From the IMG/VR virus record IMGVR_UViG_3300046791_000643, positions 1-38,245 of that record: DNA of 38,245 nucleotides. One strand, given 5' to 3'. The stretch comes from a virus. Made by a program: the position numbers and the translations under genes. The notes below the pieces were generated by a model. The model made no database searches and was not told where the DNA came from. It saw nothing but the letters and a program-made list of their open reading frames with translations. The stretch's first letter is position 1. Each line of letters begins with the position of its first letter. Shown here in pieces: positions 1 through 38,245 of the stretch.

Positions 1-331
<331 letters not shown>

Positions 332-440
332 TTGTACCCCCCATGCCCATGGATTCTCCACGCGTGGAGTCACACGAGGGCCGTGACGGCCGCTCATCGA
401 GACACACGTCTGGCTAGGGCAATCGACACTTAGTCGATCA

Positions 441-473
441 CCTGAAAGCTCGGCTACCCTGAAAGCTTAGCTA
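441..473. repeat. Two 16-bp direct repeats, period 17
   Basis: CCTGAAAGCTCGGCTA at 441-456 is repeated as CCTGAAAGCTTAGCTA at 458-473 (14 of 16 identical). The second copy runs straight into the 9-bp repeat array. It is non-coding and lies between the excisionase-like gene and the ribbon-helix-helix gene. It looks like a protein-binding region, but no specific binder can be named. Confidence 0.7.
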
Positions 474-533
474 GCACGGCGAGTACGGCCGGCACGGTGA
501 GTGCGGCTAGCGCGGCTAGTACGGCGAGTGCGG
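471..533. repeat. Seven tandem 9-bp repeats (iteron-like)
   Basis: Seven units in perfect 9-bp register: CTAGCACGG, CGAGTACGG, CCGGCACGG, TGAGTGCGG, CTAGCGCGG, CTAGTACGG, CGAGTGCGG. The consensus is roughly CKAGYRCGG, with CGG fixed at the end of every unit. The array ends 23 bases before the stop of the ribbon-helix-helix gene and is upstream of the excisionase-like gene on the same strand. No credible gene covers it. Tandem short sites are typical of cooperative binding by ribbon-helix-helix proteins or of iterons; which applies here is not known. Confidence 0.75.
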
Positions 534-556
534 CTTGCTCCGGATTTCCCTGCCGA

Positions 557-844
557 CTACTTCGCCTCTTTGGCCAGGCGCTCCGCGTAGGCGCGGGCCT
601 TCCTGGTTCTCTCGTCCTTCGTCGAAGGGACGCCGCCCTTGTCCTCCCAGTAGGAGTCCACTGCCCAGCGAAGGAAGGCCGCGATTATGTCGTTTCGCGA
701 GACCTTTTCAGATGCCCCCATCGCCTCGAACACGAGGGTATGGAACTCGGCGACTTCGGTCATTTCATCCCACAGCTTCGGCTCAAGGAAGACCCGCTTA
801 TCTAGGGTCTTCTTCTTGGGAAGCAATTTCGGGGACTGAGGCAT
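557..844 (-). CDS. Ribbon-helix-helix DNA-binding protein, candidate lysogeny repressor
   Basis: This 95-residue protein starts at ATG 844, preceded by GGAGAG at good spacing; the longer frame to 922 lacks such a site. A predicted beta strand at about residues 13-20 (TLDKRVFL) is followed by helix A (22-42) and helix B (VSRNDIIAAFLRWAVDSYW, 48-66). This is the order of the MetJ/Arc ribbon-helix-helix fold, with a longer first helix than usual and a basic tail (76-95). Such proteins bind operators as dimers, the strand lying in the major groove. The gene faces the early operon across palindromic operators at 979-1022, so a repressor of early transcription is the natural inference. No CI-type repressor was seen elsewhere in the window. 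Confidence 0.6.
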   Translation of the reverse strand: MPQSPKLLPKKKTLDKRVFLEPKLWDEMTEVAEFHTLVFEAMGASEKVSRNDIIAAFLRWAVDSYWEDKGGVPSTKDERTRKARAYAERLAKEAK

Positions 845-939
845 GGGCGGCGCTCTCCTGAATTCCATGCTGATTACAGGGACGACCAACATTTTAGCCC
901 TCCTCGACGCTTGAAGCCACAAGCACGCTCAGCCCCACA

Positions 940-969
940 TAGATAGGCCGGTCAGTGTTTGTGTGTCAA
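940..969 (-). promoter_or_regulatory. Leftward sigma-70-like promoter candidate
   Basis: On the minus strand TTGACA (969-964) is followed after 18 bases by TATCTA (945-940). It would drive the ribbon-helix-helix gene starting at 844 with a leader of about 90 bases. The -35 is perfect and the -10 is moderate. Confidence 0.5.
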
Positions 970-978
970 GCAAGTTGT

Positions 979-993
979 TCCATGAATCTTGGG
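979..993. promoter_or_regulatory. Imperfect operator palindrome (second copy)
   Basis: TCCATGAATCTTGGG at 979-993 matches 13 of 15 positions of the perfect palindrome centred at 1014. Its centre is at 986, 28 bp away, and it lies between the two divergent -35 boxes. A protein bound here could act on both promoters. Confidence 0.6.
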
Positions 994-999
994 TGCTGA

Positions 1000-1028
1000 T
1001 TGACAGCCCATGAATCATGGGCTACTAA
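1000..1028 (+). promoter_or_regulatory. Early rightward promoter
   Basis: TTGACA at 1000-1005 is followed by a 17-base spacer and TACTAA(T) from 1023. The -35 is consensus and the spacing ideal; the -10 is a weaker match. It faces the early operon starting at 1173. The whole spacer is a palindrome, so occupancy there would block RNA polymerase directly. Confidence 0.65.
1006..1022. promoter_or_regulatory. Perfect 17-bp operator palindrome in the promoter spacer
   Basis: GCCCATGAATCATGGGC has perfect 8-bp arms around a central A. It fills exactly the spacer between -35 and -10 of the early promoter, as expected of a repressor operator. A half-site (GCCCAT) follows at 1032-1037. Confidence 0.7.
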
Positions 1029-1172
1029 TTAGCCCATCGACGGCGCCTTCCCGGCACCGAAGAGGCGCAGCGGTTGTGTGGGTGCTCCGAGGGTTTTGAG
1101 TCGGACGCAAGGATGCAGGTCGGTCGCCTCGCTGGGATGTGACGTCGAAGCACACAGCGAAGGAGAGCAATC

Positions 1173-1481
1173 GTGACTTCAGCCGAAGACGTAGCCCGCG
1201 CCGCCCAGCCTCACCCGACTCGCCGTCGAGACTGGACGGACATCCTCATGGCCGAGCGCTGTCGGGCGCAGATTGCGGCCAAGCGACAGCGCGACAACGC
1301 CATCGCGGCGCGCAACCAGGCTGGACGCAGTGGGGCCGCGCCGGAGCTGCTGGCTCAGCTCGACTATGCAGTGGTGCTGGCCAGCATCGAGTTGATGGGC
1401 GCGGTCGATGCGGTCAACCACGGGTTCGCCGCCATCGAGGCAGAGCGAGACGGCCTTGTGTTGCCAGAGGTGTCCAAGTGA
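1173..1481 (+). CDS. Small early protein of unknown function
   Basis: A 102-residue protein with a GTG start at 1173, chosen because AGGAGAG lies six bases upstream. It is rich in Ala and Arg and probably helical (residues 25-95), with no motif I recognise. It is the first gene of the rightward early operon, and its stop overlaps the next start as GTGA. Its position suggests early expression. It could be a regulator or host-takeover factor, but nothing in the sequence shows this. Confidence 0.75.
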   Translation: MTSAEDVARAAQPHPTRRRDWTDILMAERCRAQIAAKRQRDNAIAARNQAGRSGAAPELLAQLDYAVVLASIELMGAVDAVNHGFAAIEAERDGLVLPEVSK

Positions 1482-1732
1482 GCTCGCCCTTCGTCCTAGG
1501 TGAGCCGACGATGGACGCCGCTCGGGTGCTCGCCGATGCGCGGGACGCCCTGCGCGCCGCGCTGAAGATGATGCAGGACACCGTTTCCGACGCTGACGGG
1601 CGCGACCGCGTGGGCCTCGGCTGCGGAAACTGCGTTGCCGGCGTCCCGATGGCGCACAGCCTCGGCTGTCGGATGGAGACGGCTGCGAGGCAACTGGACG
1701 CGCTGGCGGCCGAGACAAAGGAGGCGTCGTGA
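1478..1732 (+). CDS. Small early protein with CxxC-like pair, unknown function
   Basis: An 84-residue protein. The GTG start at 1478 is chosen from the 4-base GTGA overlap with the preceding stop. The N-terminal two thirds look helical (MDAARVLADARDALRAALKM). A short segment GLGCGNCVAG carries a close cysteine pair, with another Cys further on (GCRME), which might bind a metal. The end overlaps the next gene by four bases. No family was recognised. Confidence 0.7.
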   Translation: MSSPFVLGEPTMDAARVLADARDALRAALKMMQDTVSDADGRDRVGLGCGNCVAGVPMAHSLGCRMETAARQLDALAAETKEAS

Positions 1733-2001
1733 GCAAGTTTACGCCCGGGCCGTGGCAGGTCTACCCCGAAGGCATCAACGTCCCGCACTACGACGTTTGT
1801 CCCAGGGTTGTCTCGGACTACCCCAGCGGGCGCTCCGTGAGCGACCCCATCTCCGACGAGGACGCCCGGCTCATCGCCGCAGCGCCGGACCTGCTGGAGG
1901 CCGCTCGCCTCGCGTTGCAAACTCTCGACGAGGCAGGCCGCGGACAGAGCAAGGCCGCGCACGCGCTGTCCGCTGCGCTGACGAAGGCAGGTGCCCTGTG
2001 A
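1729..2001 (+). CDS. TPGPW-type small phage protein
   Basis: A 90-residue protein with a GTG start in a GTGA overlap with the upstream gene. It has the N-terminal FTPGPW motif (residues 4-9) and the later DEDARLIAAAPDLLEAARLA block typical of a widespread family of small phage proteins. To my knowledge the family has no established function. It is translationally coupled on both sides within the early operon. The recognition rests on the two diagnostic blocks. Confidence 0.85.
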   Translation: MSKFTPGPWQVYPEGINVPHYDVCPRVVSDYPSGRSVSDPISDEDARLIAAAPDLLEAARLALQTLDEAGRGQSKAAHALSAALTKAGAL

Positions 2002-2264
2002 GAATCACTTGCGCCGACTGCGACGGCCGGAAGCAGCACGACTGCCCCGACTGTGAAGGGGAGGGCGAGGTGACTGTCCGAATTCACCCGGTCCGGTACC
2101 ACTCAACTGACCCGTCTGACGGCTGCGAGGAGATGACGTGTCCCCGCTGTCATGGGGAGCGGACTCTCGAGTGTGAGACTTGCGGAGGCGCTGGCTCGTA
2201 CCAGGACCCCGACGAAGAGGCGTTGCCCGAGACGTGTCAGCAGCGACTGCCGGAGGTGGCGTGA
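1998..2264 (+). CDS. DnaJ-type zinc-finger protein
   Basis: An 88-residue protein with a GTG start in a GTGA overlap. Four CxxC pairs (C5/C8, C16/C19, C48/C51, C59/C62) sit in CxxCxGxG-like settings such as CPDCEGEG and CETCGGAG, the pattern of the DnaJ central zinc-binding domain. There is no J domain. Such free-standing zinc domains are common in phages and probably bind nucleic acid or protein. The stop overlaps the ATG of the exonuclease gene (TGATG), so the two are probably co-translated, but a link to recombination is only inferred from this coupling. Confidence 0.8.
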   Translation: MRITCADCDGRKQHDCPDCEGEGEVTVRIHPVRYHSTDPSDGCEEMTCPRCHGERTLECETCGGAGSYQDPDEEALPETCQQRLPEVA

Positions 2265-3178
2265 TGCTCAGCCCAGAGGAATTGAAGCTGGTGGGCGGTT
2301 CGGACGTGTCGGCCCTCGTGGGCCTCAACCCGTACAAGACCGCCCACGACGTCTTCGCTCGCATCGTCCTCGGCCGCGAGGACCCCGAGACGAAGGCCAT
2401 GCGACGCGGGACGTTGATGGAGCCTGTTATTCGGGAGCTGGCGCGGGAAGAGTTTGGCCTGAAGTTCGCCGGCCCGCGCAAGTACCGGCACGCGCCATTC
2501 CTCCGCGCGTCACTGGACGACGTGCTCCTGGTGGACGGCGAGGAGCAGGTGGCCGAATTCAAGTCGGTGGGCCCCTTTGCTGCTGGCGAGTACGGAGAGC
2601 AAGGCACGGACGAAGTCCCCACGCACCACCTCTGTCAGGTGCAGACGTACCTCTGGGTTTCGAAGATGCCGCAGGCGCACCTGTTCGCCCTCGTGGGCGT
2701 GGACGACATGCGCCGCTACATCATCCACCCCGACTCCGAGTTTCAGGCGATGCTGCTGGATGCGGCGGAGCGCTTCTGGGTGGACAACGTCCTCACTGGC
2801 ACGCCGCCCGCCGTGGATGCTTCCGAGTCCTGCGCCCGCTTCCTGGCGGAGCGCTTCCCGCGGAACGAAGGCTCCTTCCTCTCAGCCACCGACGAGGCGG
2901 CGCGGTGGGCCCAGCAGCTCCGCGTCGAGCGGGAGAACAAGGAGCGCGCAGAAGAGGCTGAGGCCGAGGCGCGGAACCACCTCATCGCGCTCATCGGCAG
3001 CGCAGACGGCATCGTTGGCGACTCGTGGCGCATCACCAACAAGCTGGTGAAGGGCCGCGCAAAGACAGACTGGGAGGCCGTGGCCGTGGAGGCCGGGGCC
3101 CCCGTCGAGCTCGTCAAGAAGCACACCACCATCGGCGCCGGCTACCGACGCTTTCTGCCAAAGTTCCAGGAGACGTGA
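2264..3178 (+). CDS. YqaJ-type viral recombinase (exonuclease)
   Basis: A 304-residue protein of the lambda-exonuclease-like PD-(D/E)XK superfamily. It should degrade one strand of double-stranded DNA ends, giving 3' tails for the annealing protein encoded next. Visible blocks are GGSDVSALVGLNPYKTA (11-27), the RRGTLMEPVI helix with E53, the core SLDD (83-86) and EFK (98-100) with the catalytic Asp, Glu and Lys, and QVQTYL (125-130). The C-terminal third is a charged coiled-coil-like segment (about 225-265). The ATG at 2264 is set by the TGATG overlap. The next gene also overlaps by TGATG, as usual for exonuclease/annealase pairs. Confidence 0.9.
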   Translation: MLSPEELKLVGGSDVSALVGLNPYKTAHDVFARIVLGREDPETKAMRRGTLMEPVIRELAREEFGLKFAGPRKYRHAPFLRASLDDVLLVDGEEQVAEFKSVGPFAAGEYGEQGTDEVPTHHLCQVQTYLWVSKMPQAHLFALVGVDDMRRYIIHPDSEFQAMLLDAAERFWVDNVLTGTPPAVDASESCARFLAERFPRNEGSFLSATDEAARWAQQLRVERENKERAEEAEAEARNHLIALIGSADGIVGDSWRITNKLVKGRAKTDWEAVAVEAGAPVELVKKHTTIGAGYRRFLPKFQET

Positions 3179-3921
3179 TGACAACCGAAATCGAAACCAC
3201 CCAAGCCCCGCCGCGCCCCATCCAACTGGACTCCGACGAGTCCCCCTCTCTCGGTGCGCTCGCTGGCGCGCTGGCCAAGGCGCAGGGCGCGATGAAGGGC
3301 GCCAAGAAGGACAGCGAGAACCCGCACTTCAAGTCGAAGTATGCGGACCTTGCCAGCATCTGGGAGGCCTGTCGGGCGGCGCTCGCGGCCAACGGACTGG
3401 CCGTCATGCAGCGAGTGCGCACGGACAGCGCTGGCGTCATCATCACCACCATGCTGGTCCACTCCTCTGGCGAATGGGTGAAGGACCGCTGCCTCTACCC
3501 TCTCGCACAGCGCACCATCCAGTCCGTGGGCAGCGTCATCACCTACGGGCGCCGCTACTCACTCGCGGCCCTGGTGGGCGTCGCCGCGGATGAGGACGAC
3601 GACGGCAACGGTGCGATGGGGTTTGTGCCCGAGAATTCCGGACAGCGCTCCGCCCCTGTGCAGGCCAGCGCGCGGACGTCGAAGACATCGCAGGTGAAGG
3701 AGAAGTTGCAGGCGCGGGAGGCCAGCACCTCTCGACTCATCTTCGGGCCGCACAAGGGCTCCGCCATCGCGTCACTCACCGACAGCCAGCTTTCCGGGGC
3801 GTTGGACCTCGCGGCCTCCAAGCGCGACGAGGAGATGACGGACGCGCAGCGAGCCTCCCTGCACTTGAATGTGGGCGACATCGAGGCCGAGCTGCAGCGC
3901 CGCCAGCGAAAGCCCGCCTAG
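3178..3921 (+). CDS. erf: ERF-family single-strand annealing protein
   Basis: A 247-residue protein. The ERF superfamily core shows as LAKAQGAMKGAKKDSENPHF (32-51), then KSKYADLASIWEACRAAL (52-69) and the hallmark GRRYSLAALVGVAADEDDDG (124-143). ERF proteins coat and anneal single-stranded DNA in phage recombination and genome circularisation. The C-terminal part (175-247) is a separate region with FGPHKGSAIASLTDSQL, probably a small interaction domain. It follows the YqaJ exonuclease in a TGATG overlap, forming a Red-like pair. It is the last gene of the tightly packed part of the operon. Confidence 0.9.
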   Translation: MTTEIETTQAPPRPIQLDSDESPSLGALAGALAKAQGAMKGAKKDSENPHFKSKYADLASIWEACRAALAANGLAVMQRVRTDSAGVIITTMLVHSSGEWVKDRCLYPLAQRTIQSVGSVITYGRRYSLAALVGVAADEDDDGNGAMGFVPENSGQRSAPVQASARTSKTSQVKEKLQAREASTSRLIFGPHKGSAIASLTDSQLSGALDLAASKRDEEMTDAQRASLHLNVGDIEAELQRRQRKPA

Positions 3922-4092
3922 TTTTCCCTGGGAGCGTCGCCCCCATCGAGTCAGAGCCGCTCACCTCGTCACGGGTGAAAACGAGAGCGAGGCGCGGCCG
4001 AGGCAGCGACAACAGGACAGGTAGGCCGCAGCCTGTGAGCCAAGCATTCCTTTCCGGGGGCGCAAGGCAGCGGCAATTCGCCGAGGAGCACC

Positions 4093-4308
4093 ATGGAATC
4101 GCAGCAGCAGGCCCAGCCGACCGAGCACATTGCGCAGTTCTTCGCCTACGGACACCTCCCGGAGAAGTTCCAGGCGGTGAGCAAGCCGTTCTCCGAGCTC
4201 GCAGAGACCATCATCACCAACCTGCCTCGCAACCCCGAGCGCACGGTGGCCCTCCGCAAGCTGCTGGAGGCCAAGGACGCGGCCGTTCGCGCGGCGCTGG
4301 CGAAGTAG
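4093..4308 (+). CDS. Acb2/Tad1-hairpin-like small protein, possible anti-CBASS sponge
   Basis: A 71-residue protein with an ATG preceded by GAGGAGCACC. It consists of a short N-terminal segment with FFAYGHLP (16-23) and two predicted antiparallel helices: EKFQAVSKPFSELAETIITN (24-43) and ERTVALRKLLEAKDAAVRAA (49-68). This pattern resembles a very common group of small phage proteins that I associate with the Acb2/Tad1 hairpin domain. Acb2 proteins sequester cyclic oligonucleotide signals of CBASS immunity. The match is from memory and the sequence is short, so nucleotide binding is an inference. It stands after a 171-base gap downstream of the recombination genes and before a terminator. Confidence 0.55.
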   Translation: MESQQQAQPTEHIAQFFAYGHLPEKFQAVSKPFSELAETIITNLPRNPERTVALRKLLEAKDAAVRAALAK

Positions 4309-4330
4309 CCGTCCAACCCTTTGCAGCAAC

Positions 4331-4378
4331 CCGCGCCTCGCCCGGCCCTCCCTCCGCCGGACGGGGCGCGGACCTTTT
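4331..4378 (+). terminator. Strong hairpin terminator ending the early operon
   Basis: Stem CCGCGCC (4331-4337) pairs with GGCGCGG (4365-4371). CG/CG and CCGGC/GCCGG extend it around a nine-base loop at 4347-4355, with two single mismatches. ACCTTTT follows. It lies between the Acb2-like gene and the toxin-antitoxin promoter, so it should insulate the two units. The U-tract is short. Confidence 0.7.
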
Positions 4379-4388
4379 CGGAGGTGCC

Positions 4389-4418
4389 ATGACAGACGAG
4401 ACAAAGGACCCTCGGTAA
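4389..4418 (+). CDS. Possible nine-residue ORF with strong ribosome-binding site
   Basis: ATG 4389 is preceded by GGAGGTGCC and opens a frame of nine codons (MTDETKDPR) ending in TAA. The near-ideal ribosome-binding site is the only support. It could be a leader peptide or the remnant of a gene start. It lies between the terminator and the toxin promoter. Confidence 0.25.
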   Translation: MTDETKDPR

Positions 4419-4440
4419 CAGGCCGGATTTGCGGGCATGC

Positions 4441-4474
4441 CATGCCGTGCTTGACATATGTCAGGCGCGGCATG
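4441..4474. promoter_or_regulatory. 34-bp operator palindrome over the toxin-antitoxin promoter
   Basis: Positions 4441-4474 form an inverted repeat in which 15 of 17 base pairs match. The centre is the perfect 12-mer TGACATATGTCA (4452-4463), and the outer arms are CATGCC/GGCATG. It covers the -35 box and most of the spacer. Antitoxins of this type usually repress their own operon, so this is the likely binding site of the HTH antitoxin at 4867. Confidence 0.75.
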
Positions 4475-4480
4475 TATCAT
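4451..4480 (+). promoter_or_regulatory. Promoter of the toxin-antitoxin operon
   Basis: TTGACA (4451-4456), an 18-base spacer and TATCAT (4475-4480). The expected transcription start about seven bases downstream coincides with the A of the toxin ATG at 4487. No ribosome-binding site precedes that ATG, so a leaderless mRNA is likely. Confidence 0.75.
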
Positions 4481-4486
4481 TTGCCC

Positions 4487-4825
4487 ATGCTCGCAATCGT
4501 CCTCTACCGCACCGACGCTGGGAACTCTCCGGTGGAGGAGTACGTCAACGGCCTTGCTGTTGACGCCCGCGCCGACTTGCTGCTCGCCATCAAGAACTTT
4601 GCCGAGGAGTTCCCGACGGTGGTGACGGTGAGCACCAAGCACCTCGACGAAAAGATTTGGGAGATTCGGGTGCGCGATGGTGGCGGCGTTGAGCATCGCG
4701 TCCTTTACGCCGTCGTCGGCTCGACGCTGCTGCTCCTGAATGCCTTCACCAAGAAGACGCAGAAGACGCCGCCCGACCGCATCCGCGAGTCGAAGAAGCG
4801 ACTCAAACGGTGGCTGCAGCAGTAG
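4487..4825 (+). CDS. HigB-like toxin (phage-derived Gp49-like family)
   Basis: A 112-residue protein of the RelE/HigB-like group, which as ribosome-dependent mRNA interferases cut mRNA when the antitoxin is lost. Diagnostic features are KHLDEKIWEIRVRDGGGVEH (51-70) with WEIR, then R71 and Y74, and the C-terminal FTKKTQKTP block (87-95), which fits the Gp49-like family (PF05973). ATG 4487 is chosen over the upstream frame start at 4442 because it opens the conserved domain and sits at the predicted transcription start. The antitoxin gene follows after 41 bases, the toxin-first order typical of HigBA. It may stabilise the prophage or act in phage exclusion; neither is shown. Confidence 0.85.
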   Translation: MLAIVLYRTDAGNSPVEEYVNGLAVDARADLLLAIKNFAEEFPTVVTVSTKHLDEKIWEIRVRDGGGVEHRVLYAVVGSTLLLLNAFTKKTQKTPPDRIRESKKRLKRWLQQ

Positions 4826-4866
4826 TTCGCACGGCCGGGCAACCGGCCCAACAACGGAGGAAGGTC

Positions 4867-5247
4867 ATGGCAAAGGAACCGAAGCTGAACGAGAAGCACA
4901 CCCATCGCGTGGACATCGACGCGTGGATTGAGAAGAACCGCAGCGAGAGCGACGAGTTCCGGAAGGCCTACGACGAGGCGCGGGCGGAGACCCTGCTAGC
5001 CCGCAAGATGGCTGCAGCGCGCGTGGCGGCTCACCTCACGCAGGCCGAGGTCGCCAAGCGAATGGGCACCAACCAGGCCGCAGTGAGCCGCATGGAAAGG
5101 GCGAGCTACACCGGCCACAAAGTCAGCCTTGTGCACCGGTTCGCCGCCGCCGTCGAGTGCGAGGCGGACATCACCTTCCGCCCCATCAGGGCACCGGCAA
5201 CCGTCTCGGCCAAGCGCAGCACGGCGCCGAAGGGCAAGAAGCGATGA
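4867..5247 (+). CDS. HigA-like Xre-family antitoxin
   Basis: A 126-residue protein with an ATG preceded by GGAGGAAGG. The helix-turn-helix spans about residues 56-78 (LTQAEVAKRMGTNQAAVSRM), an Xre type with the usual Q-x-x-V-A and A-V-S-R-x-E positions. The N-terminal 45 residues are charged and probably bind the toxin. The C-terminus (VECEADITFRPI) matches the short beta segment common in this antitoxin group, followed by a basic tail. It should neutralise the HigB-like toxin and repress the operon through the palindrome at 4441-4474. The next gene is convergent, 16 bases away. Confidence 0.85.
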   Translation: MAKEPKLNEKHTHRVDIDAWIEKNRSESDEFRKAYDEARAETLLARKMAAARVAAHLTQAEVAKRMGTNQAAVSRMERASYTGHKVSLVHRFAAAVECEADITFRPIRAPATVSAKRSTAPKGKKR

Positions 5248-5263
5248 TGTGCTCGGACGAGCT

Positions 5264-5638
5264 CTAGCCCTGCGGCTCCACCGGAGCGGGCACGGCCTCA
5301 ACTCTCGGCCGTGCCGTGTCCAGCGGCAGGCCCGCGAGGCTCGTTGCAACGACGGCCAGGAGCTGCACGGCGTGCTTCGGGTAGCCCTCCGGCATCGTCT
5401 GCGCGTAGGCCACAAGCGCGGGCACCAGTGAGGCGATGACGGGTACCACCGTCAGCGGTACCACTGGCTTCCCGGTAACGAATTTCGGCGCCTGGATGCC
5501 GACGCCCACCAGGAGAGCGGCGACGAAGGACAGCCCGTAGGCCAGGAGCCCCCACGGCGGCGGAAGGACGCTGCTGGCCAGGTAGAGCGCGGTGGTGAGG
5601 GCTCCGGCGACAGCAACCAACCAGGCGGGGACTTTCAC
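5264..5638 (-). CDS. Four-helix membrane protein, holin candidate
   Basis: A 124-residue protein. GTG 5638 is chosen because GGGAG lies a suitable distance upstream and the sequence before it is not protein-like. Hydrophobic segments lie at about residues 4-23, 28-47, 58-80 and 90-106, followed by a polar Pro-rich tail. There is no enzyme motif. It is the last leftward gene, downstream of the structural genes, where podoviruses often carry lysis genes. A holin role is possible; a superinfection-exclusion membrane protein is the main alternative. Confidence 0.55.
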   Translation of the reverse strand: MKVPAWLVAVAGALTTALYLASSVLPPPWGLLAYGLSFVAALLVGVGIQAPKFVTGKPVVPLTVVPVIASLVPALVAYAQTMPEGYPKHAVQLLAVVATSLAGLPLDTARPRVEAVPAPVEPQG

Positions 5639-5778
5639 CGGCTGCTCCCTTTGGTGCTCCAGGGGTGCGCCACTGTCGGCTGTGCGTCGGTTCGGCCCGG
5701 TAGGTGGACGGGCAGGCTTTCCTCCGAGGAACACCCGTGCAGTTCCGGCCAGCGGTGGGGCTGCGGGATGTTGCGGGG

Positions 5779-6006
5779 ATGGATCAAGACCTCGCGGAGG
5801 ACATTGATGTCCTCGTTGAGTGGGCCCTGGCGCTTACCGGCTGTGCACTGATTGTCGCGGGCGTCTGGGCGGCCACTGGCTGGCGCTCCTGGGCGATCAA
5901 CACCGGGTTCGGGATGACGGTGATCGCCGCGTACCGGATTGGCCGACTGGCTGAGCGACGAATTGAGCGGGCCAGGCGCTCGTCCGCCGACATGGACGGG
6001 GCCTGA
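5779..6006 (+). CDS. Small membrane protein (two helices)
   Basis: A 75-residue protein starting MDQDLAEDIDVLVEW. ATG 5779 is chosen because it directly precedes the conserved-looking acidic N-terminus; the upstream ribosome site is weak (GCGGGG). Two hydrophobic stretches (about 14-33 and 36-54) are followed by a basic tail. It runs against the surrounding minus-strand genes and is followed after three bases by another membrane protein, so the two form a separate small unit. The function is unknown. Confidence 0.55.
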   Translation: MDQDLAEDIDVLVEWALALTGCALIVAGVWAATGWRSWAINTGFGMTVIAAYRIGRLAERRIERARRSSADMDGA

Positions 6007-6009
6007 ACC

Positions 6010-6288
6010 GTGTACATCGCGCCCTGGATTCTCGTCGTGCTTGCCGTGGTAACCGCGCCGCTGTGGTGGCCGTGGGTGATGCTGGCGGCCGTTTCGGCCA
6101 TCAGCGCCGCAGTCTGGTTGGTGGCCCTCCCATTGCGCGTGTTGCGGTCTATTGCTTCCGAACCGAGCGCAAAGCCCCGAGAACTGTCGCACGACGAGCG
6201 ACGAGCTCGCATCGGCGGGTGGTGTCTGTTGGCAGGCATCGCCGCAACGTCCGTCGCCATGGCGGCCCAGGTTCTGAGCTGGAAGTAA
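6010..6288 (+). CDS. Small membrane protein (two to three helices)
   Basis: A 92-residue protein with a GTG start three bases after the preceding stop. Long hydrophobic and Trp-rich N-terminus (residues 4-45: WILVVLAVVTAPLWWPWVML and onward), a polar middle with SHDERRARIGG, and a second hydrophobic segment (70-90). It ends two bases before the convergent stop of the internal virion protein gene. It could belong to lysis or exclusion; there is no recognisable domain. Confidence 0.55.
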   Translation: MYIAPWILVVLAVVTAPLWWPWVMLAAVSAISAAVWLVALPLRVLRSIASEPSAKPRELSHDERRARIGGWCLLAGIAATSVAMAAQVLSWK

Positions 6289-6290
6289 GC

Positions 6291-7994
6291 TCATCGCGCC
6301 AGCTCCGGCTGAGCAATCTCGACCGTGTCGCGGAGCAGTTCTCGGGAGAGGTATTGGCCGATGAATGCGGCCTCCTCTGGAGACGTGCCTGGTATGAGTC
6401 GGTGAACCCACCGAGCCAAGTCCGCAGCCCTGTCCGCGCCAACCGCCACCGCCGATGCGCCCCGTTTCTTGGCGAGATGGTGTGCTGCTGCCGTCAAGAG
6501 GCCGGTGATGCCGCCAGATGCGGCGCTCTGGCCCGCAGCGGCCGCGCCGGACATCGCCGCGCCGTAGTCGGTGGGAGTGACGAAGTTGTTGATGAGGTCC
6601 CGCTGCCCCTGCTTGCCGGCCACAGAGAGTCCTTCGGCCGCCCTGCCGTAGGCGTCCTTGGCTCTTCGTAGCTCCCCCACCAGTTCCGGGGACTGGCGCT
6701 GGGCAAGCACATCGGCGTGCGTCTCGATGGCGCGTTTGATTTCCCGCGCCATCTCCTGAAGCCCCTCCGTTGTGGACCCCGGAGTGCCAACCTTCTGCCC
6801 TGACTTTGCGGCGGCCTGCGCGGGCCGCTTCAGCAACTCCTCTGCCTCTCGAATGGAGACGGTCGGCTTGTAGATGATGTCCGCGCCCTCGCGCGCGGCT
6901 CGGTCCGCAAATGGCACCGCCATCTGCCCATACTTGTCCAGCTCGCCGGCAATGGTGTCGGCGACGCCCTTCTGCGCCGGAGCAACGTCGCGCGTGAGCT
7001 TTGCTCTCAACTGATCGACAACCCCAGCGACATCGAGGCGGTCTGACTTCGGCGTTGCCTCGTCGAGCGTGTCGATGACCTCACCGAGCGCGTGTCCGCG
7101 TTCCTTCGTTAGCTCCTCCAAGCGCTTCGCCGTCGCGTCGGAGCCGCCGCCGAAACGCACAACCTTGGAGTCGAGCATGTCTCTGCCGATCTCCCGCAAG
7201 CGCTCTGGACCGAACGACTCGAGCACCTTCTTCCAGTCGCGCCCCAGCGCCTTGGCCGCGCGCTCCTCGGCAAACTGCTTCAGTACCGGGGCCGCCTTCC
7301 TGAGTCCCCTGCCGGCCCACGCCCCGACCTTCGGGGCTGCATACCCAAGGCCACCGCCGATACCTGTCTGGAGTGCCGCCTTGCCGAGCTCCGGCTTGTC
7401 TCCAGTCAACTCTGCGTCACCAGAGAGGAAGCCCGTCAGTGCCCCCGCTGCGGTCTGGTAGATTGGAGAATCAACCGGCACCCCGAGCCACTTCAGTGCC
7501 GCGTCCGATGCGAGGTCGCCGGCAATTTGCGAGGCGATGAGCGCCTTCGGGTGGTGCTCCCACGCACCCTTCTGGACTTCGCGCTCTGTGTCGCGCCCAG
7601 CGCGGTAGAGGTCCCCCTTGCCCTTCAGCAACTTCACGCTGCCGTCAGGCTGCCTCCAACCAACCGTGCTCCCCTCCATCCGCTTCTGGTGAGCCGCAAC
7701 GTCAGAGGGGTCGGCGAGGGGATGCATCTCTGGCGCGGCGGTGAAGGCGCCCATCAGTTCGTCGGTCCCCCCCTTGAAAACCCCCTCGAGGAACCCGTGG
7801 CCGATGGTCGCACCGAGGCCTGGGTCGTCGGGCACGCGCTCCGGCGGCGCCTCAGTGGCACGCGAGAGCGCTTCCGGTTCGTCCGGCTCCGCCGCAGGAG
7901 GTTCGATCGGCGTTGCTCGGTCTCGCCAGGAGCTCTTCGCTGGCGCGGAGGGCCCTGCCTCAACCTTCACTGCCCTGTCACGCCAGCCAGCCAT
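6291..7994 (-). CDS. Internal virion (ejection) protein with repeated WRDRA motif
   Basis: A 567-residue protein. The N-terminus has two copies of a short motif, GWRDRAVKVE (3-12) and SWRDRATPIE (22-31), separated by an Ala/Pro linker. A Gly/Ala-rich middle with possible membrane-active segments and long helices follows (about 230-450). It is the last gene of the structural block, after the nozzle and two other Ala-rich proteins, where podoviruses encode the proteins ejected with the DNA. ATG 7994 overlaps the preceding stop (TGATG). No lysozyme or transglycosylase motif was found. The assignment rests mainly on position and composition. Confidence 0.6.
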   Translation of the reverse strand: MAGWRDRAVKVEAGPSAPAKSSWRDRATPIEPPAAEPDEPEALSRATEAPPERVPDDPGLGATIGHGFLEGVFKGGTDELMGAFTAAPEMHPLADPSDVAAHQKRMEGSTVGWRQPDGSVKLLKGKGDLYRAGRDTEREVQKGAWEHHPKALIASQIAGDLASDAALKWLGVPVDSPIYQTAAGALTGFLSGDAELTGDKPELGKAALQTGIGGGLGYAAPKVGAWAGRGLRKAAPVLKQFAEERAAKALGRDWKKVLESFGPERLREIGRDMLDSKVVRFGGGSDATAKRLEELTKERGHALGEVIDTLDEATPKSDRLDVAGVVDQLRAKLTRDVAPAQKGVADTIAGELDKYGQMAVPFADRAAREGADIIYKPTVSIREAEELLKRPAQAAAKSGQKVGTPGSTTEGLQEMAREIKRAIETHADVLAQRQSPELVGELRRAKDAYGRAAEGLSVAGKQGQRDLINNFVTPTDYGAAMSGAAAAGQSAASGGITGLLTAAAHHLAKKRGASAVAVGADRAADLARWVHRLIPGTSPEEAAFIGQYLSRELLRDTVEIAQPELAR

Positions 7995-9553
7995 CAGCGC
8001 ACCGCCTTGAAGCCCTCGGCTTCCGCACTGGCCAGGTCGGCCACGTCAACTTCGAACGTCTCTTTCCCATTGCTGACGCGAACCTTCCCGGGCGACAGGT
8101 TGAAGTCCCCGCCGCTCTTCGGCATCGACGTCTTCCTTGAGGCGGGACGGCTCGGCGATGGCGCCGCCATTGAGATGGGGCGGTACCCCAGCGAGCGCGC
8201 CTTGTTTCCGAGCCGCCGCTTCGCTTGCTTGCCAAGCACTTCGTACCGGGAGAGCACGTTCCCGTCACCGGCAAAGAAGTCGAGGACGCTGGCATTCGTC
8301 CCAGTGGGCCGCGCCACCGTCTGCTCGAGGAGGGACATGTCCGGGCCCGCGAGGACGCCGAGCGCGTATTGCTCGGGGCCCTTCATCGCCAGCTGAAGGT
8401 CCGTGACGTAGGCCTCCATCTGCGCGCGCGCCGGGCCTGGGAGAACCTTGGTGCCGTGCTCCTTGTAGAGGGCCTCGATGTCCGCGATGGTTTCGGCGAT
8501 GGAGTTGGTGGACGCCTGCGCCGCCCGCATGTTGCGAACTTCGGTGGGGTCGGGCTGTGCATCCGGAGAGAGCTCGTACCCCTCCAGATACGACGCCTTG
8601 TCCTTGCTCTCCGCCTTGCTCGTCTGGCGCTCTTCAGCCTGCTCGGCCCTCCGCCCTGCGGCGGCCTCTGCCGCGGCGATGCGCGCTTTGCGGTCCTTCT
8701 CGGACTCACCGGCCCTGAAGGTGCGGTCCACATCATCCCGCCCCTCCTTCCAGGTGCGCTCGTCCTTCCGGTCATCCAACTCCAGCTGCCGCTTCCGTAC
8801 CTCCGCGTCGAGCTGCGCCTTCGTGCGAGCGGCGGCCGCCTCGGTGGCCGCTGTCGCCTTCCGCTCGCCCACCTTCACGCCCAGCACCTTCGACAGCCCT
8901 TCGTCGGAGAGGCCAGACAGCTGCTCCTCGTCCACGCCCAGCGCCTTCGCCAGGGCGGCCCTGTCGGCGATGCGCTCTCCCGCCTTCCGCGTCTTGTCGG
9001 CCTCGCCTTGCTCCAGCGCGCGCCGCCTCAGCAGCTCGCCGGCAGTGTCCGTGCCCCCGCCCGTGTTTTGCAGTCCGCGCCGGGCAAAGGCCGAGTAGAG
9101 CGCATCCGAAGCGTGGCCCATGCTCCTGCTGCGCGCGTCCTCGCGCTGTGCATTCGCCAGCTCAGTGTCCTTCCGCGGCCGTGGCGCGCCGCTGGGCCCT
9201 GCCTTCACCATCGGCGGGGGCGACTCCCCCTTCACCCAAGGAGCCCAGGCCTCATCCATCGGCGGAGGCGGAGCGACGCCGCCCACGGCCGGCAGCTCCG
9301 GGCCGTCCTCACCCTTGGCGTCGAGAAGGCCCGCCGGGATGACGTCCTCATCCTCGGCGCCATAGCCACTCAGCAAGTCGGGGATGCGCCCAGGGGACGC
9401 AGGAGCTGGAGCGACGCTGGCCAGCGCAGGCACCGCCGGGGCCGCAGGCGCCGGCAAGTCCTCCTCCTCGTCGTCGAGGAGCCCCGCGGGGATGATGTCC
9501 TCGTCCTCGGGGCCGTAGCCGCTCAGCAAGTCAGGGATGCGTGTGCGTGCCAT
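7994..9553 (-). CDS. Internal virion protein with duplicated RIPDLLSGYG motif
   Basis: A 519-residue protein. The N-terminus has a 23-residue element at residues 5-27 and again at 56-78 (RIPDLLSGYG, then EDED, then IPAGLLD), identical but for two positions and joined by a Pro/Ala linker. Residues 150-330 are a very charged, Lys/Arg/Glu/Ala-rich stretch that should form long coiled coils. The C-terminus is more globular. Composition and position between other morphogenesis genes fit a minor or ejected virion protein. The repeated peptide may be a docking motif. No enzyme domain is visible. Confidence 0.6.
   Translation of the reverse strand: MARTRIPDLLSGYGPEDEDIIPAGLLDDEEEDLPAPAAPAVPALASVAPAPASPGRIPDLLSGYGAEDEDVIPAGLLDAKGEDGPELPAVGGVAPPPPMDEAWAPWVKGESPPPMVKAGPSGAPRPRKDTELANAQREDARSRSMGHASDALYSAFARRGLQNTGGGTDTAGELLRRRALEQGEADKTRKAGERIADRAALAKALGVDEEQLSGLSDEGLSKVLGVKVGERKATAATEAAAARTKAQLDAEVRKRQLELDDRKDERTWKEGRDDVDRTFRAGESEKDRKARIAAAEAAAGRRAEQAEERQTSKAESKDKASYLEGYELSPDAQPDPTEVRNMRAAQASTNSIAETIADIEALYKEHGTKVLPGPARAQMEAYVTDLQLAMKGPEQYALGVLAGPDMSLLEQTVARPTGTNASVLDFFAGDGNVLSRYEVLGKQAKRRLGNKARSLGYRPISMAAPSPSRPASRKTSMPKSGGDFNLSPGKVRVSNGKETFEVDVADLASAEAEGFKAVR
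9320..9388 (-). repeat. Second copy of the 23-residue peptide repeat
   Basis: Codes residues 56-78 of the protein at 7994-9553. The partner copy is at 9473-9541. The DNA copies are also similar but have diverged at many third positions, so the peptide rather than the DNA seems to be conserved. Confidence 0.75.
9473..9541 (-). repeat. First copy of the 23-residue peptide repeat
   Basis: Codes residues 5-27 of the protein at 7994-9553 and differs from the copy at 9320-9388 at two residues. Its place at the very N-terminus suggests a binding or targeting peptide. Confidence 0.75.
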
Positions 9554-9555
9554 GG

Positions 9556-10365
9556 TCAGTCCTCGTCCTCGTCCTTTTTGGCGCCGGCGGCAGTGGGGTT
9601 GAAGGCGCTGTAGGCCGCCTTCCCCATGCCGGCGTAGAGCTGGCGGGTGCTGTCGGCCTGGTTGCCGTAGAAGTTCGCCTGCTGACCCAGCTGGCCAGAC
9701 TTGGCGGCGGTCCTGGCCATCTCATTCTGGAACCGCTGCTGCGGCGCCTCCGCGTTGAAGAGGTTCGCCCTCTCGCGCGCCGCCGTGTTGTAGGCCATGC
9801 GCTTGTCCGCGGCCTCCGCACGCCGGGACTTCTCAGAGAAGTCGCGCTGGCCCATCTGGCTCGCCATCCGCCCGCCCTCAAGCATCGCGTCGCGCGCGCG
9901 ACGCTGGGCCATGCCGGCAAGCTGCAGCCCTTCGTCCCCGAGGCGCTGCGCCGCGCCCTGGTTGGCGGAGAGGCGCATGGCCAGCTCCGCGCCGCCGCCA
10001 GACTGGCCGCGAGCCGCCATCTGCTCGCGGATTCTCTCGTTGGCCGCGTTGACGCTGCGGTCCGTCTGGCCGCGGATGGTGTTGAGGTTCGCTCGGTCCT
10101 CGAGGGTGAGGCCGCCAGAGCGGCCCAGCTTCATCATCTCGCCCAGGCTCTCGCGCTCCAGGCCCTTCAACTCGTCGTCCGCGAAGACGCCCTCCATCGC
10201 CTGCGGCCCCAGCTCCTCGGCCACAATCGTCTTCACGTCAGGCAGTTTGATGCCGTCAAACTCGGCCAGCATCCGCTCGAGGATGCGTTGCTGGGTCGCC
10301 TTGTCGGCGGAGGCAGCTGCCTCGCCGAGTGCTCCCAGTCCAAGCTGTGCAAGAAGGCCCCACAT
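9556..10365 (-). CDS. Ala/Gln-rich virion protein, probable internal core component
   Basis: A 269-residue protein starting MWGLLAQLGLGALGEAAASA, a small amphipathic or membrane-active N-terminus. The rest is nearly all helical and rich in Ala, Gln, Arg and Met (for example QMAARGQSGGGAELAMRLSA and NTAARERANLFNAEAPQQ), ending in an acidic tail KKDEDED. This style is common for small internal virion proteins of podoviruses. It lies two bases upstream of the RIPDLLSGYG-repeat gene and ten bases after the Ala/Pro-rich protein. The function is inferred from position. Confidence 0.6.
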   Translation of the reverse strand: MWGLLAQLGLGALGEAAASADKATQQRILERMLAEFDGIKLPDVKTIVAEELGPQAMEGVFADDELKGLERESLGEMMKLGRSGGLTLEDRANLNTIRGQTDRSVNAANERIREQMAARGQSGGGAELAMRLSANQGAAQRLGDEGLQLAGMAQRRARDAMLEGGRMASQMGQRDFSEKSRRAEAADKRMAYNTAARERANLFNAEAPQQRFQNEMARTAAKSGQLGQQANFYGNQADSTRQLYAGMGKAAYSAFNPTAAGAKKDEDED

Positions 10366-10375
10366 AGACGAGCTC

Positions 10376-11923
10376 CTAGGGTGCAGACGTGGGAGGGGCG
10401 ATTAGCCCAAACCGAAGCGCTTGGTCGCGCAGGTGGAAGAGAGAGGTGGCCTCCTGGGGGTCAAAGCCGTACTGGGTGACGAGGAGGTTGAAGACTTCCG
10501 GGTCGCTCTTCCCGGCGAAGTCGGGACCGGTGAGCGTCTGCTGGGCCTTCTTTCCCAACTCCCCGATGCGGCCGGTGACGAATTTCATCATGTCGTTGCT
10601 GCTCATCCGCTCCAGGTTGTGCAACTCCTCGGCGGAGAGGGAGTTGTAGATGCCCATCTTGATGGAGTCGTTGAGGCCGCTCAGTGGGCCGGTGAAGCCC
10701 CAGTTGAACTTGTTGGAGTTGAGCTTCCCGCCCATGGAGTTGATTCCCTTGTCCATGGCCTCCCGCGCCGCGCCGTGGTGCGACTTGCCGGTGGCGCCAG
10801 TCACTGCCCACGAGACAGGGTCCAGCGCTTCGCCGATGTCGCCAACCGTGTTCTCGAAACGGTTGTTCTCGGTGTACGCCTTCCAGTCCTCGGCCTTCCC
10901 CTCGCCGGACTTGAGGTGCATCGCGTCGAGTCTCTCCTGGCTGGCCTTCGCAGCTGCCGCGTTGGCGGCCTCGGTCGCGGCATTGGCTGCCGCCTGCCTG
11001 TCGAGCGCCGAGCGCGCCGCGTCCGCCTGAGTCTTCACGTTGGCGCGCGCAGCATCAGATACGCCCTTTGAAGCCTCATTCGCGGCCTTCGCGCCGCCGA
11101 CAAGGTTGCCGTACTCCTCGTTGAGGCGGTCCCATTCCGGGCGGCCAGCGGAACCAAGGAGCCCCGCGTCCATCTTGGACTGGCCCTGGGTGTAGGGGCC
11201 GCCCACCTGACTCTGCAGAAGCGCCTGGATGCCCGCGTCGCCCCGGAGCTCTCCCGCCTCGTTGCGGTGGCCAGTGAGTCCGACATCGCGCTGCGCTTCC
11301 CCCGCCCCGGCGAGGATGTCTCCCCAGCCGGCGTCCTCGTCCATGGAGTTGGGCCCGGCGTACGTCCATTCCGACTGCGCCCTGGCCTGCTCCGGCGTCA
11401 GGGTTGCGCCGCTGACGGGGCCTTGGCTCTGGATGGCCGTGTTGGTGGGGGACGCGGGCTTGCTTTGTGTGGGCGAGGCGAAGCCAGGCACCGTCTGCGC
11501 CGAGAGCGCCGCGTAGGGGCTCGTCGGCTTCCCGGTGGGCTGCTGGGTTGCCGCCGGCTTCGCCGAGAAGGGCGCGGCGGGCTGCATCTGGGAAGGGAGC
11601 CCCGCCTGCACCTTGTTGGCGAAGGCGTTGGAGGCGCTGGCGACGGCCTGCTTCGACGCCTGGCCGGCCTGCTGGAGTGGCTGAGCCACCTTCTTCGAGT
11701 ACGCCGTGGCCGCGTCCTTGTTGGCCCCGAGCAGACGGTCAAAGCTGACGAAGTTGGTGGACGGCTTCGCCGGACGTCCGGAGGCTCCGGCGCCACCCAT
11801 CGGGTGCGTGGGGGCTCCACCGCCGGAGATGGCCGGGGCGGCGGACGCAGCGGGGCCAGCGGAGCCGGCAGACTCCTGGCGGGCCTTCTCATCCTCGTCT
11901 TCAGTCGGCAGGACGTAGGCCAT
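10376..11923 (-). CDS. Virion structural protein of unknown role
   Basis: A 515-residue protein. Residues 1-160 are low-complexity Ala/Pro/Ser/Gln, beginning with an acidic MAYVLPTEDEDEKARQES. Residues 250-330 are Ala-rich helices that look like a coiled coil, and the C-terminal 180 residues are globular (ending SLFHLRDQALRFGLIAPPTS). Its stop is ten bases before the next gene and its ATG three bases after the previous stop, so it belongs to the nozzle-to-internal-protein cluster. It is probably a minor virion or ejection protein; no family was recognised. Confidence 0.55.
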   Translation of the reverse strand: MAYVLPTEDEDEKARQESAGSAGPAASAAPAISGGGAPTHPMGGAGASGRPAKPSTNFVSFDRLLGANKDAATAYSKKVAQPLQQAGQASKQAVASASNAFANKVQAGLPSQMQPAAPFSAKPAATQQPTGKPTSPYAALSAQTVPGFASPTQSKPASPTNTAIQSQGPVSGATLTPEQARAQSEWTYAGPNSMDEDAGWGDILAGAGEAQRDVGLTGHRNEAGELRGDAGIQALLQSQVGGPYTQGQSKMDAGLLGSAGRPEWDRLNEEYGNLVGGAKAANEASKGVSDAARANVKTQADAARSALDRQAAANAATEAANAAAAKASQERLDAMHLKSGEGKAEDWKAYTENNRFENTVGDIGEALDPVSWAVTGATGKSHHGAAREAMDKGINSMGGKLNSNKFNWGFTGPLSGLNDSIKMGIYNSLSAEELHNLERMSSNDMMKFVTGRIGELGKKAQQTLTGPDFAGKSDPEVFNLLVTQYGFDPQEATSLFHLRDQALRFGLIAPPTSAP

Positions 11924-11926
11924 GGG

Positions 11927-12325
11927 CTACTCGTAGATGAAGTTGCAGAGGTACGTGGTGGACGCCGACAGGCCCCGGAAGGTGACTGACAGGGCGCCGG
12001 ACGAGGTGAGGCGCCAGGAGAGGCTCCACACGGTGGTGGGCGCGTCCCCATTCTCGAGCACCAGGCGCGTGCAGATGAGGTGCTTGGGGCTGGTGGGGAT
12101 TTCCGGGCGGAAGGTGACTTCGCCCAAGGCAGAGGCGTCGGAGTTGAAGCGCAGCCCCACCTTCTCGTTGCCGCGGAAATTCTCCGCGCGGCTCAGGTTG
12201 CGCGTCAGGGCGTTGGCGACGCTGCCCATGAAGTCATTGAGGATGGCGAACAGCGGGTCCAGCGACGCCGGGGCACCGGGGATGGACTCGCGGGAGATGC
12301 TGCGGATGCGCGGAGGAGGTGCCAT
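11927..12325 (-). CDS. Small conserved podovirus structural protein
   Basis: A 132-residue protein. The N-terminus PPPRIRSISRESIPGAP, followed by LDPLFAILNDFMGSVANALT and a beta-rich C-terminal half (VGLRFNSDASALGEVTFRPE onward), fits a small protein often found between the nozzle and internal virion protein genes of podoviruses. The last half looks like a beta-sandwich. It overlaps the nozzle gene stop by one base. The role is probably structural in the tail; I know of no assigned function. Confidence 0.6.
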   Translation of the reverse strand: MAPPPRIRSISRESIPGAPASLDPLFAILNDFMGSVANALTRNLSRAENFRGNEKVGLRFNSDASALGEVTFRPEIPTSPKHLICTRLVLENGDAPTTVWSLSWRLTSSGALSVTFRGLSASTTYLCNFIYE

Positions 12326-15057
12326 CAGGGCTTGCTCGCCGTACCGGCGGCCTCCAGGTGAAGGGTGAAGCCGTTGAGCGCCCAGATGGCCCAGGCCTGG
12401 CGAATTCTGGCGCCGACGCGGATGTAGCTGGCCATCTGCGCAGAGCGCGCCACCTCGGCCCGGCGGTTGCGCAGGCCCATGGGGAAGCCGAAGGCGCCGT
12501 AGCCAAATGGGTCACTCCCGAAGCCGTCCGCAGGCGCCAGCGCCGCCGATTGCTCCGCCAGCACTGTCTCGGTGTCGTAGGTGACGGTGAATTCGTGGCA
12601 GGCGAACTCCCTGAAGTGCATCACCACGTCACGGAACTGGTTGATGTCCGCGGGGCCACCAGGGGCGGAGGGGCACCACTTCAGCTCGACGGGGATGGCC
12701 TTGAAGATGGTGACTGCGGCGGGAACATCGTAGCTCTCGGACGAGCTGACGGTGACGACGTTGGTGTCCTCGTCCACGGCGATGACGAGCGTCCGGGCGT
12801 CGTAGGTGTTTTGAGTGATGACGTCGCCCACCTCGACGTCCGCCACGGAGTCGAGCGTGAGAGTCGCGTAGAAGCCATCGCCCGAGTTGGTGGTGGTGAG
12901 GAGGGTGGCGGAGAGTTCCTCGTCGGCGAAGTCCGTGAAGTCGTAGGACTTGCGCTCGATGCGCACCGTGTTCGCCTCGCCATCACCCAGCACCAGCCTT
13001 CCGTCCACCGGACTGACGAGGCCGAAGGTGCGCGCCATGATCCAGCTCGTCCACGTCTCATCCAGGGAGTTGAAGACGAAGGCCCGGGTCGCGCACGTAT
13101 CCGTGTCTGCCGTGGGGACGAAGAGGATGTACTGCCTGTCGGACTCGTAGGAGACGCCGAAGGCCAACTCTGAAACGACGGCAGGGTTGAGCGCCAGGAC
13201 GTCGAGCAGCTCGTCCTCGATGCCGCGCGAGACGATGCGGAAGCCGGCGTCGCTGAGGATGCCCACGCCCTGGTCCGTGAGGGCGAACACCTGGTTGGCG
13301 TGCACTACCATCGACTCCGGCGCGATGAGGCGAGCCGAGCCGTCCAGCTCGTTCACCGCGTAAGGGGCCTGGCCAGAGACGGTGTAGAACTTCCCCAGCT
13401 TGCTGCCGACGTACATCTTGTCCCGGAAGGGCAGCGCTCGAAGCGCCTCGGAGTTGGCGGGGCCGACAGGGAGCCAGTTGGTGAGCGGGAAGGCCTCGTA
13501 CTCGCCAATCTTCGAGTAGGACAGCCCGCTGGGGCGGGCGTCGTTGGTGGACGTGGCGACGTCAGTGGCGCCGAGCGGCACATCCCACGATGTCACGCGA
13601 GAGGCGAAGACGGTGAAGGAGGCGGCCGAGACTTCGCGGCGCTCGATGAGCATCGAGCCGATGTCCTCGCTCTCTCCGGCGACGTAATAGGCAACGAGGG
13701 TGCCGCCCGTGAAGTTGGTGATGGTGTCGGCGAGGTCTCTCGCGGTGCGCTCCACGTTCTGGGTCGGCGAGCCGTCGGTGAAGATGCGGAAGTCCGTCCC
13801 CAGCACCGGGGCAGTCTTCGCCGTCAGCGTGACGCCATCGACAGTGAAGGTGTCGTTGTTCTGCACTCCTTCCGGCGAGCCAACCCCCAGCATCCGGACA
13901 TAGAAGCGATGCTTGTCCGTCGTGGAGATGCACCAGAGCCTGTCATCCCAGACGGTGACATCCGTGCAGATGGGTGGCCGCTCGTTGCCGTTGACGTCCC
14001 CGTCTCCCGTGTTGGGGTTGGTGTAGAGCGGCACCGAGGACAGCATCGAGTCCGGGGTGATGTCGTTGTAGTCGAACGAGTCGAGCAGGATGGTGGCGGA
14101 GTCGAAGGACAGTTCCTTCAGCAGGAAGAACTCCGCGAGCGGGGCAACACTCGCCAGCGGCGTCAACTCCGTCCGGTAGATGCGCGCGAAATAGGCGTCC
14201 GTGAGTCCGTCCGGAATGGGCACGCGCACGTTGACGCTCTTCGTCTGCACCGTGAGGACTTGCGCCAGCGTGTTGAGGCCAGCAGGCGAAGCCCCGCCCA
14301 CCGTCAGCGTGAAGGTGCTGGATGAGGTGACGACGACGGCATAGGTGCCGGCTGGAATCCCCGTCTCGCCGGGAGAGATGGCGACAGACTCGCCCATCCC
14401 GAAGCCGTGGCCGGGCTTGGTGACGGTAAGCACGCCAGCCCCGTTCTTGGAGATGGTGCCGATGGCCGCGGTGAAGCTGGCGCCGTTTCGCACCACCACC
14501 GGGGCATTGGGCGCGCCCAGCTTCACGTTGTTGTTGGCGTCCTTGGTGCCCCAGACGACTCGGTAGGCGACGGCGGTGTCTGCCGGCATCCAGGCATCGC
14601 CCGGGATAAGCTGCGTGCCGGTGACGAAGTCCCAGGCGCGGACGACGCCGCCTGCCATTGGCGGGCCGGCCAGTGAGTCGAGAAGAAAGACGCCTGCCGC
14701 GGTGGTGAAGTAGAGGTTGCCGCCGGCCTCGGCGAAGCGCACGCGACGGCCCGTGGCTGGCGCAAGGTAGGTGCCGGGGTATTCAGACGGGCTGTCGAAG
14801 GTGTAGCGGGAGAGCCTGTCCTCGGACAGGCCGTGGTGGAAGACAAGGCGCTCTTGGTAGATGGCGCCGGAGAGGCCTCGATCCGCCAATTCAGCCAGCG
14901 TATTCGGGTTGCGGAACTGCCCGCGCCGACACTCGATGATGTACTTGTTGCGCAGGACGGCGTTGGTGGCCCGCACCATCCCGCCCTCCGGCACCGCGGA
15001 GAGCTGGTTGTTGGTGGTGGCGAGGCCCACCGTTTTCAGGACGGAGAAGCTAGCCAC
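12325..15057 (-). CDS. Tail nozzle protein (T7 gp12-like tail tubular B)
   Basis: A 910-residue protein with a GTG start preceded by CGGAGG. The N-terminus (FSVLKTVGLATTNNQLSAVP and GGMVRATNAVLRNKYIIECR) matches the layout of podovirus nozzle proteins. The rest is a long beta-rich chain with many Tyr/Trp/Gly strands, consistent with a propeller plus inserted domains. The nozzle closes the short tail and conducts DNA. It directly follows the adaptor gene, with an eight-base overlap, the usual order. The size is a little larger than T7 gp12 (about 790 residues). The fold is inferred, not proven. Confidence 0.7.
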   Translation of the reverse strand: MASFSVLKTVGLATTNNQLSAVPEGGMVRATNAVLRNKYIIECRRGQFRNPNTLAELADRGLSGAIYQERLVFHHGLSEDRLSRYTFDSPSEYPGTYLAPATGRRVRFAEAGGNLYFTTAAGVFLLDSLAGPPMAGGVVRAWDFVTGTQLIPGDAWMPADTAVAYRVVWGTKDANNNVKLGAPNAPVVVRNGASFTAAIGTISKNGAGVLTVTKPGHGFGMGESVAISPGETGIPAGTYAVVVTSSSTFTLTVGGASPAGLNTLAQVLTVQTKSVNVRVPIPDGLTDAYFARIYRTELTPLASVAPLAEFFLLKELSFDSATILLDSFDYNDITPDSMLSSVPLYTNPNTGDGDVNGNERPPICTDVTVWDDRLWCISTTDKHRFYVRMLGVGSPEGVQNNDTFTVDGVTLTAKTAPVLGTDFRIFTDGSPTQNVERTARDLADTITNFTGGTLVAYYVAGESEDIGSMLIERREVSAASFTVFASRVTSWDVPLGATDVATSTNDARPSGLSYSKIGEYEAFPLTNWLPVGPANSEALRALPFRDKMYVGSKLGKFYTVSGQAPYAVNELDGSARLIAPESMVVHANQVFALTDQGVGILSDAGFRIVSRGIEDELLDVLALNPAVVSELAFGVSYESDRQYILFVPTADTDTCATRAFVFNSLDETWTSWIMARTFGLVSPVDGRLVLGDGEANTVRIERKSYDFTDFADEELSATLLTTTNSGDGFYATLTLDSVADVEVGDVITQNTYDARTLVIAVDEDTNVVTVSSSESYDVPAAVTIFKAIPVELKWCPSAPGGPADINQFRDVVMHFREFACHEFTVTYDTETVLAEQSAALAPADGFGSDPFGYGAFGFPMGLRNRRAEVARSAQMASYIRVGARIRQAWAIWALNGFTLHLEAAGTASKP

Positions 15058-15985
15058 TGAACCTCCGGCGCCGCCCCCACCGGTTCCACCCCGGCCCGTT
15101 GCGGTTGATGAGGAGCCCTTCGCTGGCCTCCACTCGCGGAGAGAGAAGCGCCTTTGCCTGTTGCTCGGCCTCGTCCAGCGAGGCCTTCGCGGCCTGCGCC
15201 CCGGGGTCCTTCTGGCCCAGCAGGTAGACGTAGACGGCGCGCTTTACCAACAGGTCCTGCATCTCCAGCGGCGCGTTGCAGATGGGCGTCTGGCCGGCCA
15301 GCGCAACGAAGTCGCCGGCGGCCAAGGCGCTGGGCAGTTCTGCCGGAGCAAACGCCAGCACCAGGCCCGAGAGCGGCGCGGTGAGGTCCATCGCCATGAC
15401 GTCGAAGTGCGGGGTGCCGCGGATGAAGTCGTATTGCGATGAAGGGTAGGGGCTGGGGAGAAAGCCGGCCGGAGCGGAGAGCAGCGTCACTTCCCCCGTG
15501 CTGGTGTCGATGCTCTCCACCTCGCCCGCCTCCTCCGCAGGCACCAGCGTGCTGAAGCGCCGGTAGTAGGTGATTCGCAGAGAGCCGGCGGCGGTGACGC
15601 TGGGCAGGAGGCGGAGGTTGTTGCCCTCCAGCACGAAGTCGCCGGTGCCGTAGCCGTCTCCACCATACACCGCGGCGTCGTGCTGGTTGATGGGCTCCAG
15701 CACCACGTAGTCGCCGCCCACCTGGCGCTCGACAAGCTTGATGCCTGCCGCCACCGCGCGCGTCGGCAGGCGGTACGTCTGGACGCCGGAGACGAGGGGG
15801 ATGTTTTGCGTCTGCTCCTGGTACTCCTCGCGGACGGACTTGAGCACCGTCATCAGGTACAGGCGCTGCTCTCGGTTGAGGAGCCGACGAATACGAGGCG
15901 TGAACGAAGCTTCCGCAGAGCCGGGGAAGACTCCTTCCTCCTTCGCTGCGGTGATGAGCTCGTCCGCCAGGTATTCGTTGGGCAC
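15050..15985 (-). CDS. Head-to-tail adaptor (T7 gp11-like)
   Basis: A 311-residue protein with a GTG start preceded by GGGAGG. The N-terminal helical part (YLADELITAAKEEGVFPG and FTPRIRRLLNREQRLYLMTV) is followed by a beta-rich centre with SGVQTYRLPTRAVAAGIKLV and LRITYYRRFSTLVP, and C-terminal helices (LLVKRAVYVYLLGQKDPGAQ). This is the arrangement of podovirus tail adaptor proteins, which join the portal to the nozzle. The nozzle gene overlaps its end. The C-terminal basic tail (NRWGRRRRFSG) may contact DNA or portal. Confidence 0.65.
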   Translation of the reverse strand: MPNEYLADELITAAKEEGVFPGSAEASFTPRIRRLLNREQRLYLMTVLKSVREEYQEQTQNIPLVSGVQTYRLPTRAVAAGIKLVERQVGGDYVVLEPINQHDAAVYGGDGYGTGDFVLEGNNLRLLPSVTAAGSLRITYYRRFSTLVPAEEAGEVESIDTSTGEVTLLSAPAGFLPSPYPSSQYDFIRGTPHFDVMAMDLTAPLSGLVLAFAPAELPSALAAGDFVALAGQTPICNAPLEMQDLLVKRAVYVYLLGQKDPGAQAAKASLDEAEQQAKALLSPRVEASEGLLINRNGPGWNRWGRRRRFSG

Positions 15986-15986
15986 G

Positions 15987-16253
15987 TCAGCCTCCCATGC
16001 TGGCCAGCAGCGCCTTCAGCTTCTCGACGTCCGGGCCCGACTCTTCCTCCTCCGGCACCGCGTCCACGCCGGGAATTTCCGGGTCCTCGGCGGGCGGCGC
16101 GGGCGGAGGAGCCAGGCGGGAGCCAATGTCCTTGGCCATCCCGCCCTTCGCGAAGGTGAGCAGCTCCTTCAGCGTCTCCTCGTCCAGCTTGGTGAGCTCC
16201 TCGCCGCGCCCGGGCGGCATCTCTTCCTCTTCCTCTTCGAGCATTGGATTCAT
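15987..16253 (-). CDS. Small acidic virion-associated protein
   Basis: An 88-residue protein, MNPMLEEEEEEMPPGRGEEL. ATG 16253 is chosen because the gene before it ends two bases upstream and the acidic protein begins there. Two short helices (ETLKELLTFAKGGMAK and VEKLKALLASMG) are joined by a Pro-rich acidic linker. It could be an assembly chaperone or minor head protein. No family was recognised. Confidence 0.55.
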   Translation of the reverse strand: MNPMLEEEEEEMPPGRGEELTKLDEETLKELLTFAKGGMAKDIGSRLAPPPAPPAEDPEIPGVDAVPEEEESGPDVEKLKALLASMGG

Positions 16254-16255
16254 CG

Positions 16256-16756
16256 CTACACCTCGGTCACTTTCATGGCGGCGTACACCTGGTTTGCGGT
16301 GCCGGAGATGCCGACACCGCCGACACACGAAACGGAGATTCTGTCTCCCGCGGCGAAGGTGACGGAGTTGAGCAAATCCGCCACCTGAGTCCCTGCGACA
16401 GGCAGGACGCACGCAAGGAGGGTGTCCACGCCGTTCTTCCGGACGGTGATGGTGAGTCCGGCGCCGGCGGGCCCATTCGCCGCCTGCACGTAGAGGCGAG
16501 AAATGATGCAGTCCAGGGGCACGCGGAAGCTGATTTCCATGCCGCCAGCGTTCTGGTTGGAGCCGAAGGGCCGCAGGAAGTTGAGGCTGGTGTCAGCCGG
16601 CGCCGTGCCTGCGGAGAACGTCACCAGCGACACTGCGGGCGCGCTGGCCGCCGCCGCCACGGCCCTGGCGAACTCAATTTGCTTCTGGGCGGTGTCCACC
16701 TCTCCGGACGAAGGGTAGAGGTAGTCGGCGCCGTCCACGGTGATGGTGACGCTCAT
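16256..16756 (-). CDS. Beta-sandwich virion protein (fibre or decoration type)
   Basis: A 166-residue protein. ATG 16756 overlaps the preceding stop (ATGA). The N-terminal 50 residues begin with a short strand pair (VTITVDGADYLYP) and an Ala-rich helix. The remainder is a jelly-roll-like domain with PLDCIISRLYVQAANGPAGA, LTITVRKNGV and FAAGDRISVSC, a pattern repeatedly found in phage tail-fibre and decoration proteins. It is probably exposed on the virion. It follows the three Sec-signal genes. Confidence 0.55.
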   Translation of the reverse strand: MSVTITVDGADYLYPSSGEVDTAQKQIEFARAVAAAASAPAVSLVTFSAGTAPADTSLNFLRPFGSNQNAGGMEISFRVPLDCIISRLYVQAANGPAGAGLTITVRKNGVDTLLACVLPVAGTQVADLLNSVTFAAGDRISVSCVGGVGISGTANQVYAAMKVTEV

Positions 16757-17370
16757 TGCGGGCACTCCTGGGGCCAGCTCTCGTCCCCTTCGGCGAAGAG
16801 GACGGGGCCTGGGTACTTTCTGAAGCAGCCGGGCCCCACCCAGGTGTCCGGCGACAGCGTGACGCCGAGTGGCGCAGTGACGAGGCCGCCATCCTGCTGG
16901 GGAGTGCGGCACCTGCCGGCATCCGGGCGGTAGCAGGCGCCCGCCTCCAGGCCCTGGGAGGGGTAGTCGTAGGTGCAGACGACCGGAGAGCTGCAAGAGC
17001 CAACCTCCAGCACCGTGCACGCCTCGGCAACGCTGCCAACCGGGATGATGCAGAAGCCGCCGTCGGGCCTGCTGGGAAAGTCGGGGAGGATGAGGGTTGA
17101 GCCTTCGTCGCCGCCGTCAAAAAACCGCGCCCGGACTTGGCCCGTCAGGTACGCCGGCAGGGGCTCTCCGTCTGGCAGTGGGAGGTTCCGGCAGTCCGGG
17201 TGCACGTAGAAGCGGCACTCCAGCCGCGCGGGCGTGGAGACATCCAGAAGGCCGGCGTCAATGGCGTCGTCCCGGGTGAAGCCAGGACCGAGGACGGCGA
17301 GCGTATACACCGCGCCTGCGGTGGCAACGGTGCCGAGGATGACAAGCATCGCGCGGAGAGCGGGACTCAC
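16753..17370 (-). CDS. Cysteine-rich protein with N-terminal membrane anchor or signal
   Basis: A 205-residue protein. GTG 17370 is set by the GTGA overlap with the upstream stop; another in-frame GTG lies six bases earlier. Residues 1-28 are a basic start and hydrophobic stretch (ALRAMLVILGTVATAGAVYT), a signal peptide or anchor. The mature part has about eleven cysteines (for example LECRFYVHPDCRNL, EACTVLEVGSCSSPVVCTYD, AGACYRPDAGRC), a content expected for a disulphide-bonded protein outside the cytoplasm. No family was recognised. It lies between tail genes and follows two genes whose products also carry signal peptides. Confidence 0.6.
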   Translation of the reverse strand: MSPALRAMLVILGTVATAGAVYTLAVLGPGFTRDDAIDAGLLDVSTPARLECRFYVHPDCRNLPLPDGEPLPAYLTGQVRARFFDGGDEGSTLILPDFPSRPDGGFCIIPVGSVAEACTVLEVGSCSSPVVCTYDYPSQGLEAGACYRPDAGRCRTPQQDGGLVTAPLGVTLSPDTWVGPGCFRKYPGPVLFAEGDESWPQECPQ

Positions 17371-18620
17371 AGGCACCCCGCGAAGGAGTTCTCGAGACGC
17401 AACGCCCGGATGTAGCCCGTGAAGTTGGCGCTGCTTCCGCAGGTGCTGCCAAGGCAGACGGTGCCGGAAGCGGCGAAGTCCGTCCCCGCCTGCGTCGCCG
17501 CGGTGGCGCCGTTGACTTGAATCGAACCGAGTAGCGAGGGCAAGGTGCGCCAGGAGCCACGGCCGACGCTGGTGGTGCCGAAGAGCGCCGCCGCCACAGT
17601 GGGGCCGCCGCCCGTTGTTGCGAAGGTCCCCAGCGTGGTTCCTGCGCTGGGCCAGTAGATGGCGGCGTCGCTGTTGGAGCCACCGCTGGTGCCGACGATG
17701 TAGATGCTCCCGGCTGTCTTCACGGTCGGGAAGGTAATCGTCGCGGTGGCGCAGCCCTCGGCCTCGGGGAATGTCAGCGCGAAGCTGGCGAGCTCAGGAG
17801 AACGCACGACTGTGGTGCCAGCCGTCGCGATGTAGCTCGTCGCTCGGCTCTGGCCCTTTTCGAGCTGGGCGCCCCAGACGAGTAGATCGACGGCGGTGGC
17901 GCCAGTGGGGACGTTGACGCCAATGACGGCGCCAGAGCCAGCAGTCGAGCCGAACAACTGCGAGAAGGTGAACCGCTGCCAGGACGTCGTCGCGGTGAGG
18001 TCCGCGCTCCGGAAGTCGGCGACGCCGTTGTGAGTCAGCTTCAGTCGAAAGAGCTGGGAGCTGCCGGTGTTGCTCTTCACGTAGAAGGCTGTCGTGTGCG
18101 TCGCAGCCTCGTAGATGCCGCTGATGGTCTGCTGAACGACGGCGTTCGCGTCGCCGGCCGAAATCTGCACCCGGTCCGCAGTGCTGGCTCCATTGGGACC
18201 GACCCCGGCGTTTGCTGTGACGGTGCCGGAGAAGATGGTCCAGACGGCGTTCTCTAATTCCTCTGAGCGAAGCGCGACATTCGTCCTCGTCTCCTCCGTG
18301 AGGAGGCCGTTCGCCTCGATGCGAGCCTGGTTGCTGGTGTGCAGGACAATCGTCCCGTCGCTCTTGGCGCAGTAGGCCGAGCTTGAGCGCGTGAAGTTGA
18401 GTGTCTGGCCTGTCGCGGCGACAAGGACAGCGCCAGTACATTCGTCCGACGCGGAGACGCTGGGAAGAAAGCTCAAGAGCGCGGTGGCCGCCGCAGCGCC
18501 TGCCCCCGCACCGCTGGAGGGGAAGCGCTCAGGGCTCAACCCTCCGCTGCGGATGCTCTTCGAGAGCGCCTGCGCGTTCGCCAGTTGGGCGAGGACGAGA
18601 AGAGGGAGAGCCCAGCGCAT
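17367..18620 (-). CDS. Tail-fibre-like protein with carbohydrate-binding module and signal peptide
   Basis: A 417-residue protein. The N-terminus MRWALPLLVLAQLANAQALS is a textbook Sec signal with an ANA or AQA cleavage site. Residues 95-280 hold a module common in phage fibres: LLTEETRTNVALRSEELENA, then VWTIFSGTVTANAGVGPNGA, and the closing WGAQLEKGQSRATSYIAT, resembling family 4/9 carbohydrate-binding modules. The C-terminal region is another beta-rich domain with paired cysteines (CLGSTC). ATG 18620 (TGATG overlap) is preferred; a GTG lies one codon upstream. It may be a fibre, but a secreted surface-binding protein fits the signal better. Confidence 0.6.
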   Translation of the reverse strand: MRWALPLLVLAQLANAQALSKSIRSGGLSPERFPSSGAGAGAAAATALLSFLPSVSASDECTGAVLVAATGQTLNFTRSSSAYCAKSDGTIVLHTSNQARIEANGLLTEETRTNVALRSEELENAVWTIFSGTVTANAGVGPNGASTADRVQISAGDANAVVQQTISGIYEAATHTTAFYVKSNTGSSQLFRLKLTHNGVADFRSADLTATTSWQRFTFSQLFGSTAGSGAVIGVNVPTGATAVDLLVWGAQLEKGQSRATSYIATAGTTVVRSPELASFALTFPEAEGCATATITFPTVKTAGSIYIVGTSGGSNSDAAIYWPSAGTTLGTFATTGGGPTVAAALFGTTSVGRGSWRTLPSLLGSIQVNGATAATQAGTDFAASGTVCLGSTCGSSANFTGYIRALRLENSFAGCL

Positions 18621-18964
18621 CACCGCACCTCGGTGACGATGGTGGCCGCCCCCGTCACCTGGTTGGCGGTCGCGGCGATGCAGGAAATTCGGTAGCCCGG
18701 GGGCAAGTCGATGGCCCAGGACTCGTTGGTGGCGAGGCGCCGCGCCTTGTTGAGCACCGCCGTCGGCGTCGTGTTGGACACCTTGCAGTAGATGGCGTTG
18801 GGCCCGAGGTTCTGCACCTCGATGCCCTTGCGTTGCTCAATGCCCACGTCCACGCGCGTGGAAGTCGTCAGCACCAACACCTCGTTCTGCTGCGTGGTGC
18901 TTGGAGACGACTGCCCCAGCACCGGGAGGGCCATGGCTGCGAGGAGAAGAGCGGTTTTCTTCAT
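18620..18964 (-). CDS. Small secreted protein with Sec signal peptide
   Basis: A 114-residue protein. MKKTALLLAAMALPVLGQSS is a clear Sec signal (KK, hydrophobic core, VLG-Q cleavage). The mature 95 residues are beta-rich (VLVLTTSTRVDVGIEQRKGI and NLGPNAIYCKVSNT) and resemble small virion decoration domains that coat or cap fibres. It ends in a TGATG overlap with the fibre-like gene and starts seven bases after the stop of the repeated-domain protein. A virion protein with a cleavable signal would be unusual, so export to the envelope is the simplest reading. Confidence 0.6.
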   Translation of the reverse strand: MKKTALLLAAMALPVLGQSSPSTTQQNEVLVLTTSTRVDVGIEQRKGIEVQNLGPNAIYCKVSNTTPTAVLNKARRLATNESWAIDLPPGYRISCIAATANQVTGAATIVTEVR

Positions 18965-18971
18965 GGCAGCC

Positions 18972-19799
18972 TCAGAAGGTGAAGACCGTGGAGGAGCCGC
19001 CAGAGAAGCGCGCCCCGGAAACCAGGAGCCGCGTGCCGTTGGAGCTGGCCAGGGTGTGGACGTTGCCGGTCTGCCCCTTCTCCACCGCGCAGAGGAGGAC
19101 GGAGGCAGCCGCTGCCAGCGTGGTGCCGGAGACGGTAATTCCCGCGCCGGACTTCGACAGGCCCAGCGTCTGGGTCGGCCCAAAGGGGAGCTGCCGCACC
19201 GTGACGAGGCCAGCGGCGCTCGACGCAACCACCTGCTCACGAAGGAAGGGGTGAGCGTTGACTTTGGCCACCAGCGAAAACGCATCCGTCGTGTCGCTGC
19301 CGGAGATGTCGAACGTGGTGGTCGAGGTAGCGGGCCCGCCGACTGCGGTGAAAGTGACTCCACCAATGGTGACCGTCTGTCCGGCGGTGACGCCCGCCAG
19401 GGTGACCGTGCCGCTCCGGTTGTCGGCCTTCACATAGCCCGAGACGAGGGGCGTGACGGAGGCGTTGACGCTCGTTACGAATCCCGAGGCGTCCACGATG
19501 TCCGTGCCGTCCACGGAGAACTGGTTCGCACCGGCGGCACCGGCCACGGCGGTGAAAACGACGCCGTTGATGGTGACGGTGTCCGCCGCGGCGACGGCCG
19601 CCAGGGTGACGAGGGCGTTGCCGTACGTGGCGCCCGCCGTGATGCTGGGCCGGGACTGAGCGCGGCCCAGAATGCCGCTGCCTGCGATGGCGCGCAGGTA
19701 CTCGGCGAAGCGGTTCACCTTCTCCCGCGGCTTGCGGGTGAGATAGGTGCCGAAGGGGTCCTCACCCTCGGGGACGTAGATGGTGACGGTGCTCTTCAT
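18972..19799 (-). CDS. Virion protein with duplicated beta domain, possible decoration protein
   Basis: A 275-residue protein, ATG preceded by AGGGAG. The N-terminal 50 residues carry a basic helix (REKVNRFAEYLRAIAGSG). A domain of about 50 residues then occurs twice (63-113 and 132-182), each with a strand pair of the form TVTIxGVxFTAV, then a GTD/GSD element, an F helix and V-N-A. A third, shorter beta region follows. Such repeats are frequent in phage head or tail surface proteins. It lies directly downstream of the major capsid gene after a hairpin, consistent with a decoration protein. Confidence 0.55.
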   Translation of the reverse strand: MKSTVTIYVPEGEDPFGTYLTRKPREKVNRFAEYLRAIAGSGILGRAQSRPSITAGATYGNALVTLAAVAAADTVTINGVVFTAVAGAAGANQFSVDGTDIVDASGFVTSVNASVTPLVSGYVKADNRSGTVTLAGVTAGQTVTIGGVTFTAVGGPATSTTTFDISGSDTTDAFSLVAKVNAHPFLREQVVASSAAGLVTVRQLPFGPTQTLGLSKSGAGITVSGTTLAAAASVLLCAVEKGQTGNVHTLASSNGTRLLVSGARFSGGSSTVFTF

Positions 19800-19831
19800 G
19801 GGCGGACTCCCTTGGGGTGGTGCCTACGGAC

Positions 19832-19864
19832 TCAAGAAGCACCCCGAAGGGAGAGGGGTGGTGC
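19832..19864 (-). terminator. Hairpin after the capsid gene, partial terminator
   Basis: On the minus strand GCAC and CCC pair with GGG and GTGC around a short loop (two-base bulge), followed by TTCTT. It lies 28 bases beyond the capsid stop and before the next gene. A leaky terminator here would raise capsid mRNA over downstream messages. An 11-bp direct repeat GGGGTGGTGCC (19815-19825 and 19855-19865) overlaps it. Confidence 0.4.
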
Positions 19865-19891
19865 CCCTCGGAGTGCCGTTCAACCCGTCGC

Positions 19892-21178
19892 TCAGGTGTA
19901 GGTAATTCCAGTGCCGTACATGCTGTGGTTGGGGCGCTTGTTGATGACGCATTGGTCCGTCTGCAGCTGGATGCCGGCCAGGTTGGTTCCCATGATGGGG
20001 TACCAGTGCTGCTCGCCATCCACGCCGGGGATGCCGAACTCCAGGTCCATGCTGCCCACGCGCCCGACGTTGGCCGGGTTGAGCAGGAGGAACTCTCCCT
20101 GCGCCATGAAGGGGTGGTTGACGAGCTCAATCTCCCCAATCTCCGCGGACGCGTAGCCGATGGCCTTGTGGCCCAGCTTCGCTCTCTCCGGCGAGTAGCT
20201 GGCGTCGAAGTTCCGGTTCACCTTCGCCTCAGCCATCGCCTGGCCGAACGCCTTGTTCGCCAGGTACAGCTCCAGCTTCCCGGAGGCGCCGCGGTCCCGG
20301 AGCAGGCCCACCGCGTCCTCGATGACGTCGGAGTTGAAGTTTCCGCCGACGTCGTAGGTGTTGCCCTTCCAGTTGCCGTACACCGACGCGTCAATTCCGA
20401 GGGACGTGCCGGAGATGTTGCTCGACTGGGCGATGAGCCCCGCCATCTCGTTCCATGCGACGGACGAGGTGGGGTCCGTGGTGGCGCCCTCGAAGTACAG
20501 GTTGTCCGCCGCCGTGACTTCGGAGGCGAGCGTGCCCGTGTAGCTGACGGTGATTTTGCGCTCCGCCGCCTTGATGCCGGCCAACACCAGGGGGCCAGAG
20601 GCGTTGTTCTTCGTGGCCGCGGTGAACGCGTCGAACGTCGCGCCTTCGCTCAGCGCCCAGAAGAGGCCGGGACGCCACGTGGCCTGGGTGATGGTGAGGT
20701 CCGCCAGGCCAGCGCCCAAGTCCGTCACCGTCTCGACGGTGCCGAGCGTCTTCTGGCCGATGATGATGCTGGCCTCGACGCGGTTGGACGCGGACAGCTT
20801 CATCCCCTTGTAGGTTTCCGACGCCAGGGCGGCGAAGGCGCCGTCCCCGGCGGCTGCGGCGCGGGCCAGGGCCTGCGTCACCAGCCGCTCCTCCAAGATG
20901 AAGGCGGAGGGGACAACGCTGGCCTGCTTCACTACCTGGGGGCGGGGCTGCTTGAGCGACGTGTTGGCGGTGCCCGCGCTGCCCAGGTAGGTGTAGCCGT
21001 TGGGGAAGCGGAGCGTCATCGGCGACTGGTAGGACTCGCCAATTGCCCGGCTGCCCTTGTCCCAACCGACTCGCTTCGTGACGATGCTGCAGTCGCTCCG
21101 GAGATCCTGGAGTCCCGACTTGTCGTAGACCCGCTTCGCCATACCGTTAATGTCTGAGAACGTTGTTTCGCCAGCCAT
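19892..21178 (-). CDS. Major capsid protein
   Basis: A 428-residue protein placed directly after the scaffold and portal genes. It shows the balanced alpha/beta composition of HK97-fold coat proteins of podoviruses: N-terminal arm (AGETTFSDINGMAKRVYD), spine helix region (VVPSAFILEERLVTQALARA), and a C-terminal part with FGIPGVDGEQHWYPIMGTNL and the ending HSMYGTGITYT. No separate decoration or protease domain is fused. ATG 21178 has only a weak ribosome site (CAGGTG). The 257-base gap upstream may hold its own promoter. The identification is from gene order and overall pattern. Confidence 0.8.
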   Translation of the reverse strand: MAGETTFSDINGMAKRVYDKSGLQDLRSDCSIVTKRVGWDKGSRAIGESYQSPMTLRFPNGYTYLGSAGTANTSLKQPRPQVVKQASVVPSAFILEERLVTQALARAAAAGDGAFAALASETYKGMKLSASNRVEASIIIGQKTLGTVETVTDLGAGLADLTITQATWRPGLFWALSEGATFDAFTAATKNNASGPLVLAGIKAAERKITVSYTGTLASEVTAADNLYFEGATTDPTSSVAWNEMAGLIAQSSNISGTSLGIDASVYGNWKGNTYDVGGNFNSDVIEDAVGLLRDRGASGKLELYLANKAFGQAMAEAKVNRNFDASYSPERAKLGHKAIGYASAEIGEIELVNHPFMAQGEFLLLNPANVGRVGSMDLEFGIPGVDGEQHWYPIMGTNLAGIQLQTDQCVINKRPNHSMYGTGITYT

Positions 21179-21435
21179 GGACGCACCTGAGGAGGGCGCG
21201 CCAGTGGCGACGCCCGAAGAAGAGGAGGGGAATTCACTCGTCCGTTTGGAAAGCGCGCCGCGCCGCAGAAGGTGGCGATGCGTCCTCTCGGAACGTCTCT
21301 CTTCGGGCCTTGGTGGCTCCTGTGTCGGGAGCGCCGCAGACAGCCGAGTCTTTCAGGGGTGGCTGTGTCGGCGCCCCGTCAGACACTCGAAGTGCTACGG
21401 GGGCTGGGTTGCCAAGTCAACGGGGGCTGCCTGGC
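21179..21435. other. Non-coding gap upstream of the capsid gene
   Basis: This is the longest untranslated stretch within the minus-strand operon. It contains a TTGACT box on the minus strand (21420-21415) with TAGCAC 17 bases on, and a short stem ACAGCC/GGCTGT (about 21334-21363). A 50-codon minus-strand frame from a GTG at 21386 has no ribosome site and poor third-position GC, so it is not called. An extra promoter for capsid is plausible. Confidence 0.5.
21392..21420 (-). promoter_or_regulatory. Promoter-like element upstream of the capsid gene
   Basis: Minus strand TTGACT (21420-21415), 17-base spacer, TAGCAC (21397-21392). The surrounding 21 bases recur with 18 matches at about 29346-29366, also ahead of a minus-strand gene. 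The -10 is weak, so this is only a candidate. Confidence 0.3.
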
Positions 21436-22419
21436 CTACGTCCCGAACATCTTCTTGAGGTTGGCTTCCACCTCTTGCACCGACAGGTAGCGCGGGCGCT
21501 CTTCGCGTGAAGGCTGCGGGGGCGCCTGCTTCGGTGTGCGCACCACGCCCTGGCTTCGCTCGAAGTTCTCGATGGAGTGCTTCAGCAGGGCCTGGATGGT
21601 TTCGTTGCCCAACTCTCGCGTAAGCGCCTCGGGGCTGAGCGCGGCGAGGTAGTTGCGTGTGAAGCCGCTGACGCGGCGCCGCACCTCGGAGGCCAGGTTC
21701 TCCGGCGTCACCTCGATGCCGTCCTGGCGCATGAGGTCCTCCGTCTCGGCCATGAGGTAGAGGGTTTCGTGCGTCGGCTCCAGGCCGGTGCTGGGCATGG
21801 CCGCGCGGTACACCTGCTTGCGCTGCTCGATGAACTTCTTGCGGTGGATGGCCTTCAGCGCGGCCTTCTCCTTCTCCTCGCGCTGCGTCTTCTCGGACTG
21901 CTGGGCCTCCAGCTGTGCGCGCAATTCGGCCAGCTCCCGTTGCTCCGGAGACATGGCCTCTTGCTCGATGGCGGCGAGGAGCTGGCGCTTGGCCATCTCA
22001 CCCAGGTCGCGGCCCTTGCGGCGGAGGAACTCCTCCGGGTTCTCGTCGGCGAGCTTGTCGGCCTCCTCGCGGGCCTTCAGCTTGGCCAGGGCGTCGGAGA
22101 GCTGCCTCTTCGTGGCGTAGCCGAGCTGCAGCTCCCGCTTGATGCCGTCCTCGTCCAAGTCAACGTCCCGCTCTTCCCCGTACACCTTCACCTTGGTGCG
22201 CAGCCGGTAGGCCTCCTTCGTCTCGCCGGGTTGCTGGGGCGCGTCCTTCGGCGCTACGCCCTGCGTGCCCTCCTTCGGGAGGAAGCGGCCATCTGGAGCG
22301 CGAGTGCCGTTGGGCCCCGGCCTCGTCTCGACGACGGGCGCGGGGGCAGTGGCCTTCCCAGGGGCCGGGTTGGACGGCGTGGCCGCAACGGGCGCGGCAG
22401 GAGCGACGGCTTCCGACAT
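21436..22419 (-). CDS. Scaffolding protein
   Basis: A 327-residue protein between portal and capsid genes, the classic scaffold position. The N-terminal 50 residues are Pro/Ala-rich and disordered (VAPAAPVAATPSNPAPG). The middle is a long charged coiled coil (about 100-205, for example EQRELAELRAQLEAQQSEKT), and the C-terminus has a basic helix-turn-helix-like end (YLSVQEVEANLKKMFGT) of the kind that contacts capsid subunits. ATG 22419 follows the portal stop by nine bases with GAGGT upstream. Scaffolds guide procapsid assembly and then leave. Sequence alone is not diagnostic; order and composition are. Confidence 0.75.
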   Translation of the reverse strand: MSEAVAPAAPVAATPSNPAPGKATAPAPVVETRPGPNGTRAPDGRFLPKEGTQGVAPKDAPQQPGETKEAYRLRTKVKVYGEERDVDLDEDGIKRELQLGYATKRQLSDALAKLKAREEADKLADENPEEFLRRKGRDLGEMAKRQLLAAIEQEAMSPEQRELAELRAQLEAQQSEKTQREEKEKAALKAIHRKKFIEQRKQVYRAAMPSTGLEPTHETLYLMAETEDLMRQDGIEVTPENLASEVRRRVSGFTRNYLAALSPEALTRELGNETIQALLKHSIENFERSQGVVRTPKQAPPQPSREERPRYLSVQEVEANLKKMFGT

Positions 22420-22428
22420 GAGGTACCT

Positions 22429-24546
22429 CTAGTTGGGCGCGACGACGCCACCGCCGTCGGCCGGGTTGAATTGCTCGCCAGTGAGGGGGTTGGGCGGCAT
22501 CTCCGGAAGCGGGACGTCCGCCACCGCTGGAGGCGCCACGCCCGGAGGGGGCTGTGCATCCGAAGCGGTGGGCGCGGGCGGCCCACCTGGGCCAGCGCCC
22601 GGAGGCCCACCAGGAGGCATCCCCGGCGGTGCACCCGGAGGCGCCAGCGGCTGCTCCTGGCCCGGGCCGATGGGCTGGCCCAGCATCCAGCGCTCTCGCA
22701 TGGGACGCAGGGGGTCCGCCTCGCGCGGCACTCCGAATTGCTGGAGGTAGTGCTCGGCCAGGTGCGCTTCCACTGCCTGGAGCGCGTCGGGGTTTTCCAC
22801 GGCGCTGGGGTCCAGGATGGCGGCGGAGTTTTCGCGGAAGTGGAGAGCGTGGTTCTGCGCGTAGTGGACGGGTGGCGTCTTCCCCTTCAGCAGCCGCTCG
22901 TACTCCCACTGAATGAGCGTCATCTCGTTCGTGTTGCGCCGGGAGATGGGCTCCAGGCGCCCGGTCGAGATGACTTGGCTGTATTGCTCTGGCCCCGTCG
23001 CCCAGCCGCGCTCGACGTAGAGGTCCGCGATGGCGAGGCGGCCCTGTGCCGTCTGCTCCAGCGCATTGCCCACGTCCACCTGGACGCCCTCGATGCCGGC
23101 AATCTCCCCGCCCGTGTACGTCACCGTCTCGTGGCGGGAGGAGTCGCGCGTCGCCTGCAGCGTCCGGGGCTCCTTCACCTTCTGAGCGAGGAGCCGCAGC
23201 ACGCCCTGGCCAATGGCGCCCAGCGCGGAGAGCCACTTCTTCTGGAAGGGCCCCGCCTGCTGCACGGCCATGGAGGCGAGGAGGGCCGAGGCCTGTGCAT
23301 TCATCTCCGCGCCCTTCTGCTGGCCCACGGCGGCCTCGTTGAGGCCCATCGTCTCGCGGCCGGCGGCGCGCACGTCGCGGCGGTACTCGAGGGACTCGCC
23401 TGGCACTCGGGCCGGCGCCACTTCAACGGGCGGCTTCGCGCCGCGGGGGTAGCCCCAGGCACGGCCGCCGCTCGCGAGGACTTCCGGCGCCAAGTCCGAG
23501 CCCTTCTCGTAGGCGAAAATTGGCGCGGACATCATCGTCGCCCGGGTGGCCATCGCCGTGTCGATGGCGTCGCACACCTCCTGGCCGGCCAGCGTGTCCC
23601 AGAAGACGGCGCGGCGGAACGGCGAGTCCATCACCTCGACGTCGCCCAGCGAGTGGACGGGCATCCCGTTGTAGGTGGAGTTGGGGCCCTTCAGCGGCTC
23701 GTCGTGGAGGACAACGTCCTCCGTGAGGAGTGTCACGTGCCGACCCATCGGCAGCGACACCGAGGGCAGGTGGAAGAAGTGCCACACCGGAATGAGCTCG
23801 CTGTCCGTCACCCGGTAGCGGTCGCCGTCGGCCACGCCCATGTCTGCCGGCGTGTCGCACGCGGACAGGATGGCCTCGGTGGCGTCGTCGCCCTCACGCC
23901 CGTCCGCGAGCTCGCGGAACTCCTTCGCCAGGTCGAAGCGGTTCTCCCAAATCCGCACGAAGAGCCACTGACCCGCCGCGAAGGACTTGGAGGCAGAGTC
24001 CCTCCACACATCCCAGGAGGGCACGAGGTGGTAGACGGGCGCCCCCTCTCGGTAGAGCCTGTCCTCCATCGCGGCGAAGGCCGGGCCCGCCGAGACGTCC
24101 CACTTGTGGAAGACGAAGGCCTCGCCGAAGGCCAGCGCCGCCATCGCAAACTGCGAGGAGACAATTCCCAGGCGGTTCGTCTTCCATTCGTCCTCGAGGA
24201 TGTCCGCCGCCTTGGACGTGGCCTCTGCGACGCTGCTGAGGCCATTCTTCGCCTGCGGCCTCCACATCACTTCCTGGGCGGTGACGAGGGCGTGCTTGGC
24301 GCGCAAGTCCGTGGCTGCGGCGCTGATTCGAAGCTGGGCCAGCTCCCCGCGCTCTCCACCGCGCGTCACCCCGGTGGGAGTGCCATAGCCAACGTCCACG
24401 CCGTACAGGTGACAGTAGGCGTTGCGCATCTCGTCGATGTTGGTTTGCCTCTCGTCGGACAGGAGGGGCTTCAGCCGCTCCATGAGCGCGCGTCCGATGT
24501 CCTTCCTGTCCCGGGCGGCGAAGTACTTGCGGCGCGAGTCGTCCAT
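22429..24546 (-). CDS. Portal protein
   Basis: A 705-residue protein, within the size range of podovirus portals. It follows the large terminase after 31 bases and precedes the scaffold. The N-terminal helical part (RKDIGRALMERLKPLLSDER, MRNAYCHLYGVDVGYGTPTG), the central alpha/beta wing with VYHLVPSWDVWRDS and the stem region with AAVGQQKGAEMNAQASALLA fit a portal. The last 90 residues are very Pro/Gly-rich (PPGAPPGMPPGGPPGAGPGG) and probably disordered inside the capsid. The portal forms the dodecameric channel for DNA packaging and holds the adaptor. Confidence 0.8.
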   Translation of the reverse strand: MDDSRRKYFAARDRKDIGRALMERLKPLLSDERQTNIDEMRNAYCHLYGVDVGYGTPTGVTRGGERGELAQLRISAAATDLRAKHALVTAQEVMWRPQAKNGLSSVAEATSKAADILEDEWKTNRLGIVSSQFAMAALAFGEAFVFHKWDVSAGPAFAAMEDRLYREGAPVYHLVPSWDVWRDSASKSFAAGQWLFVRIWENRFDLAKEFRELADGREGDDATEAILSACDTPADMGVADGDRYRVTDSELIPVWHFFHLPSVSLPMGRHVTLLTEDVVLHDEPLKGPNSTYNGMPVHSLGDVEVMDSPFRRAVFWDTLAGQEVCDAIDTAMATRATMMSAPIFAYEKGSDLAPEVLASGGRAWGYPRGAKPPVEVAPARVPGESLEYRRDVRAAGRETMGLNEAAVGQQKGAEMNAQASALLASMAVQQAGPFQKKWLSALGAIGQGVLRLLAQKVKEPRTLQATRDSSRHETVTYTGGEIAGIEGVQVDVGNALEQTAQGRLAIADLYVERGWATGPEQYSQVISTGRLEPISRRNTNEMTLIQWEYERLLKGKTPPVHYAQNHALHFRENSAAILDPSAVENPDALQAVEAHLAEHYLQQFGVPREADPLRPMRERWMLGQPIGPGQEQPLAPPGAPPGMPPGGPPGAGPGGPPAPTASDAQPPPGVAPPAVADVPLPEMPPNPLTGEQFNPADGGGVVAPN

Positions 24547-24577
24547 GCCAAGGCGCTACCGTGACTCGGTTGCATTC

Positions 24578-26182
24578 TCAACGCCGCGCCCGGAGGCGTC
24601 TGGCGAGCGGGCTGTTCCCGAAAATGGCGATGGCCGCCTTCTCCCGCTGCTCTGCCTGCATCCGGGCCTGGATGCCGTTGGCCACCACGGGCTGGTGCCA
24701 GTGTCTGGGGTACGGGTTGCGCTGCCTGTCCACGTTCCGCATCGAGTAGACGCCCGTGTCGAGCAAGTCCCCGTGCTCTCCGCCCTTGCGCGCGTACTCC
24801 TTGCGCCGCACGTCCTTCCACGTCGTCTGGCGGAAGTGCCTGTCGGTGTGAGCGCAGCGCGGGTGCAGGAGGTACTCCTCGCGGCGGAGGGCGACGCGGA
24901 AGTTGTTCACCGCCGCCTGCTTGTCGTCCTTCGCGGTGTTGAGGAAGGCCAGCTTGTGGAGCTGCCACAAGTCGCGGGCCATCGTGATGTTGATGTCCAT
25001 CACGCGCATGTAGGGCTGCGGCTGGGCCTCCTTGGCCAGGATGTCCTGCATCCACTCCGGCACCATCTGGGCGATGACGCCGTCCTTATCCTCGGCAGCG
25101 GCGCGCAGGGTGCCGTCGAACAACTCCGTGCCGTAGAGCTCTCGCTCCTTCCCCTTGATGCGCGCGGCCAGGTCCTCGGTGTTTTCCCCGTCGCGCAGCA
25201 GCAGCTCGTCCTCCTGGACGTACTTGGCCATCCCGAAGTGCCAGTAGCCGAAGGTGACGGCGTGCGGGTCATTCCCGCCGGGGTCCAGCACCGTCATCGC
25301 GTCGTAGAATTCCGGGCGCACCACGGGGCGGATGAGGGTGCTGCGCTTGTTCTCCCAGTCGTCGCCCAGCACGACGAGGAGTTTGTTGACGACGCGCTCT
25401 GCCAGGTACTCGCGGCGGAACGAGTCTGTGCGCTGGTACTCCTCGGGCGTCAGCCCCTCGTCCTTGGCGTCCGTCTCGATGAAGCGGCGGACCTGCGCCT
25501 CCGTGAGGAGCGGGTTGTCCCAGACGGTTCGCTTCGCGTAGTTGCCCCGCGCCTCTGCGCGCTCGGCCACCGCGGTGAAGTCGTGGTCCGGCTCCTCGGC
25601 TGGCGAGGAGGCGTAGAGGATTTTCCCGCCGCTGTGGAGCAGCTGAGGCCGAAGGACTGAACGGCGCACGTAGTCGAAAATGGGGATGAAGCCGCACTCG
25701 TCCAGGATGGCTTCCACGGCGCCAGGCCCACGGCCCCGGTTCGCCTTGCGCTTGTCGTCGCACCCGAAGAGGTGGATGTGCCCGCCATTCTCGCAGTCGA
25801 AGTGCATTCGCTGGCCGTTGAAGTGCCACCGGAGGCCGGGCGGGGCGTCGGCGGTGATGGCTTCGATGTGGGGGATGATGAATTCGGTGAGATCCTTCAG
25901 CGTGGGCGCGCCGTACACCACGCGGCCGCCCGTCTGGACCACGCGCTCAACGGCCCTGGCTCCGAGGTAGCGGGACTTCCCCCAGCGTCGGGCAATCTCC
26001 AGCACGAAGGAGTCGGCACCGGCATCGAACGCGGCCACCACCTGCGCGTGGACTCGCCTCTGGTCCTCGTGCAGCTTCCACAGCAGGTTGCCAGCGCGCC
26101 ACAGCGCATCCGTCGCGGCGCGGTAGACGGCGACGGCCTCCGGGCTAATGCCCGTTGCTGTTGGCGACTGCGGCGACTCCAT
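24578..26182 (-). CDS. terL: Large terminase subunit (packaging ATPase and nuclease)
   Basis: A 534-residue protein. The ATPase shows the terminase-type Walker A IARRWGKSRYLG (63-74; RRWGKS), Walker B EAILDECGF (157-165) with catalytic Glu, and coupling motif LYASSP (189-194). The RNase H-like nuclease begins near VLDPGGNDPHAVTFGYW (298-314), with Asp300 as a likely metal ligand. Terminases cut concatemeric DNA and pump it through the portal. The gene overlaps the preceding small protein gene by 38 bases and is followed by the portal. Length and motif order are normal. Confidence 0.92.
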   Translation of the reverse strand: MESPQSPTATGISPEAVAVYRAATDALWRAGNLLWKLHEDQRRVHAQVVAAFDAGADSFVLEIARRWGKSRYLGARAVERVVQTGGRVVYGAPTLKDLTEFIIPHIEAITADAPPGLRWHFNGQRMHFDCENGGHIHLFGCDDKRKANRGRGPGAVEAILDECGFIPIFDYVRRSVLRPQLLHSGGKILYASSPAEEPDHDFTAVAERAEARGNYAKRTVWDNPLLTEAQVRRFIETDAKDEGLTPEEYQRTDSFRREYLAERVVNKLLVVLGDDWENKRSTLIRPVVRPEFYDAMTVLDPGGNDPHAVTFGYWHFGMAKYVQEDELLLRDGENTEDLAARIKGKERELYGTELFDGTLRAAAEDKDGVIAQMVPEWMQDILAKEAQPQPYMRVMDINITMARDLWQLHKLAFLNTAKDDKQAAVNNFRVALRREEYLLHPRCAHTDRHFRQTTWKDVRRKEYARKGGEHGDLLDTGVYSMRNVDRQRNPYPRHWHQPVVANGIQARMQAEQREKAAIAIFGNSPLARRLRARR

Positions 26183-26627
26183 TGCGCTGGCCCTCGCGGA
26201 CGAGTTGGAGGAGCTGTTCTTGCGTCAGCCCTTCGAGCGGCCTCGTCTTGCGCTCCAGTTCCGACAGGCGGGAGTCGGTCTCCTTCACCCTCATCGCCGA
26301 CACCGCCACCGACAGCAGCGAGGCCACTGCGCTCCCCATCCGCACGTCCAGTTTGCCCGTGATGATGGCCTTGATGACCTTCTCGCAGACTGCAATGACG
26401 CCCTTGGGCCCGGCGTTCTCCAGCACCACCGTCAGCGCCGTGGCCTCCTCGGCCTCCATCACCCGCGTGTCCTGTGGGTACCGGCGCTGCTTCTCCTGGC
26501 CGCCCTTGCGCTTCGTCTCGCGCAGCGCCTCCTGGGCGTCTGGGTCATGGAAGTGGCAGAAGCCGTTGGGCCGTGCGTTGGCGCGGCACGGCTTGCCCGT
26601 TTCCTTGCTGGAGGCGGTGCACTTCAT
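26145..26627 (-). CDS. Probable small terminase subunit
   Basis: A 160-residue protein. ATG 26627 is set by the ATGA overlap with the preceding stop. The N-terminus MKCTASSKETGKPCRANARP followed by FCHFHDPD is a Cys/His motif (CxnCxnCxxH) common in phage proteins encoded next to terminases. The rest is helical (VIAVCEKVIKAIITGKLDVR, LSELERKTRPLEGLTQEQLL), as expected for an oligomerising DNA-recognition subunit. The 38-base overlap with terL is strong context. TerS proteins vary greatly, so the call depends on position. Confidence 0.7.
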   Translation of the reverse strand: MKCTASSKETGKPCRANARPNGFCHFHDPDAQEALRETKRKGGQEKQRRYPQDTRVMEAEEATALTVVLENAGPKGVIAVCEKVIKAIITGKLDVRMGSAVASLLSVAVSAMRVKETDSRLSELERKTRPLEGLTQEQLLQLVREGQRNGVAAVANSNGH

Positions 26628-26836
26628 GGGACCCGCTCGCAGTCCGGGCACACCATCAGCGAGCCAATCCTCTCCGGCTCGGTCGCCTTGAGCGGGAACG
26701 GAAACGTGCGGTCACACTTCGAGCAACCCCAGAGCAGGCTGTTGCGAACAAGCGCGAGCACGTCTGCCTCCGTCCTCGGCCGCGTGTCGCCTGTCGGTTG
26801 GATGCGCTTCGCCTTCTGCCGACGCGAGACACCCAT
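26624..26836 (-). CDS. Small zinc-ribbon protein
   Basis: A 70-residue protein starting MGVSRRQKAKRIQPTG. ATG 26836 is set by a TGATG overlap. Two CxxC pairs, CSKC in the middle and CPDC at the end, form a probable zinc ribbon, with a basic N-terminus suited to nucleic acid. It lies just before the small terminase gene, where many phages carry HNH-type or zinc proteins, but no HNH residues are present. The function is unknown. Confidence 0.6.
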   Translation of the reverse strand: MGVSRRQKAKRIQPTGDTRPRTEADVLALVRNSLLWGCSKCDRTFPFPLKATEPERIGSLMVCPDCERVP

Positions 26837-27090
26837 CACGGCACGTCCACCACGAGGGGCGTGCGCTCCCTCTTTGCCTTCTCCGCTTCCCGCGCGTCGA
26901 TGACGGCGCACTTGTTGAGCAGCTCGCGGAACTCTCGGGCCGTCACCTTCTCGTCGATGTCGTCACGCTTGGCCGACACGGAGAGAATGCCCACCTCAAC
27001 GCGCCAGCCCTTCCGACGCAGCGCCATGTAGCAGGCGCGCTGGGCCGTGTGGCTGATTCGGGTGTGGAAGGTGCCGGGGCGGAGGTGCAT
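26836..27090 (-). CDS. Small protein resembling endonuclease-like VRR or Holliday-type fold, uncertain
   Basis: An 84-residue protein starting MHLRPGTFHTRISHTAQRAC. ATG 27090 is two bases after the upstream stop. The sequence YMALRRKGWRVEVGILSVSA has a beta-strand pattern after a helix, reminiscent of small nuclease folds, but no catalytic motif can be confirmed. Basic N-terminus, acidic middle (KRDDIDEKVTAREFREL). It belongs to the run of small coupled genes before the terminase. Unknown function. Confidence 0.5.
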   Translation of the reverse strand: MHLRPGTFHTRISHTAQRACYMALRRKGWRVEVGILSVSAKRDDIDEKVTAREFRELLNKCAVIDAREAEKAKRERTPLVVDVP

Positions 27091-27092
27091 GG

Positions 27093-27386
27093 CTAGTTGA
27101 CCTGGCCGTCCGTGGGGCAAGCCTCGCCAGGAGGGACGAGCCCGCCGCAGGTGGAGCACGAGTACCGAGCGAGGAACTCCTTCACGCCAGCGCGAGCCTC
27201 TGCCGGATTACACGAGATGCAGGCCAGGCCCTTTGCGAACCGGTCGCCACACGTGCACTGGACCATCTCCGGCTCGATAACTCGCCCGACGCCGACCGGC
27301 TGAGCAGCGGTCTTCTCCGCCGCAGCCAGGAGTGCGGCTTCGATGGCCGTGCGCTCCGCTTCACTCTGCTGCTTGCGCTTCGCCAT
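27093..27386 (-). CDS. Small zinc-binding protein, two cysteine clusters
   Basis: A 97-residue protein. The N-terminal half is a charged, Ala-rich helix. The C-terminal half has two cysteine clusters, VQCTCGDRFAKGLACISCNP and YSCSTCGGLVPPGEACP, each able to bind one zinc. This is a double zinc-ribbon arrangement of unknown role. The start overlaps the end of the preceding gene by 26 bases. Confidence 0.6.
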   Translation of the reverse strand: MAKRKQQSEAERTAIEAALLAAAEKTAAQPVGVGRVIEPEMVQCTCGDRFAKGLACISCNPAEARAGVKEFLARYSCSTCGGLVPPGEACPTDGQVN

Positions 27387-27606
27387 TGGAGTGCTCCATG
27401 TGCCAGGTGAAGTACTGCGCCAGCGCGTCCACCCAAGTCGGGCCCGACGCCACGAGGTACGCCACGCCGTCGCCCTGGAGCAGCACCTGGCAGCGGTGCG
27501 CCCGCGCGGCGTTGCGTGCGATGCGAACGAAGGCGGCGGCGTTGAGCTTCCGCGCCTGGGCGTTGGCTCGCATGGAGTCGTAGGGGATGGCGGGGCTCTG
27601 CTTCAC
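27361..27606 (-). CDS. Small protein of unknown function
   Basis: An 81-residue protein. Basic helical N-terminus (RANAQARKLNAAAFVRIARN), then a short beta segment RCQVLLQGDGVAYLVASGP and a helix WVDALAQYFTWHM. No motif was recognised. It overlaps its neighbours by four bases upstream and 26 bases downstream, so it is translationally coupled in the chain of small genes preceding the terminase. Confidence 0.6.
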   Translation of the reverse strand: MKQSPAIPYDSMRANAQARKLNAAAFVRIARNAARAHRCQVLLQGDGVAYLVASGPTWVDALAQYFTWHMEHSNGEAQAAE

Positions 27607-27890
27607 GGCCCACCCCGTCGCAGCCCGGCCGGAAGGCGTGCCAGGGCAGGGTCATTGCTGGTGCGCGCGTCCAGCTTCTTGGTCAGTTCCTCGAGGGCCT
27701 CGATACGTTCGCGATGCCCCAGGAGCGCGTCGCCGTCGCGCTTCAGCATGCTGCCCATCGCAGTCGCTTCGGCCTTCAGGTCCGCCTTGGTGACGTACTC
27801 GACGCCGTGCTTGCCGACGAAGCGCCACGCCACCACGAACGCCAGCACCACGGCCACGAGAGTCACGAGGGGCCAGAGGAGGGGACTCAT
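27603..27890 (-). CDS. Membrane-anchored coiled-coil protein, spanin-like
   Basis: A 95-residue protein. One N-terminal transmembrane helix (residues 3-24, LLWPLVTLVAVVLAFVVAWR) is followed by a coiled coil (about 36-75, with GHRERIEALEELTKKLDA) and a short basic Pro tail. This is the layout of an inner-membrane spanin, which in Gram-negative phages works with an outer-membrane lipoprotein to finish lysis. No partner lipoprotein gene was seen, and other roles for a one-helix coiled-coil protein are possible. Confidence 0.5.
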   Translation of the reverse strand: MSPLLWPLVTLVAVVLAFVVAWRFVGKHGVEYVTKADLKAEATAMGSMLKRDGDALLGHRERIEALEELTKKLDARTSNDPALARLPAGLRRGGP

Positions 27891-28273
27891 GGGAGCCTCA
27901 GCCCGTGGCGGGAGATTTCAGAGAGCGCGTCCGACAGCGACTGCTCGTCCTTCAGCCCCAACGCCTTGCGGATTTGCCTCAAGTCATTCAAGGCTGCACG
28001 CGTCCAAATGCATCCCCGGTTGCGCGCACGCTCGGAGGCGTTGCCGCCGTGGTGCTGTGCGTACTCGGCAGACTCCGTCTCCCACAACGTTGCGTGCCGA
28101 GCCAGGTCCAGCTCCAGCTTCGCCATCCTCGTGTTGAGTTTCGCGACGGTGGCGTGCGCTGCTGCCAGCTGTTCCAGCAGGTCTGCGCGTGCGTTGCCTT
28201 CGCTGGCGCGCTCCTCCAGCAGGTTGCCCACCCCGGGTTCCATCCAGCTTTGCTTGGCCTCGGTGGTAGTCAT
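27887..28273 (-). CDS. Coiled-coil protein of unknown function
   Basis: A 128-residue protein. The middle is a long helix (AAAHATVAKLNTRMAKLELD) that probably forms a coiled coil. The end (LNDLRQIRKALGLKDEQSLS) is a second helical unit. A Gly-rich turn GGNASERARNRGCIWTRA lies between. It overlaps the next gene by four bases (ATGA). No family was recognised. Confidence 0.6.
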   Translation of the reverse strand: MTTTEAKQSWMEPGVGNLLEERASEGNARADLLEQLAAAHATVAKLNTRMAKLELDLARHATLWETESAEYAQHHGGNASERARNRGCIWTRAALNDLRQIRKALGLKDEQSLSDALSEISRHGLRLP

Positions 28274-28551
28274 CGCTCCCTCGCAAGCTTCATGTCTCGG
28301 ATGTACAGCACCACAGTGCCGGCGCAGGGCGGGCAGAGGTCCTTCCGTTTCCCGATGGAGCGACTCACGCTTCCGTCAGGCTCGATGACGGCCCAGCGAC
28401 CCCAACCAACAAGCTCCGGCTGGACGTGGCTGCTGGGCGGCGACGACGGTGGATCCACTACGACCTTCAGGCCGCAGGAGTCGCACAGGACTCCATCCTG
28501 CTCCACCACCTGTTCCACCATCGTCACGGCCCTGTCGGTGAAGTAGCTCAT
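28270..28551 (-). CDS. Small zinc-ribbon-like protein
   Basis: A 93-residue protein. ATG 28551 overlaps the stop of the tiny ORF upstream; a GTG at 28560 is an alternative. Two cysteine pairs, LCDSCGL near residue 20 and LCPPCAG near 75, are separated by a Pro/Ser-rich loop and a strand WGRWAVIEPDGSVSRSIG. They could bind one zinc. It looks like a small nucleic-acid or protein adaptor. The function is unknown. Confidence 0.6.
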   Translation of the reverse strand: MSYFTDRAVTMVEQVVEQDGVLCDSCGLKVVVDPPSSPPSSHVQPELVGWGRWAVIEPDGSVSRSIGKRKDLCPPCAGTVVLYIRDMKLARER

Positions 28552-28564
28552 CGGAACCACCCCA
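28547..28564. repeat. Perfect 18-bp direct repeat (copy 1)
   Basis: CTCATCGGAACCACCCCA is identical at 28547-28564 and 28821-28838. Both copies encode, on the minus strand, a terminal GWFR, the stop codon and the overlapping ATG of the following gene. They mark a duplicated translational junction. Confidence 0.85.
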
Positions 28565-28589
28565 TGAGGAGCCAGAGCAGGGTGATCAT
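28548..28589 (-). CDS. Tiny hydrophobic ORF coupled on both sides
   Basis: Thirteen codons, MITLLWLLMGWFR. The ATG overlaps the stop of the upstream gene by four bases and its TGA overlaps the ATG of the downstream gene in the same way, so it fits the chain exactly. Its last codons lie in an 18-bp sequence repeated at 28821-28838, where the upstream gene ends with the same GWFR. It may be a real membrane-active peptide or a remnant of duplication. Confidence 0.35.
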   Translation of the reverse strand: MITLLWLLMGWFR

Positions 28590-28825
28590 GGCTTGGCCTC
28601 GAGCACGGCAGCCATCGACAGCAGAATCAGACCGAGCCGCTTCGTGTCCTGGGCGCTCAAGTCGAACTCGAACCGATGCTCCTGCTTCGCCGGGTCATCC
28701 ACGTAGAAGCGGCGCTGCGTGATGACGGCTTGCACGTGCATGCCACCCCCAACCTTGAAGCGGAAGCGTTGCTCCTGCTGGACGGCCTCGCTCATCACGA
28801 CGAATTCCGTGGATGCCTCCCTCAT
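28586..28825 (-). CDS. Small beta-rich protein of unknown function
   Basis: A 79-residue protein. ATG 28825 is set by the ATGA overlap; an inner ATG at 28795 is possible. Successive strands QRFRFKVGGGMHVQAVITQR and EHRFEFDLSAQDTKRLGLIL suggest a small beta-barrel or sheet with a C-terminal helix. No motif was recognised. It belongs to the coupled run of small middle genes. Confidence 0.6.
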   Translation of the reverse strand: MREASTEFVVMSEAVQQEQRFRFKVGGGMHVQAVITQRRFYVDDPAKQEHRFEFDLSAQDTKRLGLILLSMAAVLEAKP

Positions 28826-28838
28826 CGGAACCACCCCA
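28821..28838. repeat. Perfect 18-bp direct repeat (copy 2)
   Basis: The second copy of the repeat at 28547-28564, 274 bp away. It encodes the GWFR end of the 69-residue protein at 28822-29031 and the ATG of the next gene. Confidence 0.85.
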
Positions 28839-29031
28839 GCACGCGCTGCCAGAAGCTCGGCCTCGTCTCCACTCCGCCCGGCGCGTTCGCCTCGCTGACG
28901 AGGACAAGGTTCAGCACCTGAAGCTGAGGCCAGTGCCTCTCCGCCGCCGCGGCAGCGCTGGCGAAGCTGTCGGCGTTGACGAGGGTGGTGCGCTCCATGC
29001 CGCCGCCAGGGTCGGTCACGACAAACCTCAT
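28822..29031 (-). CDS. Small protein of unknown function ending in GWFR
   Basis: A 69-residue protein starting MRFVVTDPGGGMERTTLVNA. Ala-rich helix ADSFASAAAAAERHWPQLQV, then a strand VLNLVLVSEAN and a C-terminal aromatic tail SFWQRVLGWFR. It overlaps both neighbours by four bases. The tail shares its coding DNA with the tiny ORF downstream (18-bp repeat). The function is unknown. Confidence 0.6.
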   Translation of the reverse strand: MRFVVTDPGGGMERTTLVNADSFASAAAAAERHWPQLQVLNLVLVSEANAPGGVETRPSFWQRVLGWFR

Positions 29032-29294
29032 GACTCCCTCCGCCGCGCGAACTCCCCGGCCGCACCCAGCGCGCGACTCCACGCCAGCGCCTTGGACTCG
29101 CCCGTGTCCCCGCCGTGCCGCCTTGGCGTCAGCACCTCGCGCGTCAGCACCACCTCGCCCTGGGTGACGGTGCACACGGCGAGGTGCTTCCCATCTCCCA
29201 GCTTCGCGACGCCGAAGGTGACTTCCGGGACGACGCTGCCGACGGACTTCGCCACTTGCTGCTCGTCTTGCTGGGGCTTCCTCAGCTTGGCCAT
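29028..29294 (-). CDS. Small protein of unknown function
   Basis: An 88-residue protein. Polar N-terminus (LRKPQQDEQQVAKSVG), beta-rich centre (VTFGVAKLGDGKHLAVCTVT and GEVVLTREVLTP), helical end (KALAWSRALGAAGEFARRR). A 60-base gap separates it from the upstream gene, the only sizeable break for several kilobases in this part, so it may start a new transcript. Confidence 0.6.
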   Translation of the reverse strand: MAKLRKPQQDEQQVAKSVGSVVPEVTFGVAKLGDGKHLAVCTVTQGEVVLTREVLTPRRHGGDTGESKALAWSRALGAAGEFARRRES

Positions 29295-29354
29295 GCTTGT
29301 CCTTCCCCTCTGTTTGCTGGCGACGTCTTGAGCAAGAGGCAGGAGTTGGATTGC

Positions 29355-29594
29355 CTAGTCAACGGGGAGGCCGTGAGGCAGGCGGCTCGGCCGCTGGACG
29401 ACGGCGATGCCGGCCCGCTGCAGCAGCCTCGACAGCCGCGACGCGCTGACGCGAAGACGCTGGGCCACGATGACAAGCCGGAGCCCATCGGCAAGCAGCG
29501 GGATGGCCGTCGCCACCAGCTCCGTCCGGGCCCTGGCCTTGCGCGCGGCCTCCTCAGCCAGCGCACAGCGCTCTTCGCGAGTGCGGCCGCTCAT
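29355..29594 (-). CDS. Small HTH protein
   Basis: A 79-residue protein. ATG 29594 has GGAGGG upstream and overlaps the preceding stop (ATGA). An N-terminal charged helix (REERCALAEEAARKARARTE) is followed by LVIVAQRLRVSASRLSRLLQ, a helix-turn-helix pattern with the second helix rich in Ser/Arg. It may be a small DNA-binding regulator or a terminase-small-like factor. The stop codon lies within the TTGACT-containing element shared with the capsid gap. Confidence 0.55.
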   Translation of the reverse strand: MSGRTREERCALAEEAARKARARTELVATAIPLLADGLRLVIVAQRLRVSASRLSRLLQRAGIAVVQRPSRLPHGLPVD

Positions 29595-29755
29595 GTTTCC
29601 CTCCGCACGACTCGCAGACACCACCTTCGGTCCGCGCACAGCAGGACGTCGTCAACCTGGCCGTCCCACCACTTCAGCTGACAGGCCTCGAGGCCCTCGG
29701 GCCTTCGAAGACAGCCGCAGCGAGAGCAGTGCCTCCAGTTCTCGCGGGCTCTCAT
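29591..29755 (-). CDS. Small cysteine-rich protein
   Basis: A 54-residue protein starting MRARENWRHCSRCGCLRRPE. The start is set by an ATGA overlap with the RusA-like gene. Cysteines at CSRCGC, EACQL, LLCAD and WCLR could hold one zinc. The RHCSRCGxLR context resembles other tiny phage zinc proteins. Unknown role; coupled to the resolvase gene. Confidence 0.55.
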   Translation of the reverse strand: MRARENWRHCSRCGCLRRPEGLEACQLKWWDGQVDDVLLCADRRWCLRVVRRET

Positions 29756-30252
29756 GGCCGAGGCCTCTGGCTTGGCTTGGGGGCCACGCGTCGGCCCCGC
29801 CGCACCTTCGCCCCGCTTTGCGTTGGCTCGTCTTGCGGCGCCCCCGTGGAACGCGTGGAACAGGCGTCCGCAGCCAATGCCGCAATCTCGCCGGCCAGCC
29901 ATTGGGACTTCGCCAGCACAGACACCTCGACGCCATGCGCGCGCGGTGCTCCGCGTCGCTGCTCGTAGCGCCAGGTGACTCCTGCGGCCCCGTCATCCAC
30001 TCCGAGCTGGAAGGCGACTTGGTCGCGGACGCCCTTGAGCCTGCCGGCGAGGTTGTCCGAGTCCAGCGGGCGCGGAGCGATGCGAGTCAGCGTCACCACG
30101 AACGGCAGTAGCGGGACTTGCTGGGCAAAGGCCAGCTGGCGCCATGCGCTCGAAGTCGCGGTGCGCTCTCGCTTCACGCGCCTGGCCCTGGCGGTCCAGT
30201 GCTCTCGGGAGTTGAGGCTTCCCGTCAGTCTCAGGTGGAAAACGAACCTCAC
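29752..30252 (-). CDS. RusA-like Holliday junction resolvase
   Basis: A 166-residue protein. The N-terminal strand-rich part (FVFHLRLTGSLNSREHWTAR) and the catalytic region RPLDSDNLAGRLKGVRDQVA (61-80), then LGVDDGAAGVTWRYEQ (83-98), match the RusA family: conserved Asp in the DxDN motif (64-67), Lys73, and the second Asp pair 86-87. RusA enzymes cut four-way junctions symmetrically and help resolve branched DNA before packaging. The C-terminal 40 residues are basic and unstructured. It overlaps the DnaC-like gene by four bases. Confidence 0.85.
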   Translation of the reverse strand: MRFVFHLRLTGSLNSREHWTARARRVKRERTATSSAWRQLAFAQQVPLLPFVVTLTRIAPRPLDSDNLAGRLKGVRDQVAFQLGVDDGAAGVTWRYEQRRGAPRAHGVEVSVLAKSQWLAGEIAALAADACSTRSTGAPQDEPTQSGAKVRRGRRVAPKPSQRPRP

Positions 30253-30932
30253 GGTTGCCTCCGCTCAGACTTGTCGCCGCAGGTGACGATGAAGCCATCG
30301 TGGCGGACACGGTCCGCGATGCGCTCGCCGTAGCGTTCCTTGAATGCCTTGGCGTCCAGGTTGCTGGTGATGACGGTTTGCGCGCGGTTGCCGTACCGGA
30401 TGTCCACAAGCTCATCGAGCATCGGGCGCCAGCCGTCGTGGAGAAGCTCGGCGCCGAGGTCATCCAGCACGAGAGTCCGGATGTGTGCAGCATCCTGGAA
30501 GGTGGCGCGGTCCTCCTTGTCGAAGCTGGACAGCCGCGCCAACTCGATGGCTCGAAAGAAGCAGCCGCCCCTTGTCAGCGCCTCCGCGGTCGCGACCGTC
30601 TTGCCGCAGCCCGGCGAGCCGAGCAGGAGCAGGAAGGTTTTCCCCGACGCGACGAAGGTGCGCACGGCCTCCACGCCCTTCGTCGGCCTGAGTCCCGCCT
30701 GCCACGCCTCGATGGCGCGCTGCGGGAGTCCGGCGTTGCGGAGCGCGAAGACTCTCTGCGCCGCCTCCTGGAGGGCCCAGGCGCGCCGTTGCTCTTCGGC
30801 CAGCGCTTCGTCCCATGCGGCACACAGGGGCTCGTTGGCCGCAAGCCATGCGGCCTTCCTGGCGCGGTACTCGTCCAGGAGGGCTGGGTTTCTCGCGAGA
30901 GCGAGGTACGAGGGCTGCGTCCAGTCGTCCAT
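30249..30932 (-). CDS. DnaC-like helicase-loader ATPase
   Basis: A 227-residue protein. A helical N-terminal 80 residues (for binding helicase or initiator) precede the AAA+ domain: Walker A LLGSPGCGKT (103-112), Walker B TLVLDDLGAE (153-162), sensor VITSNLD (187-193), and a candidate arginine finger in RYGERIADRVR (about 200-210). DnaC/DnaI-type proteins load the host replicative helicase. It follows the initiator-like gene by one base, the lambda O-P arrangement. Its length is typical. Confidence 0.88.
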   Translation of the reverse strand: MDDWTQPSYLALARNPALLDEYRARKAAWLAANEPLCAAWDEALAEEQRRAWALQEAAQRVFALRNAGLPQRAIEAWQAGLRPTKGVEAVRTFVASGKTFLLLLGSPGCGKTVATAEALTRGGCFFRAIELARLSSFDKEDRATFQDAAHIRTLVLDDLGAELLHDGWRPMLDELVDIRYGNRAQTVITSNLDAKAFKERYGERIADRVRHDGFIVTCGDKSERRQP

Positions 30933-30933
30933 G

Positions 30934-31854
30934 TCAGAAATCCTCCACCACGCCGGGGTTGGCGAAGCTGCGGCGGTCCATGTCCTCGGCTCTCACGGGC
31001 GACTTGCGAGGGTCCCCGGTGGCCTTTCTCTGGCGCGGCGCCTTGCCGTAGGCATTCCAGTACCTGCTGAGGTCCACCACGGAGTTGCAGCTGGGCCACT
31101 CCGGCCACGTCAGCGCAACGCACCAGCGGCCCAGCACCACGGCGTCGTCGCCGTTGCTCTTGGCCATGAGGCCCTTGATGGCGAGGTCATCGTGGTGCGT
31201 CCAGGCGTAGGGCGTTCCGTGCTGCGCCTCCCAGGCCGCCTCCATCCGGTGGCGCAGAGGCTCGTAGGGCGCGCTTGCAGCTTCGGCCGGCTGTGGCTCG
31301 GGTTGCGGTGGGCTCGTTGCTTGATGCGCTGCGGCCAAACCTTCCGCTTCGCGCGCGCGTAGGGGTGTAGTTGTTTCTTCTTTCGCTGTTCGCTGCTCGC
31401 TGCTCGCTGTAGGCCCCAGAGCGAGCCGAGTGTCGCTCTCGGCATCCTCTCGGCTGGCTCTCGGCTCCCTCTCGGCTCCCCCCTCACCCAGCCGAGAGCC
31501 TTCGAGGGCGCCTGCCGCCTTCTTTTGTCGTGCCCCCGGGATGAGGTTTGCCTTGGCAGAGTGCCCGCCCTTGGACTGCCCTTCCGCGATGCGGAGGTAG
31601 CGCTGAGCCCCTCTGACGCGGAAGGTGCCGTCCTCCAGCCTCGCGAGAAAGCCGAAGGCGACGAGAGCCTCGGCCACGTCAACGCCGAAGAACCCTCGGA
31701 GGTGCACCGCAGTGAGAACGTCCGTGCGCTGGCGCCAGCACCACTCCCAGCCTTGGAGGAGGCCCCAGGCGATGTCCCCCTCCGGAACCCCGGCCGCGCG
31801 GGCGACCTTCGGAACCAGGCTCAGCGCATCGAGGTCAAAAGCAAGGTGGCTCAC
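30934..31854 (-). CDS. Replication initiator, O-like, with iterons inside the gene
   Basis: A 306-residue protein. Residues 1-95 are probably winged-helix (LSLVPKVARAAGVPEGDIAW and ALVAFGFLARLEDGTFRVRG). A long polar linker (about 100-200, rich in Arg/Glu/Ser) follows, then a C-terminal helical domain (LRHRMEAAWEAQHGTPYAWT, WPEWPSCNSVVDLSRYWNAY) that could contact the helicase loader. The linker is encoded by the repeat array at 31383-31498, as lambda O carries its origin inside its gene. The DnaC-like gene follows after one base. The initiator role is inferred from architecture and context, as the family could not be named from sequence. Confidence 0.7.
   Translation of the reverse strand: MSHLAFDLDALSLVPKVARAAGVPEGDIAWGLLQGWEWCWRQRTDVLTAVHLRGFFGVDVAEALVAFGFLARLEDGTFRVRGAQRYLRIAEGQSKGGHSAKANLIPGARQKKAAGALEGSRLGEGGAEREPRASREDAESDTRLALGPTASSEQRTAKEETTTPLRAREAEGLAAAHQATSPPQPEPQPAEAASAPYEPLRHRMEAAWEAQHGTPYAWTHHDDLAIKGLMAKSNGDDAVVLGRWCVALTWPEWPSCNSVVDLSRYWNAYGKAPRQRKATGDPRKSPVRAEDMDRRSFANPGVVEDF
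31383..31410. repeat. Four tandem 7-bp repeats TCGCTGY
   Basis: TCGCTGT, TCGCTGC, TCGCTGC, TCGCTGT in exact register, between the AT-rich run and the CTCTCGGC iterons. They encode part of the initiator linker on the minus strand. Confidence 0.85.
31425..31498. repeat. CTCTCGGC iterons, 11-bp spacing, flanked by inverted copies
   Basis: Four identical 8-mers at 31436-31443, 31447-31454, 31458-31465 and 31469-31476. A perfect inverted copy lies at 31491-31498 and an inverted copy with one mismatch at 31425-31432. The helical-turn spacing indicates sites on one face of the helix, probably for the initiator itself. Confidence 0.8.
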
Positions 31855-32105
31855 AACGCCACCGCCTTCCGCGTGAGTCCGAGTTCTCTCCAGCCCTGAG
31901 CAGTGAGTGCCAGCGTCCGCGCCTTGTTGATGCGCCAGTCCAAGAGGCCCTTCCGGCGAATGAGGTGGAGTTGCTCTGCGACGCCGTTGGTGGACGCCAT
32001 GCCGAGCGCGTTGCCCAGTTCTCGGATGGTGGGCGAGAAGCCGTGCCTGTCCTGGAAGGAGACGATGGCGCGGAGGTACTCGAGTTGTCGGGGCGTGGGC
32101 GTCAT
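31851..32105 (-). CDS. LexA-type DNA-binding domain protein without peptidase
   Basis: An 84-residue protein. It has the LexA N-terminal winged helix: TPRQLEYLRAIVSFQDRHGF (4-23), then SPTIRELGNALGMASTNGVA (24-43), and LHLIRRKGLLDWRINKARTL with a terminal strand LALTAQGW. LexA itself continues with an S24 self-cleaving domain of about 120 residues, which is absent here. Without it the protein cannot be inactivated by RecA-driven self-cleavage. It could compete for LexA sites or regulate the replication genes it is coupled to (four-base overlaps on both sides). Confidence 0.75.
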   Translation of the reverse strand: MTPTPRQLEYLRAIVSFQDRHGFSPTIRELGNALGMASTNGVAEQLHLIRRKGLLDWRINKARTLALTAQGWRELGLTRKAVAL

Positions 32106-32356
32106 GCGGCCTCCTGCGCGAGCTCGGCCCGGAGCAGCTCCAGGTGCACCGAGATGTTCACGACAGCGCGTGCGTATGCGTCCCGCTGTCTTCCGGCGTC
32201 TGACGCGTCCCGGGACTCGGTGAGGCTTCTCAGTGCTCGTTCCTCGTTCGCGATTCGCTCCACCAACGGCAGGAGGACGACGGGCGCCTTCGGCTCGCGC
32301 TTTTGCCGCCCGATGAAACGGCCGGTGAACAGGTCGCCCTGGGCGTGCGTGCTCAT
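32102..32356 (-). CDS. Small helical protein of unknown function
   Basis: An 84-residue protein. A basic, Pro-containing N-terminus (GRFIGRQKREPKAPVVLLPL) leads into two helices (VERIANEERALRSLTESRDA and VNISVHLELLRAELAQEA), probably a helical hairpin. It overlaps the LexA-like gene and its upstream gene by four bases each. It may be a partner of one of them. No family was recognised. Confidence 0.6.
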   Translation of the reverse strand: MSTHAQGDLFTGRFIGRQKREPKAPVVLLPLVERIANEERALRSLTESRDASDAGRQRDAYARAVVNISVHLELLRAELAQEAA

Positions 32357-32604
32357 CGCTGCCTCGAGCGGGTGTGCTTGTCAGCCGTGGGGCAGGTGCA
32401 GAAGTGCGTGACGAAGGCCTCGGCCTTCTGCGCTACGAAGCCGCCGGCGAGGTCGCGCTCTACGGTGTAGACGGGTGCGCGTCGGTCCAGCGGAATCGTC
32501 TTCCCATTGGGGCCCGTCACCATGAAGAGCGGGCACCCGCAGGAGCGGCAATCGCGCACCGCCTTGGCGTCGCCGGTGGCGTGGAGTTCCCGGGCAGCGC
32601 TCAT
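32353..32604 (-). CDS. Small zinc-finger protein
   Basis: An 83-residue protein. ATG 32604 lies in an ATGA overlap. Cysteine sets DCRSCGCPLFMVTGPNG (18-34) and FCTCP (68-72), with a nearby His, could bind zinc; between them is KTIPLDRRAPVYTVERDLAG, a beta segment. Similar CxxC...GKxxPLD proteins are common in phages and have no known function. Confidence 0.65.
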   Translation of the reverse strand: MSAARELHATGDAKAVRDCRSCGCPLFMVTGPNGKTIPLDRRAPVYTVERDLAGGFVAQKAEAFVTHFCTCPTADKHTRSRQR

Positions 32605-33374
32605 GGCAGCCTCCGGAAGCCGACCACCCAGACCCACGGGCTGGCGTCCCAGGAGCCGGCGCCGTGGATGGATTCCCAGAGCGCATGGAACAGATCCACC
32701 GCGCCGAACATTGGGTCGCCATTCGGGTCGAACTCGCCGGAGAGTCTGGCTGCCTCGTTCCAGAGGCTCCGGTCGTCCGGCGACCAGACGCCCTCTGCAA
32801 CTGCATCGGCCGGTGTGATGTCCTGGAGCCGCTCGACGCGGACGTCCGTCACCTCGAGCAGGAGACGCGAGGCCCATCGGGGCATGAAGAGCGAGGGGCG
32901 CCAGTACGCGCAGCCCGCCTCGTCGTGGTCGCAGTCGAAGCTGCATGCGTAGTCGGCAATGCCATCCGGCTCGGTCGCGCGGTAAACGGGGCGTCGATGC
33001 ACGCTCTCTCCACTCTCGCAGCACGGAAGGTCGGGGCAGTCGTAGACAGCCGCCCATGTCTCGCGCACCCAGAGCCGGTCACCGGGCTGGCCGTATGGCG
33101 AGAAGTCCACAGGGGCGCCGCGACGGAAGTGCTCCTCGTTCGCGTAGTGGAGCCCGCGTTGGGGATTCGTCGTCGGTCGCCGCGGGTACCAGCACCTGCC
33201 TGTGCTGAAGGCGGGCTGGGGATTCAACCTCCGCCGCGTCTGCGTCTTCGCGCCGGAGAGCAGCGCGCGAACCATCGGCGCGGAGAAGAGGATGCCGCGC
33301 TCCTTCGGGGCCGGGGCGAGGGTTGCTCTCAGCGCTCGCACCATGGGCGCGGAGCGGTCTGCGTTCAGGCTCAC
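32601..33374 (-). CDS. ASCH-domain-like protein
   Basis: A 257-residue protein. GTG 33374 is set by the GTGA overlap. Typical blocks are ILFSAPMVRALLSGAKTQTR (28-47), YGQPGDRLWVRETWAAVYD, then RPSLFMPRWASRLLLEVTDV and RVERLQDITPADAVAEGVWS, closing with PWVWVVGFRRLP. These are shared by a widespread group of phage proteins with an ASCH-like (PUA-related) beta-barrel, thought to bind RNA or modified nucleotides. The role in the phage cycle is not known. Two cysteine clusters (PCCESG, FDCDHDEAGC) sit in an insert. Confidence 0.75.
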   Translation of the reverse strand: MSLNADRSAPMVRALRATLAPAPKERGILFSAPMVRALLSGAKTQTRRRLNPQPAFSTGRCWYPRRPTTNPQRGLHYANEEHFRRGAPVDFSPYGQPGDRLWVRETWAAVYDCPDLPCCESGESVHRRPVYRATEPDGIADYACSFDCDHDEAGCAYWRPSLFMPRWASRLLLEVTDVRVERLQDITPADAVAEGVWSPDDRSLWNEAARLSGEFDPNGDPMFGAVDLFHALWESIHGAGSWDASPWVWVVGFRRLP

Positions 33375-33607
33375 TGGCCACCCCTCCGCTTGTTGTGCGT
33401 GTCGAACTCCGCGGCGCAGTCCGGGCAGCGCACGCGGTAGCCCTCGTTCCACAGGTACTCGGCGCAGCCCGGGCACTTCACGACGCCAGGGTCCGCGAAT
33501 GCGGCAGCCATCCAGTTCACCTCGCCGTCTGCATCAATCACCGGCCCGGCAGGATTCGGCTCGCACCAAGGGAAGGCAGGCCCATCGAGAATGATGGGGT
33601 GCTTCAC
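33371..33607 (-). CDS. Small zinc-ribbon protein
   Basis: A 78-residue protein with a GTG start in a GTGA overlap. The N-terminal half is Pro/Trp-rich (ILDGPAFPWCEPNPAGPVID). The C-terminal half is a zinc ribbon, VVKCPGCAEYLWNEGYRVRC followed by PDCAAEFD, with two CxxC pairs about 17 residues apart. It ends in a basic tail. It may bind nucleic acid or serve as an adaptor. Unknown function. Confidence 0.7.
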   Translation of the reverse strand: MKHPIILDGPAFPWCEPNPAGPVIDADGEVNWMAAAFADPGVVKCPGCAEYLWNEGYRVRCPDCAAEFDTHNKRRGGQ

Positions 33608-34266
33608 TGGCCACCGCCCTTCAGCGCGGCTCGGATGGCCTTCGCTGCCTTCTGCGCCCAGCCCTTGCCGCATTCACACGGCGGACAGGCGTCGTAGCCG
33701 CCGTCCTGATTGTCATCGCCGTGCTCCATGCACTCGGCGGCCGACTCCGCTTCGTCGCAGTCAATGGAGCGGTCGCAGGCGCTGTTCGTGACGTGGACCC
33801 AGTCGTCAACGCTGCGCTCGAACCTGTCGAGAATGATGAGCGCCTTCGCCACGTCGGGCCGGGGCTGGGCGGGCACCGACAGGCGATGCTCAAAGGCCGC
33901 GCGCTCCTCCGGGCTGAGCGACTCCACCGACTGCTCGATGTCGATGCGAGTGATGCGCAGGTGCTTCAGTCCCTGCGCGAAGGCCCAGAGAGCGCGCTGC
34001 TCCTCGTCGGCCGTGGCCGGCTGCACCTTCGCGCTGCCGGCGAGGGCGCGCACGCGATGGCACGGGCACTTGTTGGAGTTGCACCGGCCGGCGTAGTTGC
34101 AGACCGCTCGCGCCGCCTCCTCGAACGCCTCGGCGCGGGCCTTCGCGACCTCGGCTTTCCACGCCCGTTCGACGGCGCCGGCCTTGGTACGCAGGGCTGC
34201 GTCGCGCTTCGCCTTGCCTTCCTCGAGCTTCGTGATGAGCGCCTCGAACGCCGCGCGGTCAGCCAT
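33604..34266 (-). CDS. Protein with helical N-terminus and cysteine clusters, unknown
   Basis: A 220-residue protein. ATG 34266 is preferred because it begins the helical domain and overlaps the upstream stop by eight bases. Residues 5-60 form a charged helix (ALITKLEEGKAKRDAALRTK). A CNYAGRCNSNKCPCHRVRAL cluster, a middle helical region (VESLSPEERAAFEHRL) and a second cluster YDACPPCECGKGW near the end suggest at least one zinc site. No family was recognised. Confidence 0.6.
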   Translation of the reverse strand: MADRAAFEALITKLEEGKAKRDAALRTKAGAVERAWKAEVAKARAEAFEEAARAVCNYAGRCNSNKCPCHRVRALAGSAKVQPATADEEQRALWAFAQGLKHLRITRIDIEQSVESLSPEERAAFEHRLSVPAQPRPDVAKALIILDRFERSVDDWVHVTNSACDRSIDCDEAESAAECMEHGDDNQDGGYDACPPCECGKGWAQKAAKAIRAALKGGGQ

Positions 34267-35662
34267 GGCTGGCGCCTCCGGGCTTGGAGGCGAGGAAGGC
34301 GCGGGCCTGCAGCGTTTCCTTGTCGAATTCATCCGTCCGCCCACCCACCGCGCAAACCAGATTGCGCAGCAGCCCCTCCGCCTGCGACAGCCGGTCGCGG
34401 AGTTCGCGTGTGGGGATGCCTGCGTTGTCCCGCGCCAACTCGACGGCAGCGGCCAGAGCCTTGTCCCGCTCCTTCGTCAGCGTCTCGGCCAAGGCGCGGG
34501 ACTCCGCGGTGGCGAGGCGTTCCTCGACGTCCAGCAGCCGACCCACGCATATGAGGTCGCTCGCCTCGTCCGGTCGTCGCTGGCGTAGTAGAGCCCTCAC
34601 CGTGTCGAAGAACGGCTTGCCCTTCTCTGCGATGTCCAGCCGCTCCAGCAGCGCCTTTCCCGCGTCGGTGGAGAGGGCGGCGTGGATGGCCTCCACGCAC
34701 GCCAATCGGTCAACCAAGTCGCAGCCGTCTTCGTGTGGACCGTCCTCCTCCTTGGCGCCGCAATAGCCACAATCGACATCCATCCCCTGGATGTCATCCA
34801 GCAGGAACCGCTGAGCGCGCTCCAGCGCCTCCCGCAGCGGCGCGAGCTGGGCCTGCGTCGCGAGGTGGGCGGCCTTCTCCGCGTCCAGCGCGGCCTCCCA
34901 GTTGATCGCTAAGCAGCGCGCGTGCTCCGACTCGCGCGCCTGCGTCTCGAGGTGAGCGGCCTTCTCGGTGGCGAGCGCTTCCAGCGCGGCGTTGCCCGGA
35001 TGGTCCTGCTTGTGCCCGCCGCACCGGGCATCACCCGCGGCGTGGTGACACTGGCCTGGGTGGAACGGACTCTCGATGAAGAGGTGCTGGTCCAGGGCGC
35101 TGTGTGCAGCCTGCTCCGCCACCTGGCGCTCGTAGCTGTGCCAGGTGCCCTTGTGCTCCTCGCGCTCGCGGCGGAACTCCTCGGCGAGGCTGCGCTTCAT
35201 GCTTTGGAGTGAGGCGTACTGACCGCGCAGCGTCTCGCACTCCTCGAACAACTCCGCATGCTGGAGCGGCACGGGTCGTTCCTCATCGAACCCGACCGCC
35301 GACTCACGCGAGGAGAAGGGCCGAGTGCGACGTCCATTGGCGCAGCCAGCAGGGCAGGCACAGACGGAGTCGTTGACGAGGAGTCGGCCGTCTCCGTCGC
35401 AGGCCGTGCAGTGCTCGGTGACGACTGCGGCCAGGTGAATCCGCATGTGCTCGAAGAGGCCGCCCTCCGGGTGCGGCGGGAACTCGGCCTTGCACTCGCC
35501 GCACTTCCACTTCGGAAGGGAAGGAGGCATGTCGGCCTTGAGCGCCGCCACGTGAGCGGCGAACGTCGCCCGGTCCTGGGGGTCATCCGCATGGCTTCTG
35601 AAGTCCGGCGACCAGGTGATGCGTCCGTGCATCGGGTACAGCGGGTCCTTGGGCTCACTCAT
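34259..35662 (-). CDS. Large zinc-finger and coiled-coil protein
   Basis: A 467-residue protein. The N-terminus has a C2H2-like finger (KCGECKAEFPPHPEGGLFEH then MRIH, about 53-75) and a CTACDGDGRLLVNDSVCACP cysteine patch (about 84-105). A long region (150-440) is mostly coiled coil, for example SMKRSLAEEFRREREEHKGT and LAAAVELARDNAGIPTRELR, interrupted by another Cys/His patch (CGYCGAKEEDGPHEDGCDL). It may be a scaffold for nucleic-acid or protein binding. It is the largest non-structural protein in the region. No function can be named. Confidence 0.6.
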   Translation of the reverse strand: MSEPKDPLYPMHGRITWSPDFRSHADDPQDRATFAAHVAALKADMPPSLPKWKCGECKAEFPPHPEGGLFEHMRIHLAAVVTEHCTACDGDGRLLVNDSVCACPAGCANGRRTRPFSSRESAVGFDEERPVPLQHAELFEECETLRGQYASLQSMKRSLAEEFRREREEHKGTWHSYERQVAEQAAHSALDQHLFIESPFHPGQCHHAAGDARCGGHKQDHPGNAALEALATEKAAHLETQARESEHARCLAINWEAALDAEKAAHLATQAQLAPLREALERAQRFLLDDIQGMDVDCGYCGAKEEDGPHEDGCDLVDRLACVEAIHAALSTDAGKALLERLDIAEKGKPFFDTVRALLRQRRPDEASDLICVGRLLDVEERLATAESRALAETLTKERDKALAAAVELARDNAGIPTRELRDRLSQAEGLLRNLVCAVGGRTDEFDKETLQARAFLASKPGGASHG

Positions 35663-35843
35663 GAGGCGGCTCGTTTCGCTTGAGGAGGTTGTGGAGGTGA
35701 GCGCTGAAGCGCTCGTTGCGCTCCCGTCTTCGGTGGAGGCGCTCGGTGACGAGCCAGAAGGCGGCGAGGAATGCGACGAAGATGAGGAGCCAAACTGGGC
35801 CCGCGGCGATGGCGCCGACGAGGAATTCGCGGTCGCAGTTCAT
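35655..35843 (-). CDS. Small single-pass membrane protein
   Basis: A 62-residue protein. A hydrophobic segment (about 8-32, LVGAIAAGPVWLLIFVAFLA) is followed by a basic cytoplasmic tail (TERLHRRRERNERFSAHLHN). This orientation signal suggests an N-out or loop topology. It overlaps both neighbours (ATGA upstream, eight bases downstream). It may be a superinfection or lysis accessory; nothing specific. Confidence 0.6.
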   Translation of the reverse strand: MNCDREFLVGAIAAGPVWLLIFVAFLAAFWLVTERLHRRRERNERFSAHLHNLLKRNEPPHE

Positions 35844-36121
35844 GGCGGCACCTTGAGGCGGTACTCAAAGAGGCCGTGCTTCGGGTCCCCGCGCCGCCGG
35901 CGCGCCACGCTGCGGCCCATGCGGCGCATGTCGCGGAGGCGTGCGCTGGCCGACGCCTCAGGCGCGCCCGTGACGGCGGCAATTTCGGCGAGGGTGTGCC
36001 AGGCACCGTCCGACATGAGGGCGAAGACGGCCTGGAGCTGCTTGCCCAGGCGCGGCACGTCGATGGCCTCGGCGGTGGCGCCTTTCGGGGCCCAGGAGGT
36101 GAGGTCGAGTTGGGCGCTCAT
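35840..36121 (-). CDS. Winged-helix DNA-binding protein
   Basis: A 93-residue protein. LGKQLQAVFALMSDGAWHTL (25-44), then AEIAAVTGAPEASASARLRD (45-64), MRRMGRSVARRRRG, and FEYRLKVP form helices 1-3 plus wing of a small winged-helix domain. This WHTLxEIAxxTGxPExSxSARLRD pattern is common in short phage proteins. It probably binds DNA as an early regulator. It is coupled to its neighbours by four-base overlaps. Confidence 0.75.
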   Translation of the reverse strand: MSAQLDLTSWAPKGATAEAIDVPRLGKQLQAVFALMSDGAWHTLAEIAAVTGAPEASASARLRDMRRMGRSVARRRRGDPKHGLFEYRLKVPP

Positions 36122-36456
36122 GCGAAACCCTCATTTTTCTCCACGAGCACCCAGGCGCGCGGGCCGTGGCGCTGGTACGTCTCACCGTGGAGCGGCCCAT
36201 GAAGGACGATGCGCCAGTCGTGGTCCTCGTCGCGCGCGGCCATTTCCTCGGCTCGCTCGACAGAGAGACAGTCCTCGAAGTCGTTCCCGGCCTCCTGCCA
36301 GACGGTTTCGCCATCACGCTCAAGGGCTGCGTCGCCGAACCCCACGGCGATGACGCGCCCCATGTCGAGCAGCGTCTCGATGTCCGGGCAGTTGAGACAC
36401 GGGTGGTGGCCTCCCTCAAGCGCAGGAAGGCGCTTCCATTTCGCGGTTCGGCTCAC
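36118..36456 (-). CDS. Protein of unknown function (Cys-containing, acidic)
   Basis: A 112-residue protein with a GTG start set by the GTGA overlap. Visible parts are KWKRLPALEGGHHPCLNCPD (6-25), a strand-turn region with VIAVGFGDAALERDGETVWQ, an acidic helix, and a final strand pair DWRIVLHGPLHGETYQ and AWVLVEKNEGF. Similar LxxGGHxxCxNCPD proteins occur in phages. No function is known. Confidence 0.65.
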   Translation of the reverse strand: MSRTAKWKRLPALEGGHHPCLNCPDIETLLDMGRVIAVGFGDAALERDGETVWQEAGNDFEDCLSVERAEEMAARDEDHDWRIVLHGPLHGETYQRHGPRAWVLVEKNEGFA

Positions 36457-36782
36457 GGCGTCACCGCCTCAGCCGCTTGGCGCGGAATGAAATCGGCGCC
36501 GGTCAGGCGATTTGAAGCTTTGGACGCCGCAGGGGAGGGTCCGGCAGGCTGGAGCGGGACGAAACCCTCCCCTGTCTCCCGTGTCAGGGGAGGGGGCGGA
36601 GGATGGGCCGCGCGCTTGTCGGCCATCCACACCCGTTGCCGCTCGCGGTAGCAGGCGTCGCTGGGGCAGGTCTCCCGCGCACGGCCAGACGGCTTGAGCG
36701 CCGAAGGGAGGGCGGCTCCGCAGAAGATGCATGTGCCGGGGCGCGCCTCCGCGCGCAGGGCCGCGATGGTGGGCGAGGTCAC
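36453..36782 (-). CDS. Small cysteine-rich protein, first gene of the leftward operon
   Basis: A 109-residue protein with a GTG start; AAGGGG lies upstream. The N-terminal zinc-binding motif is TCIFCGAALPSALK then ARETCPSDACYRERQRVW, with C-x2-C and C-x4-C. This resembles short zinc proteins (CGKPLP...CSDACR) common in phages. The second half is Pro-rich and unstructured. It is the first clear gene leftward of attP, so the operon promoter should lie in 36783-36947, although none stands out. Confidence 0.65.
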   Translation of the reverse strand: MTSPTIAALRAEARPGTCIFCGAALPSALKPSGRARETCPSDACYRERQRVWMADKRAAHPPPPPLTRETGEGFVPLQPAGPSPAASKASNRLTGADFIPRQAAEAVTP

Positions 36783-36855
36783 GGCGTCGCCCCTTTCTCG
36801 CGGAGGGCCTGCACAGGCGCGCAGTTCCGAGGGGCCCGCGGTCTGGGTGACTCTG

Positions 36856-36874
36856 TTGTGGGCTGGTTGTGGGC
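36856..36874 (+). promoter_or_regulatory. attP arm-type repeats, left side
   Basis: TTGTGGGC at 36856-36863 and 36867-36874, period 11 bp. The same motif occurs twice with the same period on the other side of the attP core. A second set of short repeats (TTCCTGCC at 36896-36903 and 36906-36913, period 10) lies nearer the core. These fit integrase or accessory-factor binding sites. Confidence 0.6.
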
Positions 36875-36947
36875 CGGGCTGTCCGGACCTGCCGATTCCT
36901 GCCCGTTCCTGCCTCTGAAGGTAGAGGTTCCCCCGGCCAGTCGTACC

Positions 36948-36989
36948 TTCCTAAACCGTAGGCCACTGGTTCGAATCCAGTCGGGGCCA
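36948..36989 (+). other. attP core: 3' half of a tRNA-Arg(CCU) gene
   Basis: The 42 bases equal tRNA positions 32-73: anticodon loop TTCCTAA (anticodon CCT), stem ACCGT, variable AGGCC, T stem-loop ACTGG TTCGAAT CCAGT, acceptor strand CGGGGCC and discriminator A. The sequence just upstream (GTACC) cannot pair with ACCGT and no 5' half exists, so it is not a tRNA gene. Such identity blocks let a phage recombine into the tRNA gene and restore its 3' end. Confidence 0.8.
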
Positions 36990-37031
36990 CTCTGAAAGTC
37001 GGTGCTGTTCATGCTCGCCTCTCATTTCCCA

Positions 37032-37050
37032 TTGTGGGCCCATTGTGGGG
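37032..37050 (+). promoter_or_regulatory. attP arm-type repeats, right side
   Basis: TTGTGGGC at 37032-37039 and TTGTGGGG at 37043-37050, period 11, in the same orientation as the left pair. The second copy overlaps the proposed integrase start codon, so integrase bound here could repress its own gene. Confidence 0.6.
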
Positions 37051-38115
37051 TCTGAATCCAAGTTGCAAGGCGGCAGAGAGAAGTGGGAGGGCGGGCATAT
37101 CCACGTCCAGAAGGACGGCCGGCCGCTCTTCGTCATCGAGCGCCAGGTGGGCGGCCGACGCTTCCATGTCTCCACGCGGTGCCACTCCCGCCGCGCCGCA
37201 CTGAAGCAACTGGAGCGCTTCGAGGCTGACCCGGCGAGCTATCAACCCGGCGGCGAGGAGGCCGAGGCCGCGTTGATGATGACGGACATCCTGGTTGAGG
37301 AGTACGGCCTGTGGATGACCGAAGAGAAGGGCACCACGCGGCGCCACGCCAATCAGATGCGCAACCGGCTGTCTGACTGGTGTGAGGACCTCGGCACGAC
37401 CGACCTTCGGACGCTGACGCTGAGAGACCACATCGCTCCGGCTCTTCAGCGCCGGAAGACCTGCCGGCCTGCTCGCATCATCGCCATCAAGGCGTTCTAC
37501 GCGTGGCTCAGGAAGACGAAGCACCTGCTCACCAGCGCGCAGGACCCGACGCTGGACCTGCCGGTTCCACAGGCCAGGCCCGAGAAGTGGAAGCGAAGGA
37601 AGGCCATCAGCCAGGCGCAATACCGGGGGGCTCTCGCAAAGCTCACTGGCGCGTACCGCGACTGCCTGCTTCTCCTTGGCGGAACGGGGATGCACACGAC
37701 GGAGCTGGAGCGCTTTGTCCGCAGCGCCGACTCGGAGATTGTGGACCTGAGTCCAGCGGAGGCGCCTGCCATTGCGGTCCTGCGCGTGAAGCACAAGAGC
37801 GGCAAGGTCCATCCGTACACCCTGCAGTTTCCCGAGCACCGGGCTGCGGCGGTTCGTCTGCGAGCTCGCGGCGAAGTGCCGCGGAAGTTGAACGCGGAAA
37901 TCAAGAACGCTTGCGCGGCAGCGAAGGTCGAGGTCTTCACGGCTGGCGTGATGCGCCACTCCGTGGCCACCTGGGCGGTCGAGCTGGGCGCCTCGCCCCA
38001 GGACGTGTCCGAGTTCCTCGGCCACTCCGACAAGCGAACAAGCGAGCGCTTCTACATCGACGTGGCCAGGCCCACGCGAGTGGTCCCCGTGTTCCGCGTG
38101 ATTGAGGGCGGCTAA
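37045..38115 (+). CDS. int: Tyrosine-type integrase with altered catalytic residues
   Basis: A 356-residue protein with a GTG start at 37045 (weak ribosome site; a TTG at 37063 is an alternative). N-terminal arm-binding domain (12-60), core-binding helices (75-165), catalytic domain (185-345). Lys in VKHKSGKVHPYTL (248-260), Arg304 and His305 in GVMRHSVATW, His327 in FLGHSD, Tyr337 in RFYIDV. The first catalytic Arg (GxRxxEL) is replaced by His217 (TGMHTTEL), and the His of HxxR by Gly301. I recall similar sequences in myxobacterial integrases. It should integrate the phage at tRNA-Arg(CCU). Confidence 0.85.
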   Translation: MGSESKLQGGREKWEGGHIHVQKDGRPLFVIERQVGGRRFHVSTRCHSRRAALKQLERFEADPASYQPGGEEAEAALMMTDILVEEYGLWMTEEKGTTRRHANQMRNRLSDWCEDLGTTDLRTLTLRDHIAPALQRRKTCRPARIIAIKAFYAWLRKTKHLLTSAQDPTLDLPVPQARPEKWKRRKAISQAQYRGALAKLTGAYRDCLLLLGGTGMHTTELERFVRSADSEIVDLSPAEAPAIAVLRVKHKSGKVHPYTLQFPEHRAAAVRLRARGEVPRKLNAEIKNACAAAKVEVFTAGVMRHSVATWAVELGASPQDVSEFLGHSDKRTSERFYIDVARPTRVVPVFRVIEGG

Positions 38116-38231
38116 CCGCTCCGCCCTTTGCGCTTCCTCTCTCGGAGTGCCGCAGCGGCGGCGGCCCCCGTGAGACCCATGCCCTCGGGCGCCTGCTTCC
38201 GGCTGGACACTCGCGTGTAGGTGCGTGTGGG
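38112..38231 (-). CDS. C-terminal fragment of a minus-strand gene, cut by contig end
   Basis: The minus frame is open from the right edge to TAG at 38114-38112, which overlaps the integrase stop tail to tail. It reads TYTRVSSRKQAPEGMGLTGA, an Ala run, and a basic end RERKRKGRSG. It has no start and could be the end of the excisionase-like gene at the left edge. The short length and lost junction leave this open. Confidence 0.4.
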   Translation of the reverse strand, partial: PTRTYTRVSSRKQAPEGMGLTGAAAAAALRERKRKGRSG

Positions 38232-38245
38232 CGGGGGGGGGGGGC
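38231..38245. other. Homopolymer G run at right contig end, probable artefact
   Basis: The last 15 bases are G except for the final C. Together with the C run at the left end (a G-run when read outward), this points to poly-G read artefacts at both ends rather than natural termini. Confidence 0.8.

Follow-up and report, generated by a model that had tools for sequence, protein, structure and literature searches.

Sec-type signals on a late gene cassette of an environmental phage: candidate spike and fibre proteins possibly matured in the periplasm

The locus and its late genes

The window, meaning the whole stretch of DNA analyzed here, is the entire IMG/VR record IMGVR_UViG_3300046791_000643 (38,245 bases). 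It encodes a tyrosine integrase as well as YqaJ and ERF for recombination, and its late cluster is on the minus strand. This cluster runs in the order terminase, portal, scaffold-like gene, capsid, a 275-aa protein, P0001-P0003, P0004, tail-tube-like genes and ejection-like proteins. We take the product of 19892..21178 (minus) to be the probable major capsid protein because its gene is placed after the portal and scaffold-like genes; it is 97% identical in the nearest relative, IMGVR_UViG_3300046798_000187. The cassette P0001-P0003 is sited directly downstream of the capsid gene, the gene for the 275-aa protein (18972..19799, minus), which has no signal, lying in between. A preliminary description had assigned the three genes to the tail region, which was loosely put: they do belong to the late cluster, but their position is between the capsid gene and the tail-tube-like genes.

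P0001 (18620..18964, minus; ATG start, 114 aa) comprises a predicted signal peptide at residues 1-17 and a small beta domain with Cys60 and Cys95. P0002 (17367..18620, minus; ATG start, 417 aa) comprises a predicted signal at residues 1 to about 18, a conserved QALSKSIRSGGLSPERFP segment, a jelly roll resembling carbohydrate-binding modules (residues 107-280) and a variable C-terminus. P0003 (16753..17370, minus; GTG start, 205 aa) has a hydrophobic N-terminus, either signal or anchor, and 10 conserved cysteines (residues 52, 60, 107, 118, 126, 132, 146, 154, 182 and 203) rather than the eleven or so counted earlier. P0004 (16256..16756, minus; 166 aa) overlaps the P0003 stop codon, has no signal and is a possible non-exported fibre. 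Further along the cluster, the product of 15050..15985 (minus) is tail-tube-A-like by a weak PHROG match and is syntenic in a Silvanigrella phage; a 910-aa tail protein (12325..15057, minus) also has a relative in that Silvanigrella phage (E 9e-48). A scan with a tail-tube-A profile returned no match.

Along the path from P0001 through P0002 and P0003 to P0004, each stop codon overlaps the next start (TGATG, GTGA and ATGA, respectively), so the four genes are probably translationally coupled. This arrangement bears on the possibility that the cassette consists of lysogenic-conversion (moron) genes, with a function for the host cell in the lysogenic state. The phage does encode an integrase, the phages Mx8 and Mx9 discussed below are temperate, and conversion genes often encode envelope proteins. 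However, the cassette genes overlap one another and P0004 and share their strand with the structural genes, which argues against a separate transcription unit, and similar cassettes occur in two phage records, MW202477 and MW202637, with no annotated integrase. We consider this explanation very improbable.

We suspect that the host belongs to the Myxococcota because of the GC content of the window and the similarity to Mx8 and Mx9. A scan of genomes with the P0001 profile matched a single genome, with none further among 200 genomes of the same phylum. Three incidental features were also recorded: at 4487-5247 of the window, a Gp49-type (DUF891) toxin-like gene with a possible antitoxin gene behind it; poly-C (7-31) and poly-G (38220-38244) runs at the record ends, probably an assembly artefact; and, in the Silvanigrella phage record CP017838 (L011), an identical 153-aa minus-strand ORF start at 1859-2320 and 10921-11382.

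Export signals and cysteines

Signals were scored with a home-made Sec scorer, on which 13 classical E. coli signal peptides used as controls reached 6.7-8.7. P0001, P0002 and P0003 scored 5.92, 7.85 and 7.83, which is within or slightly under the control range, and the earlier claim of three consecutive genes with Sec-type N-termini held up, with coordinates and frames correct. Whole-protein shuffles reached the observed score in 83, 7 and 2 of 3000 trials, respectively. Besides P0001 and P0002, the only ones of the 56 called genes in the window to score at least 5.5 encode two small membrane proteins; P0003 had been trimmed by the gene caller to a later start and, from its GTG start, also scores at least 5.5. 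By the same scorer, both P0001 (MKKTALLLAAMALPVLG|QSSPS, the bar marking the predicted cleavage) and P0002 (MRWALPLLVLAQLANAQA|LSKS) have a basic n-region, a hydrophobic core and small residues at -3/-1. P0001 has the weakest score of the three, and its relatives in L002, L003, L012 and Mx9 score 7.5-8.8.

Comparison with the nearest relative revealed that the signal sequences of the cassette drift yet keep their signal character. For P0001, identity between the two phages is 43% in the first 20 residues and at least 90% beyond; for P0003, it is 37% in the first 30 residues and 67-92% beyond. The hydrophobic part of the P0002 N-terminus is not conserved, whereas the QALS.xIRSGGLSPERFP stretch that follows it is. 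The possibility that these are chance signals in GC-rich sequence was ruled out by the scores, the shuffles and the conservation. As a prediction from sequence, Sec export of the cassette proteins is well supported. Cleavage of P0003 is uncertain because the relative does not keep a cleavage site in this hydrophobic segment, which may be a membrane anchor rather than a cleaved signal. As the preliminary description had anticipated, the cassette itself is conserved: the relative has four consecutive signal genes and a weaker fifth, the two added genes (MTSRTAVLLAVFALASSALGQ..., score 8.05, and the weaker MTPSVALLSLVLSQA..., score 4.65) being located ahead of the P0004 homologue.

The cassette is also rich in cysteine. 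It holds 18 cysteines in 729 residues versus 18 in 5209 for the other late genes (p 3e-8; p 0.002 with P0003 left out), so that 12% of the late-gene residues account for half of the 36 cysteines; the ejection-protein-like products have none. In the P0001 family, signal and cysteine pair are either both present (the window, its relative L002, L003, L012 and Mx9) or both absent (L004/L006/L017, L019 and L084). Counted by independent clades, this is 4 versus 3 (p 0.029), a covariation that is suggestive of export. Five scored signal-bearing members of the P0002 family, which include L048 with an uncertain start and the MW202477 member with a weak signal, are richer in cysteine than 33 members without a signal (p 0.002).

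Phage relatives of the cassette proteins

P0002 matches a PHROG tail-protein family (E 4.8e-24) and has relatives at 46 IMG/VR loci. Its family profile matches the head-spike fibre Rcc01080 of RcGTA with an E value of 1.7e-57 (1.7e-5 for P0002 alone). Residues 107-280 are confidently predicted to form a jelly roll, the fold of which matches carbohydrate-binding modules of families 4, 16 and 22 as well as appendage domains of phages Pa193, E217 and CBA120 (Z 13-16). On these profile and fold matches, P0002 is a member of the spike/fibre family, and its jelly roll is predicted to bind carbohydrate; the suggestion of an adhesin-like, carbohydrate-binding domain in this cassette was borne out at the level of structure prediction. 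After residue 280, identity between the window and its relative falls to 15-28%, compared with approximately 50% in the remainder, and a diverged C-terminus of this kind is the pattern usual for receptor-binding proteins.

Many proteins of tailed phages are predicted to be structurally related to P0001, itself a small beta protein; they are approximately 90-100 residues long, which leaves no space for a signal. Genes of this family are found near and downstream of capsid genes or adjoining fibre genes (Mx8, Mx9 and L084). In fold, P0001 resembles spike and turret proteins weakly (best Z 8.6; mean pLDDT of 62), and the RcGTA base protein Rcc01079 gave no profile match to P0001 and is not among the fold matches listed. 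We infer from position and predicted fold that P0001 could be the base-like partner of a spike. For P0003, searches of Pfam, PHROG and PDB gave no family, and tblastn gave no relative among phages. The idea that P0001 and P0002 are generic secreted proteins without phage relatives was discarded, as phage relatives were found for both.

Members of the P0001 family also turn up in other settings. In Mx9, p15 (L010 6467-7192) has a signal and a P0001-family domain joined to a lipase-like domain of the GDSL/SGNH type (Pfam Lipase_GDSL_2, E 4e-5, under the curated cut-off); in Mx8, the P0001-family and lipase-like parts are separate, with p66 between them. The Mx8 P0001-family gene at NC_003085 37860-38166 (L009 8889-9195) has p65 annotated on its opposite strand, and, compared with Mx9, its sense frame seems to be broken in the record as deposited. 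L003 has a signal-bearing P0001-family gene (4241-4765) within the apparent neck/sheath block of a contractile-tailed phage.

There is a second fibre family in which a signal has been joined to a virion-type protein. The N-termini of Mx8 p64 and Mx9 p14 read MRYLPSAAGLAVGVLLGVIISVSTPASATRN(S/A)VGTYTLPGGNPVV, and the signal sits exactly before an RN..GTY block that is the canonical tail-fibre N-terminus; a protein of Stenotrophomonas phage BUCT555 has the N-terminus MPRNGSGTYLLPTG, and one of a Bradyrhizobium phage likewise starts at the block. No signal precedes the block in 78 of the 80 IMG/VR loci of this family, the exceptions being Mx8 itself and L084, whose signal (MKKLFVLPVVLLLASGALA) is unrelated to that of Mx8. 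The L084 locus has a P0001-family relative in a neighbourhood like that of Mx9 (39% identity; hhalign E 5e-9). As in the window, the n-region of the Mx8 p64 signal is basic and its -3/-1 positions hold small residues. Against the export reading, each of the p64 and L084 fibres has just 2 cysteines, hardly above their relatives. Between p64 and p14 the first 200 residues are 98-100% identical and the last 80 just 36-37%, and the p64 gene comes after the antirepressor gene, the position that the tailspike gene has relative to ant in P22. Comparable signals were found in none of the tested genes of Mx4 and T7, nor in the P22 structural genes. Mx8 and Mx9 thus resemble the window in that a signal-bearing virion-type fibre adjoins a signal-bearing P0001-family protein with more signal genes behind (Mx8 p66 is signal-bearing too), but the fibre is of a family other than that of P0002 and is located after the antirepressor. 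The Mx8 and Mx9 records annotate these genes as hypothetical or tail fibre and make no mention of export. Elsewhere in Mx8, p58 (L009 4326-4751), in the antirepressor-side region and oriented opposite to the late genes, has a lipoprotein-like N-terminus, MRILLALLAAVALFACGG.

MW202477 and MW202637 are circular records of uncultured groundwater podophages that encode a DNA polymerase. Both have signal-bearing late genes at the fibre position, including a P0002 relative and small neighbours; the latter resemble P0001 by eye, but profile comparison gave no confirmation. A further fibre-like signal gene is found at 36156-36752 of MW202477, directly after the annotated stabilization protein, and at 25580-26113 of MW202637. 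Behind the P0002 relative of MW202477 is an unannotated 265-aa ORF with 12 cysteines and a P0003-like N-terminus (MTPKLRNMITAVG...DAGILDG), and the likeness of P0003 to this ORF is confined to its first 44 residues. In common with the window, these phages have cysteine-rich, signal-bearing P0002 relatives flanked by small signal-bearing proteins; they differ in that the cassette lies behind a large ejection-type gene and in having several extra signal-bearing fibre-like genes. Unannotated signal-bearing ORFs with several cysteines were noted at 33156-33494 of MW202637 (L082) and 26679-27476 of MW202477 (L081), and the late protein encoded at L082 34963-35475 is lipoprotein-like and contains an HELFH motif, which may mark it as a metalloprotease.

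One alternative is that there is no export and that the hydrophobic N-termini serve to dock the proteins within the particle, as in the RcGTA head fibre, where residues 2-10 (an Ile-Ala-Leu-Gly-Leu repeat) dock onto the base pentamer (PMC7296036). The best fit to this scenario is the P0002 relative of MW202477, which starts MLTIALALALAAP, has no basic n-region and scores 4.08. Against it, P0001, P0002 and Mx8 p64 do have basic n-regions and small -3/-1 residues, and in P0002 it is the segment downstream of the hydrophobic part, not the hydrophobic part itself, that is conserved between the window and its relative. Docking would also leave the signals on P0001, P0003, Mx8 p64, p66 and others, as well as the cysteines, unexplained. 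We find this alternative improbable.

A possible periplasmic route for virion appendages

The preliminary description reasoned that export excludes a role in the virion. Our data do not support this: the nearest relative of P0002 with a solved structure is a head-spike fibre of a virion, relatives of P0001 adjoin capsid and fibre genes, and in Mx8 and Mx9 a signal is fused to a canonical tail-fibre N-terminus. We favor the possibility that P0001 and P0002 are cleaved and in virions. More specifically, and with about even confidence, we propose that P0001-P0003 are virion appendages of the head-spike/fibre type that have acquired Sec export, mature in the periplasm and dock at lysis. The observations behind this proposal are the signal sequences, the membership of P0002 in its family, the conservation of the cassette, the covariation of cysteines and signals and the signal-fibre fusion of Mx8 and Mx9.

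In this scheme, P0001-P0003 would be made late, from a single block with coupled translation downstream of the capsid gene, and carried by Sec over the inner membrane, where the signals of P0001 and P0002 would be cleaved. Cysteine pairs would oxidize to disulfides in the periplasm. P0001 would serve as a small base, P0002 as a saccharide-binding spike and P0003 as a cysteine-rich partner, secreted or membrane-tethered. At lysis, the matured spikes would encounter particles put together in the cytoplasm and attach to them, presumably via the conserved segment behind the signal. Topology poses no obstacle to spikes being added from outside, and the P22 tailspike is known to attach to particles lacking tails in extracts.

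The main rival, which is the view of the preliminary description and which we judge less likely though credible, holds that these are secreted adhesins that never join the particle: co-opted spike/fibre domains would cover the infected cell or be released on lysis, and would mask sugars, block superinfection or keep progeny off debris. Signals, cysteine pairs and the saccharide-binding fold of P0002 are all compatible with such a role. Since P0004 and other late genes lack signals, other receptor-binding proteins are possible, and the exported proteins need not be in the particle; signal-less genes such as P0004 could supply the virion fibres. There is also precedent in T4 Spackle, a cleaved periplasmic phage protein that acts against later infection (PMC7650644). 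However, the signal in Mx8 and Mx9 precedes the full canonical fibre N-terminus common to signal-less fibres, which a free adhesin would not need. Moreover, base-like and fibre-like partners are exported jointly, by our reading of their signals, and the genes lie within a late structural operon.

If the appendage reading is correct, it may extend beyond the window. Tentatively, and at somewhat less than even confidence, we suggest a periplasmic maturation route for tailed-phage appendages, which would be Sec-exported, disulfide-bonded and virion-completing at lysis, and which would have been gained several times by fusion of signals to spike/fibre genes in phages of Myxococcus and other environmental phages. 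Tailed-phage assembly is currently understood as cytoplasmic, and we found no description of exported virion fibres or spikes in the small part of the open-access literature hits that was examined. Should the route exist, the make-up of the virion, the determinants of host range and the way host Sec/Dsb are used would need rethinking in these phages, and a signal peptide on a late gene would cease to be grounds for calling its product non-virion. Mx8 in Myxococcus xanthus is a laboratory model that makes the idea of exported appendages directly testable.

Among known systems, T4 Spackle (gp61.3) is similar in that it is phage-encoded, has its signal cleaved off and carries a disulfide in the periplasm, but it is an inhibitor of the gp5 lysozyme and not an appendage. 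The RcGTA head spike (Rcc01079 base and Rcc01080 fibre) is similar in other respects. Its fibres, which allow attachment to the capsule, are seated on small jelly-roll base pentamers at the capsid vertices (PMC7296036; PMC10218006), and it has in common with the cassette a fibre domain homologous by profile, a saccharide-binding fold and a small beta protein encoded alongside. Unlike RcGTA, in which the fibre starts with the Leu-repeat docking peptide, the two genes of the window carry Sec-type signals and cysteine pairs, and the N-terminus of P0002, while hydrophobic, is signal-like and varies between the two closest phages.
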